Shown here one piece after another: positions 1-64,000 of a stretch of DNA of 64,000 nt (position 1 is the stretch's first letter; each line of letters opens with the position of its first letter). A program made the position numbers and the translations under genes. The stretch is taken from contig NZ_CP015405.2 of NCBI RefSeq assembly GCF_001689125.2, positions 3,788,501-3,852,500 of the forward strand, in the 5' to 3' direction. Source of the stretch: Blautia pseudococcoides (GTDB lineage: Bacteria; Bacillota; Clostridia; Lachnospirales; Lachnospiraceae). The notes under the pieces are model-generated. The model was given only the letters and a program-made list of their open reading frames with translations. It had not been told where the DNA came from and made no database searches.

Positions 1-1279
1 GGGCGCTGTTCTGCCGGTGCAGGGCAGGCCTCAGGCGGCCCCCGGTATGGCCGGCTGCCACAGATGTGGTCTCCTCATAGCGGACAGACTCTATAGGACT
101 GAGCCTCATCACTTTGCGGACAGCAATCCCGGCTGCCAGCAGAGTCGTCATACTCACAAACACAACGCTGACTGCCAAAAACCCGGGATAAAAACCAGTC
201 ATGCCCCTGGCACTTCCCATCCCATGCAGATATAATTCCCCAAGCGTCCCGGGAAGGACAAACTTCATTACCAGAGAGCCGGCCGCTGCCCCCATAAGGC
301 ATCCGGCTAGAATCACTTTTCCGGTCTGTCTGAATACGATCTTCCGGATCTGGCTGTTAGTGGTGCCGATGGTCTTCAGCAGTCCGTACTGCCGTATGTC
401 ATTGCCAAATGTGATGGACAGCACATTATAGATCAAAAGAAACGCACCGCCCAGGATCATGACACTGCAGAGAAACGCAACCAGATAGCTGCCCGCAAAA
501 TCCTCCACAACCGTAAAGGTCAGGGAGTTCATTCCAATGAACTGCTGGGAGACAGATTCTGTCTGCACATCCTCATAGAGCTTTTCCTCCATAAATTCTC
601 CGTCTGCAAGAATCCCGTCCTGTTCCATGAGGATATAGCTGGCAGGAAATTTGGGAATCCCCAGGCTTTCAAGGTATGCCTCGGAAAAATAGGCAATAGG
701 GGCATTCAGCAATGGGTTTACATAATCCTTATAGTAACCGGATAAGACAAAGCTGTCCTCCATGCTCTCCCTGCTGCCGTTTTGAAGAAGCTCTGCATTC
801 AAAGTCATACCTGCAGCAGGATTTTCTATTCCAAGCTGTTCAAGCCCTCTAAGCGGCAGCATTACCTCATTTTTTTCTCTGGGATAATGTCCTGTAACAT
901 CTGTATAAGCCGGCTTCTGCAGCTTTTCAAAGGCTGTGTTGTCAAGAACCGTACAGCCCATCACAGAGGCCCCCTCTTTTTGCCAGACAGCAAAATCATT
1001 TTCCACCCCTGTATTTTTCACGTAATCCAGTGTTTTTATTTTTTCATACTGTTTTTCCGAACCATTCTCCAGTGAAAGGCTGGCAACACTTCCCCCGTTT
1101 CTGGCGTATAACAGATAGTCCGCGTCCATTTTGCCCCTGGCAATACTGAATGCGCCGAATACCATGAACACAGCCAGGGCGGCAGCAAATGTCAGGATAC
1201 GGTTCCTCCCCCTGTTCTTCCTGTAATTGGCCTGCGCAAGTTCCCGGATAACCTCTCTGTTGTTGTTCCTCAGTTCCAT
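1..1279 (-). CDS. ABC transporter permease, FtsX/MacB type (partial, runs off window)
   Basis: Reading the minus strand from an ATG at 1279 gives an open frame that continues past base 1, so the C-terminus is missing. The protein starts [16 protein letters not shown], has one membrane segment at about residues 28-45, a long extracytoplasmic region, then hydrophobic segments near residues 265-285, 310-330 and 355-380 joined by an FtsX-like stretch ([20 protein letters not shown]) typical of MacB/FtsX permeases. A GGAGGACTGACC ribosome site lies inside the end of the ATPase gene, whose stop is 2 bases upstream, so the two are coupled. With the ATPase, kinase and regulator upstream it probably forms an exporter or sensor complex for envelope-active compounds. 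Substrate is inferred only. Confidence 0.88.
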
Positions 1280-1281
1280 GG

Positions 1282-1956
1282 TCAGTCCTCCCTCCTGCAG
1301 ATACGCCCGTCCTCAATCCGGATCATCCGGTCTGTCATCTGGGCGATCTCCTCATTGTGGGTGACAATGACTATGGTCTGGGAATACTCCTGGGCCATGG
1401 TCTTCATAAGGCCGATCACCTCTAGTCCGGTTTTGGAATCCAGGTTTCCGGTGGGTTCATCTGCCAGGATAATAGCGGGTTTTGTCACCAGCGCCCTGGC
1501 TATGGCCACACGCTGCTGCTGTCCGCCGGAAAGGGTGCCCGGCATCTGGCGGATCTTCTCATCCAGGCCCAGGGAGTGGATGATCCTGTCTACAAATTCC
1601 CGGTTGATCTTTACTCCGTCCAGTTTCAGCGGAAGGACAATATTTTCGTATACATCCAGCACGGAAACCAGATTATAATTCTGGAACACAAATCCGATAT
1701 TCCTGCGTCTGAATACGGTTAGCTCATCATGGTCCATGGCTGCCAGCTCGTAACCTCTGACGATCACACTGCCTGTTGTGGGATAATCCAGCCCGCCCAG
1801 CATGTTTAGAAGAGTTGTCTTCCCACTTCCCGATGAACCTATAATGGAAATAAATTCTCCTTCCCTGATATCCATATCCACGCCGTCCAGTGCCCGGACC
1901 ACAAACTCCCCTGTTTTGTAAATCTTTTCAAGGCCCCTTGTCCTTAAAACTTCCAT
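1282..1956 (-). CDS. ABC transporter ATP-binding protein (MacB/LolD class)
   Basis: A 224-residue cytoplasmic ATPase. Walker [10 protein letters not shown] is at residues 40-48, the Q-loop FQN near 91-93, the signature LSGGQQQR at 142-149 and Walker B ILADEP at 163-168 followed by the GNLDSK D-loop region, all intact. This set, with the insertion [16 protein letters not shown], is the usual form for the ATPase that drives FtsX-type permeases. It starts at an ATG with GGAGGAAAGT in front. It lies between the histidine kinase and the permease, all transcribed on the minus strand. Confidence 0.93.
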
Positions 1957-1999
1957 ACTTTCCTCCTTGCCCGCCCGCTTAGGTATGCTCCTGTGCGTT

Positions 2000-2036
2000 T
2001 TCCCCTGCTGCTTTCCCCTTCGGGCTCACAGGGGAA
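2000..2036. repeat. Hairpin between kinase and ABC ATPase genes
   Basis: TTCCCCTG and CAGGGGAA form 8-bp inverted arms 21 bases apart in the gap after the kinase stop. There is no following T-run on the minus strand, so it may only partly uncouple the transporter from the two-component genes. Confidence 0.35.
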
Positions 2037-2153
2037 GATCCGTGCATACTTCACGGCTGGCTCCTGTTTATTTGCCTGCTGCTAACTGTTTCATACACTC
2101 ACAGTTATGCCTGCTGCCATATCCTGAGGATAACAGGTAAATCTAACAATCTT

Positions 2154-3134
2154 CTAACAGGGAAGATAAATGGAAATGGAAGTTCCGTCCAGCTCCTTTT
2201 TCACCTTTAAAAAACCTTCATGCCTCTTCACAATTTCTCTTGTAATATACAGGCCGATACCAAATCCCTCCTGGTTTTTCACATTACTTCCCCTGTAAAA
2301 GCGGCGGAAGATCCGGTTCTCATCATCGGGGATGCCCATACCGAAGTCGCGGACCTCAATCTGGGTGAACATCTCATTTTTTACTGCCCGGACAATGATT
2401 TCGGAAGACGCAGGGGAATATTTTATGCTGTTGTCCAGCAGGTTTGCCACTGCCTCGGAGATCCAGTTTCTGTCATGAGAAAGGGACAGGGCTGCCGGGC
2501 AGTCCAGGGTTATTTCCATGTGTTTTACCTGGGCTTTTTTCCTTACCTGGAAAATAGCCTTTGCTATGGTCTCCCTGAGATCCTGCTTCTCTTTTCTGAT
2601 CTGGATAATGCGGTGTTCCATACGGGACGCGGAAATGAAGCTCTCTGTCAGAAATTTTATTTTCCGTTCTGACTGCTCCACCGCACAAATGCAGATGTTC
2701 TGCTCCTCTTTTGTCAAGTCCTGCTCCCGCAGAAGATCAAGATAAGTCTCCATATTTGTAAGCGGCGTTCTGATCTGATGGGCGATTTCGGAGAGAAATC
2801 GGCGGACCTCCTCCTGCTCTTCCAAAAGTTTTTCATTGTACTTTGTCACCATGGCATGGATCCTGACAGTCTGCGCCTGAAGCTTTGATGCCAGGCTGTC
2901 AGCGTTTTCCGTTATGACCGGACTGCCCTTTCCCTGGATCAGCTGCTCCAGAATATCAGAGATCTGTATCAGGTCATTCTCATATTTCTTCCTTATCCCT
3001 GAAAATACCGGTATAGAGCAGCAGAGAAAAAGAACTGTCAGAAACAAATATCCTGCGTCGGCGGTTATGATGGAGGCCAGGACCCCCGCAGCGGCGGAGA
3101 GGATTCCTGCTGTGTAATATAAATACTTTTTCAT
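2154..3134 (-). CDS. Sensor histidine kinase, short intramembrane-sensing type
   Basis: A 326-residue membrane kinase. Two adjacent membrane segments at about residues 5-23 and 29-46 are separated by only a few residues, so there is almost no external sensor loop; this is the architecture of kinases that sense through a partner ABC transporter. The HisKA motif IAHQIRTPLTN places the phosphorylated His at about 119, and the ATPase domain shows NLLDNSIKYS, DFGMGIP and GFGIGLYI. Start ATG is 3 bases after the regulator stop; its ribosome site GGAG overlaps that stop. Together with the downstream ABC genes it likely responds to a cell-wall-active compound (inference). Confidence 0.92.
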   Translation of the reverse strand: MKKYLYYTAGILSAAAGVLASIITADAGYLFLTVLFLCCSIPVFSGIRKKYENDLIQISDILEQLIQGKGSPVITENADSLASKLQAQTVRIHAMVTKYNEKLLEEQEEVRRFLSEIAHQIRTPLTNMETYLDLLREQDLTKEEQNICICAVEQSERKIKFLTESFISASRMEHRIIQIRKEKQDLRETIAKAIFQVRKKAQVKHMEITLDCPAALSLSHDRNWISEAVANLLDNSIKYSPASSEIIVRAVKNEMFTQIEVRDFGMGIPDDENRIFRRFYRGSNVKNQEGFGIGLYITREIVKRHEGFLKVKKELDGTSISIYLPC

Positions 3135-3137
3135 AGG

Positions 3138-3806
3138 CTAATCTCCAAAGGTGTACCCAAGGCCAAATACATTTTTAATATATATGGGGCTGGACTTGTC
3201 CGGTTCAATTTTCTTTCTCAGACGGTTTACTGTGACGCTTACCGTATTCTCCACCACAAACTGCCCGTCAATGTCCCATATTCTTTCCAGTATAGTTTCT
3301 TTTGTCAGAACCTGCCCCCTGTTTCTGACCAAAAGTTCCAGAAGGCTGTATTCCTTTGCGGTCAGACTCACCTGCTGCTCCTGGCAGAATACCTGTTTCT
3401 TCTTCCAGTCAACCCTAAGTCCCCGGAAAAGAAAAAGATCCTCCTCCCCGCCGCTCCTGCGCAAAATGGCTTCAATCCGTTTTTTCAGAACAGGCATCTG
3501 AAACGGCTTGACCACATAATCGTCACACCCGGCATCAAAAGCCTCCAGCATATCCCGCTCCTCGTCTCTGGCAGTCAGAAAAAGTACCGGAGTTTTCCCG
3601 AAATGTTCTGCCTCCCGGCAGATGGAGATACCATTTCCATCCGGAAGATTTATGTCAACCAGCATCAGGTCAGGATTATCCTGAAGCAGGGCAATGCCAT
3701 CCCTGCAGGATTTCCCGGTTGTTACCTGATAGCCTTCTTTCTTCAGAGTGATGACAAGGGCCTGGTTTAAGAGTTCGTCATCTTCGATCACTGCTATTTT
3801 TTTCAT
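3138..3806 (-). CDS. Response regulator, OmpR/PhoB family
   Basis: A 222-residue regulator. The receiver domain has acidic residues E8-D9-D10, phosphoacceptor D51 (LMLVDINLP), T78 and K100 (VVKPFQ); the C-terminal winged helix contains LTAKEYSLLELL and VTVNRLRKKIE. The reading frame is open 49 codons further upstream, but the start at 3806 is chosen because AGGTGG lies 6 bases before MKKIAVIEDD and the upstream residues do not belong to the family. First gene of the regulator-kinase-ATPase-permease order. It probably controls the ABC genes that follow. Confidence 0.93.
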   Translation of the reverse strand: MKKIAVIEDDELLNQALVITLKKEGYQVTTGKSCRDGIALLQDNPDLMLVDINLPDGNGISICREAEHFGKTPVLFLTARDEERDMLEAFDAGCDDYVVKPFQMPVLKKRIEAILRRSGGEEDLFLFRGLRVDWKKKQVFCQEQQVSLTAKEYSLLELLVRNRGQVLTKETILERIWDIDGQFVVENTVSVTVNRLRKKIEPDKSSPIYIKNVFGLGYTFGD

Positions 3807-3882
3807 CTTTGTCCACCTGTTTTTCTGTGTTTTGTTATCCATTCTGTGATTATAACAAATGGCGGCAGTTCTGGATAGCACT

Positions 3883-5274
3883 CTACTCCCATAATTGTTC
3901 GGGGAAATACCTCTGATCATAAGAATCCACCATACGTTCAACCGGAAGCACACAAAGGGAACAGTATAAAACAGCTCCCGCTATGACGCAGATCCGTACC
4001 ATAGGAAACTCCCTCCACTGGCGAAGGATGACCAGGGTAAACACAAGTACCATCCAAATCATAAATACCATGGTCAGTACCCTTTTTATGGTAAATCCAA
4101 AAGCAGTGATATAAAGAACCATTTTACTCATAGCTGTCAAAATAAGCAGCAGAGTCAGAACAGAGAGCAGGACATTCAGCCACCGCAGTACGGCGCTGTT
4201 CGTATTTTTCTTTCCGGCAAACAGGTTTGCGCCCAGGAGAAGGACCAGATTCAGCGCGGCGGTCTGGCACAGTTCAAAAAATCCTCTTCTGGCATATTCC
4301 GCGTAGGTGAAATTTTCAGGACGGATACCTGCAAAGGCGGAAAACAGATACTTTCCCTGCAGCCCTATGAACAGCAGGTAAATGGCACATACGATCAGCA
4401 TAGCCGTGGTAATGGCTGTCGTGGGTACTATTTGGATGGAACGCCAGGTCTCTCTGAGTGATTCTTTATCCATCCTGTCTGTGTTCCGCTTATGAATACC
4501 CCCGTAAATCAGGCCGAACAAATATGCCGCAACAGGCAGGGACAGTATCATTCTGGCAATAGTATACAGGAGATGATCCTGTATATACAGTCCGCTGTTC
4601 TGCATCATTTTCTGAAACCCTTCATCCGCACTGGACAGCAGAGGAAGCACAATAAACAGAACCGGAACAGCAATGACCACACCCAGCAGGACATATCTAA
4701 TATCCTTTCCTCTGCCCCTTTTCTCCAGCTCATCCCCACTTTCCTCATGGTCTGCATGAAGCCCTGTTACAATCCTAAAACCACAGTCAAAATTTCCAAA
4801 GGGCACCCACAAAAGTGCATTCCATCCATCGAACACCACCCACTGGGATGTCTTATCCTTTTCCAGAAGGCTGCCGGATATGATCAGCGTCCAGTATGCC
4901 GCACATACGATCAGCATGGGTATCTGCAGAAAGGGCATGGCACTCCAGAACGCGTAGGGCACCCCAATGCCTAGCATTATGACCAGCCAGAACCAGCTCT
5001 CCTTTCCCGGCCGCCCGCCTTTCAGAAATACATAGGCAAGCACAACAGCCGCATATGCTATTGTAAAGAAAACCAGGTGTCTTCCAAAATTCATACTGGT
5101 AAATGTGTATACAAAACCATATCCAACAAGCAGATACAGCCAGGCAAAGCACTTGTCTTTTCTGTCCGCATCTACCGGTTCTGCCTTTCTCCATTTATCC
5201 TCCTCAAAAATGGGCGCACTTTCACAGGGCAGACCGCTCTTGCTGTCTGCCGGCATTTTATCATCCCTATTCAT
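3883..5274 (-). CDS. DUF4173 (DUF4153-like) multi-pass membrane protein
   Basis: A 463-residue integral membrane protein with about ten to twelve hydrophobic segments after an acidic 40-residue cytoplasmic N-terminus. The segment PENFTYAEYARRGFFELC at about residues 316-333 is the conserved core recognised in DUF4173 proteins. The function of the family is not established. Start ATG has AAAGGAGCAG upstream. It follows the DUF2975 and XRE genes and precedes the two-component genes; the three upstream genes and this one appear to share the promoter at 6119-6147. Confidence 0.8.
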   Translation of the reverse strand: MNRDDKMPADSKSGLPCESAPIFEEDKWRKAEPVDADRKDKCFAWLYLLVGYGFVYTFTSMNFGRHLVFFTIAYAAVVLAYVFLKGGRPGKESWFWLVIMLGIGVPYAFWSAMPFLQIPMLIVCAAYWTLIISGSLLEKDKTSQWVVFDGWNALLWVPFGNFDCGFRIVTGLHADHEESGDELEKRGRGKDIRYVLLGVVIAVPVLFIVLPLLSSADEGFQKMMQNSGLYIQDHLLYTIARMILSLPVAAYLFGLIYGGIHKRNTDRMDKESLRETWRSIQIVPTTAITTAMLIVCAIYLLFIGLQGKYLFSAFAGIRPENFTYAEYARRGFFELCQTAALNLVLLLGANLFAGKKNTNSAVLRWLNVLLSVLTLLLILTAMSKMVLYITAFGFTIKRVLTMVFMIWMVLVFTLVILRQWREFPMVRICVIAGAVLYCSLCVLPVERMVDSYDQRYFPEQLWE

Positions 5275-5355
5275 ACTTTACTGCTCCTTTCTCAAACCTA
5301 AATAGTTTTCCTGCATCTTCGTACGGACTGCCCCTCATCCCGTTACAGCGTTGTG

Positions 5356-5571
5356 TTAGTCTGCCTTATCCTCCACATACTCCAGGATATCCCCGGGCTG
5401 GCAATCCAGAGCTTTGCATATACTGTTTAGTGTACTGATCTTAATGGCCTTGGCTTTCCCGTTTTTTAATACGGAGATATTAGCCATTGTGATCCCCACA
5501 CGCTCAGACAGTTCCGTGACGCTCATTTTCCGCTTAGCAAGCATAACATCTATATTAATGATAATCGCCAT
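5356..5571 (-). CDS. Small XRE-family helix-turn-helix regulator
   Basis: A 71-residue DNA-binding protein made up of a single Cro/C1-type helix-turn-helix: MSVTELSERVGITMANIS is the recognition region and CKALDCQPGDILEY the typical C-terminal end of the fold. No other domain is present. GGAGG lies 8 bases before the ATG and the DUF2975 stop is 12 bases upstream. Pairs of a DUF2975 membrane protein and this kind of short XRE regulator are common in Firmicutes; the membrane partner may control the regulator (family knowledge, not shown here). Confidence 0.9.
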   Translation of the reverse strand: MAIIINIDVMLAKRKMSVTELSERVGITMANISVLKNGKAKAIKISTLNSICKALDCQPGDILEYVEDKAD

Positions 5572-5583
5572 TTTCTGTCCCTC

Positions 5584-6066
5584 CTATATGGTCAAATCCC
5601 GGTCTTCCTGCATTTGGCTCGCATTATAGACCAAATGAGACAGGGCAGCGCACAGGACGGTAAGTGTAATACAAATAAACAAGATCAAAACAATGCCGAA
5701 TAAATATCCGATTCCAAAGGAGTACCACCCCAGTATACAGAATACTGCCAGAAAAAAAGCATACAGCACACTATCAGCAAGGGTATAATGGCTCATCTGC
5801 TTCAGCGCCTCTGCATTTTCCCTGCAAAAAGACCTGTTCTCCCCGATTCTGCTGCAGACACCCCAGAATTTGACCAGGCAAAACAGACAAGGCACTGCGG
5901 TTATCCAGATAAAGATACAAGTGCCCCAGTATACGGCATTTCCCGCCTGCCCTGCCAGCATTTGTTTCAATACGGAAGGCAGAAACCATACTACCAGAAC
6001 CAAAAATAGAATCCCTGTTCCTGCTGTTATTATTTTTAAATACTTTGACATCTCTGTTTGCTTCAT
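5584..6066 (-). CDS. DUF2975 membrane protein
   Basis: A 160-residue membrane protein with four hydrophobic segments (about residues 14-34, 50-72, 95-118 and 121-147), the DUF2975 layout. The frame stays open upstream to 6147, but the start at 6066 is preferred: AGGAGG sits 6 bases before it, and the longer form would start inside the promoter. First gene of the 6066-to-1 transcription unit. It is usually found beside a small XRE regulator, as here. Confidence 0.82.
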   Translation of the reverse strand: MKQTEMSKYLKIITAGTGILFLVLVVWFLPSVLKQMLAGQAGNAVYWGTCIFIWITAVPCLFCLVKFWGVCSRIGENRSFCRENAEALKQMSHYTLADSVLYAFFLAVFCILGWYSFGIGYLFGIVLILFICITLTVLCAALSHLVYNASQMQEDRDLTI

Positions 6067-6118
6067 GTTTGCTCCTCCTGCGGTTTCAAAATAATCCACT
6101 ACCATTCTTCCTGGATTT

Positions 6119-6147
6119 ATTATATTGCCACAGGAAGGAAATGTCAA
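6119..6147 (-). promoter_or_regulatory. Consensus sigma-A promoter for the DUF2975 operon
   Basis: On the minus strand TTGACA, a 17-base spacer and TATAAT match the full vegetative consensus. Transcription should start near 6112, about 45 bases before the DUF2975 start. Confidence 0.85.
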
Positions 6148-6251
6148 TATATTTTTATTGTTTTACGATAAATTATATCTGTATTATATTAAATATAGAG
6201 TGCTGTCAAAATACCTCCGCTGCGGTACCTGGCATATCTGGATCTCCTCTT

Positions 6252-6411
6252 CTACAATTCCCGGTAATATGGGCATATATCCTCATAGTGACCGTCTTTT
6301 CCTGACTACAGCATTGAACTGCAGAATCCTGAATCCGCAGCTGCGCCCCTGTACCAGGCTGTCCTTTACCAGCAGTTCCCCTATATGTTTTCCTCTGGCT
6401 GAAGATTTGAC
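6252..6411 (-). pseudogene. Relic of a GNAT N-acetyltransferase
   Basis: No intact gene lies between 6148 and 6556, but the minus strand keeps two pieces of a GNAT protein in different frames. Codons from about 6411 to 6300 read SSARGKHIGELLVKDSL then a GFRILQFNAVV stretch, the acetyl-CoA-binding motif A and following strand; bases 6290-6252 read HYEDICPYYREL and a stop, the usual C-terminus of this family. The segment that normally lies between them is missing, and the frame changes, which indicates an internal deletion. The N-terminal half is not recognisable. Confidence 0.6.
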
Positions 6412-6524
6412 TGGGGATAGGCCACTCTCCCGCAAACAAAATGGTACATATTTTATAACCGTGAATCATCACACAGAATCGTTACATATTCTTTCATTAC
6501 AACTCTTTTCTTCTTTTTATTTTA

Positions 6525-6533
6525 TGGTAAAAT
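6525..6533 (+). promoter_or_regulatory. Possible extended -10 promoter for the coiled-coil gene
   Basis: TGGTAAAAT resembles an extended -10 element 23 bases before the ATG at 6557. No convincing -35 is visible. Confidence 0.4.
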
Positions 6534-6556
6534 AGTAATAAAAAAGGGGGGATTTT

Positions 6557-7480
6557 ATGGGCAAAACATTGCTCAATATCTTTTTAGTGCTGATCTGCCT
6601 CGGGGTGCTTCTATCGCTGCTGCCCTACGCATGGATTTTGTTTATTCCGGCTATTTTCCTATACCGGAGAAAATTCAGGGAGGAGCCGCTCAGAAAGAAA
6701 AAGTATACAGCTGCTCTGGGGACGTTATCTCTGTTGTCCCTGTGCGCATTCGGTTACGCGCAGGCATCACCCCCTGATGTTGAGAAGATTTCTATATCTC
6801 CCACGTCCAACTATGAGATGGATGTGAACTCAGAATATCCCATCAACATCCAGATCCAGCCGGAGGACGCCCGTCCGAAAAAACTCGAACTGGTGACAGA
6901 TAACGGACTTCTGACACTGGATTATTCCCAGGGAGAGTCATCCTGTCTGCTTAAAAGCTCAGGGAAAACAGGGGAAACCAACGTCTGCCTAAAAACTCCG
7001 GACGGCAAAAACAGCAATGCCATACACATCTCCGTAACGGATAAAAAAGCCGAGGCGGAAGCCAAGAAAAAAGCGGAAGAAGAGGCAAAGAAAAAAGCGG
7101 AGAAGGAGGCAAAACAAAAGGCAGAAGCGGAGGCAAAACAAAAAGCGGAGGAGGAGGCAAGACTTCAGGCCGAGGAGGAAGCACGGCTCCAGGCAGAAGC
7201 CCAGGCCAAACAGCAGGCCGAGGAGGAGGCACGGCTCCAGGCAGAAGCCCAGGCCAAACAGCAGGCCGAGGAGGAAGCAAGGCTTCAGGCTGAGGCTGCT
7301 GCCGCTCAGGAGGCAGAGGCCGCCGCAGCCCAGCCTGTAGAACAGATGGTATGGCTTTCTGCTACCGGTGAGAAATACCACCGCATACCTAACTGCGGCA
7401 ACATGAATCCCGACAAAGCCCGCCAGATTCCCCTCTCACAGGCAGAGGGAAGTTACGAGGCATGTAAAAACTGCTGGTAG
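6557..7480 (+). CDS. Membrane-anchored coiled-coil protein with C-terminal cysteine motif
   Basis: A 307-residue protein of unknown function. Two hydrophobic segments (about residues 5-35 and 50-70) anchor it; residues 75-165 form a probable beta-rich extracytoplasmic domain; residues about 167-262 are almost pure Ala/Glu/Lys/Gln repeat of the AEEEARLQ type and should form a long charged coiled coil or stalk. The end (about 264-307) reads VWLSATGEKYHRIPNCGNM and finishes ACKNCW, a motif seen at the end of several Firmicute surface and nuclease-like proteins, perhaps metal-binding. GGGGGG precedes the ATG. It is convergent with the CarD-like gene. Confidence 0.8.
   Translation: MGKTLLNIFLVLICLGVLLSLLPYAWILFIPAIFLYRRKFREEPLRKKKYTAALGTLSLLSLCAFGYAQASPPDVEKISISPTSNYEMDVNSEYPINIQIQPEDARPKKLELVTDNGLLTLDYSQGESSCLLKSSGKTGETNVCLKTPDGKNSNAIHISVTDKKAEAEAKKKAEEEAKKKAEKEAKQKAEAEAKQKAEEEARLQAEEEARLQAEAQAKQQAEEEARLQAEAQAKQQAEEEARLQAEAAAAQEAEAAAAQPVEQMVWLSATGEKYHRIPNCGNMNPDKARQIPLSQAEGSYEACKNCW
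7182..7277 (+). repeat. 48-bp tandem duplication in the coiled-coil coding region
   Basis: Two adjacent 48-base units (7182-7229 and 7230-7277) differ at one base and keep the frame. They encode two copies of a 16-residue block, so the length of the coiled coil could change by slippage or recombination. Confidence 0.9.
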
Positions 7481-7515
7481 ATCTAAGCTGCACTGTCCGG
7501 CATTCTGGCTATGGC

Positions 7516-7556
7516 AAAAAAATCCCTGGGGTGCATAAGCATCACAGGGATTTTAC
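7516..7556. terminator. Bidirectional terminator between convergent genes
   Basis: AAAATCCCTG and CAGGGATTTT are perfect 10-base arms around a 16-base loop, with A-rich and T-rich flanks. It serves the coiled-coil gene (plus) and the CarD-like gene (minus). Confidence 0.85.
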
Positions 7557-7572
7557 TATAAAATTTATTCTG

Positions 7573-8058
7573 TCATAGATTTTGTCTGTCCTTTATAAAG
7601 CCATCCACTTTATCTTGGGAAATACCAAGAGCATATGCGAATTCACTGTAAAGTGCCCGCTCTGCTATCTGACGGTATTTTTTATCCATACTGGTAATTG
7701 TACCTCTTTTTGTTGTTCTCTGATGTAACGTTTTCAGAATTTTTACCCATGCTTCACATTCGCAGCTTGAAATGCAGGTCTTATATTCCCGTTCCCGCAT
7801 CCGCTCATTCGTAACCCAGAGAATATCAATGTCATCCATCTCGTCAATCAACATCAGCGCCTCTTCTCTTGTCACAGGTCTCCTGATATTGTGGTCACCT
7901 TCCACAGGGATGTATGCTTTTTCCTTTTCATCATCCACAGACTGCATGGTATAGTATAATTTCTTCCTGTCAGCACATGAAAAATCCAATGTACCCACTT
8001 TTTGAACCTCATACAATCCCCTGCATTTAAAAACTACAATATCGCCTTCCTGTATCAT
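7573..8058 (-). CDS. CarD-like / TRCF-RID transcriptional regulator
   Basis: A 161-residue cytoplasmic protein. The N-terminal 60 residues (MIQEGDIVVF, YEVQKVGTLDF, KLYYTM, AYIPVE) match the RNA-polymerase-interacting domain shared by CarD and Mfd; the C-terminal half is helical, with the CEAWVKILKTLHQRTTKRG segment. The frame is open to 8124, but AAGGAG lies 8 bases before the ATG at 8058, which also starts the domain exactly. Such proteins bind the RNA polymerase beta subunit and adjust promoter opening; the targets here are unknown. Confidence 0.85.
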   Translation of the reverse strand: MIQEGDIVVFKCRGLYEVQKVGTLDFSCADRKKLYYTMQSVDDEKEKAYIPVEGDHNIRRPVTREEALMLIDEMDDIDILWVTNERMREREYKTCISSCECEAWVKILKTLHQRTTKRGTITSMDKKYRQIAERALYSEFAYALGISQDKVDGFIKDRQNL

Positions 8059-8080
8059 ACGGCACGCTCCTTCCAAAACC

Positions 8081-8107
8081 AAAAAGCCCCGGCTCACCGA
8101 AAAGGGC
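8081..8107 (-). terminator. Possible leader attenuator before the CarD-like gene
   Basis: On the minus strand GCCC-TTTT-CGG-TGAG-CCG-GGGC folds into a short stem with a bulge and is followed by TTTTTGG, between the promoter and the ribosome site. It may attenuate transcription. Confidence 0.35.
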
Positions 8108-8143
8108 AAGACAAGGCTTATCACTGCGACTTCCTACTGTCTT

Positions 8144-8172
8144 AGTATAACACCTTTCAGAAATTATTGTAA
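8144..8172 (-). promoter_or_regulatory. Promoter of the CarD-like gene
   Basis: TTACAA, a 17-base spacer and TATACT on the minus strand; transcription should start about 80 bases before the gene. Confidence 0.65.
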
Positions 8173-8241
8173 GTACTATTTTAATGTATGGACAATTTTC
8201 AGCAATTCTCCCAATAGAAAGGCAGTTTTAGCTTGTACAAA

Positions 8242-8418
8242 TCACACATATTCCCCCCGATACAGCGTTGTGAGTATTTCCACACAGCGTTCCGGCCCCA
8301 GTTCCCCGCTGTCCAAGCCGGAAATAAACGTTTATCTCAACTGAAAAATGGCTGCATCACAGGGCGGGATGACCTCCTTGTGACCATAAAGCACTTGCTT
8401 GATCCCTGCGCATGGTAC
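8242..8418 (-). pseudogene. Unidentified coding relic
   Basis: The gap 8173-8542 has no intact gene. One minus-strand frame reads as protein-like text (KQVLYGHKEVIPPCDAAIF, then an in-frame stop, then SGLDSGELGPERCVEILT ending GEYV). The interrupted frame and protein-like composition suggest a decayed gene tail. The family was not recognised. Confidence 0.3.
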
Positions 8419-8542
8419 GCACGATCCACCCGCACACCCACAAAGTCCTCAAATAAGGTCAGGATACCGTTGCCCATCGAAACATATAGAGTTGCTCCAT
8501 CATTTCTATACTCTTCACTCTCCGGCTGATAAAGACAGGGTT

Positions 8543-9622
8543 TTATCTGTGGTACAGCCTGTTGTAATATGCCAGAGAATAGTGATACAACTCGTCTCTG
8601 GCAATCTCTTCTTTTACAGGGTCCGGGGATTCTGTCATGATCCACGCCATCATTCTGCCGTTCTCACCAAAGTGGTCCACATAGTCACGGACCGCCGCTC
8701 GGATCTGCTTTTCCTCCCAGTCAGCGCCAATATTGATAGGGAAGCAGAAGGTCATCTGTTTTCCATAGGTATTGTGCAGAAAATCCGGGTCATTGGCATT
8801 TGCCTGGGGTGTCCACATATCAATCCCCATCTCCAGCATTTCCGGCACGTACTGCATATTGCGTCCGCAGGAATGCAGTTCTATGAATCTGCCCTGGTCC
8901 TTCACAAATTTCAGATAACGGGCTGTCGCAGGCATAAGCTGTTCCCGGAACATTTCGTTTGAGAAAAATCCGCTACGCTGCGTTCCCCAGTCATCATGAT
9001 AGAGAACACCGTCCACTCTGCCGTAGTATTTGAAAATCCGGTCTGTACTCTCAATCTTATAGTCCGCCATCTTCTGGAAAAACTCCTCCAGAAGCTCCGG
9101 CTCCTCATAGAAGGCGATCAGGGACTCGTCAAAGGGGATAAGCTCATGCAGCCTCTCAAAAATACCTTCCACGCACTCGTAAATATGGGGCCTGTCAGGG
9201 TCCATGGCTTTTTGGAGCTTCTCACCGTCGGCTTTAAAGTCCACAACAGACAGATCCGGCCAGGGAAGTTCCTCTTTCCAATTGGCAAAGTCAGAGATGG
9301 TGCGGGTTCCCGGACGGGTGATCATACCGTTGATCCCCTCCACCATGAACCAGTCCACCCCCCACCAGTCATAACCATCCACCTCCGGCACCGGATGTTC
9401 TTCCATGGCGTCCGGCCAAACCGTGTTGGATTCATAGAAATAAGCCGGCATCCAGTAAGGTTTCTCCCCTTTTACACACCGGATATAATTTTCTCTGACA
9501 CTGATAGGGCGCTCTCCTATAGGCGGTTTGGGCTGCTGGAAAATCCATGGAAAGCTTCCCTCTGCCTGCCAGTGTTTGGAATAATCCCTGTTTGCCGCTG
9601 TCTGCATAAATTTCGATACCAT
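8543..9622 (-). CDS. Uroporphyrinogen decarboxylase (URO-D) family methyltransferase-like protein
   Basis: A 359-residue cytoplasmic protein of the URO-D superfamily. The segment HDDWGTQRS (about 207-215) and the ELHSCGRN motif (about 246-253) resemble the zinc-binding His-x-Cys of corrinoid methyltransferases such as MtaA, rather than heme-pathway HemE. No corrinoid protein or activating enzyme is adjacent. AGGAGG stands 8 bases before the ATG. The LacI-family gene upstream ends 194 bases away and may control it, suggesting a role tied to a sugar-like or methoxylated substrate (inference). True uroporphyrinogen decarboxylase activity is unlikely. Confidence 0.8.
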   Translation of the reverse strand: MVSKFMQTAANRDYSKHWQAEGSFPWIFQQPKPPIGERPISVRENYIRCVKGEKPYWMPAYFYESNTVWPDAMEEHPVPEVDGYDWWGVDWFMVEGINGMITRPGTRTISDFANWKEELPWPDLSVVDFKADGEKLQKAMDPDRPHIYECVEGIFERLHELIPFDESLIAFYEEPELLEEFFQKMADYKIESTDRIFKYYGRVDGVLYHDDWGTQRSGFFSNEMFREQLMPATARYLKFVKDQGRFIELHSCGRNMQYVPEMLEMGIDMWTPQANANDPDFLHNTYGKQMTFCFPINIGADWEEKQIRAAVRDYVDHFGENGRMMAWIMTESPDPVKEEIARDELYHYSLAYYNRLYHR

Positions 9623-9714
9623 ACAAAATACCTCCTGTCCTTTTTACCCGGTATAGCGCTGAACATCTGCCGAAGCAGACCGCAGTCGTATTCCGGTCAT
9701 CTCTGCTGCATTCT

Positions 9715-9743
9715 TATTTAAATATTATTGTAGTCAATCTCAA
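9715..9743 (-). promoter_or_regulatory. Possible promoter of the URO-D-family gene
   Basis: TTGAGA, a 17-base spacer and TAAATA on the minus strand, within the 194-base gap after the LacI-type gene. Confidence 0.4.
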
Positions 9744-9816
9744 CAGAAGATGATAGAGTTCTTCATTACAAAAATGCAAAGTTAAAAAACTCCAATTTTG
9801 TATGGTGCATACCAAC

Positions 9817-10881
<1,065 letters not shown>

Positions 10882-10970
10882 TTATATTGCCATATCGCCG
10901 GAAAGCCCGCAATGGATTATTATAACGTTACTTTTCACAGGCCGCTGTCACGGAGCCAACCGTAACATTA

Positions 10971-11852
10971 TCACATATCCTGGTCTTTGGCCGGTGCCGG
11001 CGTCTCCTCCGCGGCGGAATTTGCCAGAATAACGGCTGTCAGAATGATGACGCATCCCAGTACCATGCGCAGCGTGATCCTCTCATGGAGTATCACCACG
11101 GAAAACAAAGTTCCAAAGACGGATTCCATGGACAGTATAATGGCAGCCTTTGTCTCATCCACGTATTTCTGACACGCAGTCTGGAGCAGGTAGCAGACGG
11201 TTGTGCTGATGATGCCAAGATAGAGGACACTCCCCCATCCTTTTGCCGTAATCTGAAAATGCACCTGCCCGGACGCAGCCATGAATACCAGAGATAAAAT
11301 ACCGGCTGTACACATCTGGATAAAATTCAGCACAGAGGCCCTGTATTTCTTCACAAAGATACTGGTCAGAAAAATCTGAAAGGCAAATCCCACTGCGCAT
11401 ATAAGTGTCAGTCCGTCACCAAGACCCAGGGATAAATCTTTGTCCAGTGACAAAAGGCCCACCCCCGCTATGGCCAGCACCGCCCCTGCTATGCCCCTGT
11501 ATCCTATCTTTTTCCGGCAGATCAAAAAAGCGATAAAGGGGACGAGCACCACATTCGTTGCCGTGAGAAACGCGTTTTTTGACGGAGTCGTATACTGCAG
11601 CCCTATGATCTGGAGAGAGAATCCCAGAAAAAGGGCGGCTCCCATAAGTGCTCCTGCGGTCAGTTCCTCCTTTTTTATCCCTTTCAGACTGCGGATGCTG
11701 ATCCCCCCCATGAGCACTGAGGCCAAAAGGAAACGGATCGCCATGATCTGAAAAGGCAGCAAGCTGTCAAGCGCCATATCACTGGCTACAAATCCCCCTC
11801 CCCAGATAACGGTAACTACCACCAGCCCTGCAATTGCCGTATATTTTTTCAT
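10971..11852 (-). CDS. EamA/DMT-family transporter
   Basis: A 293-residue inner-membrane protein with ten predicted membrane segments in two EamA repeats. GGGFVASDMALDSLLPFQIM near the start and SMESVFGTLFSVVILHERIT near residue 240 are the conserved repeat motifs. The family exports or takes up small metabolites and amino acids; the substrate is unknown. GAGGTGATCT precedes the ATG, 8 bases after the M42 peptidase stop, so the two are probably co-transcribed. Confidence 0.88.
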   Translation of the reverse strand: MKKYTAIAGLVVVTVIWGGGFVASDMALDSLLPFQIMAIRFLLASVLMGGISIRSLKGIKKEELTAGALMGAALFLGFSLQIIGLQYTTPSKNAFLTATNVVLVPFIAFLICRKKIGYRGIAGAVLAIAGVGLLSLDKDLSLGLGDGLTLICAVGFAFQIFLTSIFVKKYRASVLNFIQMCTAGILSLVFMAASGQVHFQITAKGWGSVLYLGIISTTVCYLLQTACQKYVDETKAAIILSMESVFGTLFSVVILHERITLRMVLGCVIILTAVILANSAAEETPAPAKDQDM

Positions 11853-11860
11853 AGATCACC

Positions 11861-12907
11861 TCATCCTTCCAGGGGCTTCAGACAAATATCAGGCCCAATC
11901 CCGCATAAAAATTCTGCAAGTACATCAATACAGCCCTGCACGTCCTCCATACTGCACACCTCTGCCGGATTGTGCATATACCGAAGAGGTATGGACATAA
12001 CTGTGGTGGGAATCCCCCTGCCTGCCACATGAATGGCATCTGCATCCGTACAGGTCCTGCCGCAGCCGTTCTCCCACTGGTACTTTATGTCCAGATTCTG
12101 TGCAGCTTTTTTAAGCCGCCCCACCAGCATTTTATGGCTGAAGGAATTCTGCAGGAAAACAGGTCCTCCGCCCAGAAGGATCTCCCCGTTTTCAATGGCC
12201 CTTGCGCCCTCATAATCACTGGTATATGTCACATCCACCACAACTGCCAGGGTGGGGGCGATACGGGACGCGCACCAGGAAGCCCCGTGTTTTGTTAGCT
12301 CCTCCCCCACGGTGGCCGCTGCATAGACACCGCATGTACAGCCCTGCTCCTTTGCTTTTTTCGCCGCTTCCAGGATGATGTACCCGCCCAGGCGGTTGTC
12401 AAGGCCCCTGGCGCAGAGCCTGTCATTTAAAAGCTCTCTGTGATCCGTGTCAAAGATCACCGGGTCCCCGCACGCTGCGGCAGCCATGGCGTCTTCCTTT
12501 GAAACCGCTCCGATATCAATGATGATATCTGTGATCTCCAACTCTTTCTTGTTCAGGGAACTGTGGTTGCGGACTGCACCGTAAACCACATTTCCCTCAT
12601 GCATAACTCTGACCTTCTGCCCAGGATAAGTGCCCGGATAAATACCGCCCGCCTTGGATACATGGAGCATTCCTTTTTCCGTAATATGTGACACCATGAG
12701 GCCAATCTCATCCATATGGGCAGACAGCATGACTTTGACCTTTGACGCCGGGTTTATAACACTCACCACATCGGCGATTTCATCCGTGTAGATCTCATCT
12801 GCAAATTCCCCTGCGTATTTAATGACCTTTTGCTGGATCTCCTCCTCAAAACCGGAAACAGAGGCTGTTTCCAGCAGCCCGTATAAAAATTCTCTGCTCA
12901 TATTCAT
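11861..12907 (-). CDS. M42-family metallopeptidase (deblocking/glutamyl aminopeptidase type)
   Basis: A 348-residue cytoplasmic zinc peptidase. Metal ligands are visible: His64 and Asp66 in AHMDEIG, Asp170 in GLDNRLGGY, Glu202-Glu203 in TVGEELTKHGA (catalytic Glu), Asp225 in VVDVT, and His in YMHNPAEVC near residue 310. The family forms large self-compartmentalised complexes that trim peptides from the N-terminus. It lies between a MATE exporter and an EamA transporter in one minus-strand run. Confidence 0.9.
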   Translation of the reverse strand: MNMSREFLYGLLETASVSGFEEEIQQKVIKYAGEFADEIYTDEIADVVSVINPASKVKVMLSAHMDEIGLMVSHITEKGMLHVSKAGGIYPGTYPGQKVRVMHEGNVVYGAVRNHSSLNKKELEITDIIIDIGAVSKEDAMAAAACGDPVIFDTDHRELLNDRLCARGLDNRLGGYIILEAAKKAKEQGCTCGVYAAATVGEELTKHGASWCASRIAPTLAVVVDVTYTSDYEGARAIENGEILLGGGPVFLQNSFSHKMLVGRLKKAAQNLDIKYQWENGCGRTCTDADAIHVAGRGIPTTVMSIPLRYMHNPAEVCSMEDVQGCIDVLAEFLCGIGPDICLKPLEG

Positions 12908-12936
12908 CTTTCCTTTTCAAATTTATCATCTCTTAC

Positions 12937-14304
12937 TCATCCGTTCTGTGCCGCTTCCAGTATTCGCTCACGCTTTCTGTTGATCCGGTAATATAATCCG
13001 GCACTGAGCAGGAACCTGGATATCTGATCCACTGCAATAATGATCCAGATGGCCGTCAAAGGCAGGCCCAGTACATAGGCGGCCAGCATACACAGCGGAA
13101 TCCTCACGATCCAAATACCAAATCCCGCCACCAGCATAGGGGCATTCTTGTAGCCCATGGCCCTGATGGTCCCGTTGTAAATCCTGGACAGATTCTGAGG
13201 TATCTGGATAAATCCCATAACAAACACATACACAACACCTATGGCCTGCAGCTCAGGCTTATCCGTCATCAGTGTCATAAAGAACTGGGGCAGAACGATC
13301 AGGAGCACAGAGGTAATTGAACTGATGACCACCCCGACTTTTAACAGCTCTTTGAAATAAACCCTGCGCAGTTCCTCATCCTGCCTGCCAATAGCCCTGG
13401 CGGCCAGCGTGGTGGACGCTGTGCTGAAACCAATAGCCGGCATCTCCGTGATCTCCTCCGCCTGTATGCCGAGCTGGTATGCGGCAAATGCCTGGTTTCC
13501 GTAAAACAGGATCACCTTGCTCAAAATAATGGCAGAAAACTGCCAGAACATACTCTCCAGCGCTGCCGGGATCCCTGTGGTGTAGATTTCGTTAATACAC
13601 CGTCTGTCAAAACTGAAGAACCTGTGGGCCGCGGGCATTTTCCGAAACAGCCCGCCCTTCTTTTTATACAGCAGATACAGCCCGGTGCACGCACCCACTG
13701 CCTGGGCTGTCACAAGAGCTGTGGCCGCGCCTTTGATCCCCATACCCGGAATGCCGAACGCACCGAAGATAAAACAGTAGCCGCAGATGATATTGACCAC
13801 ATTCATGAGCACCGCAATATACATAGGCACTTTCGTGTTGCCGTATCCCTGGAAAGAAGCTGTCACCACTGTCATGATCACCACAAAGGGAAAACCGAAC
13901 ACAATGGTCTTCATATACCCCTGGGCCAGGGAAAGGATCTGGGCATCCTTTGAGAAAAACCCCAGAAAAAGCGGTGCCTGAAAATACAGCACCACCTGGA
14001 AGACAAGTACAATGATCAGTTCCGTGAGCATGGTCTGCTCCGCGATTTTCCTGCACTCCTGGTGCCTGCCCCCGCCGTACGCCCGGGCGATCAGGACCGT
14101 GGCTCCAATGGCCACACCCTTATAAAAACACCATAAAGTATCCGTGATCCGGATACAGATCCCCTGTGCGGAAATGTCGTTTGCAAGCAGCCGTCCCACC
14201 ATAGCCGTGATCACCAGGTTCGCTGAAATTTGAAGTATGTTTTCCAGTATCATCGGAATAATGATTTGATAAATCTCTCGTTTTATAGCCTTTTTTCCGT
14301 ACAC
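12937..14304 (-). CDS. MATE-family multidrug efflux protein
   Basis: A 455-residue membrane protein with twelve segments and the MATE signature regions (NLVITAMVGRLL, IGFSTASTTLAARAIGR). The frame is open to 14364 and contains an ATG at 14316, but GGAGG lies 5 bases before GTG 14304 and overlaps the ATG, so GTG is the more likely start (VYGKKAIKREI). A terminator separates it from the upstream galactoside operon. It probably expels cationic compounds with a sodium or proton gradient. Confidence 0.9.
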   Translation of the reverse strand: MYGKKAIKREIYQIIIPMILENILQISANLVITAMVGRLLANDISAQGICIRITDTLWCFYKGVAIGATVLIARAYGGGRHQECRKIAEQTMLTELIIVLVFQVVLYFQAPLFLGFFSKDAQILSLAQGYMKTIVFGFPFVVIMTVVTASFQGYGNTKVPMYIAVLMNVVNIICGYCFIFGAFGIPGMGIKGAATALVTAQAVGACTGLYLLYKKKGGLFRKMPAAHRFFSFDRRCINEIYTTGIPAALESMFWQFSAIILSKVILFYGNQAFAAYQLGIQAEEITEMPAIGFSTASTTLAARAIGRQDEELRRVYFKELLKVGVVISSITSVLLIVLPQFFMTLMTDKPELQAIGVVYVFVMGFIQIPQNLSRIYNGTIRAMGYKNAPMLVAGFGIWIVRIPLCMLAAYVLGLPLTAIWIIIAVDQISRFLLSAGLYYRINRKRERILEAAQNG

Positions 14305-14323
14305 AGAAACCTCCATCCTTTTT

Positions 14324-14360
14324 AAAACGGGTGTTTGAATATGCTTCAGACACCCGTTTT
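14324..14360 (-). terminator. Terminator of the galactoside operon
   Basis: AAAACGGGTGT and ACACCCGTTTT form 11-base arms with a 15-base loop, 27 bases after the binding-protein stop. Confidence 0.9.
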
Positions 14361-14386
14361 GCAATGTTCTATTTATGAATATACTG

Positions 14387-15682
14387 CTATTTTCCGAATT
14401 TGGCTTTCATTTCCTCCTGCTCCCCATTCAGAACCTCTGTGGGGTCACCATTGTTCAGCATGACTTTTGCCATGGAATTCTTGGACATCTCCAGCGCCTC
14501 CGCAAAGTTGGCAGTGTAGTTTACCTGAGGAACCGTCTTTCCGATCTCTGTAAACAGGTCAAAAATCTGCTGGCCTCCGAAGAAATCGTCGCCCTCTTTG
14601 AACACGTCAGACTCCAGTGCTTTCAGGTAAGAGGGGTACAGTCCGTAATTCCGGAATCCTTCCACATTGGCGTCCACATCCTCCATAACGAATTTTACAA
14701 ATGCTTTGGAAGCCTCCGCGCTTTTGCTGGCTGAGGGGACTGCCAGGACAGAACCGCCGTTGGATGCGCCCTGGGCCTCCTGGTCTGCCTGGAATTTTGG
14801 GAGGGGCATTACCGCCCACTTGCCGTCCTGGTCAGGAACCGCGTCTTTGATGGAACCGACCATCCATACTGCATCCGCGATGCACGCGAACTTGTCCGCG
14901 CCCATACCGGCCACCATATCGTCCCAGGAGGAATTGTTGAACGTAATGCCTGCATCGTACATTTTCTTACAGGTCTCCATGGCCTGGACTGAAGCCTCAG
15001 AATCCACCTGGGTACTGCCGTCCTTGTCAAAGTAGAAGCCGCCGCCCTCCATCATGAGAAGTCTGTAAGTGGTATCATTTCTGGATTCTGCCATGCAGAG
15101 CATATCAGCGCCCGTTTTTTCCTTTAATACTTTTCCCGCCTCAATGAAATCATCCCAGGTCACAATGTCTTCTGCCTTGATCCCTGCCTGCTCGAACAGG
15201 TCGCTTCTGTAGAACATGCCGCAGGGGCCGGAATCCCAGGGATAAGCAATGACTTTGCCGTCAACGGTACACTCTGACATTTTAATAGGAAAGAAATCGT
15301 CAGGGTTGATCATATCCGTGAACTCTTCAAATTTTCCGGGGAACTTTTCTCCGAATTTTGCCATCTGCTCACCCTCAATGGAGACAATATCCGGAAGCCC
15401 GATACCGGACTGCAGGCAGGTGGTCATCTTCTGATACACCTGGTCCACGCCCATCTCCTCAAAATTAAAGGTTACATCCGGGTTCTCCTCCTGGAATTTC
15501 TCTGACCACGCTTCTAAATGGGCCAGTGCCACGTCCCAGCTCCAGATCGTGATCTCCCCGGAAAGACCGCCTTCCTTGTCACCGGACGCATCTTTGCCGG
15601 CTCCTCCGCCTCCGCCGCATGCTGTCAGAGACAATGCCATCACTGCTGCTGTTACCATTGCTGCTGCTTGTTTCTTTTTCAT
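14387..15682 (-). CDS. Sugar ABC transporter substrate-binding lipoprotein
   Basis: A 431-residue secreted lipoprotein. The signal ends with lipobox LTAC (Cys22) and a glycine-rich linker follows. The mature part is a family-1 extracellular solute-binding protein (EITIWSWD, DIVSIEGEQMAKFGE, VIAYPWDSGPCGMFYRSDLFEQAGI). AGGAGG precedes the ATG. Last gene of the operon LacI, beta-galactosidase, two permeases, binding protein. Its place indicates that it captures lactose or another galactoside (inference). Confidence 0.93.
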   Translation of the reverse strand: MKKKQAAAMVTAAVMALSLTACGGGGGAGKDASGDKEGGLSGEITIWSWDVALAHLEAWSEKFQEENPDVTFNFEEMGVDQVYQKMTTCLQSGIGLPDIVSIEGEQMAKFGEKFPGKFEEFTDMINPDDFFPIKMSECTVDGKVIAYPWDSGPCGMFYRSDLFEQAGIKAEDIVTWDDFIEAGKVLKEKTGADMLCMAESRNDTTYRLLMMEGGGFYFDKDGSTQVDSEASVQAMETCKKMYDAGITFNNSSWDDMVAGMGADKFACIADAVWMVGSIKDAVPDQDGKWAVMPLPKFQADQEAQGASNGGSVLAVPSASKSAEASKAFVKFVMEDVDANVEGFRNYGLYPSYLKALESDVFKEGDDFFGGQQIFDLFTEIGKTVPQVNYTANFAEALEMSKNSMAKVMLNNGDPTEVLNGEQEEMKAKFGK

Positions 15683-15721
15683 ATTTATATCCTCCTAAAT
15701 TTTTTTACAGAACCAGACGCA

Positions 15722-16561
15722 CTACTCTTTCACCGCTCCGCCCATAACACCTGCCACAAACTGTTTCTGGAATACCAGAAAGATGATCATGATCGGCAGT
15801 ACCGCGCAGACCGTTGCCAGCATGATCACACCGTAGTCTTTTCTCCACACCACGCCGTCCAGCATAGCCAGCGCTACCGGGAAGTTGTACATGGATTTTG
15901 TACTGAGAATGATCAACGGCCACATAAAGTTGTTCCACATACTCATAAACATATAGATTCCAAGGGCACCCACCGCAGGTTTCTGGGAGGGAAGCACCAC
16001 CTTCAGAAAAATGCCGATCTCCCCGCAGCCGTCTATTCTGGCTGCCTCGATCAGGGAAGTTGGAAATGCCAGCATATTCTGCCGCATCAGAAAGATACCA
16101 AAGGCTCCCGCAAGACCGGGAAGCACCACTGCCTGATACGTGTTGGCCCAGCCGATGTTGTTCATCAGCGTGAACAGAGGCACATACATGACCTGGGCGG
16201 GAATCATCATGGTTATCATGATCAGACCGAACAGCAGTCCCTTCCCTTTGAATTCAAACTTCGCCAGCGCATATCCCGCCATGGAATGCAGTACAATGGC
16301 AAGGGCTGTATAGCTGACTGTCATAATGGTGGAATTCGTAAGTATCCTCACAAGGTCCATCTTTTTGTTCAGGTTTGCGAAGTTTTCTGCCAGATGGGAA
16401 CCAAAAAACAGTTTTGGCGCCGCACTTAGGATCTCCGCATTGGTGTTCGTGGCGGATACGAACATAAAATAAAAGGGAAACAGGGAGATCAGTGCCGCAA
16501 TGGTCAGGAACACATAGGTAAAAATCTTGCGTCCGCTTATTTTCTTTCCTGTTGTTTTCAC
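15722..16561 (-). CDS. Sugar ABC permease, MalG type
   Basis: A 279-residue permease with six membrane segments and the EAA loop EAARIDGCGEIGIFLKVVLP at about residues 178-197, which contacts the ATPase. The start is a GTG at 16561, sharing its first base with the stop TAG of the MalF-type gene (TAGTG); GGAGGTGA lies 7 bases upstream. Works with the neighbouring permease. No ATPase is encoded in the operon. Confidence 0.92.
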   Translation of the reverse strand: MKTTGKKISGRKIFTYVFLTIAALISLFPFYFMFVSATNTNAEILSAAPKLFFGSHLAENFANLNKKMDLVRILTNSTIMTVSYTALAIVLHSMAGYALAKFEFKGKGLLFGLIMITMMIPAQVMYVPLFTLMNNIGWANTYQAVVLPGLAGAFGIFLMRQNMLAFPTSLIEAARIDGCGEIGIFLKVVLPSQKPAVGALGIYMFMSMWNNFMWPLIILSTKSMYNFPVALAMLDGVVWRKDYGVIMLATVCAVLPIMIIFLVFQKQFVAGVMGGAVKE

Positions 16562-17451
16562 TAATTGTCACCTCCGTTTGTAGCCTTGAACTGGACAAAG
16601 GACAGTATGCCTATGATGATCACCAGGGCATAACTGAGTGCTGCCGCATACCCGAATTTGTAGTAGGAAAATCCGGTGTTGTACAAATAATGCCCAATAG
16701 TTATCGTGGCATTGTCCGGCCCTCCTTTTGTCAGTACAAAGGACTCGTCAAACAACTGCAGGGTTCCGATGGTGGAGGTGATGCTCACAAAGAGGATAAT
16801 GGATTTTACCATGGGAACCGTGATCCGGAAGAATTTCTGCAGGAAGGATGCCCCGTCCATATCCGCTGATTCATACAGCTCCGTGGGGATTCCCTTCAGG
16901 CCCGCGATCATGATGATGGTGTTATATCCGGTCCATCTCCAGGTAATGCCCATAATGACAACTGCCCTGGCGCCCCACACGGAGTTCAGCCAGTCCACAC
17001 CGCTCCAGCCTATAGACCGGAGAAGATGGTTTACCAGACCAAAATCCGTGTTGAACAGCAGTTTAAAGATCATAGCATATGCAACCAGTGCTGTAACAGA
17101 TGGCAGGAACACGCTGATCCGGTAACAAGTCCTGAATTTCAGGAAATTTTCCTCCACCAGAACGCCCAGCACCAGGGAAAGGATCACCATAACGGGTACC
17201 TGGATCGCCAGATAAATAAAAGTATTTCCCAGGGACTTCCAGAACACCGGGTCCCGGAACATGGTCACATAATTATTGAAGCCGCAGAACAGGTACTCCC
17301 CGCCCTCAAAATCATAGAAGCTCAGCCCCAGGGATTTTATTACCGGATAGACCATGAACACCCCAAACAGGACTATCATTGGCAGTAAAAATATATACGG
17401 CGCTGTTTTTTTGTTCACAAAGTTCTTTCTTTTTTCTTTTCCCCCAGCCAT
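16561..17451 (-). CDS. Sugar ABC permease, MalF type
   Basis: A 296-residue permease with six membrane segments after a basic N-terminus (MAGGKEKRKNFVNKK) and the EAA loop ELYESADMDGASFLQKFFRI at about 191-210. The start follows AAGGAAGG. It overlaps the MalG-type gene by one base at its end and lies 15 bases after lacZ, so it is in the same transcript. Forms the membrane channel for the galactoside importer. Confidence 0.92.
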   Translation of the reverse strand: MAGGKEKRKNFVNKKTAPYIFLLPMIVLFGVFMVYPVIKSLGLSFYDFEGGEYLFCGFNNYVTMFRDPVFWKSLGNTFIYLAIQVPVMVILSLVLGVLVEENFLKFRTCYRISVFLPSVTALVAYAMIFKLLFNTDFGLVNHLLRSIGWSGVDWLNSVWGARAVVIMGITWRWTGYNTIIMIAGLKGIPTELYESADMDGASFLQKFFRITVPMVKSIILFVSITSTIGTLQLFDESFVLTKGGPDNATITIGHYLYNTGFSYYKFGYAAALSYALVIIIGILSFVQFKATNGGDN

Positions 17452-17466
17452 TTTTGCCTTCCTTTC

Positions 17467-20664
<3,198 letters not shown>

Positions 20665-21690
20665 TTATTCAGGGCAGCTTTCCCTGAGAATCAATTGATT
20701 TGGTACGATTATCTTCAATCCCTGTTCCCTGTCGGTCCAGAGACATTCCATCAGTGTCTTGGCGGCCATCATTCCAATCAGGTCGTTATGCAGCTTCACG
20801 GTGGAAAGCGCCGGTGTCACAAAAGACGCTGCCTGGTCATCGTTGCAGCCGATGATAGCCACATCACCCGGAACAGATATTTTTTCCTCCACAAGAGCTT
20901 TCAAAAATCCGATCGCCATGGTATCGTTCTCTACAAATACGGCTCTGGGAAGCCTTCCCCGCCGGATGATCTCTTTTCCCAGCCTGTACCCAAACTGGGT
21001 GTGGTTGGACTGGGCAAGGTAAATGTATTTTTCGTCATATTTTTCCAGGCTTTTCATGATCTGGCGGAAATATAGAAACCGTTCATCCCTGTGAAGCTTT
21101 CCGTTGACTTCCAGCCCGTAGGTCCCCATATACCCAATGGTGTCAAACCCTTTTTTCAGGAACAGATCTATAGCTTTTTTTACAGCCTGCTTAAAATCAT
21201 TTACTACACAGTCGGCTGTAAGTTTCTCATCTCTTAGCTGAAAATCCGCACATACCACCGGCAGCCCGGAGTCCAGAACAGCCCGCCTGAATGCCTTCTT
21301 CTGATACCAAAGTGTGGAGTACCCCACAAAAACAAGCCCCTGGTAACCGGAAATTCTGGGTGCGCCCACATCCAGCATGGGCTCAAACACCTCTTTTACT
21401 TTGAACCCGTTTTTCTCCAGTTCCATTTTTATGTTCATGCGGATGACCTGATAAAATCTGTCTTCCACTTCCTCTGCCTCGCCGTACAGGAGCATAATAC
21501 CTATGGTCCCTCTTGTACCCTGTATAGCTGAATATTCAAAACATTTGTTGTATCCCAGTTCACCTGCTGCCTCCAGGATTCTTTCCCTTGTCTTCTGAGA
21601 GACGGAAAATGTAGAGTCATTTTTCAGAACCCTGGATACGGATGCAGCAGATACCCCGGCTCTCTGGGCGACATCCCGTATTGTAGCCAT
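20665..21690 (-). CDS. LacI-family regulator of the galactoside operon
   Basis: A 341-residue repressor. Helix-turn-helix MATIRDVAQRAGVSAASVSR, hinge, then a sugar-sensing domain with AVFVENDTMAIGF and VAIIGCNDDQAAS. It resembles EbgR/GalR-type regulators encoded beside beta-galactosidases. It is the first gene of the operon and probably represses its own transcript until a galactoside binds. GAGGTGGGGAT precedes the ATG. Confidence 0.93.
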   Translation of the reverse strand: MATIRDVAQRAGVSAASVSRVLKNDSTFSVSQKTRERILEAAGELGYNKCFEYSAIQGTRGTIGIMLLYGEAEEVEDRFYQVIRMNIKMELEKNGFKVKEVFEPMLDVGAPRISGYQGLVFVGYSTLWYQKKAFRRAVLDSGLPVVCADFQLRDEKLTADCVVNDFKQAVKKAIDLFLKKGFDTIGYMGTYGLEVNGKLHRDERFLYFRQIMKSLEKYDEKYIYLAQSNHTQFGYRLGKEIIRRGRLPRAVFVENDTMAIGFLKALVEEKISVPGDVAIIGCNDDQAASFVTPALSTVKLHNDLIGMMAAKTLMECLWTDREQGLKIIVPNQLILRESCPE

Positions 21691-21874
21691 ATCCCCACCT
21701 CTTAATTAACTTCACGCGTACGATCCGGTACTCACATTTACAGACAGCCGTCCATGCAGAACCACTTTCCGCGTCCTCCGAAAGGAACGTTCCTGCAATA
21801 AATGCAGTAAACATGCCGGCCTGCTGGATGGTCATCGCAACGGTCATATTGTTTAGTTAATATATTTATTATTT

Positions 21875-21889
21875 AGTAAATTTATTTGC
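21875..21889. promoter_or_regulatory. Candidate operator, AGTAAAT-type half-palindrome
   Basis: AGTAAATTTATTTGC lies just downstream of the galactoside operon start and matches the palindrome at 22080-22095 at all but its end. Likely a binding site for the LacI regulator or a UTRA regulator. Confidence 0.45.
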
Positions 21890-21904
21890 ATTCCTTACAT
21901 CCTC

Positions 21905-21933
21905 ACAATACTTGAAATAATAGAATTTGTCAA
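21905..21933 (-). promoter_or_regulatory. Promoter of the LacI-lacZ-transporter operon
   Basis: TTGACA, a 17-base spacer and TATTGT on the minus strand. The transcript would have a leader of about 205 bases. The remainder of the gap 21691-22098 holds the operator-like repeats and a terminator but no gene. Confidence 0.75.
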
Positions 21934-22037
21934 CAATACATTTAGGGTTTTTCTGCTATAATTGTACATATCGGATATTTTTATAAGTTTTATATAAATT
22001 TATACCCCTTATATTTAGTAAATCCACACAAAAGAAT

Positions 22038-22065
22038 AGGGCTGTTTTCGTCTAAAAACAGCCCT
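22038..22065 (-). terminator. Terminator after the SIS deglycase gene
   Basis: AGGGCTGTTTT and AAAACAGCCCT are perfect 11-base arms with a 6-base loop, 34 bases after the SIS gene stop. The T-run is short on both strands. Confidence 0.75.
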
Positions 22066-22079
22066 TTTCCTCTATAACT

Positions 22080-22095
22080 AGTAAATTTATTTACT
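22080..22095. promoter_or_regulatory. Perfect palindrome AGTAAAT-TT-ATTTACT
   Basis: Seven-base perfect arms around TT, just after the SIS gene stop. A half copy (AGTAAAT) is at 22017-22023 and a near copy at 21875-21889. Probably an operator; the protein is not known. Confidence 0.45.
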
Positions 22096-22098
22096 ATA

Positions 22099-23124
22099 TT
22101 AATACTCCACAACACCGTAATATCTGCGTTCATCCGGATTGTGGTCCCTCACCACAGAAAAATAGTAACAGAACCATTCCAGAGGTACAAACATTACAAA
22201 AGGTGCCAAATCTGCATGGAGTCCCATGGCAAAATCCGCATAGTCCAGTACGATTGCCGTTCCCTTCCATCGCTCCACAAACTGAAGCGCCCTCTGTGTG
22301 ATTGCCCTGGATGAATCTGTGGGCAGTAAAAATAAAAACGGAACACCGGATTCCACGATTTCCAGAGGGCCGTGACGGAATTCACCGGCCTGTATCACGG
22401 CGCCGTGGGACCAGAGGAATTCCATGCCGGTAATGACGCCTTCCTTATAGGCAAGAGGTACCATAGAGCTGGCGGATACGGTGTAGAACCCTTTCAGGTT
22501 CCGAAGTGGTTTTGTCATTTCCAAAGCCTTCTCCTCAAAATGCTCAATATGATACCCAAGCACCTCCGGCAGAAGTTTCATATCCGACAGTATCTTTTCC
22601 ATGACTTCTGTGCTCTCCCCCCGTTCTAGGGCTATGCAGGCGATCAGGGTATAAAGTGCGGCAAGCTGGCACTCCCACATAGCCTCCGCATGGTAATCCA
22701 CCACATAGTCCGCCTCCATTCCCAGGGGATTGTCTTCCCTCTGATTGCACACTCCAACTGTCATGATCCCCTGTTTCCTGGCTTTTCTGAGCCCTTCTAC
22801 AATCTCCTCTGTTGTTCCTGACTGGGAAATAAAGACTGCCAGCATATTTTTATTCCCATAGACAGGCATGGAGTCTATAAACTCCCATCCTGTGTATGCA
22901 TTTACTGCCAGGGTTGTATATTTATCCGCCAGGTATTTTGCCGTACTTCCGGCAGCGCTGGAGCTGCCGCAGCCGATAAAGCAGATGCGCTCAACCCGTT
23001 TTTCTTTTATGTATGCCAGTATAGGCGCTGTCTTGGCATCCACTATTTCCAAAAAATCTGCCACTTCATTTTTCATATCTGCTGTCACTAAAAAATGAAC
23101 CTCTTCTTTGTTTAATCTTAACAT
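22099..23124 (-). CDS. SIS-domain sugar-phosphate deglycase (FrlB-like)
   Basis: A 341-residue cytoplasmic enzyme with two SIS domains. The phosphosugar loops read GCGSSSAAG (51-59) and FISQSGTTEE (98-107); EFRHGPLEIVE in the second half and the C-terminal RDHNPDERRYYGVVEY are typical of FrlB, which splits fructoselysine 6-phosphate into lysine and glucose 6-phosphate. Glucosamine-6-phosphate deaminase-type activity is the alternative. It is the last gene of an operon with a PfkB kinase and two GntR regulators. GGAAGAAAGCGT precedes the ATG. Confidence 0.85.
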   Translation of the reverse strand: MLRLNKEEVHFLVTADMKNEVADFLEIVDAKTAPILAYIKEKRVERICFIGCGSSSAAGSTAKYLADKYTTLAVNAYTGWEFIDSMPVYGNKNMLAVFISQSGTTEEIVEGLRKARKQGIMTVGVCNQREDNPLGMEADYVVDYHAEAMWECQLAALYTLIACIALERGESTEVMEKILSDMKLLPEVLGYHIEHFEEKALEMTKPLRNLKGFYTVSASSMVPLAYKEGVITGMEFLWSHGAVIQAGEFRHGPLEIVESGVPFLFLLPTDSSRAITQRALQFVERWKGTAIVLDYADFAMGLHADLAPFVMFVPLEWFCYYFSVVRDHNPDERRYYGVVEY

Positions 23125-23188
23125 ACGCTTTCTTCCTTTCTCTTTTTTCTATCATGCCCGGAGTAAGCCGGATATCTCCCCGCTGTTC

Positions 23189-23908
23189 CTACGGCTGCTT
23201 CAGTTCTATTTCCAGTTTCACTTTATCTGTCCTCATATAGGCCCTGCAGTATTCCACCACCCTTCCCTGCCTGTCATATGTCTGGAACGTAAAGAGAAAA
23301 ACACTGCTTCCCTCCGGTATTTCAAGCCATTTTGCCTCTTTTTTCCCCGCTTTTATGATGGTCACTTCCTGTCTGGACTCATGAAGCTCCACGCCCCTCT
23401 GTTCCATGATCTCATAGAGGGAAGAAGCTTCCGGATTGCAGGAGTGTACCTCTCCCAGAATATCTGCGGGGATATAAGTATATTCCACGGACACGGGAAG
23501 GTTATCGCCCAGGCGGAGACGCACGATCTCATGCACGCCCCGGCCCACTGCCTGTTCCTCCATATCTGAATACAGAGGCGCACAGGACAGCATTCTCCAT
23601 GCCAGGATCCTGCTGCCCGCCTTTCTTCCCTGTTCCTTCATGGTCTGGGTAAATCCGCAGAGGCGGCACACATCTCCTTTTCTTGGCACAGAGGACGCAA
23701 AGGTGCCGGCCCCCTGTTTTCTCTGTATAAGGCCTTCACTCTCCAGTATGGCAAGCGCCCGCCGCACAGTCAGACGGTTTACATAAAATTCTTTCGCCAA
23801 TTCCCGCTCTGAAGGCATTTTGCTGCCCAGCGGATATTCCCTGTTTTCTATTTTCTTTCGTATGGCCCCTGCTATGCGGGGGTACACAAATCGCTCGCCG
23901 CCCCCCAT
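23189..23908 (-). CDS. GntR-family regulator with UTRA domain (first copy)
   Basis: A 239-residue regulator. Winged helix at residues 8-75 (LGSKMPSERELAKEFYVNRLTVRRAL, GTFA) and a UTRA effector domain from about 90 to 235 (SVEYTYIP, EIMEQRGVELHESRQEVTI). UTRA domains bind phosphosugars or related metabolites. The ATG is one base after the kinase stop, so the two are translated from the same message. Probably senses the product of the kinase. Confidence 0.92.
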   Translation of the reverse strand: MGGGERFVYPRIAGAIRKKIENREYPLGSKMPSERELAKEFYVNRLTVRRALAILESEGLIQRKQGAGTFASSVPRKGDVCRLCGFTQTMKEQGRKAGSRILAWRMLSCAPLYSDMEEQAVGRGVHEIVRLRLGDNLPVSVEYTYIPADILGEVHSCNPEASSLYEIMEQRGVELHESRQEVTIIKAGKKEAKWLEIPEGSSVFLFTFQTYDRQGRVVEYCRAYMRTDKVKLEIELKQP

Positions 23909-23909
23909 A

Positions 23910-24689
23910 TTACCAGGCCCCGAAATGGCCGATCGTAAGAGCTGCTTTTTCCGCCCCGGCCTCCATACAGGTTTTCAGCGGTTCCCCCTCCAGGGCTTTG
24001 CTTAAAAATCCGGCAATATAGGAGTCTCCCGCTCCAAGCGTGTCCACCACATTTGTGCCTGTAATACCACAGGTGACAAACTCTTTTCCGTCATAGGCCA
24101 CACTGCCGTTTTCCCCCAATGTGGCAGTGACTAAGCCTGCCCCTTGTTCCTTCACACGTTTCAGAAGATCTCTGGTAAAGGCATTGTCCTTCTCACAGGA
24201 AAAAAAGGCATAGTCAAGATAGGGGGCTAATTTTTCTATCTTTTCCTCCCAGTACTTATTTGAAAAATCATAGGAAACTTTTACTTCAGGCGGCAGTTTG
24301 CCAAGACAGGCATCGCATTGTCCCCAGACCGCCATGTGTACGCAGTCAAAGCCTGCCAGATACTGCAGATCCTCACCGGACAGTTGAAACCCTTCCAAAA
24401 CATTCAGGAAATCCTCCCCGAATTTTCTGTCACCGTCCAGAAGTTCTATGTAAGTAACTGCGGTTTTTCCCTCTTTTCTCTGCATACGGATAGTTTCCAC
24501 CCCCTGCTCTCTCAGCTTTTCCTGCATCATGTCCCCAAAAGTATCTGTCCCGATCCATCCCAGATATGCGGTATCCATATCCAGCTGCCGCCCGTAGACA
24601 GCCACATTTACTGCGTTTCCGCCGGGATAGGCCCATCCCTGCCTCTCATAAAAATCCACGCAGTTATCACCGATCGCTGCCAGTCTCAT
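23910..24689 (-). CDS. PfkB-family sugar kinase (FrlD-like)
   Basis: A 259-residue kinase, short for the family as in fructoselysine 6-kinase. The N-terminal GGNAVNVA (23-30) and C-terminal DTLGAGDSYIAGF (216-228, catalytic Asp222) motifs are intact. With the FrlB-like SIS enzyme it should phosphorylate a glycated amine, such as fructoselysine, before cleavage. TTAGGAGG sits before the ATG and directly abuts the dispersed repeat at 24700-24822. Confidence 0.87.
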   Translation of the reverse strand: MRLAAIGDNCVDFYERQGWAYPGGNAVNVAVYGRQLDMDTAYLGWIGTDTFGDMMQEKLREQGVETIRMQRKEGKTAVTYIELLDGDRKFGEDFLNVLEGFQLSGEDLQYLAGFDCVHMAVWGQCDACLGKLPPEVKVSYDFSNKYWEEKIEKLAPYLDYAFFSCEKDNAFTRDLLKRVKEQGAGLVTATLGENGSVAYDGKEFVTCGITGTNVVDTLGAGDSYIAGFLSKALEGEPLKTCMEAGAEKAALTIGHFGAW

Positions 24690-24699
24690 ATTCTTCCTC

Positions 24700-24822
24700 C
24701 TAACTGTTCTGCACCCTCACAGCCACCAGCAAAGATCCATGCACAATCGCCTTGGGCGATGGGATTTTTGCCTGGCTGCCGAACGGTCAGCGCAGTACAT
24801 GCGCAGACCTGCTGCATCGTTC
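24700..24822 (+). repeat. Dispersed intergenic repeat, copy A
   Basis: This segment shares ordered blocks with copy B at 47337-47466: TAACTGTTC, CCATGCA, AATCGCCTT, GGC, CTGGCTGC, GTCAGCGCAG and GCAGAC, in the same order and with similar spacing. It fills the gap between the GntR and PfkB genes and touches the GntR stop. Confidence 0.65.
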
Positions 24823-25531
24823 ATGCCTCCATCCTTAAAATACTGGTGAACCTGCATCTGTCACCTCTTGTAAGGGAGCAGGCATACTCCACCTTATGTC
24901 CATCCTGATCAAATGCCCGCATTTCCATCACTGCCAGCGCATCCCCCTGGCTGCATTTCAGAAGCTTTGCCTCCTCCTCCTCGGCCGCCCTCACAGTCAT
25001 GGTCTGTTTTCCCTGTATCAGGTGAATCCTGTATTCTTCTTCCAAAAGACAGTACAGAGAGCCGCCCAGCGGCTTACTTTCCAGTTCCGGAACAAGATAA
25101 GCGGGAATGTGGGAGATTTCCAGGGCTGCTGTCTCCCGGTCCGCCTTGCGGAGACGGACAATCTCTGTGATATCCGCCCAAGAGGGCAGACCGAATTCCT
25201 CTGCCAGTGTATATCCCGCCGGAATCACACGGCAGGACAGCACTTTCGTGGTTACTGTACTTCCATTTTGCTGTGCCATCTGGGAAAAAGACTCAAAACG
25301 TTCCATATTTCTGAGTATCTTCCTCTTTGCCGCAAATGTACCGACGCCTTTTACACTGTACACAATCCCTTCCTCCTTCAGACGTTCCAGCGCAGCCCGC
25401 ACAGTTCCTTTCTGCACACCGAACTGTCCTGCCAGTTCCTCATTAGAGGGAAGCCGTTCTCCTTCTTTTATATGGGCGCTCTCTATGTACGCCCTGATCT
25501 TGTCCGACAGATAAAACCTGTCCCGGTGCAT
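24821..25531 (-). CDS. GntR-family regulator with UTRA domain (second copy)
   Basis: A 236-residue regulator, first gene of the operon. Winged helix EGERLPSNEELAGQFGVQKG then TVRAALERLKEEGIV, and a UTRA domain from about 85. It is only distantly similar to the UTRA regulator two genes downstream, so they likely sense different ligands or bind different sites. GAAGGAGGG precedes the ATG. Probably controls its own promoter at 25583-25611. Confidence 0.92.
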   Translation of the reverse strand: MHRDRFYLSDKIRAYIESAHIKEGERLPSNEELAGQFGVQKGTVRAALERLKEEGIVYSVKGVGTFAAKRKILRNMERFESFSQMAQQNGSTVTTKVLSCRVIPAGYTLAEEFGLPSWADITEIVRLRKADRETAALEISHIPAYLVPELESKPLGGSLYCLLEEEYRIHLIQGKQTMTVRAAEEEEAKLLKCSQGDALAVMEMRAFDQDGHKVEYACSLTRGDRCRFTSILRMEA

Positions 25532-25549
25532 GAAATCCCTCCTTCACTA

Positions 25550-25578
25550 TGTATACCAATCATATATTTCTCTATACC
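25550..25578. promoter_or_regulatory. Candidate GntR operator half-sites
   Basis: TGTATACC and TCTATACC are 21 bases apart, just downstream of the promoter and before the GntR start; TATACC resembles half of UTRA-regulator sites of the TGGTATAGACCA type. Confidence 0.4.
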
Positions 25579-25582
25579 GCAG

Positions 25583-25611
25583 ACTATACACAAAAAAAAG
25601 GAAAACAGCAA
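25583..25611 (-). promoter_or_regulatory. Promoter of the fructoselysine-type operon
   Basis: TTGCTG, a 17-base spacer and TATAGT on the minus strand, about 45 bases before the GntR start. The rest of the gap (25612-25909) holds no gene, only AT-rich DNA and two hairpins. Confidence 0.65.
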
Positions 25612-25735
25612 GAGCAGACGAAAAATATAGTGAATCTGCATAGTAAATGGGTTTTTACTTACCTATATAAATGGGTGTTGGGAAATTTAGATAATATTTT
25701 TTGAGGCGGTAAAAGAATTTACTTTACAGTTGAAT

Positions 25736-25767
25736 GGGGGCCGCTGTGTAGTGTACCAGCGTCCCCC
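25736..25767. repeat. GC-rich hairpin
   Basis: GGGGGCCGCTG and CAGCGTCCCCC pair except for one position around a 10-base loop. It may end transcription from either side but lacks a long T-run. Confidence 0.4.
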
Positions 25768-25846
25768 TGCATGACCTTTTAGATAATGATCACTCTTACT
25801 TCACATCCTTATTTTTAAATGCTTTATCCTTAAGATCAGTATTCCT

Positions 25847-25903
25847 ATGGGCTTAGGTATATATGGTGCTCTGACTAAACCATATATGGTATCTGAAGCC
25901 CAT
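25847..25903. repeat. Inverted repeat just after the SEDS-like gene
   Basis: ATGGGCTT and AAGCCCAT flank an inner pair (ATATATGGT / ACCATATAT), giving a 57-base hairpin 6 bases beyond the stop. Either a terminator without T-run or the end of a small mobile repeat. Confidence 0.45.
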
Positions 25904-25909
25904 CCTCTG

Positions 25910-27139
25910 TCAGGCCGCTCTCTTAGTAGGCATCTCCGACTTTGGCAGGACTTTATCGTGTCTATGCATATGAAGAAACGTCCCCACAAGAACATAATAG
26001 ATGTAGACCGCACACCCGTTACTGTATCCGTTAACAGAGAAAAACGGAAAATACACCTGGTTTATATCGCCAAATCCCATCATAGCCAGCACAGAATTCA
26101 AAACCATCATAACAAACGCGGCCAGTACACCAGTACATATAATATTGCAGTATTGGTTGGTCAGTTTTCTGATATCATGCAGCATCCACAGAAATACACC
26201 CACTATAAGCAATATCATTAAAAAGATTCCCCAAATACCTGCACTGCCCAACATCCGCATCAGGATTCCCGGCGTATCATCCAGCTCCATGTATGCCCGG
26301 ACGCTGCGCATAACCAAATGGTCTTTGCATCCTTTATATATGATTCCGGCTCCAATGAGAGACAGCACTACAGGAACACTCCAGATTTTTATGAGAAACT
26401 CCCGTCTCTTGATGTGAAACCAGCCTCTTCGCACTGCTATTGTGAGAATCAGTACATGGGTCAATATGATCGAAAATGTATAAAAGAATTCCCCCGGAAT
26501 CACGCTGAGGAGACACACAATCCCGGCAATACCTAAAAGCCGGTGTACTTCACCATATCCCCCTTTTCGATAATAGAAGGTCAGCAGGCCAAAACCTGGG
26601 GCTGTGCCAAACAGCATACTCTGATAGGCTGTGTCTGTGATATAAAACCCGGTGCCCTTGAAGGGGCCGCTGAAAATGCTCAGCACTAAAAACACACCGC
26701 TAAATATAAAAAAAAGCAGCCAAAGCTGATATGGCCTGGAGAAATATTCTTCCATGTACTTTCCAAAAGAAAACAACAGCAGAAAGAAAATCCCCATTCC
26801 CCGCCACATGATCAGATTTCTCCCCAGCACATCACCTAAACTGCTGCCAAAATACGCCAACACCAGAACCATCATCAGCAGATCTATCCCTATAAAAAAC
26901 AGCAAAAGCTTTACATCCAGCCGGGTCCTGTGCACCTTGTCAAGCTCTATGCCTGTCTCCACCGGGTCGCCCATCTCTTTTACTGCTCTTTCCACTGCCT
27001 CTTCCCGGCTCATCCCCTTTTTCCGGAAATATTCTGTATCCTCCTCCATATGCCCCAGCAGTTCCAGTCTGATATCTTCCCAGATACTTTTACAGTGGAT
27101 CTGCTCTTCCACAAGTTTCAGATATTCATGAACCTTCAT
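25910..27139 (-). CDS. HAAS-domain membrane protein with SEDS (FtsW/RodA)-like region
   Basis: A 409-residue protein. Residues 1-70 form the cytoplasmic helical prefix seen beside PadR regulators (EYLKLVEEQIHC, ELLGHMEEDTEYFRKKGMSREEAVERAV, GDPVETG). Nine or ten membrane segments follow. The end (GFGDINQVYFPFFSVNGYSNGC, spread over about 355-378) is a degenerate match to the FtsW/RodA/SpoVE pore motif. The frame is open to 27307, but GGGAGGG before ATG 27139 and the domain start decide; it overlaps padR by 14 bases. Peptidoglycan-synthesis activity is unproven and key residues look altered. Confidence 0.65.
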   Translation of the reverse strand: MKVHEYLKLVEEQIHCKSIWEDIRLELLGHMEEDTEYFRKKGMSREEAVERAVKEMGDPVETGIELDKVHRTRLDVKLLLFFIGIDLLMMVLVLAYFGSSLGDVLGRNLIMWRGMGIFFLLLFSFGKYMEEYFSRPYQLWLLFFIFSGVFLVLSIFSGPFKGTGFYITDTAYQSMLFGTAPGFGLLTFYYRKGGYGEVHRLLGIAGIVCLLSVIPGEFFYTFSIILTHVLILTIAVRRGWFHIKRREFLIKIWSVPVVLSLIGAGIIYKGCKDHLVMRSVRAYMELDDTPGILMRMLGSAGIWGIFLMILLIVGVFLWMLHDIRKLTNQYCNIICTGVLAAFVMMVLNSVLAMMGFGDINQVYFPFFSVNGYSNGCAVYIYYVLVGTFLHMHRHDKVLPKSEMPTKRAA

Positions 27140-27476
27140 AGGCCGGCCCTCCCAGTACGCGTCTGACTGCCGTCTCGTACGTCTCCCACTCTTCCTTTTT
27201 CCCGTCCAGATGTTTGCGGCCTTTTTTTGTGATCCTGTAGTATTTTCTTGTCTTTTTGCCCGCTTCCTTCTCATAGGACTCCAGAAATCCCTTTTCCTCC
27301 AGCCCATGGAGAAGGGGATAAAGTGTCCCTGCCCTCAGTTCAAATACATTCTGTGACCTGTCTCTCAGTGTCTCTATCATTTCATATCCATACATTTCAC
27401 GCTCTGAGAGAAGCTGAAGAAGCAGAAGCGTTGTGCTGCCTGACAGCAGACTTTTATCCGGTTTGTTTGATCCCAT
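27126..27476 (-). CDS. PadR-family transcriptional regulator
   Basis: A 116-residue regulator. Winged helix with LLLLQLLSEREMYGYEMIETL, RAGTLYPLLHGLEEKGFL and KTRKYYRITKKGRKHL, the standard PadR-s2 layout. The start at 27476 has AAAGGAGG upstream and shares its A with the stop of the small upstream peptide (TGATG). PadR proteins beside HAAS-domain membrane proteins often repress their own operon; the palindrome at 27685-27718 is a likely site. Confidence 0.93.
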   Translation of the reverse strand: MGSNKPDKSLLSGSTTLLLLQLLSEREMYGYEMIETLRDRSQNVFELRAGTLYPLLHGLEEKGFLESYEKEAGKKTRKYYRITKKGRKHLDGKKEEWETYETAVRRVLGGPAYEGS

Positions 27477-27622
27477 CACGGTTCCTCCTTTCTGACAGCA
27501 CTGCTCTTCCCGTATAATACCCGCATTCCGAAAGTCAAACCGGTATCTGCCAATAGCCCCATTCCTATGCATAAGGCTGCAATACTCAGTATGATCTCTC
27601 CTCCCCTGGTTTTCATAAACAT
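27476..27622 (-). CDS. Small membrane peptide translationally coupled to padR
   Basis: A 48-residue frame (46 if the second ATG at 27616 is used) with a run of six G residues just upstream. It reads MFMKTRGGEIILSIAAL and continues with hydrophobic CIGMGLLADTGLTF, then a charged tail ending VRKEEP. That gives a basic N-terminus, one membrane span and a hydrophilic end. Its stop overlaps the padR ATG as TGATG. No family recognised. The arrangement promoter, small membrane peptide, padR, HAAS/SEDS protein suggests a real gene rather than a leader accident, but only comparison can show this. Confidence 0.6.
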   Translation of the reverse strand: MFMKTRGGEIILSIAALCIGMGLLADTGLTFGMRVLYGKSSAVRKEEP

Positions 27623-27684
27623 CAACCCCCCTTCTAAAAAACCCCGGACTAAAACAAAGTCCTGATCATGCCTCCAACATCTAC

Positions 27685-27718
27685 TATATAGATTATCTAT
27701 ATATCGTTCATCTATATA
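27685..27718. promoter_or_regulatory. Likely PadR operator
   Basis: TATATAGAT-T-ATCTATATA is a perfect 9-base-arm palindrome (27685-27703); a third half-site ATCTATATA follows at 27710-27718, 15 bases on. The cluster begins inside the -10 element and covers the transcription start. Confidence 0.6.
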
Positions 27719-27744
27719 ATACTACCCTTCCCTTCCTCTGTAAA
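27716..27744 (-). promoter_or_regulatory. Promoter of the padR operon
   Basis: TTTACA, a 17-base spacer and TATTAT on the minus strand; about 90 bases before the small membrane peptide. Confidence 0.7.
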
Positions 27745-27819
27745 GACTTTCTGTCAGCTTTTTCAAAATATATAACTTTTATGCTGCGGTTCACAGACTC
27801 ATGCTTTGCCAGGCCTTTT

Positions 27820-28710
27820 TTATTTCAGTCTGTTTTTCCTGTATCCCAGTGGTGTATCCCCCATTTTCTTTTTAAATTCCGTAATATAATAGCTTACCGT
27901 ACTGAAACCCGTCATCTCCGCCACCTCTGAAATGTTTAAATCTTTCTTGTCCAAGAGCTCCATGCTCCGTGACAGCCGGTATTCCAGCAGATACTCCCAT
28001 GGCGTCATATGTACCATCTTTTTAAAAAACCGGCAGCACTCTCCTTTGCTGATATGCGCAGAAGCCGCAAGCTGGTCCAGTGTGAATTTCTCCCTGTAAT
28101 GTTCATGCAGAAAATTAAGGAGCACTGCTGTTCGCTGCTGCTCCTGTTCGCTGCAGTCAACTTTCCCGCTGCTGTCAGACAAGTTCTCACATAAAGACAG
28201 CCATAATTGTTGCAAATGCCTGCATATACACAGCTCCCTATGTTCCGTAACCTCCCTGAACCCGGCAAACAGGCCTTCCAAATGCGCCGCTGCCTCCCGC
28301 TCCCAGGATTTCCCCGTATCCGCAAAATGATAAAAGGGCTGCGCTGCAAATGTCCTGTAATATTCCTCATAAAAATAACTGCCTTTATACCCATACAGCA
28401 GAACCGGGTCAAAAATAATGGTACGGTATCTGGCTATCTTCCCCGCCCCTTTTTTAACCATGTGAAGTGCATGAGGCAGGATCAAAAAAACGTCACCTGC
28501 CCTCAAACTGATCTTCTTCTCCAAAACCTGCACTTCAGCCTCCCCCTCCAGAATCTGAGAAATTTCCACTTCCCTCTGCTTGTGCCAGTTCACAAAATTG
28601 TTGGCATACTCATCCAAATCATCGTAGAAGATCTCCGCGGGAAAAGAATAGGTGCCAAATGAAAGCGTAGAACAAAGCTCTTTGTCGACCGGAATACATT
28701 TCTCTGCCAT
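27820..28710 (-). CDS. AraC-family transcriptional regulator
   Basis: A 296-residue regulator. An N-terminal cupin-like sensor domain (EISQILEGEAEVQV, LRAGDVFLILPHALHMV) and two C-terminal helix-turn-helices (FTLDQLAASAHISKGEC and NISEVAEMTGFSTVSYYITE). The frame opens with a TTG at 28740 without a ribosome site; ATG 28710 has GAGGAAATGT and is preferred. Divergent from the MATE gene, 115 bases apart, so it probably controls that gene. Confidence 0.9.
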   Translation of the reverse strand: MAEKCIPVDKELCSTLSFGTYSFPAEIFYDDLDEYANNFVNWHKQREVEISQILEGEAEVQVLEKKISLRAGDVFLILPHALHMVKKGAGKIARYRTIIFDPVLLYGYKGSYFYEEYYRTFAAQPFYHFADTGKSWEREAAAHLEGLFAGFREVTEHRELCICRHLQQLWLSLCENLSDSSGKVDCSEQEQQRTAVLLNFLHEHYREKFTLDQLAASAHISKGECCRFFKKMVHMTPWEYLLEYRLSRSMELLDKKDLNISEVAEMTGFSTVSYYITEFKKKMGDTPLGYRKNRLK

Positions 28711-28732
28711 ACATTTCCTCTTTTCATCAATA

Positions 28733-28773
28733 TTTTGCAATTTTTAACAGATATTTTTAAAGCTTTTTGCAAT
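28733..28773. promoter_or_regulatory. Direct repeats TTTTGCAAT in the AraC/MATE gap
   Basis: TTTTGCAAT occurs at 28733-28741 and 28765-28773, 32 bases apart (about three helical turns), as expected for AraC-type half-sites. Confidence 0.45.
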
Positions 28774-28825
28774 AAAAGTTAATATAATTATATCTATAAA
28801 TGTATATTTGCACAAGGAGACAACA

Positions 28826-30166
28826 TTGAAAATAAAAGATGATTTTCTCAAAGCCCTGATTTTTATTACCTTTCCAATTGTATTGCAGAGCCTGCTTACC
28901 ACGGCTGTGGGTTCGGCTGATGTTTTAATGCTTAGTTATGTCAACCAGACATCCCTCTCTGCCGTTTCCCTTGCCAATCAGGTCCAATTTGTCCTGAATC
29001 TGGTGTATGTGGGGCTGCGGACAGGAACCACTGCCATGACTGCCCAGTATTGGGGAAAACATGACACTGCCTCCATCCGCCGGCTCACCCTGGTTGTGCT
29101 CCGTTTTTCCATGGGTGTTTCCCTGCTCTTTTTCATCCTGGCCTTTTTTATGCCCACACAGCTTATGCATATCTTTACCTCAGACCCGGATTTGATTCAA
29201 ACAGGGGCGGAATATCTGCGGATCATAGCTTTCGCCTACCTCTTTATGGGCGTGTCTCAGATTTACCTGTGTATACTGAAATCCATCCAGCAGGTGGGAA
29301 GGAGCGCTGCCATCGGTTCTGTCACACTGGCAGCCAATGTATTCTTAAATGCAGTATTTATCTTCGGTTTATTTGGATTTCCAAAACTTGGCGTAACCGG
29401 AGTTGCCATTTCTACCGTCATATCCAGGGCGGCGGAGCTGGGTCTGTGCGCGCTGGACGCAGGCCTGATCAAAAAAATACATCTTTCACGGGATGATTTT
29501 CACGATGCGGGCAGTGTTCTCACAAAGAACTTTCTCCGGTATTCCCTTCCGGTCACTGCGGAAGGCTTTGTATGGGGAGGCGCCACTGCTGTCCTCTCTG
29601 CTATCATGGGACATCTTGGCTCTGACATTGTGGCTGCCAACTCTGTGGCTTCTGTGGTACAGGGACTTGCTACTGTGGTATGTTTTGGTTTTGCGGAGGG
29701 CGGCGCTGTGCTGCTTGGCAAGGAACTGGGACAAAGTAATTATAGAAAGGCTGAGAGAGATGCCTCAAAGCTTATAAAGGCTGCGCTCATAAGCGGCCTG
29801 GCCGGTGCTGTACTCATGCTCCTTTTAAAACCCCTGGTGACAGGGATCGTCCGCCTCTCCCCCCAGGCCCTGACGGACCTGAACAACATGTATCTGCTGC
29901 TGGCCTTAAACGCTGTACTTTCCTCTTTTACCAACACTGCCATCTGCGGCATTTTCTGTGCCGGAGGGGATACGAAATTTGGTCTGTACTGTGATTTCTT
30001 TGTAATGTGGTGTTATTCCGTACTGATAGGTTTGTTCCTGGGCTTTGTCTGGAAGCTTCCTCCGGTAACGGTTTACATAATTATGAATCTGCATGAACTG
30101 GTCAAGACGCCGTTCGTCCTGAAACATTATAAGGGCAAAAAATGGCTGAAAAATATAACTATTTAA
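28826..30166 (+). CDS. MATE-family efflux protein
   Basis: A 446-residue membrane protein with twelve segments in two MATE halves (LLTTAVGSADVLMLSYV; GFAEGGAVLLGKELGQ). The start is a TTG at 28826 with AAGGAG 6 bases upstream; an earlier TTG at 28808 lacks a site. Different subtype from the MATE at 12937-14304. The O-acetyltransferase gene follows after 20 bases. Likely an exporter of small toxic or signalling compounds under the divergent AraC regulator. Confidence 0.9.
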   Translation: MKIKDDFLKALIFITFPIVLQSLLTTAVGSADVLMLSYVNQTSLSAVSLANQVQFVLNLVYVGLRTGTTAMTAQYWGKHDTASIRRLTLVVLRFSMGVSLLFFILAFFMPTQLMHIFTSDPDLIQTGAEYLRIIAFAYLFMGVSQIYLCILKSIQQVGRSAAIGSVTLAANVFLNAVFIFGLFGFPKLGVTGVAISTVISRAAELGLCALDAGLIKKIHLSRDDFHDAGSVLTKNFLRYSLPVTAEGFVWGGATAVLSAIMGHLGSDIVAANSVASVVQGLATVVCFGFAEGGAVLLGKELGQSNYRKAERDASKLIKAALISGLAGAVLMLLLKPLVTGIVRLSPQALTDLNNMYLLLALNAVLSSFTNTAICGIFCAGGDTKFGLYCDFFVMWCYSVLIGLFLGFVWKLPPVTVYIIMNLHELVKTPFVLKHYKGKKWLKNITI

Positions 30167-30186
30167 TATCAAGGAGGAAATATCCC

Positions 30187-30795
30187 ATGACAATGGAAGA
30201 ACGAAAAGCAAAAGGACTGCTGTGGACAGACACCCCCGAGGCCATGGCCGCCCAGGTAAGAGCACGGGGGCTGACCTATGATTTTAACCACACAAGACCG
30301 GAAGAGAAAGAGAAGAGAATGGCTTTACTTTCTGAGATCTTCGGCTCCTTAGGGAAAGATGTATGGATCGAACCGCCCCTTACCCTGGCATTCGGCAAAA
30401 CCGTTACGATCGGAGACAATACATACATCAACTCCAATCTGACTTTAGTGGATGACTATAAGATAACAATAGGCAGGGGCGTACTCTTTGCCCCAAATGT
30501 CACCATAAGCACAACAGGACATCCTGTGCATTATAAACTCCGCCCCCACGGGGAAATGTATTCCTTCCCTGTCACCATTGGTGACGACGTATGGATTGGA
30601 AGCGGTGTGATCATCATGCCCGGAGTTACCATTGGCGACCACTCTGTCATTGGTGCCGGAAGCATTGTGACAAAAGATATTCCCGCAGACTGCATTGCTG
30701 TGGGAAACCCATGCAAAGTGCTGCGGGAGATCACGGATGATGATTTGATTTATTATTATAAAAACCGAAGGGTGGACGAAGAAACTTCAGAATGA
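30187..30795 (+). CDS. Sugar O-acetyltransferase (maltose/galactoside acetyltransferase family)
   Basis: A 202-residue left-handed beta-helix enzyme. The N-terminal Mac domain (MTMEERKAKGLLWTDTP) is followed by hexapeptide repeats (VTIGDNTYINSNL, VTIGDDVWIGSGVII, VTIGDHSVIGAGSIV). The catalytic His lies in TGHPVH (112-115). The ATG at 30187 has AAGGAGG upstream; upstream in-frame codons overlap the MATE gene. Transfers acetyl from acetyl-CoA to sugars, probably for detoxification. Its last 65 bases overlap the 3' end of the convergent MacB-like gene. Confidence 0.92.
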   Translation: MTMEERKAKGLLWTDTPEAMAAQVRARGLTYDFNHTRPEEKEKRMALLSEIFGSLGKDVWIEPPLTLAFGKTVTIGDNTYINSNLTLVDDYKITIGRGVLFAPNVTISTTGHPVHYKLRPHGEMYSFPVTIGDDVWIGSGVIIMPGVTIGDHSVIGAGSIVTKDIPADCIAVGNPCKVLREITDDDLIYYYKNRRVDEETSE

Positions 30796-31774
30796 TCACA
30801 GAAGATACACTGCCTGCCAGCATACAGCCTGCTGTCCCAAGCAGCATATCTCTGTCACGGTAGTCAAGAGCCTGGGTTATGAGCCCTTTCATATCCCCGG
30901 CCTTTTCTGCTGCCAGTTTGGAAAAGAAAGAAAAATCCGACCAGGCTCCAGGTATATAGTCATCAGAAAAATGAAAACTCAGCAGCACTAAAAGTCCAAT
31001 CCCTCCAATCACCAGCACAGGAAAGCAAATACTGCAAAGTTCCTTTATCCAGTTCTTCCATTTTGCATTACGGTAAACACGTCGAAGCCCGGCAGCGGAC
31101 CTGGCAAATAAAACCCACAGGGGGGCCATGAGGAATAATCCCCCCAGCCCGCGGAATAAATCCCCTTCTGCTCTCACATCCGCAGTTCCGGGAAGCAGTC
31201 CCGAGAGCATCTGCTCCGCGCTGGATGCCGGCATATTTCTATACTGCACCTGTACCCTGCTGTATAAAGTACCGCTCTCTCCCTGTATGATGCAGACAGC
31301 CTCGCTGCTGTCCAAAATCCCTCTGACCTGATATTGTTTTCCTGATACTTGTATACTTCCCCCCGTTTCATCCACATTAAGCTTCTGGGCAAGTGTTTTA
31401 CTGACCACACATCCCGTGTTGTCACCATCACTCACCAGGCTTCCCCCGCACAGTTTTCCGGGCATGATCAAATTCATATTCCCCGCTGCCTTGATAAGCT
31501 GTACCTTTGCACTCTGTCCCAGAGACGTATTGACTGCGTTTACCTCCTCCGGCGCTTTCCACAGTGTCATATCCTTTATATATTTTCTTTCATCTTCTCC
31601 GGCATTCTGCCACCAGGTTTCCATCTGTTCCCTGGTCACAAATGTACTGCGGTACACAAGGCCCAGCTCCCCGGCAGCGTGTTTCCTTAAACTACTATAG
31701 CAGAAGGTTCCGATTCCCGCAAAAATTATCAAAAGAAAAACTGCCAGAAGAAAACTCATCTCTTTTTTTCTCAC
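30731..31774 (-). CDS. MacB-like membrane protein (divergent FtsX-type)
   Basis: A 347-residue protein: one membrane segment at about 7-26, an extracytoplasmic domain of about 180 residues resembling the MacB periplasmic core (CVVSKTLAQKLNV, YQVRGILDSSEAV), then three membrane segments at about 211-226, 250-268 and 309-330. This is MacB topology, but no ATPase is encoded nearby. The start appears to be a GTG overlapping the adaptor stop (GTGA); ATG 31759 is an alternative. Its last membrane segment and tail overlap the acetyltransferase 3' end antisense, so the C-terminus may be truncated or extended. Confidence 0.65.
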   Translation of the reverse strand: MRKKEMSFLLAVFLLIIFAGIGTFCYSSLRKHAAGELGLVYRSTFVTREQMETWWQNAGEDERKYIKDMTLWKAPEEVNAVNTSLGQSAKVQLIKAAGNMNLIMPGKLCGGSLVSDGDNTGCVVSKTLAQKLNVDETGGSIQVSGKQYQVRGILDSSEAVCIIQGESGTLYSRVQVQYRNMPASSAEQMLSGLLPGTADVRAEGDLFRGLGGLFLMAPLWVLFARSAAGLRRVYRNAKWKNWIKELCSICFPVLVIGGIGLLVLLSFHFSDDYIPGAWSDFSFFSKLAAEKAGDMKGLITQALDYRDRDMLLGTAGCMLAGSVSSVIILKFLRPPFGFYNNKSNHHP

Positions 31775-33237
31775 TCTAACCGTACCTGATTTCCCTCCTC
31801 TACATATTTACTGGATTCTGTTATGATAAGGCTCTTTTGGTTTATAGCTGACTTCACAGCAGCGTATTTCTCATCCTTATCCAAAACGGTTACCGGAACA
31901 GACACGGCAGTATAAACCTGCCCCAAAATACCATCCCTTACCTCTGCAGTCAGCACACATGTCTGTCCCTGCACCTGATGCAGGGCACTCAAAGGTATCA
32001 CCTGTTCATAAGAACCCGATTCTTTACTTACCTCATAAGTAAAGGGTGTACCGGTTTTCAGCTGTTTTTCGCCGACCTGTCCATACCAGACCATTCCACC
32101 CGATTCTGCCTGGCCTGCCCCTTCCTGGGATGGTGTCTCCTGAGCGGAGGCCTGTTCAAATCTCTCTGCCTTAACTTCCAAAGTCTCTGTATTTCCTGAA
32201 AACTTTATATTTATTTTATCACCTTCCTGTATTTTACCTACATCCGCCTGGTCAATAATTCCTTTTACCTCTGCGGCCTGTGATGCAATGATGATCTGTT
32301 CTGTCCCAGCAGTCACAGTGCCTTCTGTCACACCTGCAGATTGGAAAATGCCCGAGGATGCGGCGCTTACAATCCCCTCCACATTCTGAATATCTGTCAG
32401 TTTTTTAAGCGCTGCTTCCGCGCCTTCAATATCTACCTGAACCCCCTCCACAGTAAGAGAATTGGATCTTTGCTTTTTTTCTTCGTTCTGCTGCGCGTTT
32501 GCCTCATTTTGGCTGGCTAAATTATACTGCTCCACCGCCTGATTATAAGAAATGGCCTGGCTGTTTAAAGTATCTGCAGCACTCTGCATTTTATCTTTTG
32601 CCGCCTGTACCTCCTGCTCCCACTGTTCATATTCCCCGGCCCCGGAAGAATTGCCACTCTGGGATGTTTCCCCCGCTGTATCAGAACCTTCTCCCTGGTC
32701 ACCAGACAGGCCGCTGTCCTGTGCCTGACCGCTGTCCGCAGCCGGAGGATTATTCGCCAAACTCTCATACTCCGCTGCCGCCTGGTCATAATCGGCCTGG
32801 GCCTGGTCCAGCAGTATTTCCGCGTTGTTCAAGGCAATCTGTGCCAGAGCCGTCTCGGGCGTGCGGGCATCCTCCTGGCCTGCCAGCTTCTGCTGTTCAA
32901 GCTGCAGTTTCAGCTTTTCTATCTCCCTGTTCTTTTCCTCTATCTTCTCTGCCAGGTAATCCATATCCAACTGTACCAGCGCCTGTCCTGCCTCCACTGC
33001 GGTCTGGGGTTTCACAAGAACTTTCTTCACCTTCTGTCCCTCCGGCAGAGACTGGCTGTACTGCTCTTTTGCCGTTACCGTTCCGCTGCCTGTCACAAGC
33101 TGGGTCAGCACCCCTTTCCCCACCTTGGTAGTCTTTACCTTGGCAACCGTTATGGAGGAGGCTGCCCTTGCAGCCACAGTACAGCACAGCATCAGCACTA
33201 AAAAATATATCACTGCTTTTCCTGCTTTTTTTTTCAT
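31771..33237 (-). CDS. HlyD/MacA-type membrane fusion (adaptor) protein
   Basis: A 488-residue adaptor. A membrane anchor or signal at 8-27, a first half-lipoyl segment near 45-92 (GSGTVTAKEQYSQSL), a long coiled coil from about 93 to 275 interrupted by a Ser/Gly/Asp-rich insert, the second half-lipoyl segment (EGIVSAASSGIF), then beta-barrel domains. The ATG at 33237 has AAAGGAG in front and lies 2 bases after the MalG-type permease stop. Adaptors join exporters, so its place after sugar-importer genes is odd. Probably partners the MacB-like protein. Confidence 0.85.
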   Translation of the reverse strand: MKKKAGKAVIYFLVLMLCCTVAARAASSITVAKVKTTKVGKGVLTQLVTGSGTVTAKEQYSQSLPEGQKVKKVLVKPQTAVEAGQALVQLDMDYLAEKIEEKNREIEKLKLQLEQQKLAGQEDARTPETALAQIALNNAEILLDQAQADYDQAAAEYESLANNPPAADSGQAQDSGLSGDQGEGSDTAGETSQSGNSSGAGEYEQWEQEVQAAKDKMQSAADTLNSQAISYNQAVEQYNLASQNEANAQQNEEKKQRSNSLTVEGVQVDIEGAEAALKKLTDIQNVEGIVSAASSGIFQSAGVTEGTVTAGTEQIIIASQAAEVKGIIDQADVGKIQEGDKINIKFSGNTETLEVKAERFEQASAQETPSQEGAGQAESGGMVWYGQVGEKQLKTGTPFTYEVSKESGSYEQVIPLSALHQVQGQTCVLTAEVRDGILGQVYTAVSVPVTVLDKDEKYAAVKSAINQKSLIITESSKYVEEGNQVRLE

Positions 33238-33239
33238 AA

Positions 33240-34085
33240 CTACTCCTTTAATCCCGATGCCACGATCCCCTGCTCCAAATACTCCTGTCCCCATAAAAAT
33301 ATAAGCACTGCCGGCAGCATCATCACGATTGACGCCGCAAAGGAACTCCCCACCTGGTCCGTAGTGATCTGCGGAAGGTAGAGGGAAAGAGGCAGCTTTG
33401 ATTTTGTCTTCAGAAATGTCATGGGTGCCTCGATGGCATTCCAGTATTCCAGAAAATTAAGCAGCACTGACGCCATAATGCCGGGCCGTCCCAGCGGCAC
33501 TCCCACATGCAGAAAAATTTTAAACTGTCCGGCCCCGTCCACCATGGCTGCCTCCACAAGGGCATCCGGGATGGAGCGGAAGAACTTCTGCATGATAAAT
33601 ACGGGAAATGCCGAGAAAATCCCAGGCAGGATAATTGCCAGATGGGTATCCATAAGAGACAGTCCCGAAAGTACCAGATAACTGGATACCATGGTAACCT
33701 GAAAAGGCATGATCATCAAAATCATATATAATAAAAATAATATCCGGCGTCCCCGGAAGCGGTACCTCCCAAACGCCCACGCTGCCGGCATACCGACCAG
33801 CACCTGCCCGATCAGAATAGGCACCACCTGCTTAACGGAATTCCAGAACATAACAAAGAAACCCGGCGAATCCAGCAGCAGTTCCACATATGGCTTCAGG
33901 GTTGGATAAACCGGAAGCAGTTCCAAACGGACCGCTTCCGTACCTCCTCCCAATACCCCGCCGTAAGATATTTTCAGCTCCTCAGCCCCCATAAATGAAT
34001 TGGGGAACATGACAAGCACAGGTACCCAGAACAGAAGGCAGAATATGGTCAGCACTGCTGTTCGCACTGTCTTTTTCTTATTCAC
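33240..34085 (-). CDS. Sugar ABC permease, MalG type
   Basis: A 281-residue permease with six membrane segments and the EAA loop LVEAAMVDGAGQFKIFLHV near residues 175-195. The frame is open to 34103 (ATG), but AGGAGAACC directly before GTG 34085 makes that start likelier (VNKKKTVRTAV); it overlaps the MalF-type gene by 8 bases. Partner of the next gene. No ATPase in the cluster. Confidence 0.87.
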   Translation of the reverse strand: MNKKKTVRTAVLTIFCLLFWVPVLVMFPNSFMGAEELKISYGGVLGGGTEAVRLELLPVYPTLKPYVELLLDSPGFFVMFWNSVKQVVPILIGQVLVGMPAAWAFGRYRFRGRRILFLLYMILMIMPFQVTMVSSYLVLSGLSLMDTHLAIILPGIFSAFPVFIMQKFFRSIPDALVEAAMVDGAGQFKIFLHVGVPLGRPGIMASVLLNFLEYWNAIEAPMTFLKTKSKLPLSLYLPQITTDQVGSSFAASIVMMLPAVLIFLWGQEYLEQGIVASGLKE

Positions 34086-34983
34086 GGTTCTCCTGCCTTT
34101 CATTCCACCATTCCACCAATACCAGGATCACACTCACTGCAATTGCCATGAAAACTGCTGCTGCACTCATTTTTTGTATATCCAGCTTTGTAAACCAATT
34201 GTTGAACAAATGCTGCAGCATATAAATACTCTCATGGGGATAATCCCCTGCGATCAGATACGCCTCCCGGAACACCCGGAACGCATTCACAAAGGACAGG
34301 ACCCCGATGAGAAAAACACTGCTTTTCATCTGCGGCAGCGTAATATACCGAAAGCACTGAAATGCACCTGCGCCGCTGACTCTGGCTGCCTCATACTGCT
34401 CCTCCCCAATAGCGGACAGAGCTGCGATCCACAGCACAATATCATACCCCATATTCTTCCATAAGTAAGAACCCACCAAGATCCAAAAAGCGTACCCCGT
34501 ATTCATCCAGTCCTGCCCTGTCAGATGCAGTGTTTCCAAAATCTGATTGACCACACCTTTCTGGTCAAATAAAAGTTTCCAGAAGACAACAACGGACGCC
34601 ACAGGGATTGCCATGGGCAGGAGAAATCCCGCCCGCAGTATCCTGGCAAACCCGGTGATACTGTTCAAGAAAATGGCTGCCAGAAACGACAGGACCAAAA
34701 GCAAAGGCAGACACATGCCGAGAAACCGCACTGTATTGCCAAGTGCCTGCCTAAAGGCACTGTTGTCCAGCACCTCCCTGTAATTATCAAGTCCCACAAA
34801 CAGTCCTCCCACTGCCTGGAAAAAGGAGCGTCGTATCACATCCCCGAAAGGCAGAAGGACAAAGACCAGCAGTCCCAGCAGACTGGGTGCCAGAAATGCG
34901 TATGCTGTTTTATTCTGACAGGTAGGTGTCCATTTTCTGGACAATGGCTTTTGCCGCCTCCGCAGATGTCTCTGTACCCTCAT
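34078..34983 (-). CDS. Sugar ABC permease, MalF type
   Basis: A permease with six membrane segments and the EAA loop EEQYEAARVSGAGAFQCFRY near residues 205-225 of this start. The start is uncertain because the frame overlaps the end of the binding-protein gene: ATG 34983 has GGAG 7 bases before it and is chosen (301 residues, 74-base overlap); a TTG near 34937 would give a shorter N-terminus. Forms the channel with the MalG-type permease. Confidence 0.82.
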   Translation of the reverse strand: MRVQRHLRRRQKPLSRKWTPTCQNKTAYAFLAPSLLGLLVFVLLPFGDVIRRSFFQAVGGLFVGLDNYREVLDNSAFRQALGNTVRFLGMCLPLLLVLSFLAAIFLNSITGFARILRAGFLLPMAIPVASVVVFWKLLFDQKGVVNQILETLHLTGQDWMNTGYAFWILVGSYLWKNMGYDIVLWIAALSAIGEEQYEAARVSGAGAFQCFRYITLPQMKSSVFLIGVLSFVNAFRVFREAYLIAGDYPHESIYMLQHLFNNWFTKLDIQKMSAAAVFMAIAVSVILVLVEWWNERQENRE

Positions 34984-37165
34984 AACATTTCTCCATTTCC
35001 TCCAAGACAGTGTCATACAGTGTTTGGTTTGGAATAAACGGATCATCCAGTGTGCGGATCAGATCCAGATAGGTCTGCACCGTCTGTCCGTCAGCATTCC
35101 CATACTCTTCCATGACTTCCTCCCCTGTTTTTGGGTCTCTGTAGGTGCTGGCCGTCGTATCCTTCTGTGCTATGTCCGTGTCTGCATATGCTATCATATT
35201 ATTGAACGCACTCTCCGTAACAGGAAAACCGTCCCAGGTCTCGCTGCCCTGCACATCATCAGACATCAGCGCTTTGATAAACAGTTCAGCCGTTTCCTGC
35301 TGATTGGTTGACGCATTGATCCCTGCTATTGTATATGGGACATAGTAATTTTTGACTGCCTTTGGTTCGATTCCCGCTTTCTTGATACTATAGACCGGAT
35401 ACATCATGCTGCTGTATCCCTGCAGCTCATATAACGACACGGTCCCGTCTCTATAGCCGGTAAAATAGCCTGATGAGAAATATATGTTCCGATCCTCCGT
35501 GTCTTCAGGATCATATCCATAAGCTTCTTCCAGACTCTGTGTATCCATGTTTTTGCAAATCTGCAGATAGTCATCTATAAACTCTGCCATCTTCTCTTCA
35601 TCAATACTTCCATCCTCTTTTACAAGTTCCTCATACATGACGGCAAGCAAAGTCTTCGCAGCATTGGTGTGTACAGTATCTCCCAGTACCGGCGCCTCCG
35701 GATTTTCACCCAGGTAAGAGGTCAACGCCTCAATACTCTCAAGAGCCTTGCTGCTGTCATCCTTGGAAGCCATGAGCGGCAGTCCCATGCGGGCCGGAAG
35801 TCCGTAAACCTTTCCATCTCTTTCCATAGCCCCTGCCACATTCTCCAGCATACCGCCGTCTTTTACCAGTTCCTCTCTAAGGCTGCTGATGTCAGCGAGA
35901 ACTCCTTTTTCTATATAGGAATCCACCGGCAGACTATCTAAAATTAACACATCGGCTCCTTTTCCGCCCAAAAGTTCTGTATTCAGATTGCGGATATCAT
36001 CGGAGCTTGGTTTTTCGTATTCTCCCACCGCATAGCTGTAATTTACCCTTACATCAGGATTCTGGGTCTGGAACAGACGGATGGCCTGCTGTACGGTCTT
36101 ATTTTCTTTTAGTCCATAGACCGTAAGCGTGTTATCCGCTGAGACCGGCATATCTTTTTTGTAAGTATAGCGAGCCAAGAACAGGCCGCCTTTGTCATAC
36201 TCATTGTATAAGGCATAAAGCTCATCATCATCCCCACTAAAGAATGATATAACGCCGGCTCCCGTTGCCCCCATCTTTCCATAGGAACCGTCAAGCAGGG
36301 TCTCCATAAGATCCCCTGTTTCCTGGAAACGTACAATCCCGCCTTCTGTCAGACAGTACCATGCTCCGTCAGCACCGGGTGCAAGATTAAAGGATTCTCC
36401 TTTTTTTGTAAGCGCTGCACTGCCTGTCTCTGAAAAATCGTCTGTGTTATAAAAAGTAATACTTTTTCCGTCTTTTGCTGTCACAGCCAACCTGTTCTTT
36501 GAGGTGCTGATCGTGTTCTGGAAGTTTGACATCATTGGCTCCATATCAGCAGAGAAGACTTTTTCTCCGTCCTTATAGAGTTCGGCTTGTCCTGAGCTTC
36601 CGTTTGCCACACACAGACTGCCGTCTGCCAGTGCATCCACATCCGTCACCAAGACAGCAAGCCCATTTTCATCAGCCTTTGTCAGATTCTCAGGAGTAAC
36701 ATCTTCCCATGTATCTCCATCTTGGATATTCTTAAATATATGCCATCCGTAAGGCATCTCATCCGTTGGGTTTGTCGGTGCCCCCATTGCGTACACATTC
36801 CCATCCTGCCCATATTCCAGATGATTCAGCAAAAAATCAGATGCCATAGCAGTCAAGCCTGCGTCCTCCTGCGCCTCTGACCATTGTCCATCCTGATATT
36901 GATAGGAATAATATTTTGTACCCGAATCCTGGCTGCCGCCTGAAGTATACAAATGGATGATCCCATCCTTTTTATATGCGCCCAGAGGGGTTTCCCCGTC
37001 CTGTACAGGCGGCTTTAAGTCCTCCTCCACATAGCGCCCCATGGCTTTTTCCTGGTCATCTTTCTTTCCGTTACCTGTTTCTTTTTTTTGGTCTCCGCAT
37101 CCGGACATCAGTCCTGCAGCCAGTACAAGGCCCATCCCTGCGGCCAGTATTTTTCTCCATTTCAT
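34910..37165 (-). CDS. Lipoprotein fusing a beta-propeller-like domain to a sugar-binding domain
   Basis: A 751-residue secreted lipoprotein, far longer than usual binding proteins (about 430). Lipobox LMSGC puts the lipid on Cys23. Residues about 55-370 show repeated blade-like units (HLEYGQDGNVYAMG, DVDALADGSLCVANG, GADGAWYCLTEGG, GDDDELYALYNEYD) that suggest a beta-propeller. Residues about 375-751 are a family-1 solute-binding domain (TVQQAIRLFQTQNPDVRVNY, GADVLILDSLPVDSYI, KVYGLPARMG). First gene of the cluster running to 30731, divergent from the regulator at 37419. Ligand unknown; perhaps a complex glycan or glycopeptide. Confidence 0.85.
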   Translation of the reverse strand: MKWRKILAAGMGLVLAAGLMSGCGDQKKETGNGKKDDQEKAMGRYVEEDLKPPVQDGETPLGAYKKDGIIHLYTSGGSQDSGTKYYSYQYQDGQWSEAQEDAGLTAMASDFLLNHLEYGQDGNVYAMGAPTNPTDEMPYGWHIFKNIQDGDTWEDVTPENLTKADENGLAVLVTDVDALADGSLCVANGSSGQAELYKDGEKVFSADMEPMMSNFQNTISTSKNRLAVTAKDGKSITFYNTDDFSETGSAALTKKGESFNLAPGADGAWYCLTEGGIVRFQETGDLMETLLDGSYGKMGATGAGVISFFSGDDDELYALYNEYDKGGLFLARYTYKKDMPVSADNTLTVYGLKENKTVQQAIRLFQTQNPDVRVNYSYAVGEYEKPSSDDIRNLNTELLGGKGADVLILDSLPVDSYIEKGVLADISSLREELVKDGGMLENVAGAMERDGKVYGLPARMGLPLMASKDDSSKALESIEALTSYLGENPEAPVLGDTVHTNAAKTLLAVMYEELVKEDGSIDEEKMAEFIDDYLQICKNMDTQSLEEAYGYDPEDTEDRNIYFSSGYFTGYRDGTVSLYELQGYSSMMYPVYSIKKAGIEPKAVKNYYVPYTIAGINASTNQQETAELFIKALMSDDVQGSETWDGFPVTESAFNNMIAYADTDIAQKDTTASTYRDPKTGEEVMEEYGNADGQTVQTYLDLIRTLDDPFIPNQTLYDTVLEEMEKCYEGTETSAEAAKAIVQKMDTYLSE

Positions 37166-37203
37166 TTATGATAACTCCTCTCTGCCGGAGCTTCCGGCCC
37201 CTA

Positions 37204-37292
37204 CATCTACCAGAATATCAGGAAAATCTCAAAAAGACTTTTAAGAACTGCAGAAATTTTTAAAGATTTTTTTGAGAAATGAATGGTATAAT
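37204..37292. promoter_or_regulatory. Divergent promoter region with inverted repeat
   Basis: Minus strand: TTGAGA (37227-37232), 17 bases, TAGATG, a weak promoter for the lipoprotein gene. Plus strand: extended -10 TGGTATAAT (37284-37292) for the regulator, without a good -35. TCTCAAAAA (37227-37235) and TTTTTGAGA (37269-37277) form an inverted repeat covering both -35 regions, a likely site for the OmpR-type regulator. Confidence 0.55.
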
Positions 37293-37418
37293 AATGATAT
37301 TGTTGGCAGAACTGCGCTTTTTGCGGATCTGTGAATAGTAACATACTAATTGCAGTAAGATAAAAATGTCTGTGATAATGGAAAATGATTGCTGCAATAT
37401 AGAAAGGAATTATATTTA

Positions 37419-38099
37419 ATGCGGATTTTATTGATAGAGGATGACCAGGAACTTTGCCATGTGCTGAAAATTTCTTTAGAAAAAGCGGGATACCAGACAG
37501 ATATCTGCCTGACCGGAACAGACGCGCTCTATTATGCCCTGCAGCCTGTCTATAACTTGATCATTTTAGACCGTATGCTGCCGGGAATGGATGGGCTGTC
37601 TCTTTTAAAACTCATAAGGAGCAATGAGATCACAACCCCTGTCATCCTGGCAACAGCCATAGATGCGGTGCCGGAGAGGATTGCAGGGCTGGACTGCGGA
37701 GCCGATGATTATATTGTAAAGCCATATGATATTGAAGAACTGATGGCCCGTATCCGTGCACTGGTCAGACGCCCCCAGCCGATTGAAGACCACCGGAATA
37801 TGGAATACGGGGATTTGGTATTCAATACCACAACATTGAAACTGACCTGCGGGCCCCATACCCAGCAGCTCTCCCGCAGGGAATCCATGCTGATGGAATA
37901 TTTTATGCAGAACCCGGAGCAGACCATTTCCAGGCAAATGCTGTATTCCAGGGTATGGGGACCTGACGGGGAAGTGGAGGACGGCAATCTGGATACTTAT
38001 ATTTATTATCTCCGCAAAATACTGAAAAAACTGAAAAGCCGTGTCCAGGTCGCAACCGCACACGGCATCGGCTACCGATTGGAGTGTCCGCCATGCTGA
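37419..38099 (+). CDS. Response regulator, OmpR family
   Basis: A 226-residue regulator. Receiver domain with E7-D8-D9, phosphoacceptor D51 (LIILDRMLPGMDG), T79 and K101 (IVKPYD); winged-helix domain with LSRRESMLMEYFM and LDTYIYYLRKILKKLK. The ATG at 37419 has AAAGGAA upstream; a TTG 30 bases earlier is in frame but lacks a site. It overlaps the kinase gene by 7 bases. Divergent from the lipoprotein-transporter cluster and the likely controller of it. Confidence 0.93.
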   Translation: MRILLIEDDQELCHVLKISLEKAGYQTDICLTGTDALYYALQPVYNLIILDRMLPGMDGLSLLKLIRSNEITTPVILATAIDAVPERIAGLDCGADDYIVKPYDIEELMARIRALVRRPQPIEDHRNMEYGDLVFNTTTLKLTCGPHTQQLSRRESMLMEYFMQNPEQTISRQMLYSRVWGPDGEVEDGNLDTYIYYLRKILKKLKSRVQVATAHGIGYRLECPPC

Positions 38100-39409
38100 C
38101 TACCTTCCGCAGACGTCTGACCCTGCTCTTTGCAGGAACCACCAGCCTGATCCTGACTGTCATTTTCCTGATCGTCTGGGTATACCAGAACCATCTGTAC
38201 CAGGCACAGCAGGAAAACCTGTTTCAGAACTATCTGCTGGAACTCTCCAATAAACTGGAGGCAGATATCAATTTCTCTGACAACTGGCTCGCTGTGATGG
38301 AAGCAGACAATAAGCTGATCATTCATATAGAAGAAAATAAGATCCCCCTGTTTTTTCCCGGTTCCTGGGAACCGGCCACCAGCCGCCATACACTGATCGA
38401 AAAGGCGAGGAAACAGGCACTGGACGAAAACGTGGATATCAGCCGTCCTCCGCTCTCCAACTCCATGCAGAAGACTTCCGTAATGCATATCCAGGGGGAA
38501 GAGGGGGACACCTACCAGGCAGTTGTCATACAGATGCCCAGCGGCAGCGTTTACAAATCCCTGGTGCTGCTGCAGGATATCACGGAACTGGGGAAAAAGA
38601 GTCTTTCCCTTGGAGTCTTCTTTTTACTGCTGGATCTGGCTGGATTCGCGGCCCTTTATCTGACTGCCCGGCTGATTCTCGGACGTGCTATGAAGCCTAT
38701 TGCAGAATACCAGCAGAGACAGACTGATTTTATATCCGCCGCCTCCCATGAACTCCGTTCTCCCCTGTCTGTCATCCAGACCAGCGCCTCTGTCATAGAG
38801 GAGAATCCGGAGCAGGCAGCCTCCATGTCAGGCATTATACGTTGGGAATGCAGCCGGGCGGGAAAACTCATCCGTGACCTGCTGCTTCTGGCCTCCTCAG
38901 AATCGGGAACCCTCACTAAAAAACTGGAGGAAGTGGAGGCGGATGCCCTGCTGCTCAGGCTCTTTGAATCCTTCGAGACTGTATGCCGGCAAAAGGGCAT
39001 TTCCCTGCAGCTTCATATGCCGGATGACATTCTGCCCCCTGTTCTCTCTGATTCGGCATATTTATACCAGTTATTAGCCATCCTGCTGGAAAATGCCATG
39101 GCTTACGGAAAGCCCCTGTCAGGGGAGAAACCTGTGATCGAGCTTGCAGCCTGCCAGTCAGGACACCATATCACCTTATCCGTCACAGATCATGGACCAG
39201 GCATCCCGGATGACCAAAAAGAGGCTGTATTCCGCCGTTTTTACAAAACAGACCCCTCCCGCAGCAAGAAAGAACACTTCGGACTGGGGCTGTCCATTGC
39301 CAGTGAACTGGCCCATCAGTTAAAATGCCGTCTAATACTGCTGGATACTCCCGGCGGCGGCGCATGTTTTCAGATAAAACTCACAAAAACGGGAACCGGC
39401 AATTCCTAA
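38093..39409 (+). CDS. Sensor histidine kinase, two-transmembrane type
   Basis: A 438-residue kinase. Membrane segments at about 9-31 and 170-195 enclose an extracytoplasmic sensor of about 140 residues. The HisKA motif AASHELRSPLSVIQT has His219; the ATPase domain has DHGPGIPDDQ and HFGLGLSIA. ATG 38093 has GGAG 8 bases upstream; a GTG at 38084 is directly next to that site and less likely. Translated together with the regulator. Confidence 0.93.
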   Translation: MLTTFRRRLTLLFAGTTSLILTVIFLIVWVYQNHLYQAQQENLFQNYLLELSNKLEADINFSDNWLAVMEADNKLIIHIEENKIPLFFPGSWEPATSRHTLIEKARKQALDENVDISRPPLSNSMQKTSVMHIQGEEGDTYQAVVIQMPSGSVYKSLVLLQDITELGKKSLSLGVFFLLLDLAGFAALYLTARLILGRAMKPIAEYQQRQTDFISAASHELRSPLSVIQTSASVIEENPEQAASMSGIIRWECSRAGKLIRDLLLLASSESGTLTKKLEEVEADALLLRLFESFETVCRQKGISLQLHMPDDILPPVLSDSAYLYQLLAILLENAMAYGKPLSGEKPVIELAACQSGHHITLSVTDHGPGIPDDQKEAVFRRFYKTDPSRSKKEHFGLGLSIASELAHQLKCRLILLDTPGGGACFQIKLTKTGTGNS

Positions 39410-39446
39410 AGGGTGCGTCACACACCGAAATGCTGGTTCCCGTTTT
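39386..39446 (+). terminator. Terminator of the two-component operon, overlapping the kinase 3' end
   Basis: AAAACGGGAACC (39386-39397) pairs with GGTTCCCGTTTT (39435-39446). The left arm encodes the last residues of the kinase, so the coding end and the terminator are one structure. Confidence 0.85.
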
Positions 39447-39536
39447 ACCGCGGCCCGTTTGGCTGCTTCTAAAGAACCCCCTCATGCAGGCCATGTTGTT
39501 CTGTTCAGGGCAGCCTCCTGTCTTCCGGTAAACAAG

Positions 39537-39603
39537 GTCCCGTATTTAAATCCCCTTTTCTTTAAGTCCGCACTCACCGCATCGGACAATTCATTTTTAG
39601 CCG
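39537..39603 (-). pseudogene. Fragment resembling 3-methyladenine DNA glycosylase I
   Basis: The minus strand reads AKNELSDAVSADLKKRGF then KY, a close match to a C-terminal region of Tag (NELSD...DLKKRGFKF). Upstream and downstream the frame is lost; no other part of the enzyme is recognisable. It is likely a relic in a decayed region (39447-40297). Confidence 0.5.
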
Positions 39604-39645
39604 CCTATTCCAACCGCGTTGTCAATGCCTGATATCTGCGTCAGG

Positions 39646-39720
39646 AGCACGCCTGCAAAACCACGGCCTAGTGCTACGACCAGCTTTGCAGGCAGGGTTC
39701 TGGCGTGGATCGGGCGTGCT
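39646..39720. repeat. Nested inverted repeats
   Basis: AGCACGCC (39646-39653) pairs with GGCGTGCT (39713-39720); GCCTGCAAA (39651-39659) pairs with TTTGCAGGC (39685-39693); CCACG (39661-39665) pairs with CGTGG (39704-39708). The arms overlap, so alternative folds exist. Could be a small mobile repeat or a structured RNA. Confidence 0.5.
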
Positions 39721-40297
39721 GTACCTTTTGATATAAAGTGCTCAGACTGTTGACAAACTACTTTTTAAAATTCACTCCATACATTATACCCAGATGAAAT
39801 TGGAAAAGCCCGCACAAAACATATAGTTTGTACAGGCTAAAGTATCAGCATATTCAGTTGTAAATAATATGCTACTAGGTTGCGTTTGATTTTGTGGTAT
39901 TGTACTTAGAGTGTTCCATAATGCAAGCCCCCTTAAAGCACTTCTTTAAATATCTAAAATCTTGATTTTCCGTAATTATACGGGACACTTGTCCCAACAA
40001 CAGTATTTTTGATGTTCAAAAGTAGGTGTGATATATTTATATTTACTTTAACTTTCCATCGCCAGCCATTAAGTCTGTCATTTCTTCAATTTTTTCAAGC
40101 GGGAACGGTCTGTCACACCGATCAACGATCACAGAAAACTTTTGCCTCATATATTAAACAATCTATTGTTAGATTCTGTTTGATGGTGTTTCCTCCCCGA
40201 CTATAAAGATTTTAAAATATAAATACAATCTTACCATAGACTGGTTAAAAACACAATTATTGTCCTGCACATTTTATTGTAGGCTGATTAATCCTAA
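39721..40297. other. Gene-free AT-rich stretch with weak relics
   Basis: No intact gene. A palindrome GGGACA-CT-TGTCCC is at 39980-39993. On the minus strand 40150-40043 one frame reads RPFPLEKIEEMTDLMAG and ends LK-stop, a possible coding relic of unknown family. Otherwise nothing recognisable. Confidence 0.4.
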
Positions 40298-42370
40298 TCA
40301 TAATACCATCTTCTCCATCCGCCGCAATGACACCCTGTACATCACATACATAAACACTGCCACACCCAGGATCAGCCCCAGTTCCATTACAAATAACCGC
40401 AGTTCTCCCGCATCCAGATGCATGTCATTGAAATAAATCAGCAGCATAGAAAACACCAGCACAATAACACTCCCCGCTGCTGTCGGGTACGTGAAAATTC
40501 TGCGCAGTTGTCTGCGTATGACTCTTTCTATATAATTTCTGTCCGCCCCCAGTCTCCCCAGGTCGCCAAAAAGCTGCCGGTTGTCCATTGCAATGGTCAC
40601 ACTCCTCACGTAGGTCATTACCCCCACAGCGGCAAGGGAAATAACAGCTATATATACGCTCAGAAGCACAAAGACAGCCACCATCTGCATAGCATCCGCC
40701 TTGACCAGGACTTTAAAAAAAGGTGCGTATTTCCAGTCTCCCATAAGGTCCGGATTATCCTCTGAAAGCCCTGCCTTCCCACTGTAAAAATATCCGGTCC
40801 CCTGCTCCACGGCTCGCTCCTCCTCATATGCATCATACAATGCCACATGGTCAGACAGCTCCCCCGCATGAGCAATATATTCATGTTTCAGTTCCCTGGC
40901 AAAATCATATGTGCTGTATACATCCCCCACACAAAAGAAAACCAGTTTCTCTCTGTCCGGCCCGTCAGACGCTCCTGCGAAATTATGGTAATCCTCATCG
41001 GAAAGGATAAAGGTAAAAGGATCACTGGTTTCCGTCAAATTGTCAAACTCCTCTGTTCCCTTATATGACAGTTTTCTGTCCTCCACCCTCAGAAGACAGT
41101 GGGGCTTTACCCATATGGAGGGATGGTATCCGCTGGGAACAATGGTTTTATATTCCCCGGATCTCACTACTGTCTTTCTTCCTGCGATCCTGGAAAAATC
41201 AGAGGCAGAAACAAACGAAACCAGCTTTCTGGAATTTAAATCCACATATTTTCCTCTGTCCGTCAAATCCCGCATTTTATAATCCGTCAGCAGCACAACT
41301 GCCTCTGCCTCCTCATAAGCCTCTATATCCACTTCATATTCCTGAGCAAGTTCAAATATATCATCCTTTGTGACCTGCTTCTCCCCGGAAGGATAATGCA
41401 TGGAGTAATCGTACGGGGCCCCTTCTCCTCCGGCATAGGCAGAGCGGTAATACATGGCTCCCCAGAATGCCGATAAAAGGAGCACGAAAACCAGCAGCGT
41501 GATCACACACATATTTTTCGTGGTCTGCCTGGCTGTAAAACGCATCAGATTAGAAGACACAATATTTTTATAATACTTCTCCGGATTTTTCCCCCTTCCT
41601 GTGCGCCCCACCGCACTCAGCATAAAAAGATAAAGCCCAACAGCGCTGATACCGTAGGTCACATTCCAAAAGGAAGGCATGACAAACAGAAATACCCTCA
41701 TGCAGACTGCCGGTACTGCCATAGCCAGCACCAGGCCTGCAATTATAAGAAAAATACCAACTTTTCCTGTCCAGGGCTTGACCTCTCTTACCATCTCTGT
41801 TTTCCTCTGTGCATTCAATATTTCTATAATATTTACCCGCCGGATAAAACGTATCCCCAAAAAAAAGATACAGAGAACCAGGAAAAGCGCAAATACAATA
41901 CCGACCCCCAGTCCCACCGGGCCCACCCGGTATTTCATCCCCGCCGAAGTGATGATAAGTGCCTCAAATCCGTTCCATATAAGGTAGGAAACCGGAACAG
42001 CCAGCACGATCCCGCAGACCGCGTATCTTATGATCACAATTCCCACCTCCCGGGCAAGGCACTTTCCAAGTTTTCTTTTTTGCTCCCCCAGAGCCAAAAA
42101 TACACCTATTTCCCTGCTCTTGTGACGAAAAAACAAATTTGCCCCATAGAATGTAAAAACCGTACATCCCAAAAATGTGACCCCCATCATGAGCCACGAT
42201 AACTTTCTTGTGTCTCCCCCTTGTGGCAGCAGTTCCTGTACAGTGGGAGAAAAATACATAAATGTAAAGGAAGTCACCAGCAGCACAGAAAGAAAGATGC
42301 ATATGCCTAAAAGGGTATACTGGTTTTTATTTTTACGCCTCAGTTTGCCCATAATTTTATTCATTGTCAT
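40298..42370 (-). CDS. ABC exporter permease, BceB type
   Basis: A 690-residue membrane protein with ten segments: about 17-38, 55-77, 105-130, 148-172, 203-225, 228-252, 288-308, then a large extracytoplasmic domain of about 230 residues, and three more near the end (570-595, 620-645, 655-675). This is BceB/VraG layout, in which the big loop recognises antimicrobial peptides. The two FtsX regions are present (REIGVFLALGEQKRK; DNRQLFGDLGRLGADRNYI). Start ATG 42370 overlaps the ATPase gene by 14 bases with GGGAGGGG upstream. Likely confers resistance to a cell-wall-active peptide. Confidence 0.9.
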   Translation of the reverse strand: MTMNKIMGKLRRKNKNQYTLLGICIFLSVLLVTSFTFMYFSPTVQELLPQGGDTRKLSWLMMGVTFLGCTVFTFYGANLFFRHKSREIGVFLALGEQKRKLGKCLAREVGIVIIRYAVCGIVLAVPVSYLIWNGFEALIITSAGMKYRVGPVGLGVGIVFALFLVLCIFFLGIRFIRRVNIIEILNAQRKTEMVREVKPWTGKVGIFLIIAGLVLAMAVPAVCMRVFLFVMPSFWNVTYGISAVGLYLFMLSAVGRTGRGKNPEKYYKNIVSSNLMRFTARQTTKNMCVITLLVFVLLLSAFWGAMYYRSAYAGGEGAPYDYSMHYPSGEKQVTKDDIFELAQEYEVDIEAYEEAEAVVLLTDYKMRDLTDRGKYVDLNSRKLVSFVSASDFSRIAGRKTVVRSGEYKTIVPSGYHPSIWVKPHCLLRVEDRKLSYKGTEEFDNLTETSDPFTFILSDEDYHNFAGASDGPDREKLVFFCVGDVYSTYDFARELKHEYIAHAGELSDHVALYDAYEEERAVEQGTGYFYSGKAGLSEDNPDLMGDWKYAPFFKVLVKADAMQMVAVFVLLSVYIAVISLAAVGVMTYVRSVTIAMDNRQLFGDLGRLGADRNYIERVIRRQLRRIFTYPTAAGSVIVLVFSMLLIYFNDMHLDAGELRLFVMELGLILGVAVFMYVMYRVSLRRMEKMVL

Positions 42371-43112
42371 TTAATTCCCCTCCCAGTACACGGATCGTAT
42401 CCAAAAGCTCATCCATAAATACTCTCCTGTTTCCCCTGTTTTCCAGAATCCCATTTACCTGCCCGTCCTTCAGAACTACTACCCGGTCGCAGAAGGAGGC
42501 CGCATAGCTGTCATGTGTCACCATAAATATGGTGGCCTGCATAGTATCCCTGGCTTTCAGAAACGCATCAATCACCGCCCTGCAGGATTTGCTGTCCAGG
42601 TTTCCCGTGGGCTCATCCGCCAGGATCACCAGAGGATGGTTCATAAGTGCCCTTGCCACTGCAGTCCGTTGTTTTTCGCCTCCTGATATCTCAGCGGGAT
42701 ACTTCTGCATAATCTTATCAATCCCGAATATCCGGCATATATTTTCCGCCTTGGATTCCATCTGGGCTATAGGCCGCTCATCAATGATCTGAGGAAGACA
42801 GATATTCTCAAACACCGTCAGACCGTCCAGCAGCATAAAATCCTGGAAGACAAAACTCATCTTCCTGTTTCTCACCTTTGCCAGGTCATTTTCATTCAAT
42901 GCGGAGATATCATCCCCTCCCAGAAGAACTGCCCCCTCATCAAAGGGAATAAACCTTGAGATACAGTTCAGAAGTGTTGTCTTCCCGCTCCCGGAGGGCC
43001 CCATGACAGCCACGAATTCCCCCTTATCCACTTCTAATGATATATCCCTGAGAACCGGATATACCTGGTCCCCGGTTCTGTAACTTTTTGATAAATGTTC
43101 CACCTGCAGCAT
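42357..43112 (-). CDS. ABC exporter ATPase, BceA type
   Basis: A 251-residue ATPase. Walker A GPSGSGKTT (38-46), signature ISGGEKQR (142-149) and Walker B LVILADEP (161-168), followed by TGNLDSKS. The C-terminal extension after the H-loop (THDSYAASFCDRVVVLKDG) is usual for BceA. Immediately upstream of its permease. Its promoter faces the broken LytTR two-component genes, 235 bases apart. Confidence 0.93.
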   Translation of the reverse strand: MLQVEHLSKSYRTGDQVYPVLRDISLEVDKGEFVAVMGPSGSGKTTLLNCISRFIPFDEGAVLLGGDDISALNENDLAKVRNRKMSFVFQDFMLLDGLTVFENICLPQIIDERPIAQMESKAENICRIFGIDKIMQKYPAEISGGEKQRTAVARALMNHPLVILADEPTGNLDSKSCRAVIDAFLKARDTMQATIFMVTHDSYAASFCDRVVVLKDGQVNGILENRGNRRVFMDELLDTIRVLGGELNDNE

Positions 43113-43191
43113 AATATTCTCCCTTCACTCACAAATAATCTGTAACTTCTAAGTGCCTTCCCAGTTTCGGCAAGACCCATCATGTATTTAC

Positions 43192-43220
43192 ACTATAAAT
43201 GATAATACAAAAGAGAAAGA
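43192..43220 (-). promoter_or_regulatory. Activator-type promoter for the BceAB-like operon
   Basis: TATAGT at 43192-43197, 17 bases, and a poor -35 TCTTTC on the minus strand; the weak -35 fits a promoter that needs an activator bound at 43235-43266. Confidence 0.5.
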
Positions 43221-43234
43221 ACCTCGCTCTGCTG

Positions 43235-43266
43235 TTTGTAAAGTTTGACATTGATTTTGTAAAGTT
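43235..43266. promoter_or_regulatory. LytTR-type direct-repeat operator
   Basis: TTTGTAAAGTT occurs at 43235-43245 and again at 43256-43266, 21 bases apart (two helical turns), the usual spacing of LytTR sites. It lies 15 bases upstream of the weak -35 of the BceAB-like promoter. Confidence 0.6.
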
Positions 43267-43277
43267 CGCAGAAAGAA

Positions 43278-43306
43278 TCGACAACCGCCCTGACTTCCTG
43301 TAAAAT
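43278..43306 (+). promoter_or_regulatory. Promoter of the LytTR-type regulator
   Basis: TCGACA, a 17-base spacer and TAAAAT on the plus strand, about 40 bases before the regulator start. Confidence 0.5.
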
Positions 43307-43347
43307 GCAGATAGACAGAACATAGGATGTAAAAGGAGTGGAGCAGC

Positions 43348-43683
43348 ATGGTTAAAATAGGGATCTGTGATGATGAGCCGCAGATGATAAAACTTCTCAG
43401 TCAAACACTGGAACAGGTTCTACAGCTTCAGGGCATAGAATATGAGATATGGGAATATGCATCCGGTGAAGAACTCACTGCAGGAATCGCCTGCCTGGAC
43501 ATAGATATCCTTTTTTTAGATATAGAAATGAGGATCCTGGATGGCATAGAGACAGCCAAACGGCTGCGAAAAAAGGGCATGAAGGGTATCAATGCTCTGC
43601 TGCATCCTGCCCAAAAAAGAAGGACGTTTCTTTCATACTCTCATATTTATATCCGGCGTTTTCATTCCAAGTATGGTTATTGA
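43348..43683 (+). pseudogene. Truncated LytTR-type response regulator
   Basis: The first 80 residues are a normal receiver start (KIGICDDEPQ, phosphoacceptor D58 in ILFLDIEM, GIETAKRLRKKG). A receiver needs about 120 residues and a LytTR domain about 100 more, but after residue 80 the frame turns into unrelated text (INALLHPAQKRRTFL) that is the kinase gene in another frame, and it stops at 43683. The conserved Thr and Lys of the receiver and the whole DNA-binding domain are missing. AAAGGAG precedes the ATG. An internal deletion joining regulator and kinase near 43586 explains this. Confidence 0.75.
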
Positions 43684-44800
43684 CCCCAACGACATGTTTA
43701 ATGTGACTCTGGCTTTCATCTGGCTGCTGCTGTTAATGCTCCTGTGTTTTAAAGGCTCCGTGATTTCCAAACTCTCCGTGACAGCAGTTATCTATCCCCT
43801 GATCATTGCCCTGAATTTTCTCATATCAGAACTTTCATTAAGTATCTGGCTTGCAGGCGGAAAAACCTTCGTTCTGGATATGAGTGTCAGTTTAGCAGAC
43901 GGCTTTATCCATATTCTCTTCTGGTATATGATCTACAGGACATTTGTCAGCAAAGTCCGCCAGGCCAGCAGACTGTACAGCCAAAACACTTGGCTTCTCC
44001 TGGGGATCATCTGCCTTGCCTCCCTTGTCAGTATTACGGTGTGTATCTATTACACCCCTGAGGAGACTTACAAAATATGGCCCTGTGCAGTGGCCTGTAT
44101 GGTGACCAATATTGGCAGCCTCTATCTCGCGGGATACTTTGTAAACGCCATCCAGCATGAGACGGAGCAGAGCAGCTTAAAACTCCAGCGCGTATATTAT
44201 GAAGAGCTGGAGCGGAACCAGGCAGAAATACGCAGGTTCCGTCACGATATGAATCATCATCTGATGATCATAAGGGACTTATTTGACCAGGGCGATAAGG
44301 ACGCCGCACATGCATACTTCCGGGAATTAGAATCCCAGATAGCCCCTCAAAACCGGTGCTTCTGCAAAAACAGTGTCTTAAACGCCGTGTTAAATTCCAA
44401 ATACAACAAGGCAAAGGACTGCAGCATTGACTGCTTTTTCCGCATTGATCTGCCGGAATTCACCACCATTGACCAGGTTAGCCTGTGCTCCATATTTGCC
44501 AACACTCTGGACAACGCCATTGAAGCCTCCCTCAAAATACCGGAACCGGAAAAGCGGAAGCTTTCCCTCAAAGCCAGAATTGCAGAAAACGGATTTTTTA
44601 GTTATGAGATTAAGAATGCAAAGATAAATGCAGTCACAATAGAAAAAGGAAAATACATTTCAGATAAGAAAAACAAGTCAGAACACGGCCTTGGCCTCAC
44701 CAGTCTGCAGAGAACCGTTGAAAAATATAACGGAACAATCAGTATCTCTTATGACGAAACATCCTTCACAGTAGTCATCCTGATTGGATATGCCCTGTAG
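43592..44800 (+). pseudogene. GHKL histidine kinase, probably N-terminally truncated
   Basis: The kinase frame is open from 43592, overlapping the truncated regulator by 92 bases in another frame. It shows five or so membrane segments (about 38-52, 61-79, 102-116, 134-152, 165-185), the H-box RRFRHDMNHHLMI (His218), the N-box NTLDNAIEAS and GLGLTSLQ, so the catalytic half is intact. The family normally begins with another membrane segment, missing here, and no ribosome site precedes the ATG. It may still be made by readthrough coupling, but it has lost its regulator. Confidence 0.65.
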
Positions 44801-44802
44801 GA

Positions 44803-45042
44803 TCACATACGGCTGCAGGGCATTGCCCCCCAGCCGTCAAATTTCTGTATATCCGGACCCGCATACAGCGCACCTTGCGCTGAACTCCGCCTGTTCCACT
44901 GCTCCGCATCCGCCCGCAGCCTTTCGATCACACTGTCCTTCTGCGTCATCTGATAAATAGCAGGGGGAACTATAATGCACACTGCCATTAAGAGGCAGGC
45001 CCGCTGCCATGGACAGCAGGATAGACAATCCCCCGTATCCAA
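44803..45042 (-). pseudogene. Possible relic of a membrane protein
   Basis: The minus strand downstream of mutS2 reads a hydrophobic stretch (LLMAVCIIVPPAIYQM) followed by DSVIERLRADAEQWNRRSS and QKFDGWGAMP. The hydrophobic start seems to continue in a second frame (SILLSMAAGLP), suggesting a frameshift and loss of the N-terminus. Family not recognised; chance is possible. Confidence 0.3.
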
Positions 45043-45085
45043 CTCCCGGCGCTTTTACTTTACTTGGAATATATCAGATCTCCCT

Positions 45086-47005
45086 TTATTCCTCCACTTC
45101 TATCTCCAGGCCCTCCATGTGATGTTTTCCCATACGGTGCCGTGCCTTTCTGACCTCCACGGTGTCAAAAATGATGGAGAAATCATAATCTTCCGGGTAA
45201 AGTTCAGCAGCGGCCACCTTTAGTTTCAGCCGTTTATGGCTGAGGAGGATCTTCTCATTTCTGAGCTGTACCAATACATTTCCATTCTTATCTGCAGGTT
45301 TGACCACAATACCGATTTTTTCATCCGGCAGTATGGTCACACTGTCCCCTCTTGTGAATTTCCGCACTGTATCCATGGTATCCTTGATGACGGCCGCCTT
45401 TTCAATACGAGGTGCATGTATTCTCTCCAGCTTCCTGCTTCCTCCCTGCAGTTTCATGCTGCGGATCAGGGATTCACTCTTTTCTCCATATGCTTCCCTG
45501 GCTGCCGACACCAGCATTTTATCCGGAAATCCCAGTCGTTTGGCAATGTACAGGGCACAGCTCTCCCCCGCCTCTCCCACTCTCAGCCGGTACAGAGGCT
45601 TCAGACTGTCCCGGTCAAACTCCATCCTGGCATTTTGTACATCCTCATACCTGTCCGCATACTCCTTCACTTCCGGATAGTGGGTAGTGACCAGGAAAAG
45701 GGCACCGCTTTTTCGCAGCTCCTCCAATATGGAAATGGCAATCCCCATTCCCTCCTGGGGGTCCGTACCGGAACCCAGCTCATCCATGATCACAAGGCTG
45801 TCCGGTCTTACCCGCCTCAGAATATCCAGCACGTTCTTAATATGGGCGGAAAACGTTGACAGATTATCTGAAATATTCTGCCCGTCACCGATATCGCATA
45901 GAATCTGGTTCTGCATACAAATATCTGCCTCACTACAGGGCACATGCAGGCCAGAACACGCCATAGCACTCATAAGTGCCACGGTTTTGATGGCAACGGT
46001 TTTACCTCCTGTGTTAGGACCAGTGATGATAACTCCCCGGATCCCTCTGCCAATCTGAAAATCCAGAGGCACACAACTCTCCCTTTCCAGCATTGGGTGT
46101 CTGGCGCCTTTCAGCTCCATGTATTGTTCCAGGTTGATCTTTGGCTCAGTCCCATCCATCTCCAGACTCAGCTTCCCCTTGGCAAACATAAAGTCCAGCT
46201 TTTCAATGACCCGGATATCCTCCAGCAGCTCTGTCTCCCTCTCAGCCGTCATATTGGTGAGGGTGTATAGTATTTTACGCTCCTCAGCATCCTCCTCTAT
46301 TTTGTATATTTCCAATTCCTCCCTGAGGTTGGCCACAGCCTCAGGCTCCATGAACAGCGTGGAGCCCGTGGATGACTGTTCCACCACAGTGCCCGGGACC
46401 ATGGATCTGCATTCTTTTTTCACGGGGATACAAAATCTCCCGTTTCTGGTGACTACAAAGGAATCATTCAAATACTGTTTGTTCGTTCTCAAAGCCCGCT
46501 CTGCTCTTTCACTTACTTTCTCCTCCAGAAACTGGATCTGTTTCCTGACGTCTTTTAAATAAGCGGAAGCATAGTCATCTACTCTTCCGTTTCTGATGCA
46601 GCGCTCTATTTCCTCCTGCAGTTCCTCCGGAAAAATCAGATTCCGGTTATAGAAAGCAAGGCTGATCCGCCCCTCCTCCCCTCTCTGCAAATAGGATTTC
46701 AGCCGCCGCACAGCGATCAAGAACATGCCCATCTCCTCAATCTGCTCCGGCATAAGCATATTACCCTGTACTGCCTTCTGCAGGTACTCCTCCACATGTT
46801 CCATAGCTGGAATGGGGGGAGTCCCTGACAATTCCAACATAGCTCTGGCCTGGGTCGTATCGCGAAGCTGCTTTCTCAAATCTGCCTCTGACAGGATCGG
46901 CCGCATTCCCAAAATTCTCTCTCCCGCCTTTTCTGTGGAAGTACATTGTTTCAATTTTTCTAATATATTATAATATCCGATTGTTTCTAACGATTTATTA
47001 CTCAT
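45086..47005 (-). CDS. MutS2-like ATPase lacking the Smr domain
   Basis: A 639-residue cytoplasmic protein, about 150 residues shorter than typical MutS2. The N-terminal core and lever (about 1-300) are followed by the ABC-type ATPase: Walker A TGPNTGGKT (328-336), the DELGSGTDPQEG Walker B region near 408-420, and TTHYPEVKEYA. A KOW-like segment (GDSVTILPDEKIGIV) lies near 550. The C-terminal Smr nuclease domain is absent. ATG 47005 has AGAGG upstream; the frame is open to 47110 across the leader terminator. MutS2 acts on collided ribosomes or branched DNA; without Smr it may only bind or split. Confidence 0.88.
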   Translation of the reverse strand: MSNKSLETIGYYNILEKLKQCTSTEKAGERILGMRPILSEADLRKQLRDTTQARAMLELSGTPPIPAMEHVEEYLQKAVQGNMLMPEQIEEMGMFLIAVRRLKSYLQRGEEGRISLAFYNRNLIFPEELQEEIERCIRNGRVDDYASAYLKDVRKQIQFLEEKVSERAERALRTNKQYLNDSFVVTRNGRFCIPVKKECRSMVPGTVVEQSSTGSTLFMEPEAVANLREELEIYKIEEDAEERKILYTLTNMTAERETELLEDIRVIEKLDFMFAKGKLSLEMDGTEPKINLEQYMELKGARHPMLERESCVPLDFQIGRGIRGVIITGPNTGGKTVAIKTVALMSAMACSGLHVPCSEADICMQNQILCDIGDGQNISDNLSTFSAHIKNVLDILRRVRPDSLVIMDELGSGTDPQEGMGIAISILEELRKSGALFLVTTHYPEVKEYADRYEDVQNARMEFDRDSLKPLYRLRVGEAGESCALYIAKRLGFPDKMLVSAAREAYGEKSESLIRSMKLQGGSRKLERIHAPRIEKAAVIKDTMDTVRKFTRGDSVTILPDEKIGIVVKPADKNGNVLVQLRNEKILLSHKRLKLKVAAAELYPEDYDFSIIFDTVEVRKARHRMGKHHMEGLEIEVEE

Positions 47006-47018
47006 GATTTTTCCTCTC

Positions 47019-47072
47019 AAAAAAAATAACCACAGATACATACGCCCCGAACGGGTATACGACTTCTGTGGT
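47019..47072 (-). terminator. Intrinsic terminator in the mutS2 leader
   Basis: On the minus strand ACCACAGA (47072-47065) pairs with TCTGTGGT, with an inner CCCG-TT-CGGG stem, followed by TATTTTTTTT and then directly by the mutS2 ribosome site. It can act as an attenuator. Confidence 0.75.
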
Positions 47073-47486
47073 CTTCCATGAGAAGAAAACAAACGGAGGT
47101 ACAGAAACAATCCCCCTGCCCAAAACAGCGGAGTAATTGTATTCTTCCATTCATTCCAATATATTTGAAGTGTATGATAAGGGTTCGTAAGCGAATGTAT
47201 CAGCCATCAAGGTACACTGATACAAGGATAGGATATCTGAAAAAACGATATACTATCCCTACAAACTATTCGATTATTCTGTAATCTCCACTACGGAAAC
47301 CCTCAGCACAAAGACACCTCATTTCTTAACTATTATGTAACTGTTCCTCGTCTTCAGCATTACGGGCAAACCCCATGCAGAATCGCCTTAGGCCGCAAAA
47401 TTTCACCTGGCTGCTGAACACCTTCTTACAGTCAGCGCAGAACACGCAGACATGCTGAATAGTTACACTTTGTTTATTCCTCTTGC
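47073..47486 (-). other. Long structured leader upstream of mutS2 (no gene)
   Basis: About 410 bases between a consensus promoter and the leader terminator. It contains repeat copy B and two hairpins: GGATAGGATATC / GATATACTATCC (47226-47258, one mismatch) and GTATCAG / CTGATAC (47197-47223). No known riboswitch or T-box motif was recognised. A short frame ending VSVVEITE (near 47284) may be a relic of a gene tail. Confidence 0.45.
47337..47466 (+). repeat. Dispersed intergenic repeat, copy B
   Basis: A 130-base unit with near-perfect inverted ends GTAACTGTTC and GAATAGTTAC (one mismatch after pairing). It shares seven ordered blocks with copy A at 24700-24822. Looks like a small non-coding mobile repeat. 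Confidence 0.7.
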
Positions 47487-47515
47487 ATTATAACCGCTAA
47501 CTACAACTTTGTCAA
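47487..47515 (-). promoter_or_regulatory. Consensus promoter starting at the fmdE-like stop codon
   Basis: TTGACA, a 17-base spacer and TATAAT on the minus strand, a full consensus match. The -35 overlaps the stop codon of the FmdE-like gene; transcription would start near 47480. Confidence 0.85.
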
Positions 47516-48057
47516 ACCTGAAATCTGTTGTAATCATGAAAACAATCCCTGCATAGAATTTCTTCTCCCTGAAGGCGCATCATATTTTCCGATGCAGTCT
47601 CCCCACAGCGGGAGCAGGAAATGGATTTAAAGATCCTGGCTTTCTCAGGCAAAGGAATCCTTGTCTCCTTTACATCGAACATCTCCTTCGGACTGCAGGC
47701 CTGATAATACCGGAACGATTCCCCTTTGCTGAGCCCCTCAGGACGGGGCTTCAGCACCAGCCGCACGGATTTGCCTGTGCTTCTGTTATAGAACGAAAAA
47801 GCCTGTTTTCCACACATGTGGAAGAGCAGATTGCCCTTTCCCACACTGCAGCCCAATATCACCTGAATGGCGTCCACGCCGCAGGCATCATTTTCTGAAA
47901 TGCATACAAGCTGTTCATCTTCTGAGACACAGCATCCGTCTCCTGTCTTTAAATCTAAAAGTTCAACAGCATAAAGTGCTGCCTTATAGCCAATGGTCAG
48001 TCCACCGCACGCATGGCCATGGAATTCCACACACTTTTCCCAAATTTTATCTCTCAT
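47512..48057 (-). CDS. FmdE/FwdE-family protein with C-terminal zinc ribbon
   Basis: A 181-residue protein. The FmdE domain has CVEFHGHACGGLTIGYKAA (9-27) with His13, His15 and Cys17, plus Cys-rich segments (GCCVSEDEQL, ISENDACGVDAIQ). A four-cysteine ribbon follows (Cys148, Cys151, Cys169, Cys172). In methanogens the family is linked to formylmethanofuran dehydrogenase, but in fermenting Firmicutes it stands alone, probably in molybdenum or tungsten or formate metabolism. AAAGGGGCGG precedes the ATG; the MFS transporter gene is 19 bases upstream. Confidence 0.87.
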   Translation of the reverse strand: MRDKIWEKCVEFHGHACGGLTIGYKAALYAVELLDLKTGDGCCVSEDEQLVCISENDACGVDAIQVILGCSVGKGNLLFHMCGKQAFSFYNRSTGKSVRLVLKPRPEGLSKGESFRYYQACSPKEMFDVKETRIPLPEKARIFKSISCSRCGETASENMMRLQGEEILCRDCFHDYNRFQV

Positions 48058-48076
48058 TGCCGCCCCTTTCCCTGTC

Positions 48077-49306
48077 CTATTCCTTCTTTTCTGCTCTGCT
48101 GCTTTCTATCTGGAGAATCCTGCGTCTCGGCCCGGTTTCCTCCACCCTTACTCTCTGTGTGATCAAAAATCCCACTGCCGCAAGTATCACACAGAGCCCC
48201 AGCGTAGTTTTTAATCCGATCCTGTCCATGAGAAAACCGCCTGCCAGATTGCCCACACAGCTTCCCACACCCACTGTCACCATACCGAATATGGTCTGTC
48301 CCACCACTCTGTCTTTCTCCTTCAGCTCCTGGTTGATAAAAAATACCGATACCGGTGTGAAGATTCCAAAAGAGAGGGACTGGAGTGCGAATCCAAGAAA
48401 CGCCACTGCCAGATTAGGTGCCAGAAAAATGACCAGAGGCCGCAGCACAAAGAAAACACTGCTCAGCTTCAGCAGCTTCTTGCAGGAAACCTTACGGATC
48501 AGATAATTGCACAGGAACATAGCCGGCATCTCGCTTGCCGCGCAGAAAAATGCTGCTATCCCAAAGGTCCCGTCCGTCCCGCCCAGTTCCCGCACAATGT
48601 TGATCATATATGTACCCAGAATGGAACTTGTCATATAGCAGATCCCAAATCCCGCCACAAACAACAGCAGCGGCCTGTTTCCTTTGAGTATTTCAATAAC
48701 GCTGCTGGATGGCTCCTGTTCTTCCTTCACCACAGATGACTCCGGCTCCTGCATGGAGACCACCACTGTAAACAGGAGTATTTCCATACCCGCAAAGGCG
48801 AAGGTGAGAATCCCCGGAAAAAAGTGTTCCACAAGCTGCCCTAAGACTACGGCACTGACCGCATAACTGACAGAACCAAGCCCCCTGGAAATGCAAAAGT
48901 TCACCTCATAGCCCTGGTTCATATATTCCATGCCCATGGCTGTGATCAGCGGGGTTATGGAGTTATACAGGGTATTCAGCACCAGATACACTCCCACAAT
49001 AGCCATCTTAGGCAGCGGCACCAAACCGAGAAACAAGTACCCTGCTGTCACTGCCAGAATGATCAAAAGGATCATTTTCTTTAAACTCAGCCCACGGACT
49101 TTTTCCACCACTCCGGCCAGAAATGGCTGCATCCATATGCTGATAAATGCCGCTCCGCCTATGGACATTCCCACAAGGGTATTGGACAGCCCTCTGTACT
49201 GGAGAAACACTGTGGCAAACCCCATGATCGCGCAGCTTGAAACCCAGTAAAAACACTGAAGCAGTGTATATTGATGACGCACCTGCACACTTTTTATCCG
49301 TCTCAT
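48077..49306 (-). CDS. MFS transporter (MFS_1-like)
   Basis: A 409-residue membrane protein with twelve segments and a central cytoplasmic loop at about 195-215 (EPESSVVKEEQEPSSS). Sequence features such as FCISRGLGSVSYA and GFALQSLSFGIFTPVSVFF resemble the LacY/NupG-like MFS_1-like group, suggesting a sugar or nucleoside proton symporter. Starts at ATG 49306 behind a promoter at 49346-49374. Probably co-transcribed with the FmdE-like gene. Confidence 0.85.
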   Translation of the reverse strand: MRRIKSVQVRHQYTLLQCFYWVSSCAIMGFATVFLQYRGLSNTLVGMSIGGAAFISIWMQPFLAGVVEKVRGLSLKKMILLIILAVTAGYLFLGLVPLPKMAIVGVYLVLNTLYNSITPLITAMGMEYMNQGYEVNFCISRGLGSVSYAVSAVVLGQLVEHFFPGILTFAFAGMEILLFTVVVSMQEPESSVVKEEQEPSSSVIEILKGNRPLLLFVAGFGICYMTSSILGTYMINIVRELGGTDGTFGIAAFFCAASEMPAMFLCNYLIRKVSCKKLLKLSSVFFVLRPLVIFLAPNLAVAFLGFALQSLSFGIFTPVSVFFINQELKEKDRVVGQTIFGMVTVGVGSCVGNLAGGFLMDRIGLKTTLGLCVILAAVGFLITQRVRVEETGPRRRILQIESSRAEKKE

Positions 49307-49345
49307 CTCTTCTTTACCCTTCCGATTATCATGCCTCTTTCACCC

Positions 49346-49374
49346 TTTATATACCAAATGCAGACAATCGTCAA
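49346..49374 (-). promoter_or_regulatory. Promoter of the MFS-fmdE unit
   Basis: TTGACG, a 17-base spacer and TATAAA on the minus strand, about 35 bases before the MFS gene. The remainder of the gap to tuf (49375-49638) holds only the tuf terminator. Confidence 0.7.
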
Positions 49375-49554
49375 TAGAAAAAAGGACTAAAGAAATGGGG
49401 AAATTTTTGGTAGTTTACCGAAGTAAAATTATGCCGGGATATCGTCCCACAAAACTGCCGCTGCATTCTGCTGTTAGGGTGTAACGGTTCAACCCCTTGA
49501 TGATTTAGATATGCCACATGGCCGTGAGGCAAAATAACTTCTTTTATATAACAG

Positions 49555-49583
49555 AAAAACCCGTAGAACCTAAGTTCTACGGG
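49555..49583 (-). terminator. Terminator of the str/tuf operon
   Basis: CCCGTAGAAC and GTTCTACGGG form a perfect 10-base stem with a 4-base loop and TTTTT on the minus strand, 55 bases after the tuf stop. Confidence 0.95.
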
Positions 49584-49638
49584 CATCTTATGCTTGGACA
49601 CAATGTACCATACGGTACGAATCTATAGTTAGATTTGA

Positions 49639-50832
49639 TTACTCGATGATTGTAGCAACACGGCCTGAACCAACAGTACGTCCACCTTCACGGATAGCGA
49701 AAGTAAGACCCTGGTCCATAGCGATCGGGTGGATCAGCTCGATTGTCATCTCTACATTATCACCAGGCATGCACATCTCTGTGCCTTCCGGTAAGTTGCA
49801 GACACCTGTTACGTCAGTTGTTCTGAAGTAGAACTGCGGACGATAATTGTTGAAGAACGGTGTATGACGGCCACCCTCGTCTTTTGTCAGTACATAAACC
49901 TGAGCTGTGAATTTTGTATGGCATTTGATGGAACCTGGTTTAGCGAGAACCTGTCCTCTTTCGATCTCAGTTCTCTGAACACCACGAAGCAGTGCACCGA
50001 TGTTATCACCAGCCTGAGCCTCGTCTAACAGTTTACGGAACATCTCGATACCTGTAACAACAACTTTACGTGTCTCTTCTTTCAGACCAACGATCTCAAC
50101 TTCTTCAGATACATGAAGAACACCAGCCTCTACTCTACCGGTAGCAACTGTACCACGACCTGTGATAGAGAATACGTCCTCTACAGGCATGATGAACGGT
50201 TTGTCTGTGTCACGCTGAGGATCCGGGATCCAGCTGTCAACTGCAGCCATCAGTTCCATGATCTTGTCTCCCCACTCGCTGGTGGGATCTTCCAGAGCTT
50301 TCAGAGCAGAACCCTGGATGATCGGTGTGTCATCGCCCGGGAAGTCATACTCGCTTAACAGCTCACGGATCTCCATGTCAACCAGCTCAAGCAGTTCTTC
50401 ATCGTCTACCATGTCACATTTGTTCATGAATACAACGATGTAAGGAACGCCTACCTGACGAGACAGCAGGATATGCTCTTTTGTCTGAGCCATAACACCA
50501 TCAGTTGCAGCAACAACCAGGATAGCGCCGTCCATCTGAGCAGCACCAGTGATCATGTTCTTTACATAGTCAGCATGGCCTGGGCAGTCAACGTGTGCGT
50601 AATGTCTGTTTTCTGTTTCATATTCAACGTGAGCAGTAGAGATTGTGATACCACGTTCTCTCTCCTCCGGAGCTTTATCAATGTTAGCGAAATCTACTGC
50701 TGCGTTACCTTCTACTCTCTCGGAAAGAGTTTTTGTGATAGCAGCTGTCAGAGTTGTTTTACCATGGTCAACGTGTCCGATGGTACCAATGTTACAATGC
50801 GGTTTGCTTCTTTCAAATTTAGCTTTTGCCAT
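49639..50832 (-). CDS. tuf: Translation elongation factor Tu
   Basis: A 397-residue GTPase that brings aminoacyl-tRNA to the ribosome. G1 GHVDHGKT (19-26), G3 DCPGHADY (about 80-87), G4 NKCD (about 136-139) and the C-terminal barrel domains are complete. AAGGAGG precedes the ATG. Last gene of the rpsL-rpsG-fusA-tuf cluster, with its own promoter as well. Confidence 0.98.
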
Positions 50833-50937
50833 TTTGAATTTCCTCCTTATTCACATGCGCCCCGTCTGGGCAATTTGATTATTTTTTTGTTGCCTCATAA
50901 CGAGGCGGTTGGAATATCAATATATTCAACCTGCTAT

Positions 50938-50971
50938 CCTTGATTATATTGCAAATCAAGGATATTTGCAA
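50938..50971 (-). promoter_or_regulatory. tuf promoter overlapped by a palindrome
   Basis: TTGCAA (50966-50971), 17 bases and TATAAT (50943-50948) on the minus strand. CCTTGATT and AATCAAGG (50938-50961) form a perfect 8-base-arm inverted repeat across the -10, a possible regulatory site. Confidence 0.75.
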
Positions 50972-50982
50972 GTTTTTAATTA

Positions 50983-53103
50983 TTATTTTCCTGTTTTTAC
51001 TGAAAGCACTTTTTCCTGTACAGATTTTGGAACCGGCTCATATTTCTCGAAGAACATGGAGTAGTTACCACGGCCCTGTGTTCTGGAACGCAGATCTGTT
51101 GCGTAACCGAACATCTCAGCCAGAGGAACGAATCCGCGGATCATTTTGCCCCCGCCGATATCATCCATACCCTCGATACGTCCACGACGGGAGTTGATAT
51201 CACCGATAACATCACCCATGTAGTCTTCCGGAGTAGTAACCTCTACCCTCATGATAGGCTCCAAAAGAACCGGAGCTGCCTTCGCCATAGCTTCCTTGAA
51301 TGCAAGAGAACCTGCAATGTGGAATGCCATCTCGGAAGAATCGACCTCATGGTAAGAACCGTCGTATACGTTTGCGTAAATACCGACAACCGGGAATCCT
51401 CCCAGAATACCAGCTCTCATAGCTTCCTCGATACCCTGACCTACAGGCTGGATGTATTCCTTCGGAATCGCACCGCCCACAACCGTGCTCTCGAACTTGA
51501 ACAGTTCTTCGCCGTTGGCGTCCATAGGCTCGAATCTAACTTTACAGTGACCGTACTGTCCACGACCACCGGACTGTTTTGCGTATTTACTGTCAACATC
51601 AGCATTCTTGGTAAAGGTTTCTTTGTAAGCAACCTGAGGTGCACCAACGTTAGCCTCCACCTTGAATTCACGAAGCAGACGGTCTACGATGATCTCCAGA
51701 TGCAGCTCACCCATACCGGCGATGATGGTCTGACCTGTTTCTTTATCTGTATGAGCACGGAAGGTCGGATCTTCTTCGGCAAGTTTTGCCAGAGCTTCAC
51801 CAAGTTTGCCCTGTCCGGCTTTTGTTTTAGGCTCAATAGCCAGCTCGATAACCGGTTCCGGGAATTCCATGGATTCCAGGATCACCGGATGCTGGTCGTC
51901 ACAGATTGTATCACCTGTTGTGGTGAATTTAAATCCGATGGCTGCAGCGATATCACCGGCATATACTTTATCCAGTTCCTGTCTCTTGTTGGCATGCATC
52001 TGCAGGATACGTCCAACACGTTCTTTTTTGCCTTTTGTTGCATTCAGTACATAAGAACCGGAGTTCATGGTACCGGAGTAAACTCTGAAGAATGCCAGCT
52101 TACCAACGAACGGGTCAGTCATGATCTTGAATGCAAGAGCCGCAAACGGTTCGTCGTCGGAAGAATGCTTCTCAACTTCATTTCCGTCCATATCCTGGCC
52201 TTTGATAGCCGGGATATCTGTAGGAGCAGGCATAAATTCAAGAATAGCATCCAATAATTTCTGAACACCTTTATTTCTGTATGCAGTACCACAGCAGACA
52301 GGAATGGCTGCACATTCGCAGGTTCCTTTTCTCAGGGCTGCTTTCAGCGCTTCAACGGAAGGTTCTTCTCCTTCCAGATACTCCATCATTAAGTCATCAT
52401 CTAACTCACAGATCTTCTCCACTAACTCTGTGTGATACAGTTCTGCGTCATCAGCCATATCCTCAGGGATATCTGTGATGGAAATGTCCTCGCCTTTTTC
52501 ATCATTGTAGATGTAGGCTTTCATTTCAAACAAGTCGATGATTCCTTTAAATTCATCCTCTTTGCCGATTGGGAGCTGAAGACAAATTGCATTTTTACCT
52601 AAACGAGTCTTGATCTGTTCTACGGCACCATAGAAATCTGCACCCAGGATATCCATCTTGTTGATGAATGCCATACGGGGTACATTGTAGGTATCTGCCT
52701 GACGCCATACATTTTCAGACTGAGGCTCAACGCCGCCTTTTGCACAGAATACACCAACAGCACCGTCAAGTACACGTAAGGAACGCTCTACCTCTACAGT
52801 AAAGTCAACGTGACCTGGGGTATCAATAATATTAATACGATGTTCCAGTGCACCTGGTTTGCTTTTACAGTTTTCCTGTAAAGTCCAGTGACAGGTGGTA
52901 GCGGCGGAAGTAATTGTGATACCTCTCTCCTGTTCCTGCTCCATCCAGTCCATGGTAGCAGTTCCTTCGTGAGTATCGCCAATTTTATAGTTAACACCAG
53001 TATAGTATAAGATACGCTCTGTAAGAGTGGTCTTACCGGCATCAATATGTGCCATAATACCAATGTTTCTGGTTCTATCTAACGGATATTCTCTTCCAGC
53101 CAA
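50983..53103 (-). CDS. fusA: Translation elongation factor G
   Basis: A 706-residue ribosomal translocase. G1 AHIDAGKTT (18-26), G3 DTPGHVDF and G4 NKMD are present, followed by domains II-V ([14 protein letters not shown] in domain [13 protein letters not shown] near the end). The start is TTG at 53103, with GAGGAGG upstream; no better start exists. The rpsG stop is 14 bases away. Confidence 0.97.
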
Positions 53104-53117
53104 TGGATTTTCCTCCT

Positions 53118-53630
<513 letters not shown>

Positions 53631-53794
53631 TCATTGCCCTAACGATTAGATCATCGGTACTCACACAACTATTTTGTATGTCCGTACTCGGTAAATCCTA
53701 TATAGAAACCCGCAGCCACAACCTGGGTCTATGGAATCCCGGTACAAAATCAGTTTTAATAGTTATATCTGTGACTTCAAATGATTCTAATTAA

Positions 53795-54208
53795 TTATTT
53801 TTTCGGTCTCTTAGCACCGTATTTAGAACGGGCCTGACGTCTGTTGGCAACGCCTGCAGTATCAAGTGTACCACGGATAATGTGATATCTTGTACCTGGT
53901 AAGTCTTTTACCCTGCCGCCACGGATAAGAACAACACTATGTTCCTGAAGGTTATGTCCTTCACCCGGAATGTAGCTTGTTACCTCGATTCCGTTGGAAA
54001 GACGAACTCTGGCGATCTTTCTGAGAGCAGAGTTAGGTTTTTTCGGTGTAGCAGTCTTAACTGCTGTACACACACCCCTCTTCTGCGGAGAAGACATATC
54101 TGTTGTCCTCTTCTGTAAAGAGTTAAAACTCTTCTGAAGCGCCGGAGCTGTGGACTTCTTTACAGAAGTCTGACGTCCTTTTCTTACTAACTGATTGAAT
54201 GTTGGCAT
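53795..54208 (-). CDS. rpsL: Ribosomal protein S12
   Basis: A 137-residue decoding-centre protein. Lys56 ([10 protein letters not shown]) and Lys101 (GGRVKDLPG), the positions whose changes give streptomycin resistance, are wild type. The lengthened N-terminus is usual in Clostridia. AGGAGGTGAAATGGA precedes the ATG. Confidence 0.98.
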
Positions 54209-54234
54209 TCCATTTCACCTCCTGTATTATTTCT

Positions 54235-54291
54235 CTTCTATATTATTATAGAAGAAATGAGTGGCTGCCAGTTATTCATTGTCATGAATAA
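54235..54291 (-). promoter_or_regulatory. Two hairpins in the rpsL leader
   Basis: CTTCTATA / TATAGAAG (54235-54254) and TTATTCAT-TGTC-ATGAATAA (54272-54291) lie between promoter and gene. Possible leader elements; no known ribosomal-protein leader motif recognised. Confidence 0.45.
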
Positions 54292-54336
54292 ATGATTTTA
54301 CGCGCAAAAAAACTGCGTCTCCATGCACGCTCTCTC

Positions 54337-54365
54337 ATTATATCCATGGAAATTCGTGCTGTCAA
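54337..54365 (-). promoter_or_regulatory. Consensus promoter of the str operon
   Basis: TTGACA, a 17-base spacer and TATAAT on the minus strand. Transcription should start near 54330, about 120 bases before rpsL. Confidence 0.92.
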
Positions 54366-54472
54366 GGAAATTCTTCAAAAAAATACAATTTTTAAGTATT
54401 TCTTGCAATATCATTGCACAGCCACTATCTCCCCAGGTGTTTTGCAAGGCAAAATCACGAGGCAGCCAGCGC

Positions 54473-54496
54473 CAAAATGTAATTTATTACATTTTG
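54473..54496. repeat. 24-bp perfect palindrome
   Basis: CAAAATGTAAT-TT-ATTACATTTTG, 11-base perfect arms, between nagZ and the str promoter. Flanked on the minus strand by CCATGCACAG...GCCC and GGCTGCC, which resemble parts of the dispersed repeat (possible degenerate copy C, about 54430-54535). Confidence 0.6.
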
Positions 54497-54560
54497 TACC
54501 CTAAAGGGCAGAACTGTGCATGGCGAAGCGTATTGCTATTCATAAACTACTAATACAGGA

Positions 54561-55892
54561 TCATGAATAGTGATATTTTTCCATTTTTAACCGCAGAATG
54601 CGCTCCACAGAGGCGTCGATCCTCTCCTCACTCAAACCGCCTTCCTCCACAGCTTCCAACACGCCATTGTAGGCGGCTCTGAAATCGTCCGGCATCAGTA
54701 GCATGTCCGCACCTGCCAGGATGGCTTTCACGGAAGCCTCGGCCGGACTGTATACCCCGGAAACCGCCTTCATATTGAGGGCATCCGTGATAATGATGCC
54801 GTCATATCCGTACTGGTCCCGGAGAAGGCCTGTCAGAACTTTTTCTGAGAGAGATGCCGGCGTATTATCCCCCAGGGATTTTGGTATGGAGATGTGCCCT
54901 GCCATAATAAAATCAGGGGCTGCCTTTATCCCTTCCTTAAAAGGTACCAGCTCTTTTTCCTCCATCTCCTCCAGGGTCTTGTCCGTGTAGGCACGTCCCT
55001 CATGACTGTCCTCCACAGTTCCTCCGTGTCCCGGAAAATGCTTCAGGCAGGCAGAGACACCGTTGTCCTGCAGTCCCCTGACCACCTGTGACGTCATATC
55101 AGCAACCAACTGGGGGTCTTCCCCAAAGGAACGGTTTCCTATAACAGTATTCCCAGAATTTGTAATTACATCCGCATTCGGTGCAAAATCTATATTAAAT
55201 CCTAATTCTTTCAAATAGGATGCTAAGGTTTTTCCTACATCATAGGCCTGTGAAGTGTCTTTGCTGTCTCCAATGGCCCGCATACTCTCATATCTGGTGA
55301 CGGAGAAATTCGTGTTTCCCGCTACCCGGGATACTTCTCCGCCCTCCTCATCCACACCTAAAAACACCGGAACACCTGCAATCTCCTCCGCGTAATCCTG
55401 GGTTTTTCCCAGCATTCCCCTAAGCTGTTCCGGCCCCTGGATATTCTGGGAAAAATATACGATCCCGCCAACAGGGTACTGCTCATATGCCTTCTTAGTA
55501 TCCTCTCCGGCAACGGTTGCCACATCAACCTGTGTGATGTCCTCCGGCGTGACAAAGAAAAGCTGTGCCGCCTTCTCCTCAAGGCTCATGCTCTTTACTT
55601 TATCCTTAACCTTTTGAGGAATGTCAGAGGATACATAAATCTCAGCCGGTCCTGTATCCGTTTCCCCAGGCTCTGCCCGGGCAGCGTCTTTGGTGTCCTT
55701 GGAATCGCTTTTGTTTTCTTTCACGGACTCTTTCCCCTCGGATTCTTTGTTCTGCATCTGGGATGCGGACACGGCTTCTGATTTTGGGTTTCCTGACTTT
55801 AAGGTAATGACGATCAAGACAATAGATAAAACTACAATGATGACTCCCATAGGAACCAGCATCCATAAAGGTGACTTTCTTTTTTTGTTCAT
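54561..55892 (-). CDS. Glycoside hydrolase family 3 beta-N-acetylhexosaminidase (NagZ-like), membrane-anchored
   Basis: A 443-residue enzyme. An N-terminal membrane segment (about 11-33), a low-complexity Lys/Glu/Ser linker (40-80) and a GH3 domain. Motif KHFPGHGGTVEDSHEG (about 282-297) carries the catalytic Asp-His dyad of NagZ enzymes; the nucleophile Asp is in IITDALNMK (about 366). Probably removes GlcNAc from muropeptides at the cell surface during wall turnover. It lies between rpoC and rpsL, in the same direction. Confidence 0.92.
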   Translation of the reverse strand: MNKKRKSPLWMLVPMGVIIVVLSIVLIVITLKSGNPKSEAVSASQMQNKESEGKESVKENKSDSKDTKDAARAEPGETDTGPAEIYVSSDIPQKVKDKVKSMSLEEKAAQLFFVTPEDITQVDVATVAGEDTKKAYEQYPVGGIVYFSQNIQGPEQLRGMLGKTQDYAEEIAGVPVFLGVDEEGGEVSRVAGNTNFSVTRYESMRAIGDSKDTSQAYDVGKTLASYLKELGFNIDFAPNADVITNSGNTVIGNRSFGEDPQLVADMTSQVVRGLQDNGVSACLKHFPGHGGTVEDSHEGRAYTDKTLEEMEEKELVPFKEGIKAAPDFIMAGHISIPKSLGDNTPASLSEKVLTGLLRDQYGYDGIIITDALNMKAVSGVYSPAEASVKAILAGADMLLMPDDFRAAYNGVLEAVEEGGLSEERIDASVERILRLKMEKYHYS

Positions 55893-55930
55893 ACTTGTCC
55901 TCCTTTAAAAGACTGCATAACCTGAATATA

Positions 55931-55972
55931 CAAAACCGCTCCTCCGGTCATTTTTCCGGAAAAGCGGTCTTT
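55931..55972 (-). terminator. Terminator of rpoBC
   Basis: ACCGCTTTTCCGG and CCGGAGGAGCGGT pair with one or two mismatches around a 7-8-base loop, followed by TTTTG on the minus strand. Some readthrough into nagZ is likely since no promoter was seen. Confidence 0.75.
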
Positions 55973-55985
55973 TGTATTTTTTGCT

Positions 55986-58900
55986 TTATTCTTCTGTCAG
56001 TTCAGCTTCCTCTTCCTCCTCGGAAAGTTCCACCTCATCAACCTCATCCGTCAGCCGGACAACTTCTTCTTCATCCTCCGCCGGAAGTTCATCCAGGGCC
56101 TCAGCAAGTTCAAAGTCATCGTCAATCTCCTCTTCATCCTCAATCAGATCTGTATCAAGTTTGATATTGGAGTAGCACTTCATACCTGTTCCTGCAGGAA
56201 TCAGCTTACCGATGATAACGTTCTCTTTCAGACCGATCAGCGGGTCAATCTTGCCCTTAATAGCAGCTTCTGTCAGAACCTTTGTAGTCTCCTGGAAGGA
56301 AGCTGCGGACAGGAAGGAATTGGTTGCCAGGGATGCCTTAGTGATACCAAGCATAACCTGTTTTCCATCTGCCGGCTCTTTGCCCTCTTCAACCAGTTTT
56401 TCGTTCTCTTCCTGGTAGTCCAGAACGTCAACCAGGGTACCCGGCAGGAATTCTGTATCTCCATTGTCCTCAATGCGGATCTTCTTCAGCATCTGGCGAA
56501 CGATAACCTCGATATGCTTATCATTGATCTCAACACCCTGCAGACGGTATACACGCTGTACTTCCTGGATCATATAATCCTGAACAGCACGGACACCCTT
56601 GATCTTCAGAATGTCATGAGGATTCACGCTGCCTTCTGTCAGCTCATCACCAGCCTCCAGAAACTGACCGTCCTGAACCTTAATACGGGAACCGTAGGGG
56701 ATCAGGTAAGTCTTGGAATTGCCATCCTCATTGTCTGTGACAATGATCTCACGTTTTTTCTTTGTATCCTTTAATGTTGCAACACCTTTGATCTCCGTGA
56801 TAATAGCAAGACCTTTTGGCTTTCTTGCCTCAAAAAGCTCCTCCACACGGGGAAGACCCTGTGTGATATCACCGCCGGCCACACCACCGGTATGGAAGGT
56901 ACGCATGGTAAGCTGTGTACCTGGTTCACCGATAGACTGGGCTGCAATGATACCTACGGATTCACCTACCTGAACAGGCTCACCTGTAGCCATGTTGGCG
57001 CCGTAACACTTGGCGCAGACACCGATGTGGCATTTACATGTGAGGATGGTACGGATCTTAACGGAATCAAACGGCTTGCCCTTTTCATTCACACCTTCGT
57101 TTACCACGCGGGCAGCACGTCTCGGGGTGATCATATGGTTTGCTTTTACAATTACATCGCCTTTGGCGTTCTTGATGGTCTCACAGGAGAAACGTCCTGT
57201 AATACGCTCCTGAAGGCTTTCGATCTCTTCTTTTCCGTCCATGAAGGCTTTTACCCACATACCCGGAATCTCGCCTCTGTCTTCACAGCAGTCCACTTCG
57301 CGGACGATCAGGTCCTGGGAAACGTCAACCAGACGTCTTGTCAGGTAACCGGAGTCAGCGGTACGCAGAGCTGTATCGGACAGACCTTTACGGGCACCAT
57401 GGGCGGACATGAAGTATTCCAGTACGTCCAGACCCTCACGGAAGTTGGACTTGATGGGCAGCTCGATGGTGTGACCTGTTGTATCGGCCATCAGACCACG
57501 CATACCAGCAAGCTGTTTGATCTGCTTATCGGAACCACGGGCACCGGAGTCAGCCATCATGAAGATGTTGTTGTACTTATCAAGTCCTGTCAGCAGAGCC
57601 TTGGTAAGCTCATCATCCGTCTTCTTCCATGTTTCAACTACTTCTTTATATCTCTCTTCCTCCGTGATCAGACCACGTTTGAAGTTCTTGGTGATAAGGT
57701 CAACCGTATCCTGTGCCTTTTGGATCATCTCAGGCTTCTGAGGCGGCACAGTCATATCGGAGATTGATACGGTCATGGCAGCTCTGGTTGAGTATTTGTA
57801 ACCTGTGGCCTTGATCTTATCCAGCACCTCTGCGGTTCTGGTGGCCCCATGGGTGTTGATCACTTTTTCCAGAATCTGTTTTAACTGTTTCTTGCCTACC
57901 AGGAAATCAACTTCCAGTTTCAGTTCATAGCCCGGTACAGAACGGTCCACAAATCCCAAATCCTGAGGAATGATCTCATTGAACAGGAAACGTCCCAGTG
58001 TGGAATCCACAGTGTCCTGCATTACCGTGCCGTCCGGCAGGGTCTTGCTGCAGAATACATGGATCCTGGTCTGCAGTGTGATATATCCGTTCTCATAAGC
58101 CAGAATGGCTTCATTTACACTCTTAAAGTGTTTGCCTTCACCCTTAACTCCCGGCCTCTCCTGTGTCAGATAGTAGATACCGAGAACCATATCCTGTGAG
58201 GGAACAGCCACCGGACCACCGTCAGACGGTTTCAGCAGGTTGTTTGGAGACAGGAGCAGGAAACGGCACTCTGCCTGAGCCTCAACGGACAGGGGAAGGT
58301 GTACAGCCATCTGGTCACCATCAAAATCAGCGTTGAACGCAGTACAAACAAGGGGATGCAGTTTGATTGCTTTACCTTCAACCAGAATCGGTTCAAATGC
58401 CTGGATACCCAGACGATGCAGGGTAGGAGCACGGTTTAACATGACCGGATGCTCTTTGATAACATCTTCCAGTACATCCCATACTTCCGGTTCCAGCTTC
58501 TCCACCATCTTCTTGGCATTCTTAATGTTGTGGGCAGTGCCGTTGCTTACCAGCTCTTTCATAACGAAAGGCTTAAACAGCTCGATCGCCATCTCTTTTG
58601 GCAGACCGCACTGGAAAATCTTCAGTTCAGGTCCAACCACGATAACGGAACGTCCTGAATAGTCCACTCGCTTGCCCAGAAGGTTCTGACGGAAACGTCC
58701 TGATTTACCTTTCAGCATATCGGAAAGGGATTTCAGTGCACGGTTACCCGGTCCTGTGACCGGACGGCCACGGCGTCCGTTGTCGATCAGAGCATCTACC
58801 GCCTCCTGGAGCATTCTCTTTTCATTGCGGACAATGATGTCAGGAGCGCCCAGTTCAAGCAGCCTTTTCAGACGGTTATTTCTGTTGATGATCCTTCTAT

Positions 58901-59699
58901 ATAAATCATTTAAGTCAGATGTGGCGAAACGTCCGCCATCTAGCTGTACCATAGGACGAAGGTCCGGCGGAATGACAGGTACCACTGTCATGATCATCCA
59001 CTCCGGACGGTTCCCGGATTCACGGAAGGCTTCCACAACCTCAAGACGTTTTACAATACGGGCGCGTTTCTGGCCTGTAGAATCCTTGAGGCCTGCTTTC
59101 AGCTCTTTGGATTCTCTTTCCAGGTCAATGGCCTCCAGCAGTTCCATAATGGACTCCGCACCCATTCCTACCCGGAATGCGCCGTCGCCGTATTTTTCTC
59201 TGGCATCCTGGAACTCTTTCTCTGTCAGCACTTGTTTGTACTGCAGTTCCGTTGTTCCTGCATCCAGGACAATATAGTTGGCAAAGTACAGGACCTTTTC
59301 CAGTGACCTTGGGGAAAGGTCCAGGATCAGTCCCATTCTGGAGGGGATCCCCTTAAAGTACCAGATATGGGAGACCGGTGCTGCCAGTTCAATATGGCCC
59401 ATACGCTCCCTGCGGACACTGGCTTTTGTCACTTCAACGCCGCATCGGTCGCAGACAACGCCTTTATAACGGATCTTCTTGTATTTGCCGCAGTGACATT
59501 CCCAGTCCTTGCTCGGTCCGAAGATCCTTTCGCAGAACAGGCCGTCTTTTTCCGGTTTTAAGGTTCTATAGTTAATGGTTTCCGGTTTTTTAACCTCGCC
59601 TCTGGACCAGTCCCGGATTTTCTCCGGGGACGCCAATCCAATCTTGATGGCATCAAAGGTCATTGGCTGATATGCCTCTTTATTTGCTGTTTCTGGCAT
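55986..59699 (-). CDS. rpoC: RNA polymerase beta' subunit
   Basis: A 1237-residue subunit. Zinc site [20 protein letters not shown] (about 69-88), catalytic [12 protein letters not shown] (about 454-465) with the three Asp of the active site, and the Rim/trigger-loop region [10 protein letters not shown] onwards are intact. Ends in a long acidic tail ([20 protein letters not shown]). GGAAAGGAG precedes the ATG, 15 bases after rpoB. Confidence 0.98.
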
Positions 59700-59714
59700 T
59701 GTGGACTCCTTTCC

Positions 59715-62700
59715 TTACTCCTCGACAAGAGTATCATCATCTAAGCTCAAGAATGCTTCTTCATCCTCTTCCGGCTCATCCTCCACGTCTACTAATTCTT
59801 CACCCTCGAATTCCTGTTTGGAGAATCCGTAGTCACCGTATTCTTCCTCGCCGCGGTGTTTGGAATCACCTTCAATGATGGAGCGCATATCTGTCTCGCC
59901 ATAGTCGATATTCTCCATGATCTCCACTTCTGTCATGTCTTCTCTGAGGACTCTGACATCCAGACCCAAGGACTGCAGCTCCTTCAAAAGTACCTTGAAG
60001 GACTCCGGAATACCAGGCTCCGGAATATTGTCGCCCTTGATAATCGCTTCATAAGTTTTCACACGTCCGATCACATCATCGGATTTCACTGTCAGGATCT
60101 CCTGCAGTGTGTAGGAAGCACCATAAGCCTCCAGTGCCCAAACCTCCATCTCTCCGAAACGCTGGCCGCCGAACTGGGCTTTACCACCCAGAGGCTGCTG
60201 TGTTACCAGGGAGTATGGGCCTGTGGAACGCGCGTGGATCTTATCATCTACCAGGTGATGCAGCTTCAGGTAGTGCATGTGTCCGATGGTTACAGGACTG
60301 TCAAAATATTCACCTGTACGTCCGTCACGGAGTCTTACTTTACCGTCACGGGAGATCGGCACGCCTTTCCACAGCTCCCTGTGGGCTCTGTTATCATAAA
60401 GGAACTGTAAAACCTCCGGGCGCACCGTATCTTTATGCTTTGCCTCAAAGTCTTCCCATTCCATGTTCACATAATCATTTGCAAGATCCAGAGTATCCTG
60501 GATATCATTCTCGTTGGCACCGTCAAATACCGGTGTGGCAATGTTGAATCCAAGGGCTTTTGCCGCAAGACTCAGATGGATCTCCAGCACCTGCCCGATA
60601 TTCATACGGGAAGGCACACCCAGAGGGTTCAGTACGATGTCCAGCGCACGTCCGTTGGGAAGGAATGGCATATCCTCCACAGGAAGTACACGGGACACAA
60701 CACCCTTGTTACCGTGACGGCCGGCCATCTTGTCACCCACAGAGATTTTTCTCTTCTGTGCAATATAGATACGGACTGCCTGATTCACACCGGGGGACAG
60801 CTCATCGCCGTTCTCTCTTGTAAATACTTTTGCATCCACAACAATACCGTACTCACCGTGAGGAACCTTCAGGGAAGTGTCACGCACTTCACGGGCCTTC
60901 TCACCGAAAATAGCACGGAGCAGCCTCTCCTCCGCAGTCAGCTCTGTCTCTCCCTTAGGAGTCACTTTACCGACCAGGATATCGCCTGCGCGGACCTCGG
61001 CACCGATACGGATGATCCCACGCTCGTCCAGGTCTTTTAAGGCATCATCACCTACACCCGGTACATCACGTGTGATCTCTTCCGGTCCTAACTTTGTATC
61101 TCTGGCTTCTGCCTCATACTCTTCAATATGCACAGAAGTATAGACATCATCCTGTACCAGCCTTTCGCTTAACAGGACGGCATCCTCGTAATTGTAACCC
61201 TCCCAGGTCATGAAACCGATCAGGGGGTTCTTGCCAAGAGCCAGCTCACCATTGGAGGTGGACGGACCGTCAGCGATCACCTGTCCTGCTTCTACATGCT
61301 CCCCTTTGGTCACGATGGGCCTCTGGTTGTAGCAGTTGCTCTGGTTACTTCTCATGAACTTGGTAAGGCGGTAAGTGTCTTTTGTACCGTCATCATTGCG
61401 CATAACGATCTCTTTTGACGCTGCGCACTCTATGGTGCCGGCTTTTTTCGCCACTACACAGACACCGGAGTCAACGGCAGCCTTCACTTCCATACCGGTT
61501 CCTACAACAGGAGCCTCTGTGGTGAGAAGCGGAACGGCCTGGCGCTGCATGTTGGATCCCATCAGCGCACGGTTTGCATCATCGTTCTGCAGGAAGGGGA
61601 TCAGGGCTGTAGCCACAGAGAACACCATCTTGGGAGATACGTCCATGTAGTCAAACATATGACGTTCATATTCCTGTGTTTCATCCAGATAACGTCCGGA
61701 AACGTTCTTATGGATAAAGTGCCCTTCCTCGTCCAGCGGCTCATTGGCCTGCGCAACATGGTAATTATCTTCTTCATCTGCGGTCATATAGACCACTTCA
61801 TCTGTAACCCGCGGATTCTTGGGATCTGATTTGTCAATCTTACGGTACGGTGCTTCCACAAAGCCGTACTGGTTGATCCTGGCATAGGATGCCAGGGAGT
61901 TGATCAGACCGATGTTAGGTCCCTCAGGGGTCTCGATAGGGCACATTCTTCCGTAATGGGAGTAATGTACATCTCGAACCTCGAAGCCTGCACGGTCTCG
62001 TGACAGACCGCCGGGGCCAAGTGCGGATAGACGTCTCTTATGGGTCAGCTCACCCAGAGGGTTGTTCTGATCCATGAACTGTGACAGCTGGGAGGACCCG
62101 AAGAATTCCTTCACGGCTGCTGTAACCGGTTTGATATTGATCAGGGACTGGGGAGAAATACCCTCCATATCCTGTGTTGTCATTCTTTCACGAACCACTC
62201 TCTCCAGTCTGGAAAGACCGATCCTGTACTGGTTCTGCAGCAGTTCACCTACTGCACGGATACGTCTGTTGCCCAGATGGTCGATATCGTCATCATTTCC
62301 CAGACCGTATTCCAGATGCATGTTATAGTTAATGGAAGCAAGGATATCTTCTTTTGTGATATGCTTCGGAATCAGCTCGTGGATCTCACGATGGACTGCA
62401 TCCTTGATATCTTCAATATCCTCATTTTCTTCCAGTATCTTAGCCAGGACAGGATAGTAGACCAGTTCGGTCACTCCCATCTCAGCCGGATCTGCGTCCA
62501 CATAATTGGTGATATCCACCATCATGCTTGAAAGGACTTTGATGTTACGCTCTTCGCCCTGGATCCATACATAAGGAACTGCCGCATTCTGGATCTGATC
62601 AGCCAGTTCTTTTGTTACAACTGTGCCGGCCTCCGCCATGATCTCACCTGTTGTGGTATCCACAACCTCCTCAGCCAGTATATGGCCTGCGATACGGTTT

Positions 62701-63557
62701 CTCAGCAGCAGCTTTTTGTTGAATTTGTAACGGCCTACTTTTGCCAGGTCGTAACGTCTTGGGTCAAAGAACATACTGGTGATCAGGCTCTCTGCGCTCT
62801 CCACAGCCAGCGGCTCACCCGGACGGATTTTTTTGTATAACTCCAGAAGACCTTCCTGATAACTCTCAGCAGTGTCTTTTGTAAAGCTGGCTAATATCTT
62901 CGGTTCCTCACCGAATAACTCTATAATTTCTGCATTCGTGCCAATACCTAAGGCACGGATCAAAACTGTAATAGGGACTTTTCTGGTTCTGTCTACACGT
63001 ACATAGAATACGTCATTGGAGTCGGTCTCATATTCCAGCCAGGCACCCCTGTTCGGGATAACGGTACAGGAATAAAGGGTTTTGCCCAGTTTATCATGAG
63101 CGATAGAGTAATAAATCCCCGGAGAACGTACAAGCTGGCTGACAATAACTCGTTCAGCGCCGTTGATCACGAAGGTACCGGTTGCTGTCATTAACGGCAG
63201 ATCACCCATGAAGATTTCATGTTCACTGATTTCGTCATTCTCTCTGTTGTATAATTTTACCCTTACTTTCAAAGGAGCTGCAAAAGTAGCATCCCTCTCC
63301 TTGCATTCCTCGATGGAGTATTTTACCTCATCTTCACACAAAGTAAAGTCAACAAATTCCAAGCTTAATTTACCGCTGTAATCGGCGATTGGAGAGATAT
63401 CTTCAAAAACTTCTTTAAGACCTTCGTCCAGAAACCACTGGTAAGAGTCTTTCTGTACTTCAATGAGGTTCGGCATTTCCAGTACCTCTTTCTGGCGCTG
63501 GTAGGTCATTCTCATGCTCTTACCGGTTGTAATGGGACGGATTCTATTTTTCTCCAT
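59715..63557 (-). CDS. rpoB: RNA polymerase beta subunit
   Basis: A 1280-residue subunit. The rifampicin pocket region [20 protein letters not shown] and following [11 protein letters not shown] (about residues 484-514) carries wild-type residues at the common resistance positions. The frame opens at 63647, but [17 protein letters not shown] at 63557 is the usual start, with AGGGGTG upstream. The C-terminus is acidic and ends DDDTLVEE. Transcribed with rpoC from the promoter at 63695. Confidence 0.97.
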
Positions 63558-63694
63558 TGACGTTTCACCCCTTGTATGTTTTAATTTTATTATGCTTATA
63601 CCTGAGCCTCCCAAAGGAAGTTTCCCAATTACAAAGTTTAATTTCATTCATAAATAGAGAGACAGGCATAACTTGCCATAATAGTGCATTTCTC

Positions 63695-63723
63695 ACTATA
63701 ACACACCCTGTCAAGCGTGTCAA
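63695..63723 (-). promoter_or_regulatory. rpoBC promoter
   Basis: TTGACA, a 17-base spacer and TATAGT on the minus strand, with a second TTGACA 9 bases downstream of the first. The leader would be about 130 bases. Confidence 0.9.
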
Positions 63724-63788
63724 CCATTTTTTGTTAAAATATTTTTGCGCTTTCTGGGCATACTGTCCCTGTGCTTTTCCCCTGTATT

Positions 63789-64000
63789 TCACAGCATTTC
63801 CTGCAGTTTCTCCACATTTTCCATATACATTTCCTGCCCCCGGATTCTGAAACACCCCTCTCTTTCCATCATTTTTAACTCCTGATTCAGAGAAGACCGG
63901 CTCACATGGAGCATATTTGCCAGAATGGACCGGGACAGAGGCATGTGCACGGTCTCCCCGGGAACAATGTCATTCATTCCCACGATCCAGTAAGCGATGC
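63789..64000 (-). CDS. Crp/Fnr-family regulator (C-terminal part, runs off window)
   Basis: The frame is open from the window edge (IAYWIVGMNDIVPGE) to a stop at 63789. The visible 70 residues are a Crp-type winged helix: LSRSILANMLHVSRSSLNQE is the recognition helix and MMEREGCFRIRGQEMYM the wing. The cyclic-nucleotide-binding-like sensor half is outside the window. It precedes rpoB, in the place where rplL usually stands. Confidence 0.85.
   Translation of the reverse strand, partial: IAYWIVGMNDIVPGETVHMPLSRSILANMLHVSRSSLNQELKMMEREGCFRIRGQEMYMENVEKLQEML

Follow-up and report, generated by a model that had tools for sequence, protein, structure and literature searches.

MalFG-type permeases encoded together with a MacA/MacB-like pair in a widespread operon of Bacillota

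The window analysed here is a stretch of 64,000 nucleotides from Blautia pseudococcoides (contig NZ_CP015405.2, positions 3,788,501 to 3,852,500 of the forward strand), which contains a minus-strand unit of five genes and, divergent from it, the two genes of a two-component system (Table 1). The coordinates bear out all the gene positions and strands given in a first-pass annotation of the region 30731..39409, the statement that no ATPase is encoded within the unit extending from the lipoprotein to the MacB-like protein, and the inverted repeat that both transcription units share in the promoter gap (37227-37277), which is composed of two opposed 11-bp direct repeats. The alternative starts listed for the MalF-type permease, the adaptor and the regulator were selected by eye for their better ribosome-binding sites. 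Past the kinase gene lies an ATPase/FtsX pair (40298-43112), which forms a separate unit.

Table 1. Genes and putative regulatory boxes of the locus, in positions of the window.
Feature	Position	Strand	Characteristics
Lipoprotein, 751 aa	34910..37165	-	Signal/lipobox; predicted all-beta (propeller-like) domain, about 42-340; predicted solute-binding domain, 345-750
MalF/UgpA-type permease	34078..35046	-	Conserved EAA-type loop; likely start 34983
MalG/UgpE-type permease	33240..34103	-	Conserved EAA-type loop
HlyD/MacA-type adaptor	31771..33294	-	One N-terminal membrane helix; likely start 33237
MacB-like membrane protein	30731..31774	-	MacB periplasmic core domain between TM1 and TM2-TM4; lacks an ATPase domain and the FtsX signature
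OmpR-type response regulator	37419..38099	+	Likely start 37419; regulator and kinase call spans 37389-39409
Sensor histidine kinase	38084..39409	+	Two membrane helices (hydropathy)
Putative regulator box	37260..37277	-	Direct repeat TCTCAAAA..TCTTTAA, 11-bp period; faces the lipoprotein operon
Second putative regulator box	37227..37244	+	Opposed orientation; faces the regulator gene

Both permeases match the Pfam family BPD_transp_1 (1e-16 and 1e-14) and the EAA-type loops are conserved in MalF and MalG, with a consensus of the EAAxxDGAG type in the loop on which the ATPase docks in such importers. Judged by their sequences, the two proteins are the permeases of a type I importer of the MalFGK/CUT1 kind. 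No SBP family was assigned to the lipoprotein in a Pfam scan, and in the predicted structure an all-beta domain precedes a solute-binding domain resembling sugar-binding proteins, which according to the model makes the lipoprotein an extracytoplasmic solute-binding protein as found in type I importers. Of the propeller-fused binding protein proposed beforehand, the junction of an all-beta domain with a binding domain is reproduced by the model, whereas the propeller itself is suggested by the strand count and by weak sequence matches to NHL/YncE propellers. All the fold matches listed for the lipoprotein were to its binding domain, and none of them bore out a propeller.

The adaptor and the MacB-like protein score weakly in Pfam, and their assignment is backed by relatives and structure models, which confirm the identity first proposed for both. 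The window adaptor remains below the curated cut-offs (HlyD_2, 0.002; TIGR01843, 1e-8), while its relative from L177 surpasses those of HlyD_D23 and HlyD_3 and has MacA as its best solved match, and on these comparisons the protein is an adaptor of the HlyD/MacA type. Likewise, MacB_PCD is detected in the window protein at 8e-5 (23.4 bits, under the 27-bit cut-off) and in 52 of 69 members of the MacB-like family. The FtsX signature (PF02687) is found in none of the 69, and the same profile matches the unrelated FtsX protein of the window (40298-42370) at 9e-10. The MacB-like protein is composed of a MacB periplasmic core domain and four membrane helices, and it has the MacB/YknZ fold without the ATPase or the FtsX signature of MacB. 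In MacB-type systems a coupling helix is described between TM2 and TM3 (PMC5985334); in the model of the window protein this link is a four-residue turn (237-240), and longer loops are seen in some relatives.

The gene set was surveyed in the best-scoring 80 of at least 545 loci, which are not a random sample and were retrieved with an alignment of loci that had themselves been reached via the MacB-like protein. Among these the adaptor gene (HLYD) was called in 80/80, the MacB-like gene (MACB) in 75/80 and the binding protein gene (SBP) in 71/80, and of the 66 of these loci that did not belong to the initial set, 66 had HLYD and 61 MACB. The permeases of the conserved set form one clade (SH-aLRT 100). 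Distances in HLYD and MACB are correlated over 75 loci (r=0.85), in contrast to the low value for MalF and MalG (0.46), a figure that alternative copies and saturation may blur. A distant permease match of 208 bits (L184) lacks both HLYD and MACB on a contig that ends about 1.5 kb beyond, and HLYD was not called in L183. The first-pass annotation had proposed that import permeases, adaptor and MacB-like protein constitute one system, to be abandoned as a chance junction if the latter two always occurred elsewhere with their own ATPase and never with these permeases. The comparison favours the system, which is conserved across loci and usually accompanied by its own regulators: besides the constant presence of HLYD, the reverse search gave 33/34 and no exporter (MacB-type) ATPase of at least 200 bits was found in the 80 loci. 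The set of SBP, MalF, MalG, HlyD and MacB-like genes recurs in dozens of genomes, from various genera and also from distant families, and stays together across many genera of Bacillota, which rules out, for practical purposes, a chance junction or misannotation, for which only the low scores of single window proteins could be adduced. An exporter ATPase hidden nearby was also considered, and is rejected at the above threshold in these best-scoring 80 of at least 545 loci. The flanks contain LolD-type matches of lower score, about 40-124 bits.

The best solved relatives of the HlyD/MacB-like pair are MacA, MacB and YknZ, the last being part of a toxin efflux pump (PMC4887032). Together with the van linkage considered below, they could speak for an efflux or surface-clearing pump, in which the pair would expel antimicrobials and MalFG would be retooled or a MacB-type ATPase recruited in trans. 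We consider such a pump improbable, given that the pair comes with importer-type permeases and, mostly, a called binding protein, and with neither a MacB-type ATPase of at least 200 bits in the 80 loci surveyed nor an FtsX signature in any of the 69 family members.

How the permeases are energized may be read from their relatives. A MalK gene lies inside the operon in 9 of the best-scoring 80 of at least 545 loci and in 13/13 loci of the Desulfo group, and an orphan MsmX-like ATPase with no permease within 1.5 kb was found in 9/9 Lachnospiraceae genomes tested. This candidate carries OB_MalK and TOBE_2 domains and, because relatives have MalK in the operon, it is probably the protein that would supply in trans the ATPase missing from the window unit.

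Often a two-component system of the OmpR type accompanies the set, together with a conserved box that is a putative binding site. Two-component genes were present in the examined flank of 48-49 of the 80 loci (best of at least 545), and a loose form of the box pattern occurs in 28/35 promoter gaps of homologous loci, where shuffling gives a mean of 0.7; the motif had been picked from the very sequences used to test it, and 2/37 regions were dropped as empty. Both observations would suit a sensing module, in which the transporter complex, on binding a ligand, would signal to its kinase as in the flux-sensing Bce systems. However, about 140 residues separate the two membrane helices of the window kinase, which makes direct sensing possible, and transporters of this kind are served by kinases from more than one family, VanS among them; we therefore hold this explanation to be very doubtful.

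The window regulator and kinase are not VanR and VanS (109 bits where the cut-off is 350 and 78 bits where it is 400, respectively), and for this reason the link of the window to van clusters passes through related transporters only. In the Desulfo group VanR/VanS-type genes lie upstream in 9/13 loci, the NCBIfam cut-offs being reached by 9/9 VanS (400-412 bits) and 8/8 VanR (421-430 bits) scanned, and a D-Ala-D-Ala carboxypeptidase-like gene lies between VanS and MalF in 8/13. VanX, MurF, VanW and VanI are above cut-off in L178 (VanI, 749 bits versus 700), as are VanG and VanT in L223 (VanG, 572 versus 495), while the VanG-like ligases of L217 and L221 are under it; for a partial VanZ-like ORF in L178 there was no NCBIfam match at 1e-10. 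A second copy in the B. pseudococcoides genome is linked to a VanR-ABDEGLN that reaches its cut-off (350.3 bits versus 350) and to a VanS that falls below (361.9 versus 400), and the VanRS-linked Lachnospiraceae copies are not basal in the tree. Since van-type clusters of soil bacteria hold relatives of the system, its work probably concerns the cell envelope rather than sugar feeding. A single weak PADLOC match (CARF-LolE, 4e-5, residues 111-162) is the one trace of anti-phage defence.

A nutritional oligosaccharide importer, whose acquired adaptor module would bring large glycans across the thick wall, is in keeping with the homology of permease, binding protein and ATPase to sugar systems, with the 56 other MalG-type matches in the B. 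pseudococcoides genome and with ordinary sugar-type importer genes within about 10 kb in L035, L044/L105, L050 and L096. Against it stand the VanRS linkage and a flank survey (116 of 127 listed flanking proteins, one per side and locus) in which the 25 most frequent of 127 families, headed by MatE with 4, included no recurrent catabolic family and no glycan-degrading one. Moreover, the system persists in Desulfo-group bacteria, where other importers of this sort are few or absent: 2/3 genomes have no further MalG-type permease above 47 bits, and D. acetoxidans reportedly does not use glucose, fructose, maltose or cellobiose (PMC3035247). On balance a nutritional role seems rather unlikely. The original label of sugar importer, inherited from permease homology, which stands, is less well supported, as the context indicates cell-envelope or glycopeptide stress.

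In the literature searched for this arrangement no description of a hybrid system was found, and the window encodes one lineage of what is a widespread and so far undescribed hybrid ABC system in Bacillota. The best explanation as a whole, to which we assign a probability of about 0.5, is that MalFG driven by a MalK-type ATPase cooperates with a MacA/MacB-like collar in an envelope task. From homology and context we infer that MalF and MalG would be driven in Blautia by the orphan MsmX-like protein in trans, and that HlyD and the MacB-like protein may form an extracytoplasmic collar, itself without MacB-type ATPase power, from which the binding protein and the channel of MalFG would receive a molecule that is bulky or bound to the wall. 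The task would be cell-envelope maintenance or defence against wall-targeting molecules and not carbon supply, with glycopeptides, lipid II binders and peptidoglycan fragments as candidate targets, and inward transport would be more likely than outward. More tentatively, we can conceive of a distinct class of ABC machine, a MalFGK2 with its binding protein physically joined to a MacA/MacB-like extracytoplasmic tunnel that has lost its motor. As a component of van-type responses not listed so far, such a machine would import or remove compounds active on the wall, for example glycopeptides or fragments of peptidoglycan. Two ABC architectures that are commonly kept apart meet in the hybrid system, which also offers MacB-like proteins a setting that lacks an ATPase of their own and brings to van-type clusters a conserved transport operon; if the proposal is true, some gut genes resembling sugar ABC transporters have another job.

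Compared with type I (CUT1) importers energized by MsmX or MalK, the set shares a binding protein that is a lipoprotein and a pair of BPD_transp_1 permeases whose ATPase-docking loops are conserved; a MalK-type ATPase is encoded in the operon of some relatives and otherwise represented by an orphan candidate. It differs in the HlyD adaptor and MacB-like protein added in nearly every locus examined, in the extra all-beta domain of the window-type binding protein and in the van-type or other OmpR-type regulators that replace catabolic genes. With MacAB, YknWXYZ and the MacAB-like system of S. pneumoniae (type VII) it has in common a HlyD/MacA-type adaptor adjoining a four-helix protein with a MacB periplasmic core domain; in contrast to these, the MacB-type ATPase and FtsX signature are lacking, the predicted TM2-TM3 turn is of four residues, and the partners are importer permeases and a binding protein. 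Also among the closest known systems is the vanI glycopeptide-resistance cluster of Desulfitobacterium (PMC4229326), which shares VanX, MurF, FemX-like, VanW, VanI, VanR and VanS with L178. The cluster as published stops at vanS, just before the operon, and the words transporter, ABC and HlyD are absent from the main text of that article; in L178 the same series leads directly, on the same strand, into MalF-MalG-HlyD-MacB-MalK-SBP.

The unit in which the first-pass annotation had seen import permeases joined to an export-type adaptor proved to be a conserved system. Among 299 genomes of the family searched with the MacB-like protein, 30 gave a match, the window's own included, and at the 34 loci fetched around the matches, window excluded, the HlyD-type adaptor was always called, the MalG-type permease and the solute-binding protein (SBP) in 33 each and MalF in 32; the single locus without MalG stops at a contig edge. 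Named genomes were also scanned with a MalG alignment and the best 80 of at least 545 relatives kept, mainly Lachnospiraceae with some Oscillospiraceae, Blautia parvula being the nearest named one. In these 80 the adaptor is again constant (80/80), followed by MalF (78), MacB (75) and SBP (71), with a regulator called in 49, a kinase in 48 and MalK in nine; the order SBP-MalF-MalG-HlyD-MacB, whose spread across Lachnospiraceae was to be checked, is exact in 47, and a MacB/LolD-type ATPase at 200 bits or more in none. The two sets are not independent, since the alignment was built from the first and they have 14 of the 80 loci in common. Outside the first set the counts are 66/66 for HlyD and 61/66 for MacB; for three of the five loci lacking MacB the contig breaks off at that very point, but not for L079 and L109. 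Both the conservation of the composite system and a MacB-like fold without an ATPase for the MacB-like protein are well supported.

The seven genes lie where they had been placed in the earlier reading. In Pfam, BPD_transp_1 is found in both permeases, the divergent pair shows the domains of a response regulator and a kinase, MacB_PCD and HlyD_2 match two other proteins only weakly, and the lipoprotein has no significant match; in NCBIfam the permeases score as UgpE/MalG- and UgpA-type, all under equivalog cut-offs. The operon genes share one strand and overlap or almost do so. The inverted repeat noticed in the promoter gap is indeed present, and appears as such because two copies of an 11-bp-spaced direct repeat are opposed. 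A loose form of this repeat occurs in 28 of 35 divergent gaps (dinucleotide-shuffle mean 0.7, maximum 4) and a strict form in 15 (shuffle maximum 1); as these same gaps supplied the motif and the loci share ancestry, how large the excess is counts for more than any probability.

Coordinates of features in the window and elsewhere (G000 is the window's own genome)
Feature	Position	Observation
Repeat copy	37260-37277	Opposed to the next
Repeat copy	37227-37244
Ribosome-binding site, SBP		Plausible, judged by eye
Likely MalF start, with ribosome-binding site	34983	Plausible, judged by eye
Likely HlyD start, with ribosome-binding site	33237	Plausible, judged by eye
ABC ATPase and FtsX-type permease pair	40298-43112	251 and 690 aa; adjoins the unit, separate from it
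Maltose-acetyltransferase-like hexapeptide protein	30142-30795	Convergent with MacB-like gene; 3' ends share 65 bases
Tandem pair of very long ORFs	55986-63647	1237 and 1310 aa
Second copy of the system, L032	G000:C1:1857500-1876500	MalK, small extra protein (weak DUF5666), VanR-type regulator, VanS-like kinase
Orphan MalK-type ATPase	G000:C1:4716433-4717533	ABC_tran, OB_MalK, TOBE_2
Decayed third-type copy, L225	G734:C56	MacB-like and MalF-type genes fragmented

Three architectures of the system are well supported. The window type has no ATPase. The second, SBP-HlyD-MacB-MalF-MalG-MalK, includes L032 and the copies of Hungatella hathewayi and [Clostridium] symbiosum, and the two loci of this type that were scanned also encode a small additional protein that matches DUF5666 below threshold. 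The third, MalF-MalG-HlyD-MacB-MalK-SBP, was reached through a phylum sample (398 genomes, nine with a match at 1e-60) and a search of one order (113 genomes, 11 with a match), and is found in Desulforamulus, Desulfitobacterium, Desulfofarcimen and kin; its SBP, about 460 residues long, is of the ordinary kind and lacks the extra all-beta domain. All 13 third-type loci (L177-L180, L217-L225) gave a MalK call; contig ends truncate two of them, L222 and L224, and L225 is a decayed copy. At the nine places of the phylum sample outside the own genome, HlyD was called in seven and MacB in eight: in L183 a long opposite-strand ORF occupies the HlyD position, and L184 (208 bits) has neither, its contig stopping about 1.5 kb further on. 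In a quick permease tree all systems form one clade against four long-branched ordinary importers (SH-aLRT 100), and MalK is present in 6 of 7 rows of the group that is sister to the main clade. A MacB-like protein 83-84% identical to that of the Desulfo-group genome G448 occurs in nine other genomes, which belong to several families; as only 11 of the 113 genomes of the order gave a match, this similarity suggests that the Desulfo-group system may have spread horizontally.

Sugar feeding is the rival to an envelope role. None of the 25 most frequent families among 116 flanking proteins is a recurrent catabolic one; ordinary importer genes do lie near L035, L044/L105, L050 and L096. The genome of the window holds 56 further MalG-type matches, against few in three Desulfo-group genomes, and the next-best match after the system reaches 46 bits in G448, 47 in G641, and 105 and 77 in G500. 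D. acetoxidans reportedly does not use glucose, fructose, maltose or cellobiose, despite glycolysis in its genome (PMC3035247).

A van-type context of the relatives is well supported. Nine of the 13 third-type loci (L177, L178, L180, L217-L221, L223) have VanR- and VanS-like genes upstream in the same orientation; in seven of these nothing beyond a carboxypeptidase-like gene and a VanZ-like gene separates VanS from MalF, and in L180 and L221 the distance is about 3.5 kb. Among the remaining four, L222 and L224 are truncated, and different regulators accompany L179 and L225. The curated cut-off is reached by all nine VanS (400-412 bits vs 400) and by the eight VanR scanned (421-430 vs 350), the cut VanR of L221 being outside the eight. 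The carboxypeptidase-like gene occurs in eight of the 13, and the two scanned score at best 92 and 88 bits, far under named cut-offs. L223 has VanG (572 bits vs 495) and VanT (599 vs 460), and VanG-like genes under cut-off, matching part of the model only, are found in L217 and L221. VanZ-like proteins were seen at L177 (139 bits vs 375), by similarity at L219 and L178, and as weak matches of about 60 bits at L049, L141, L144 and L062. In the window's own genome, VanR of L032 is at its cut-off; the VanS-like kinase of L032, like that of the H. hathewayi copy, is under the VanS cut-off, and by NCBIfam scoring the window pair is not VanRS. The best VanS-like kinase matches of G798, G799 and G800 have stop codons in the aligned stretch (broken genes or later starts), that of G799 lying near its second-type copy. 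A gene resembling alanine/serine racemases, which scores 275 bits against the VanT-like protein of L223, follows downstream of a window-type system in Anaerocolumna aminovalerica (L040, the same as L084) and is a possible peptidoglycan link in Lachnospiraceae.

The flanks, the van context, the few other MalG-type matches and the D. acetoxidans report, taken together, favour an envelope role over sugar feeding. The substrate would be an envelope compound, probably moved inward by a putative joint complex of the components. In the Desulfitobacterium locus L178, VanX (398 bits vs 320), MurF (403 vs 289), a FemX-like gene (94 vs 500), VanW (473 vs 365), VanI (749 vs 700), VanR and VanS precede the transporter operon on one strand; these van genes are the published vanI cluster, and the words transporter, ABC and HlyD are absent from the main text of that account (PMC4229326).

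As to energy, the docking loop for MalK-type ATPases is conserved in both permeases. The orphan ATPase of G000 is 50% identical to MalK of L032 and, among the matches listed, more than 80 kb from the nearest BPD_transp_1 match. In nine of nine Lachnospiraceae genomes tested its best match is 74-91% identical, with no permease within 1.5 kb in any; in Desulforamulus the sole match at 1e-80 is the system's own MalK. That MsmX ATPases can be shared, one driving several importers, is established for Firmicutes (PMC7658222). An MsmX-like ATPase would likewise power the window system in trans.
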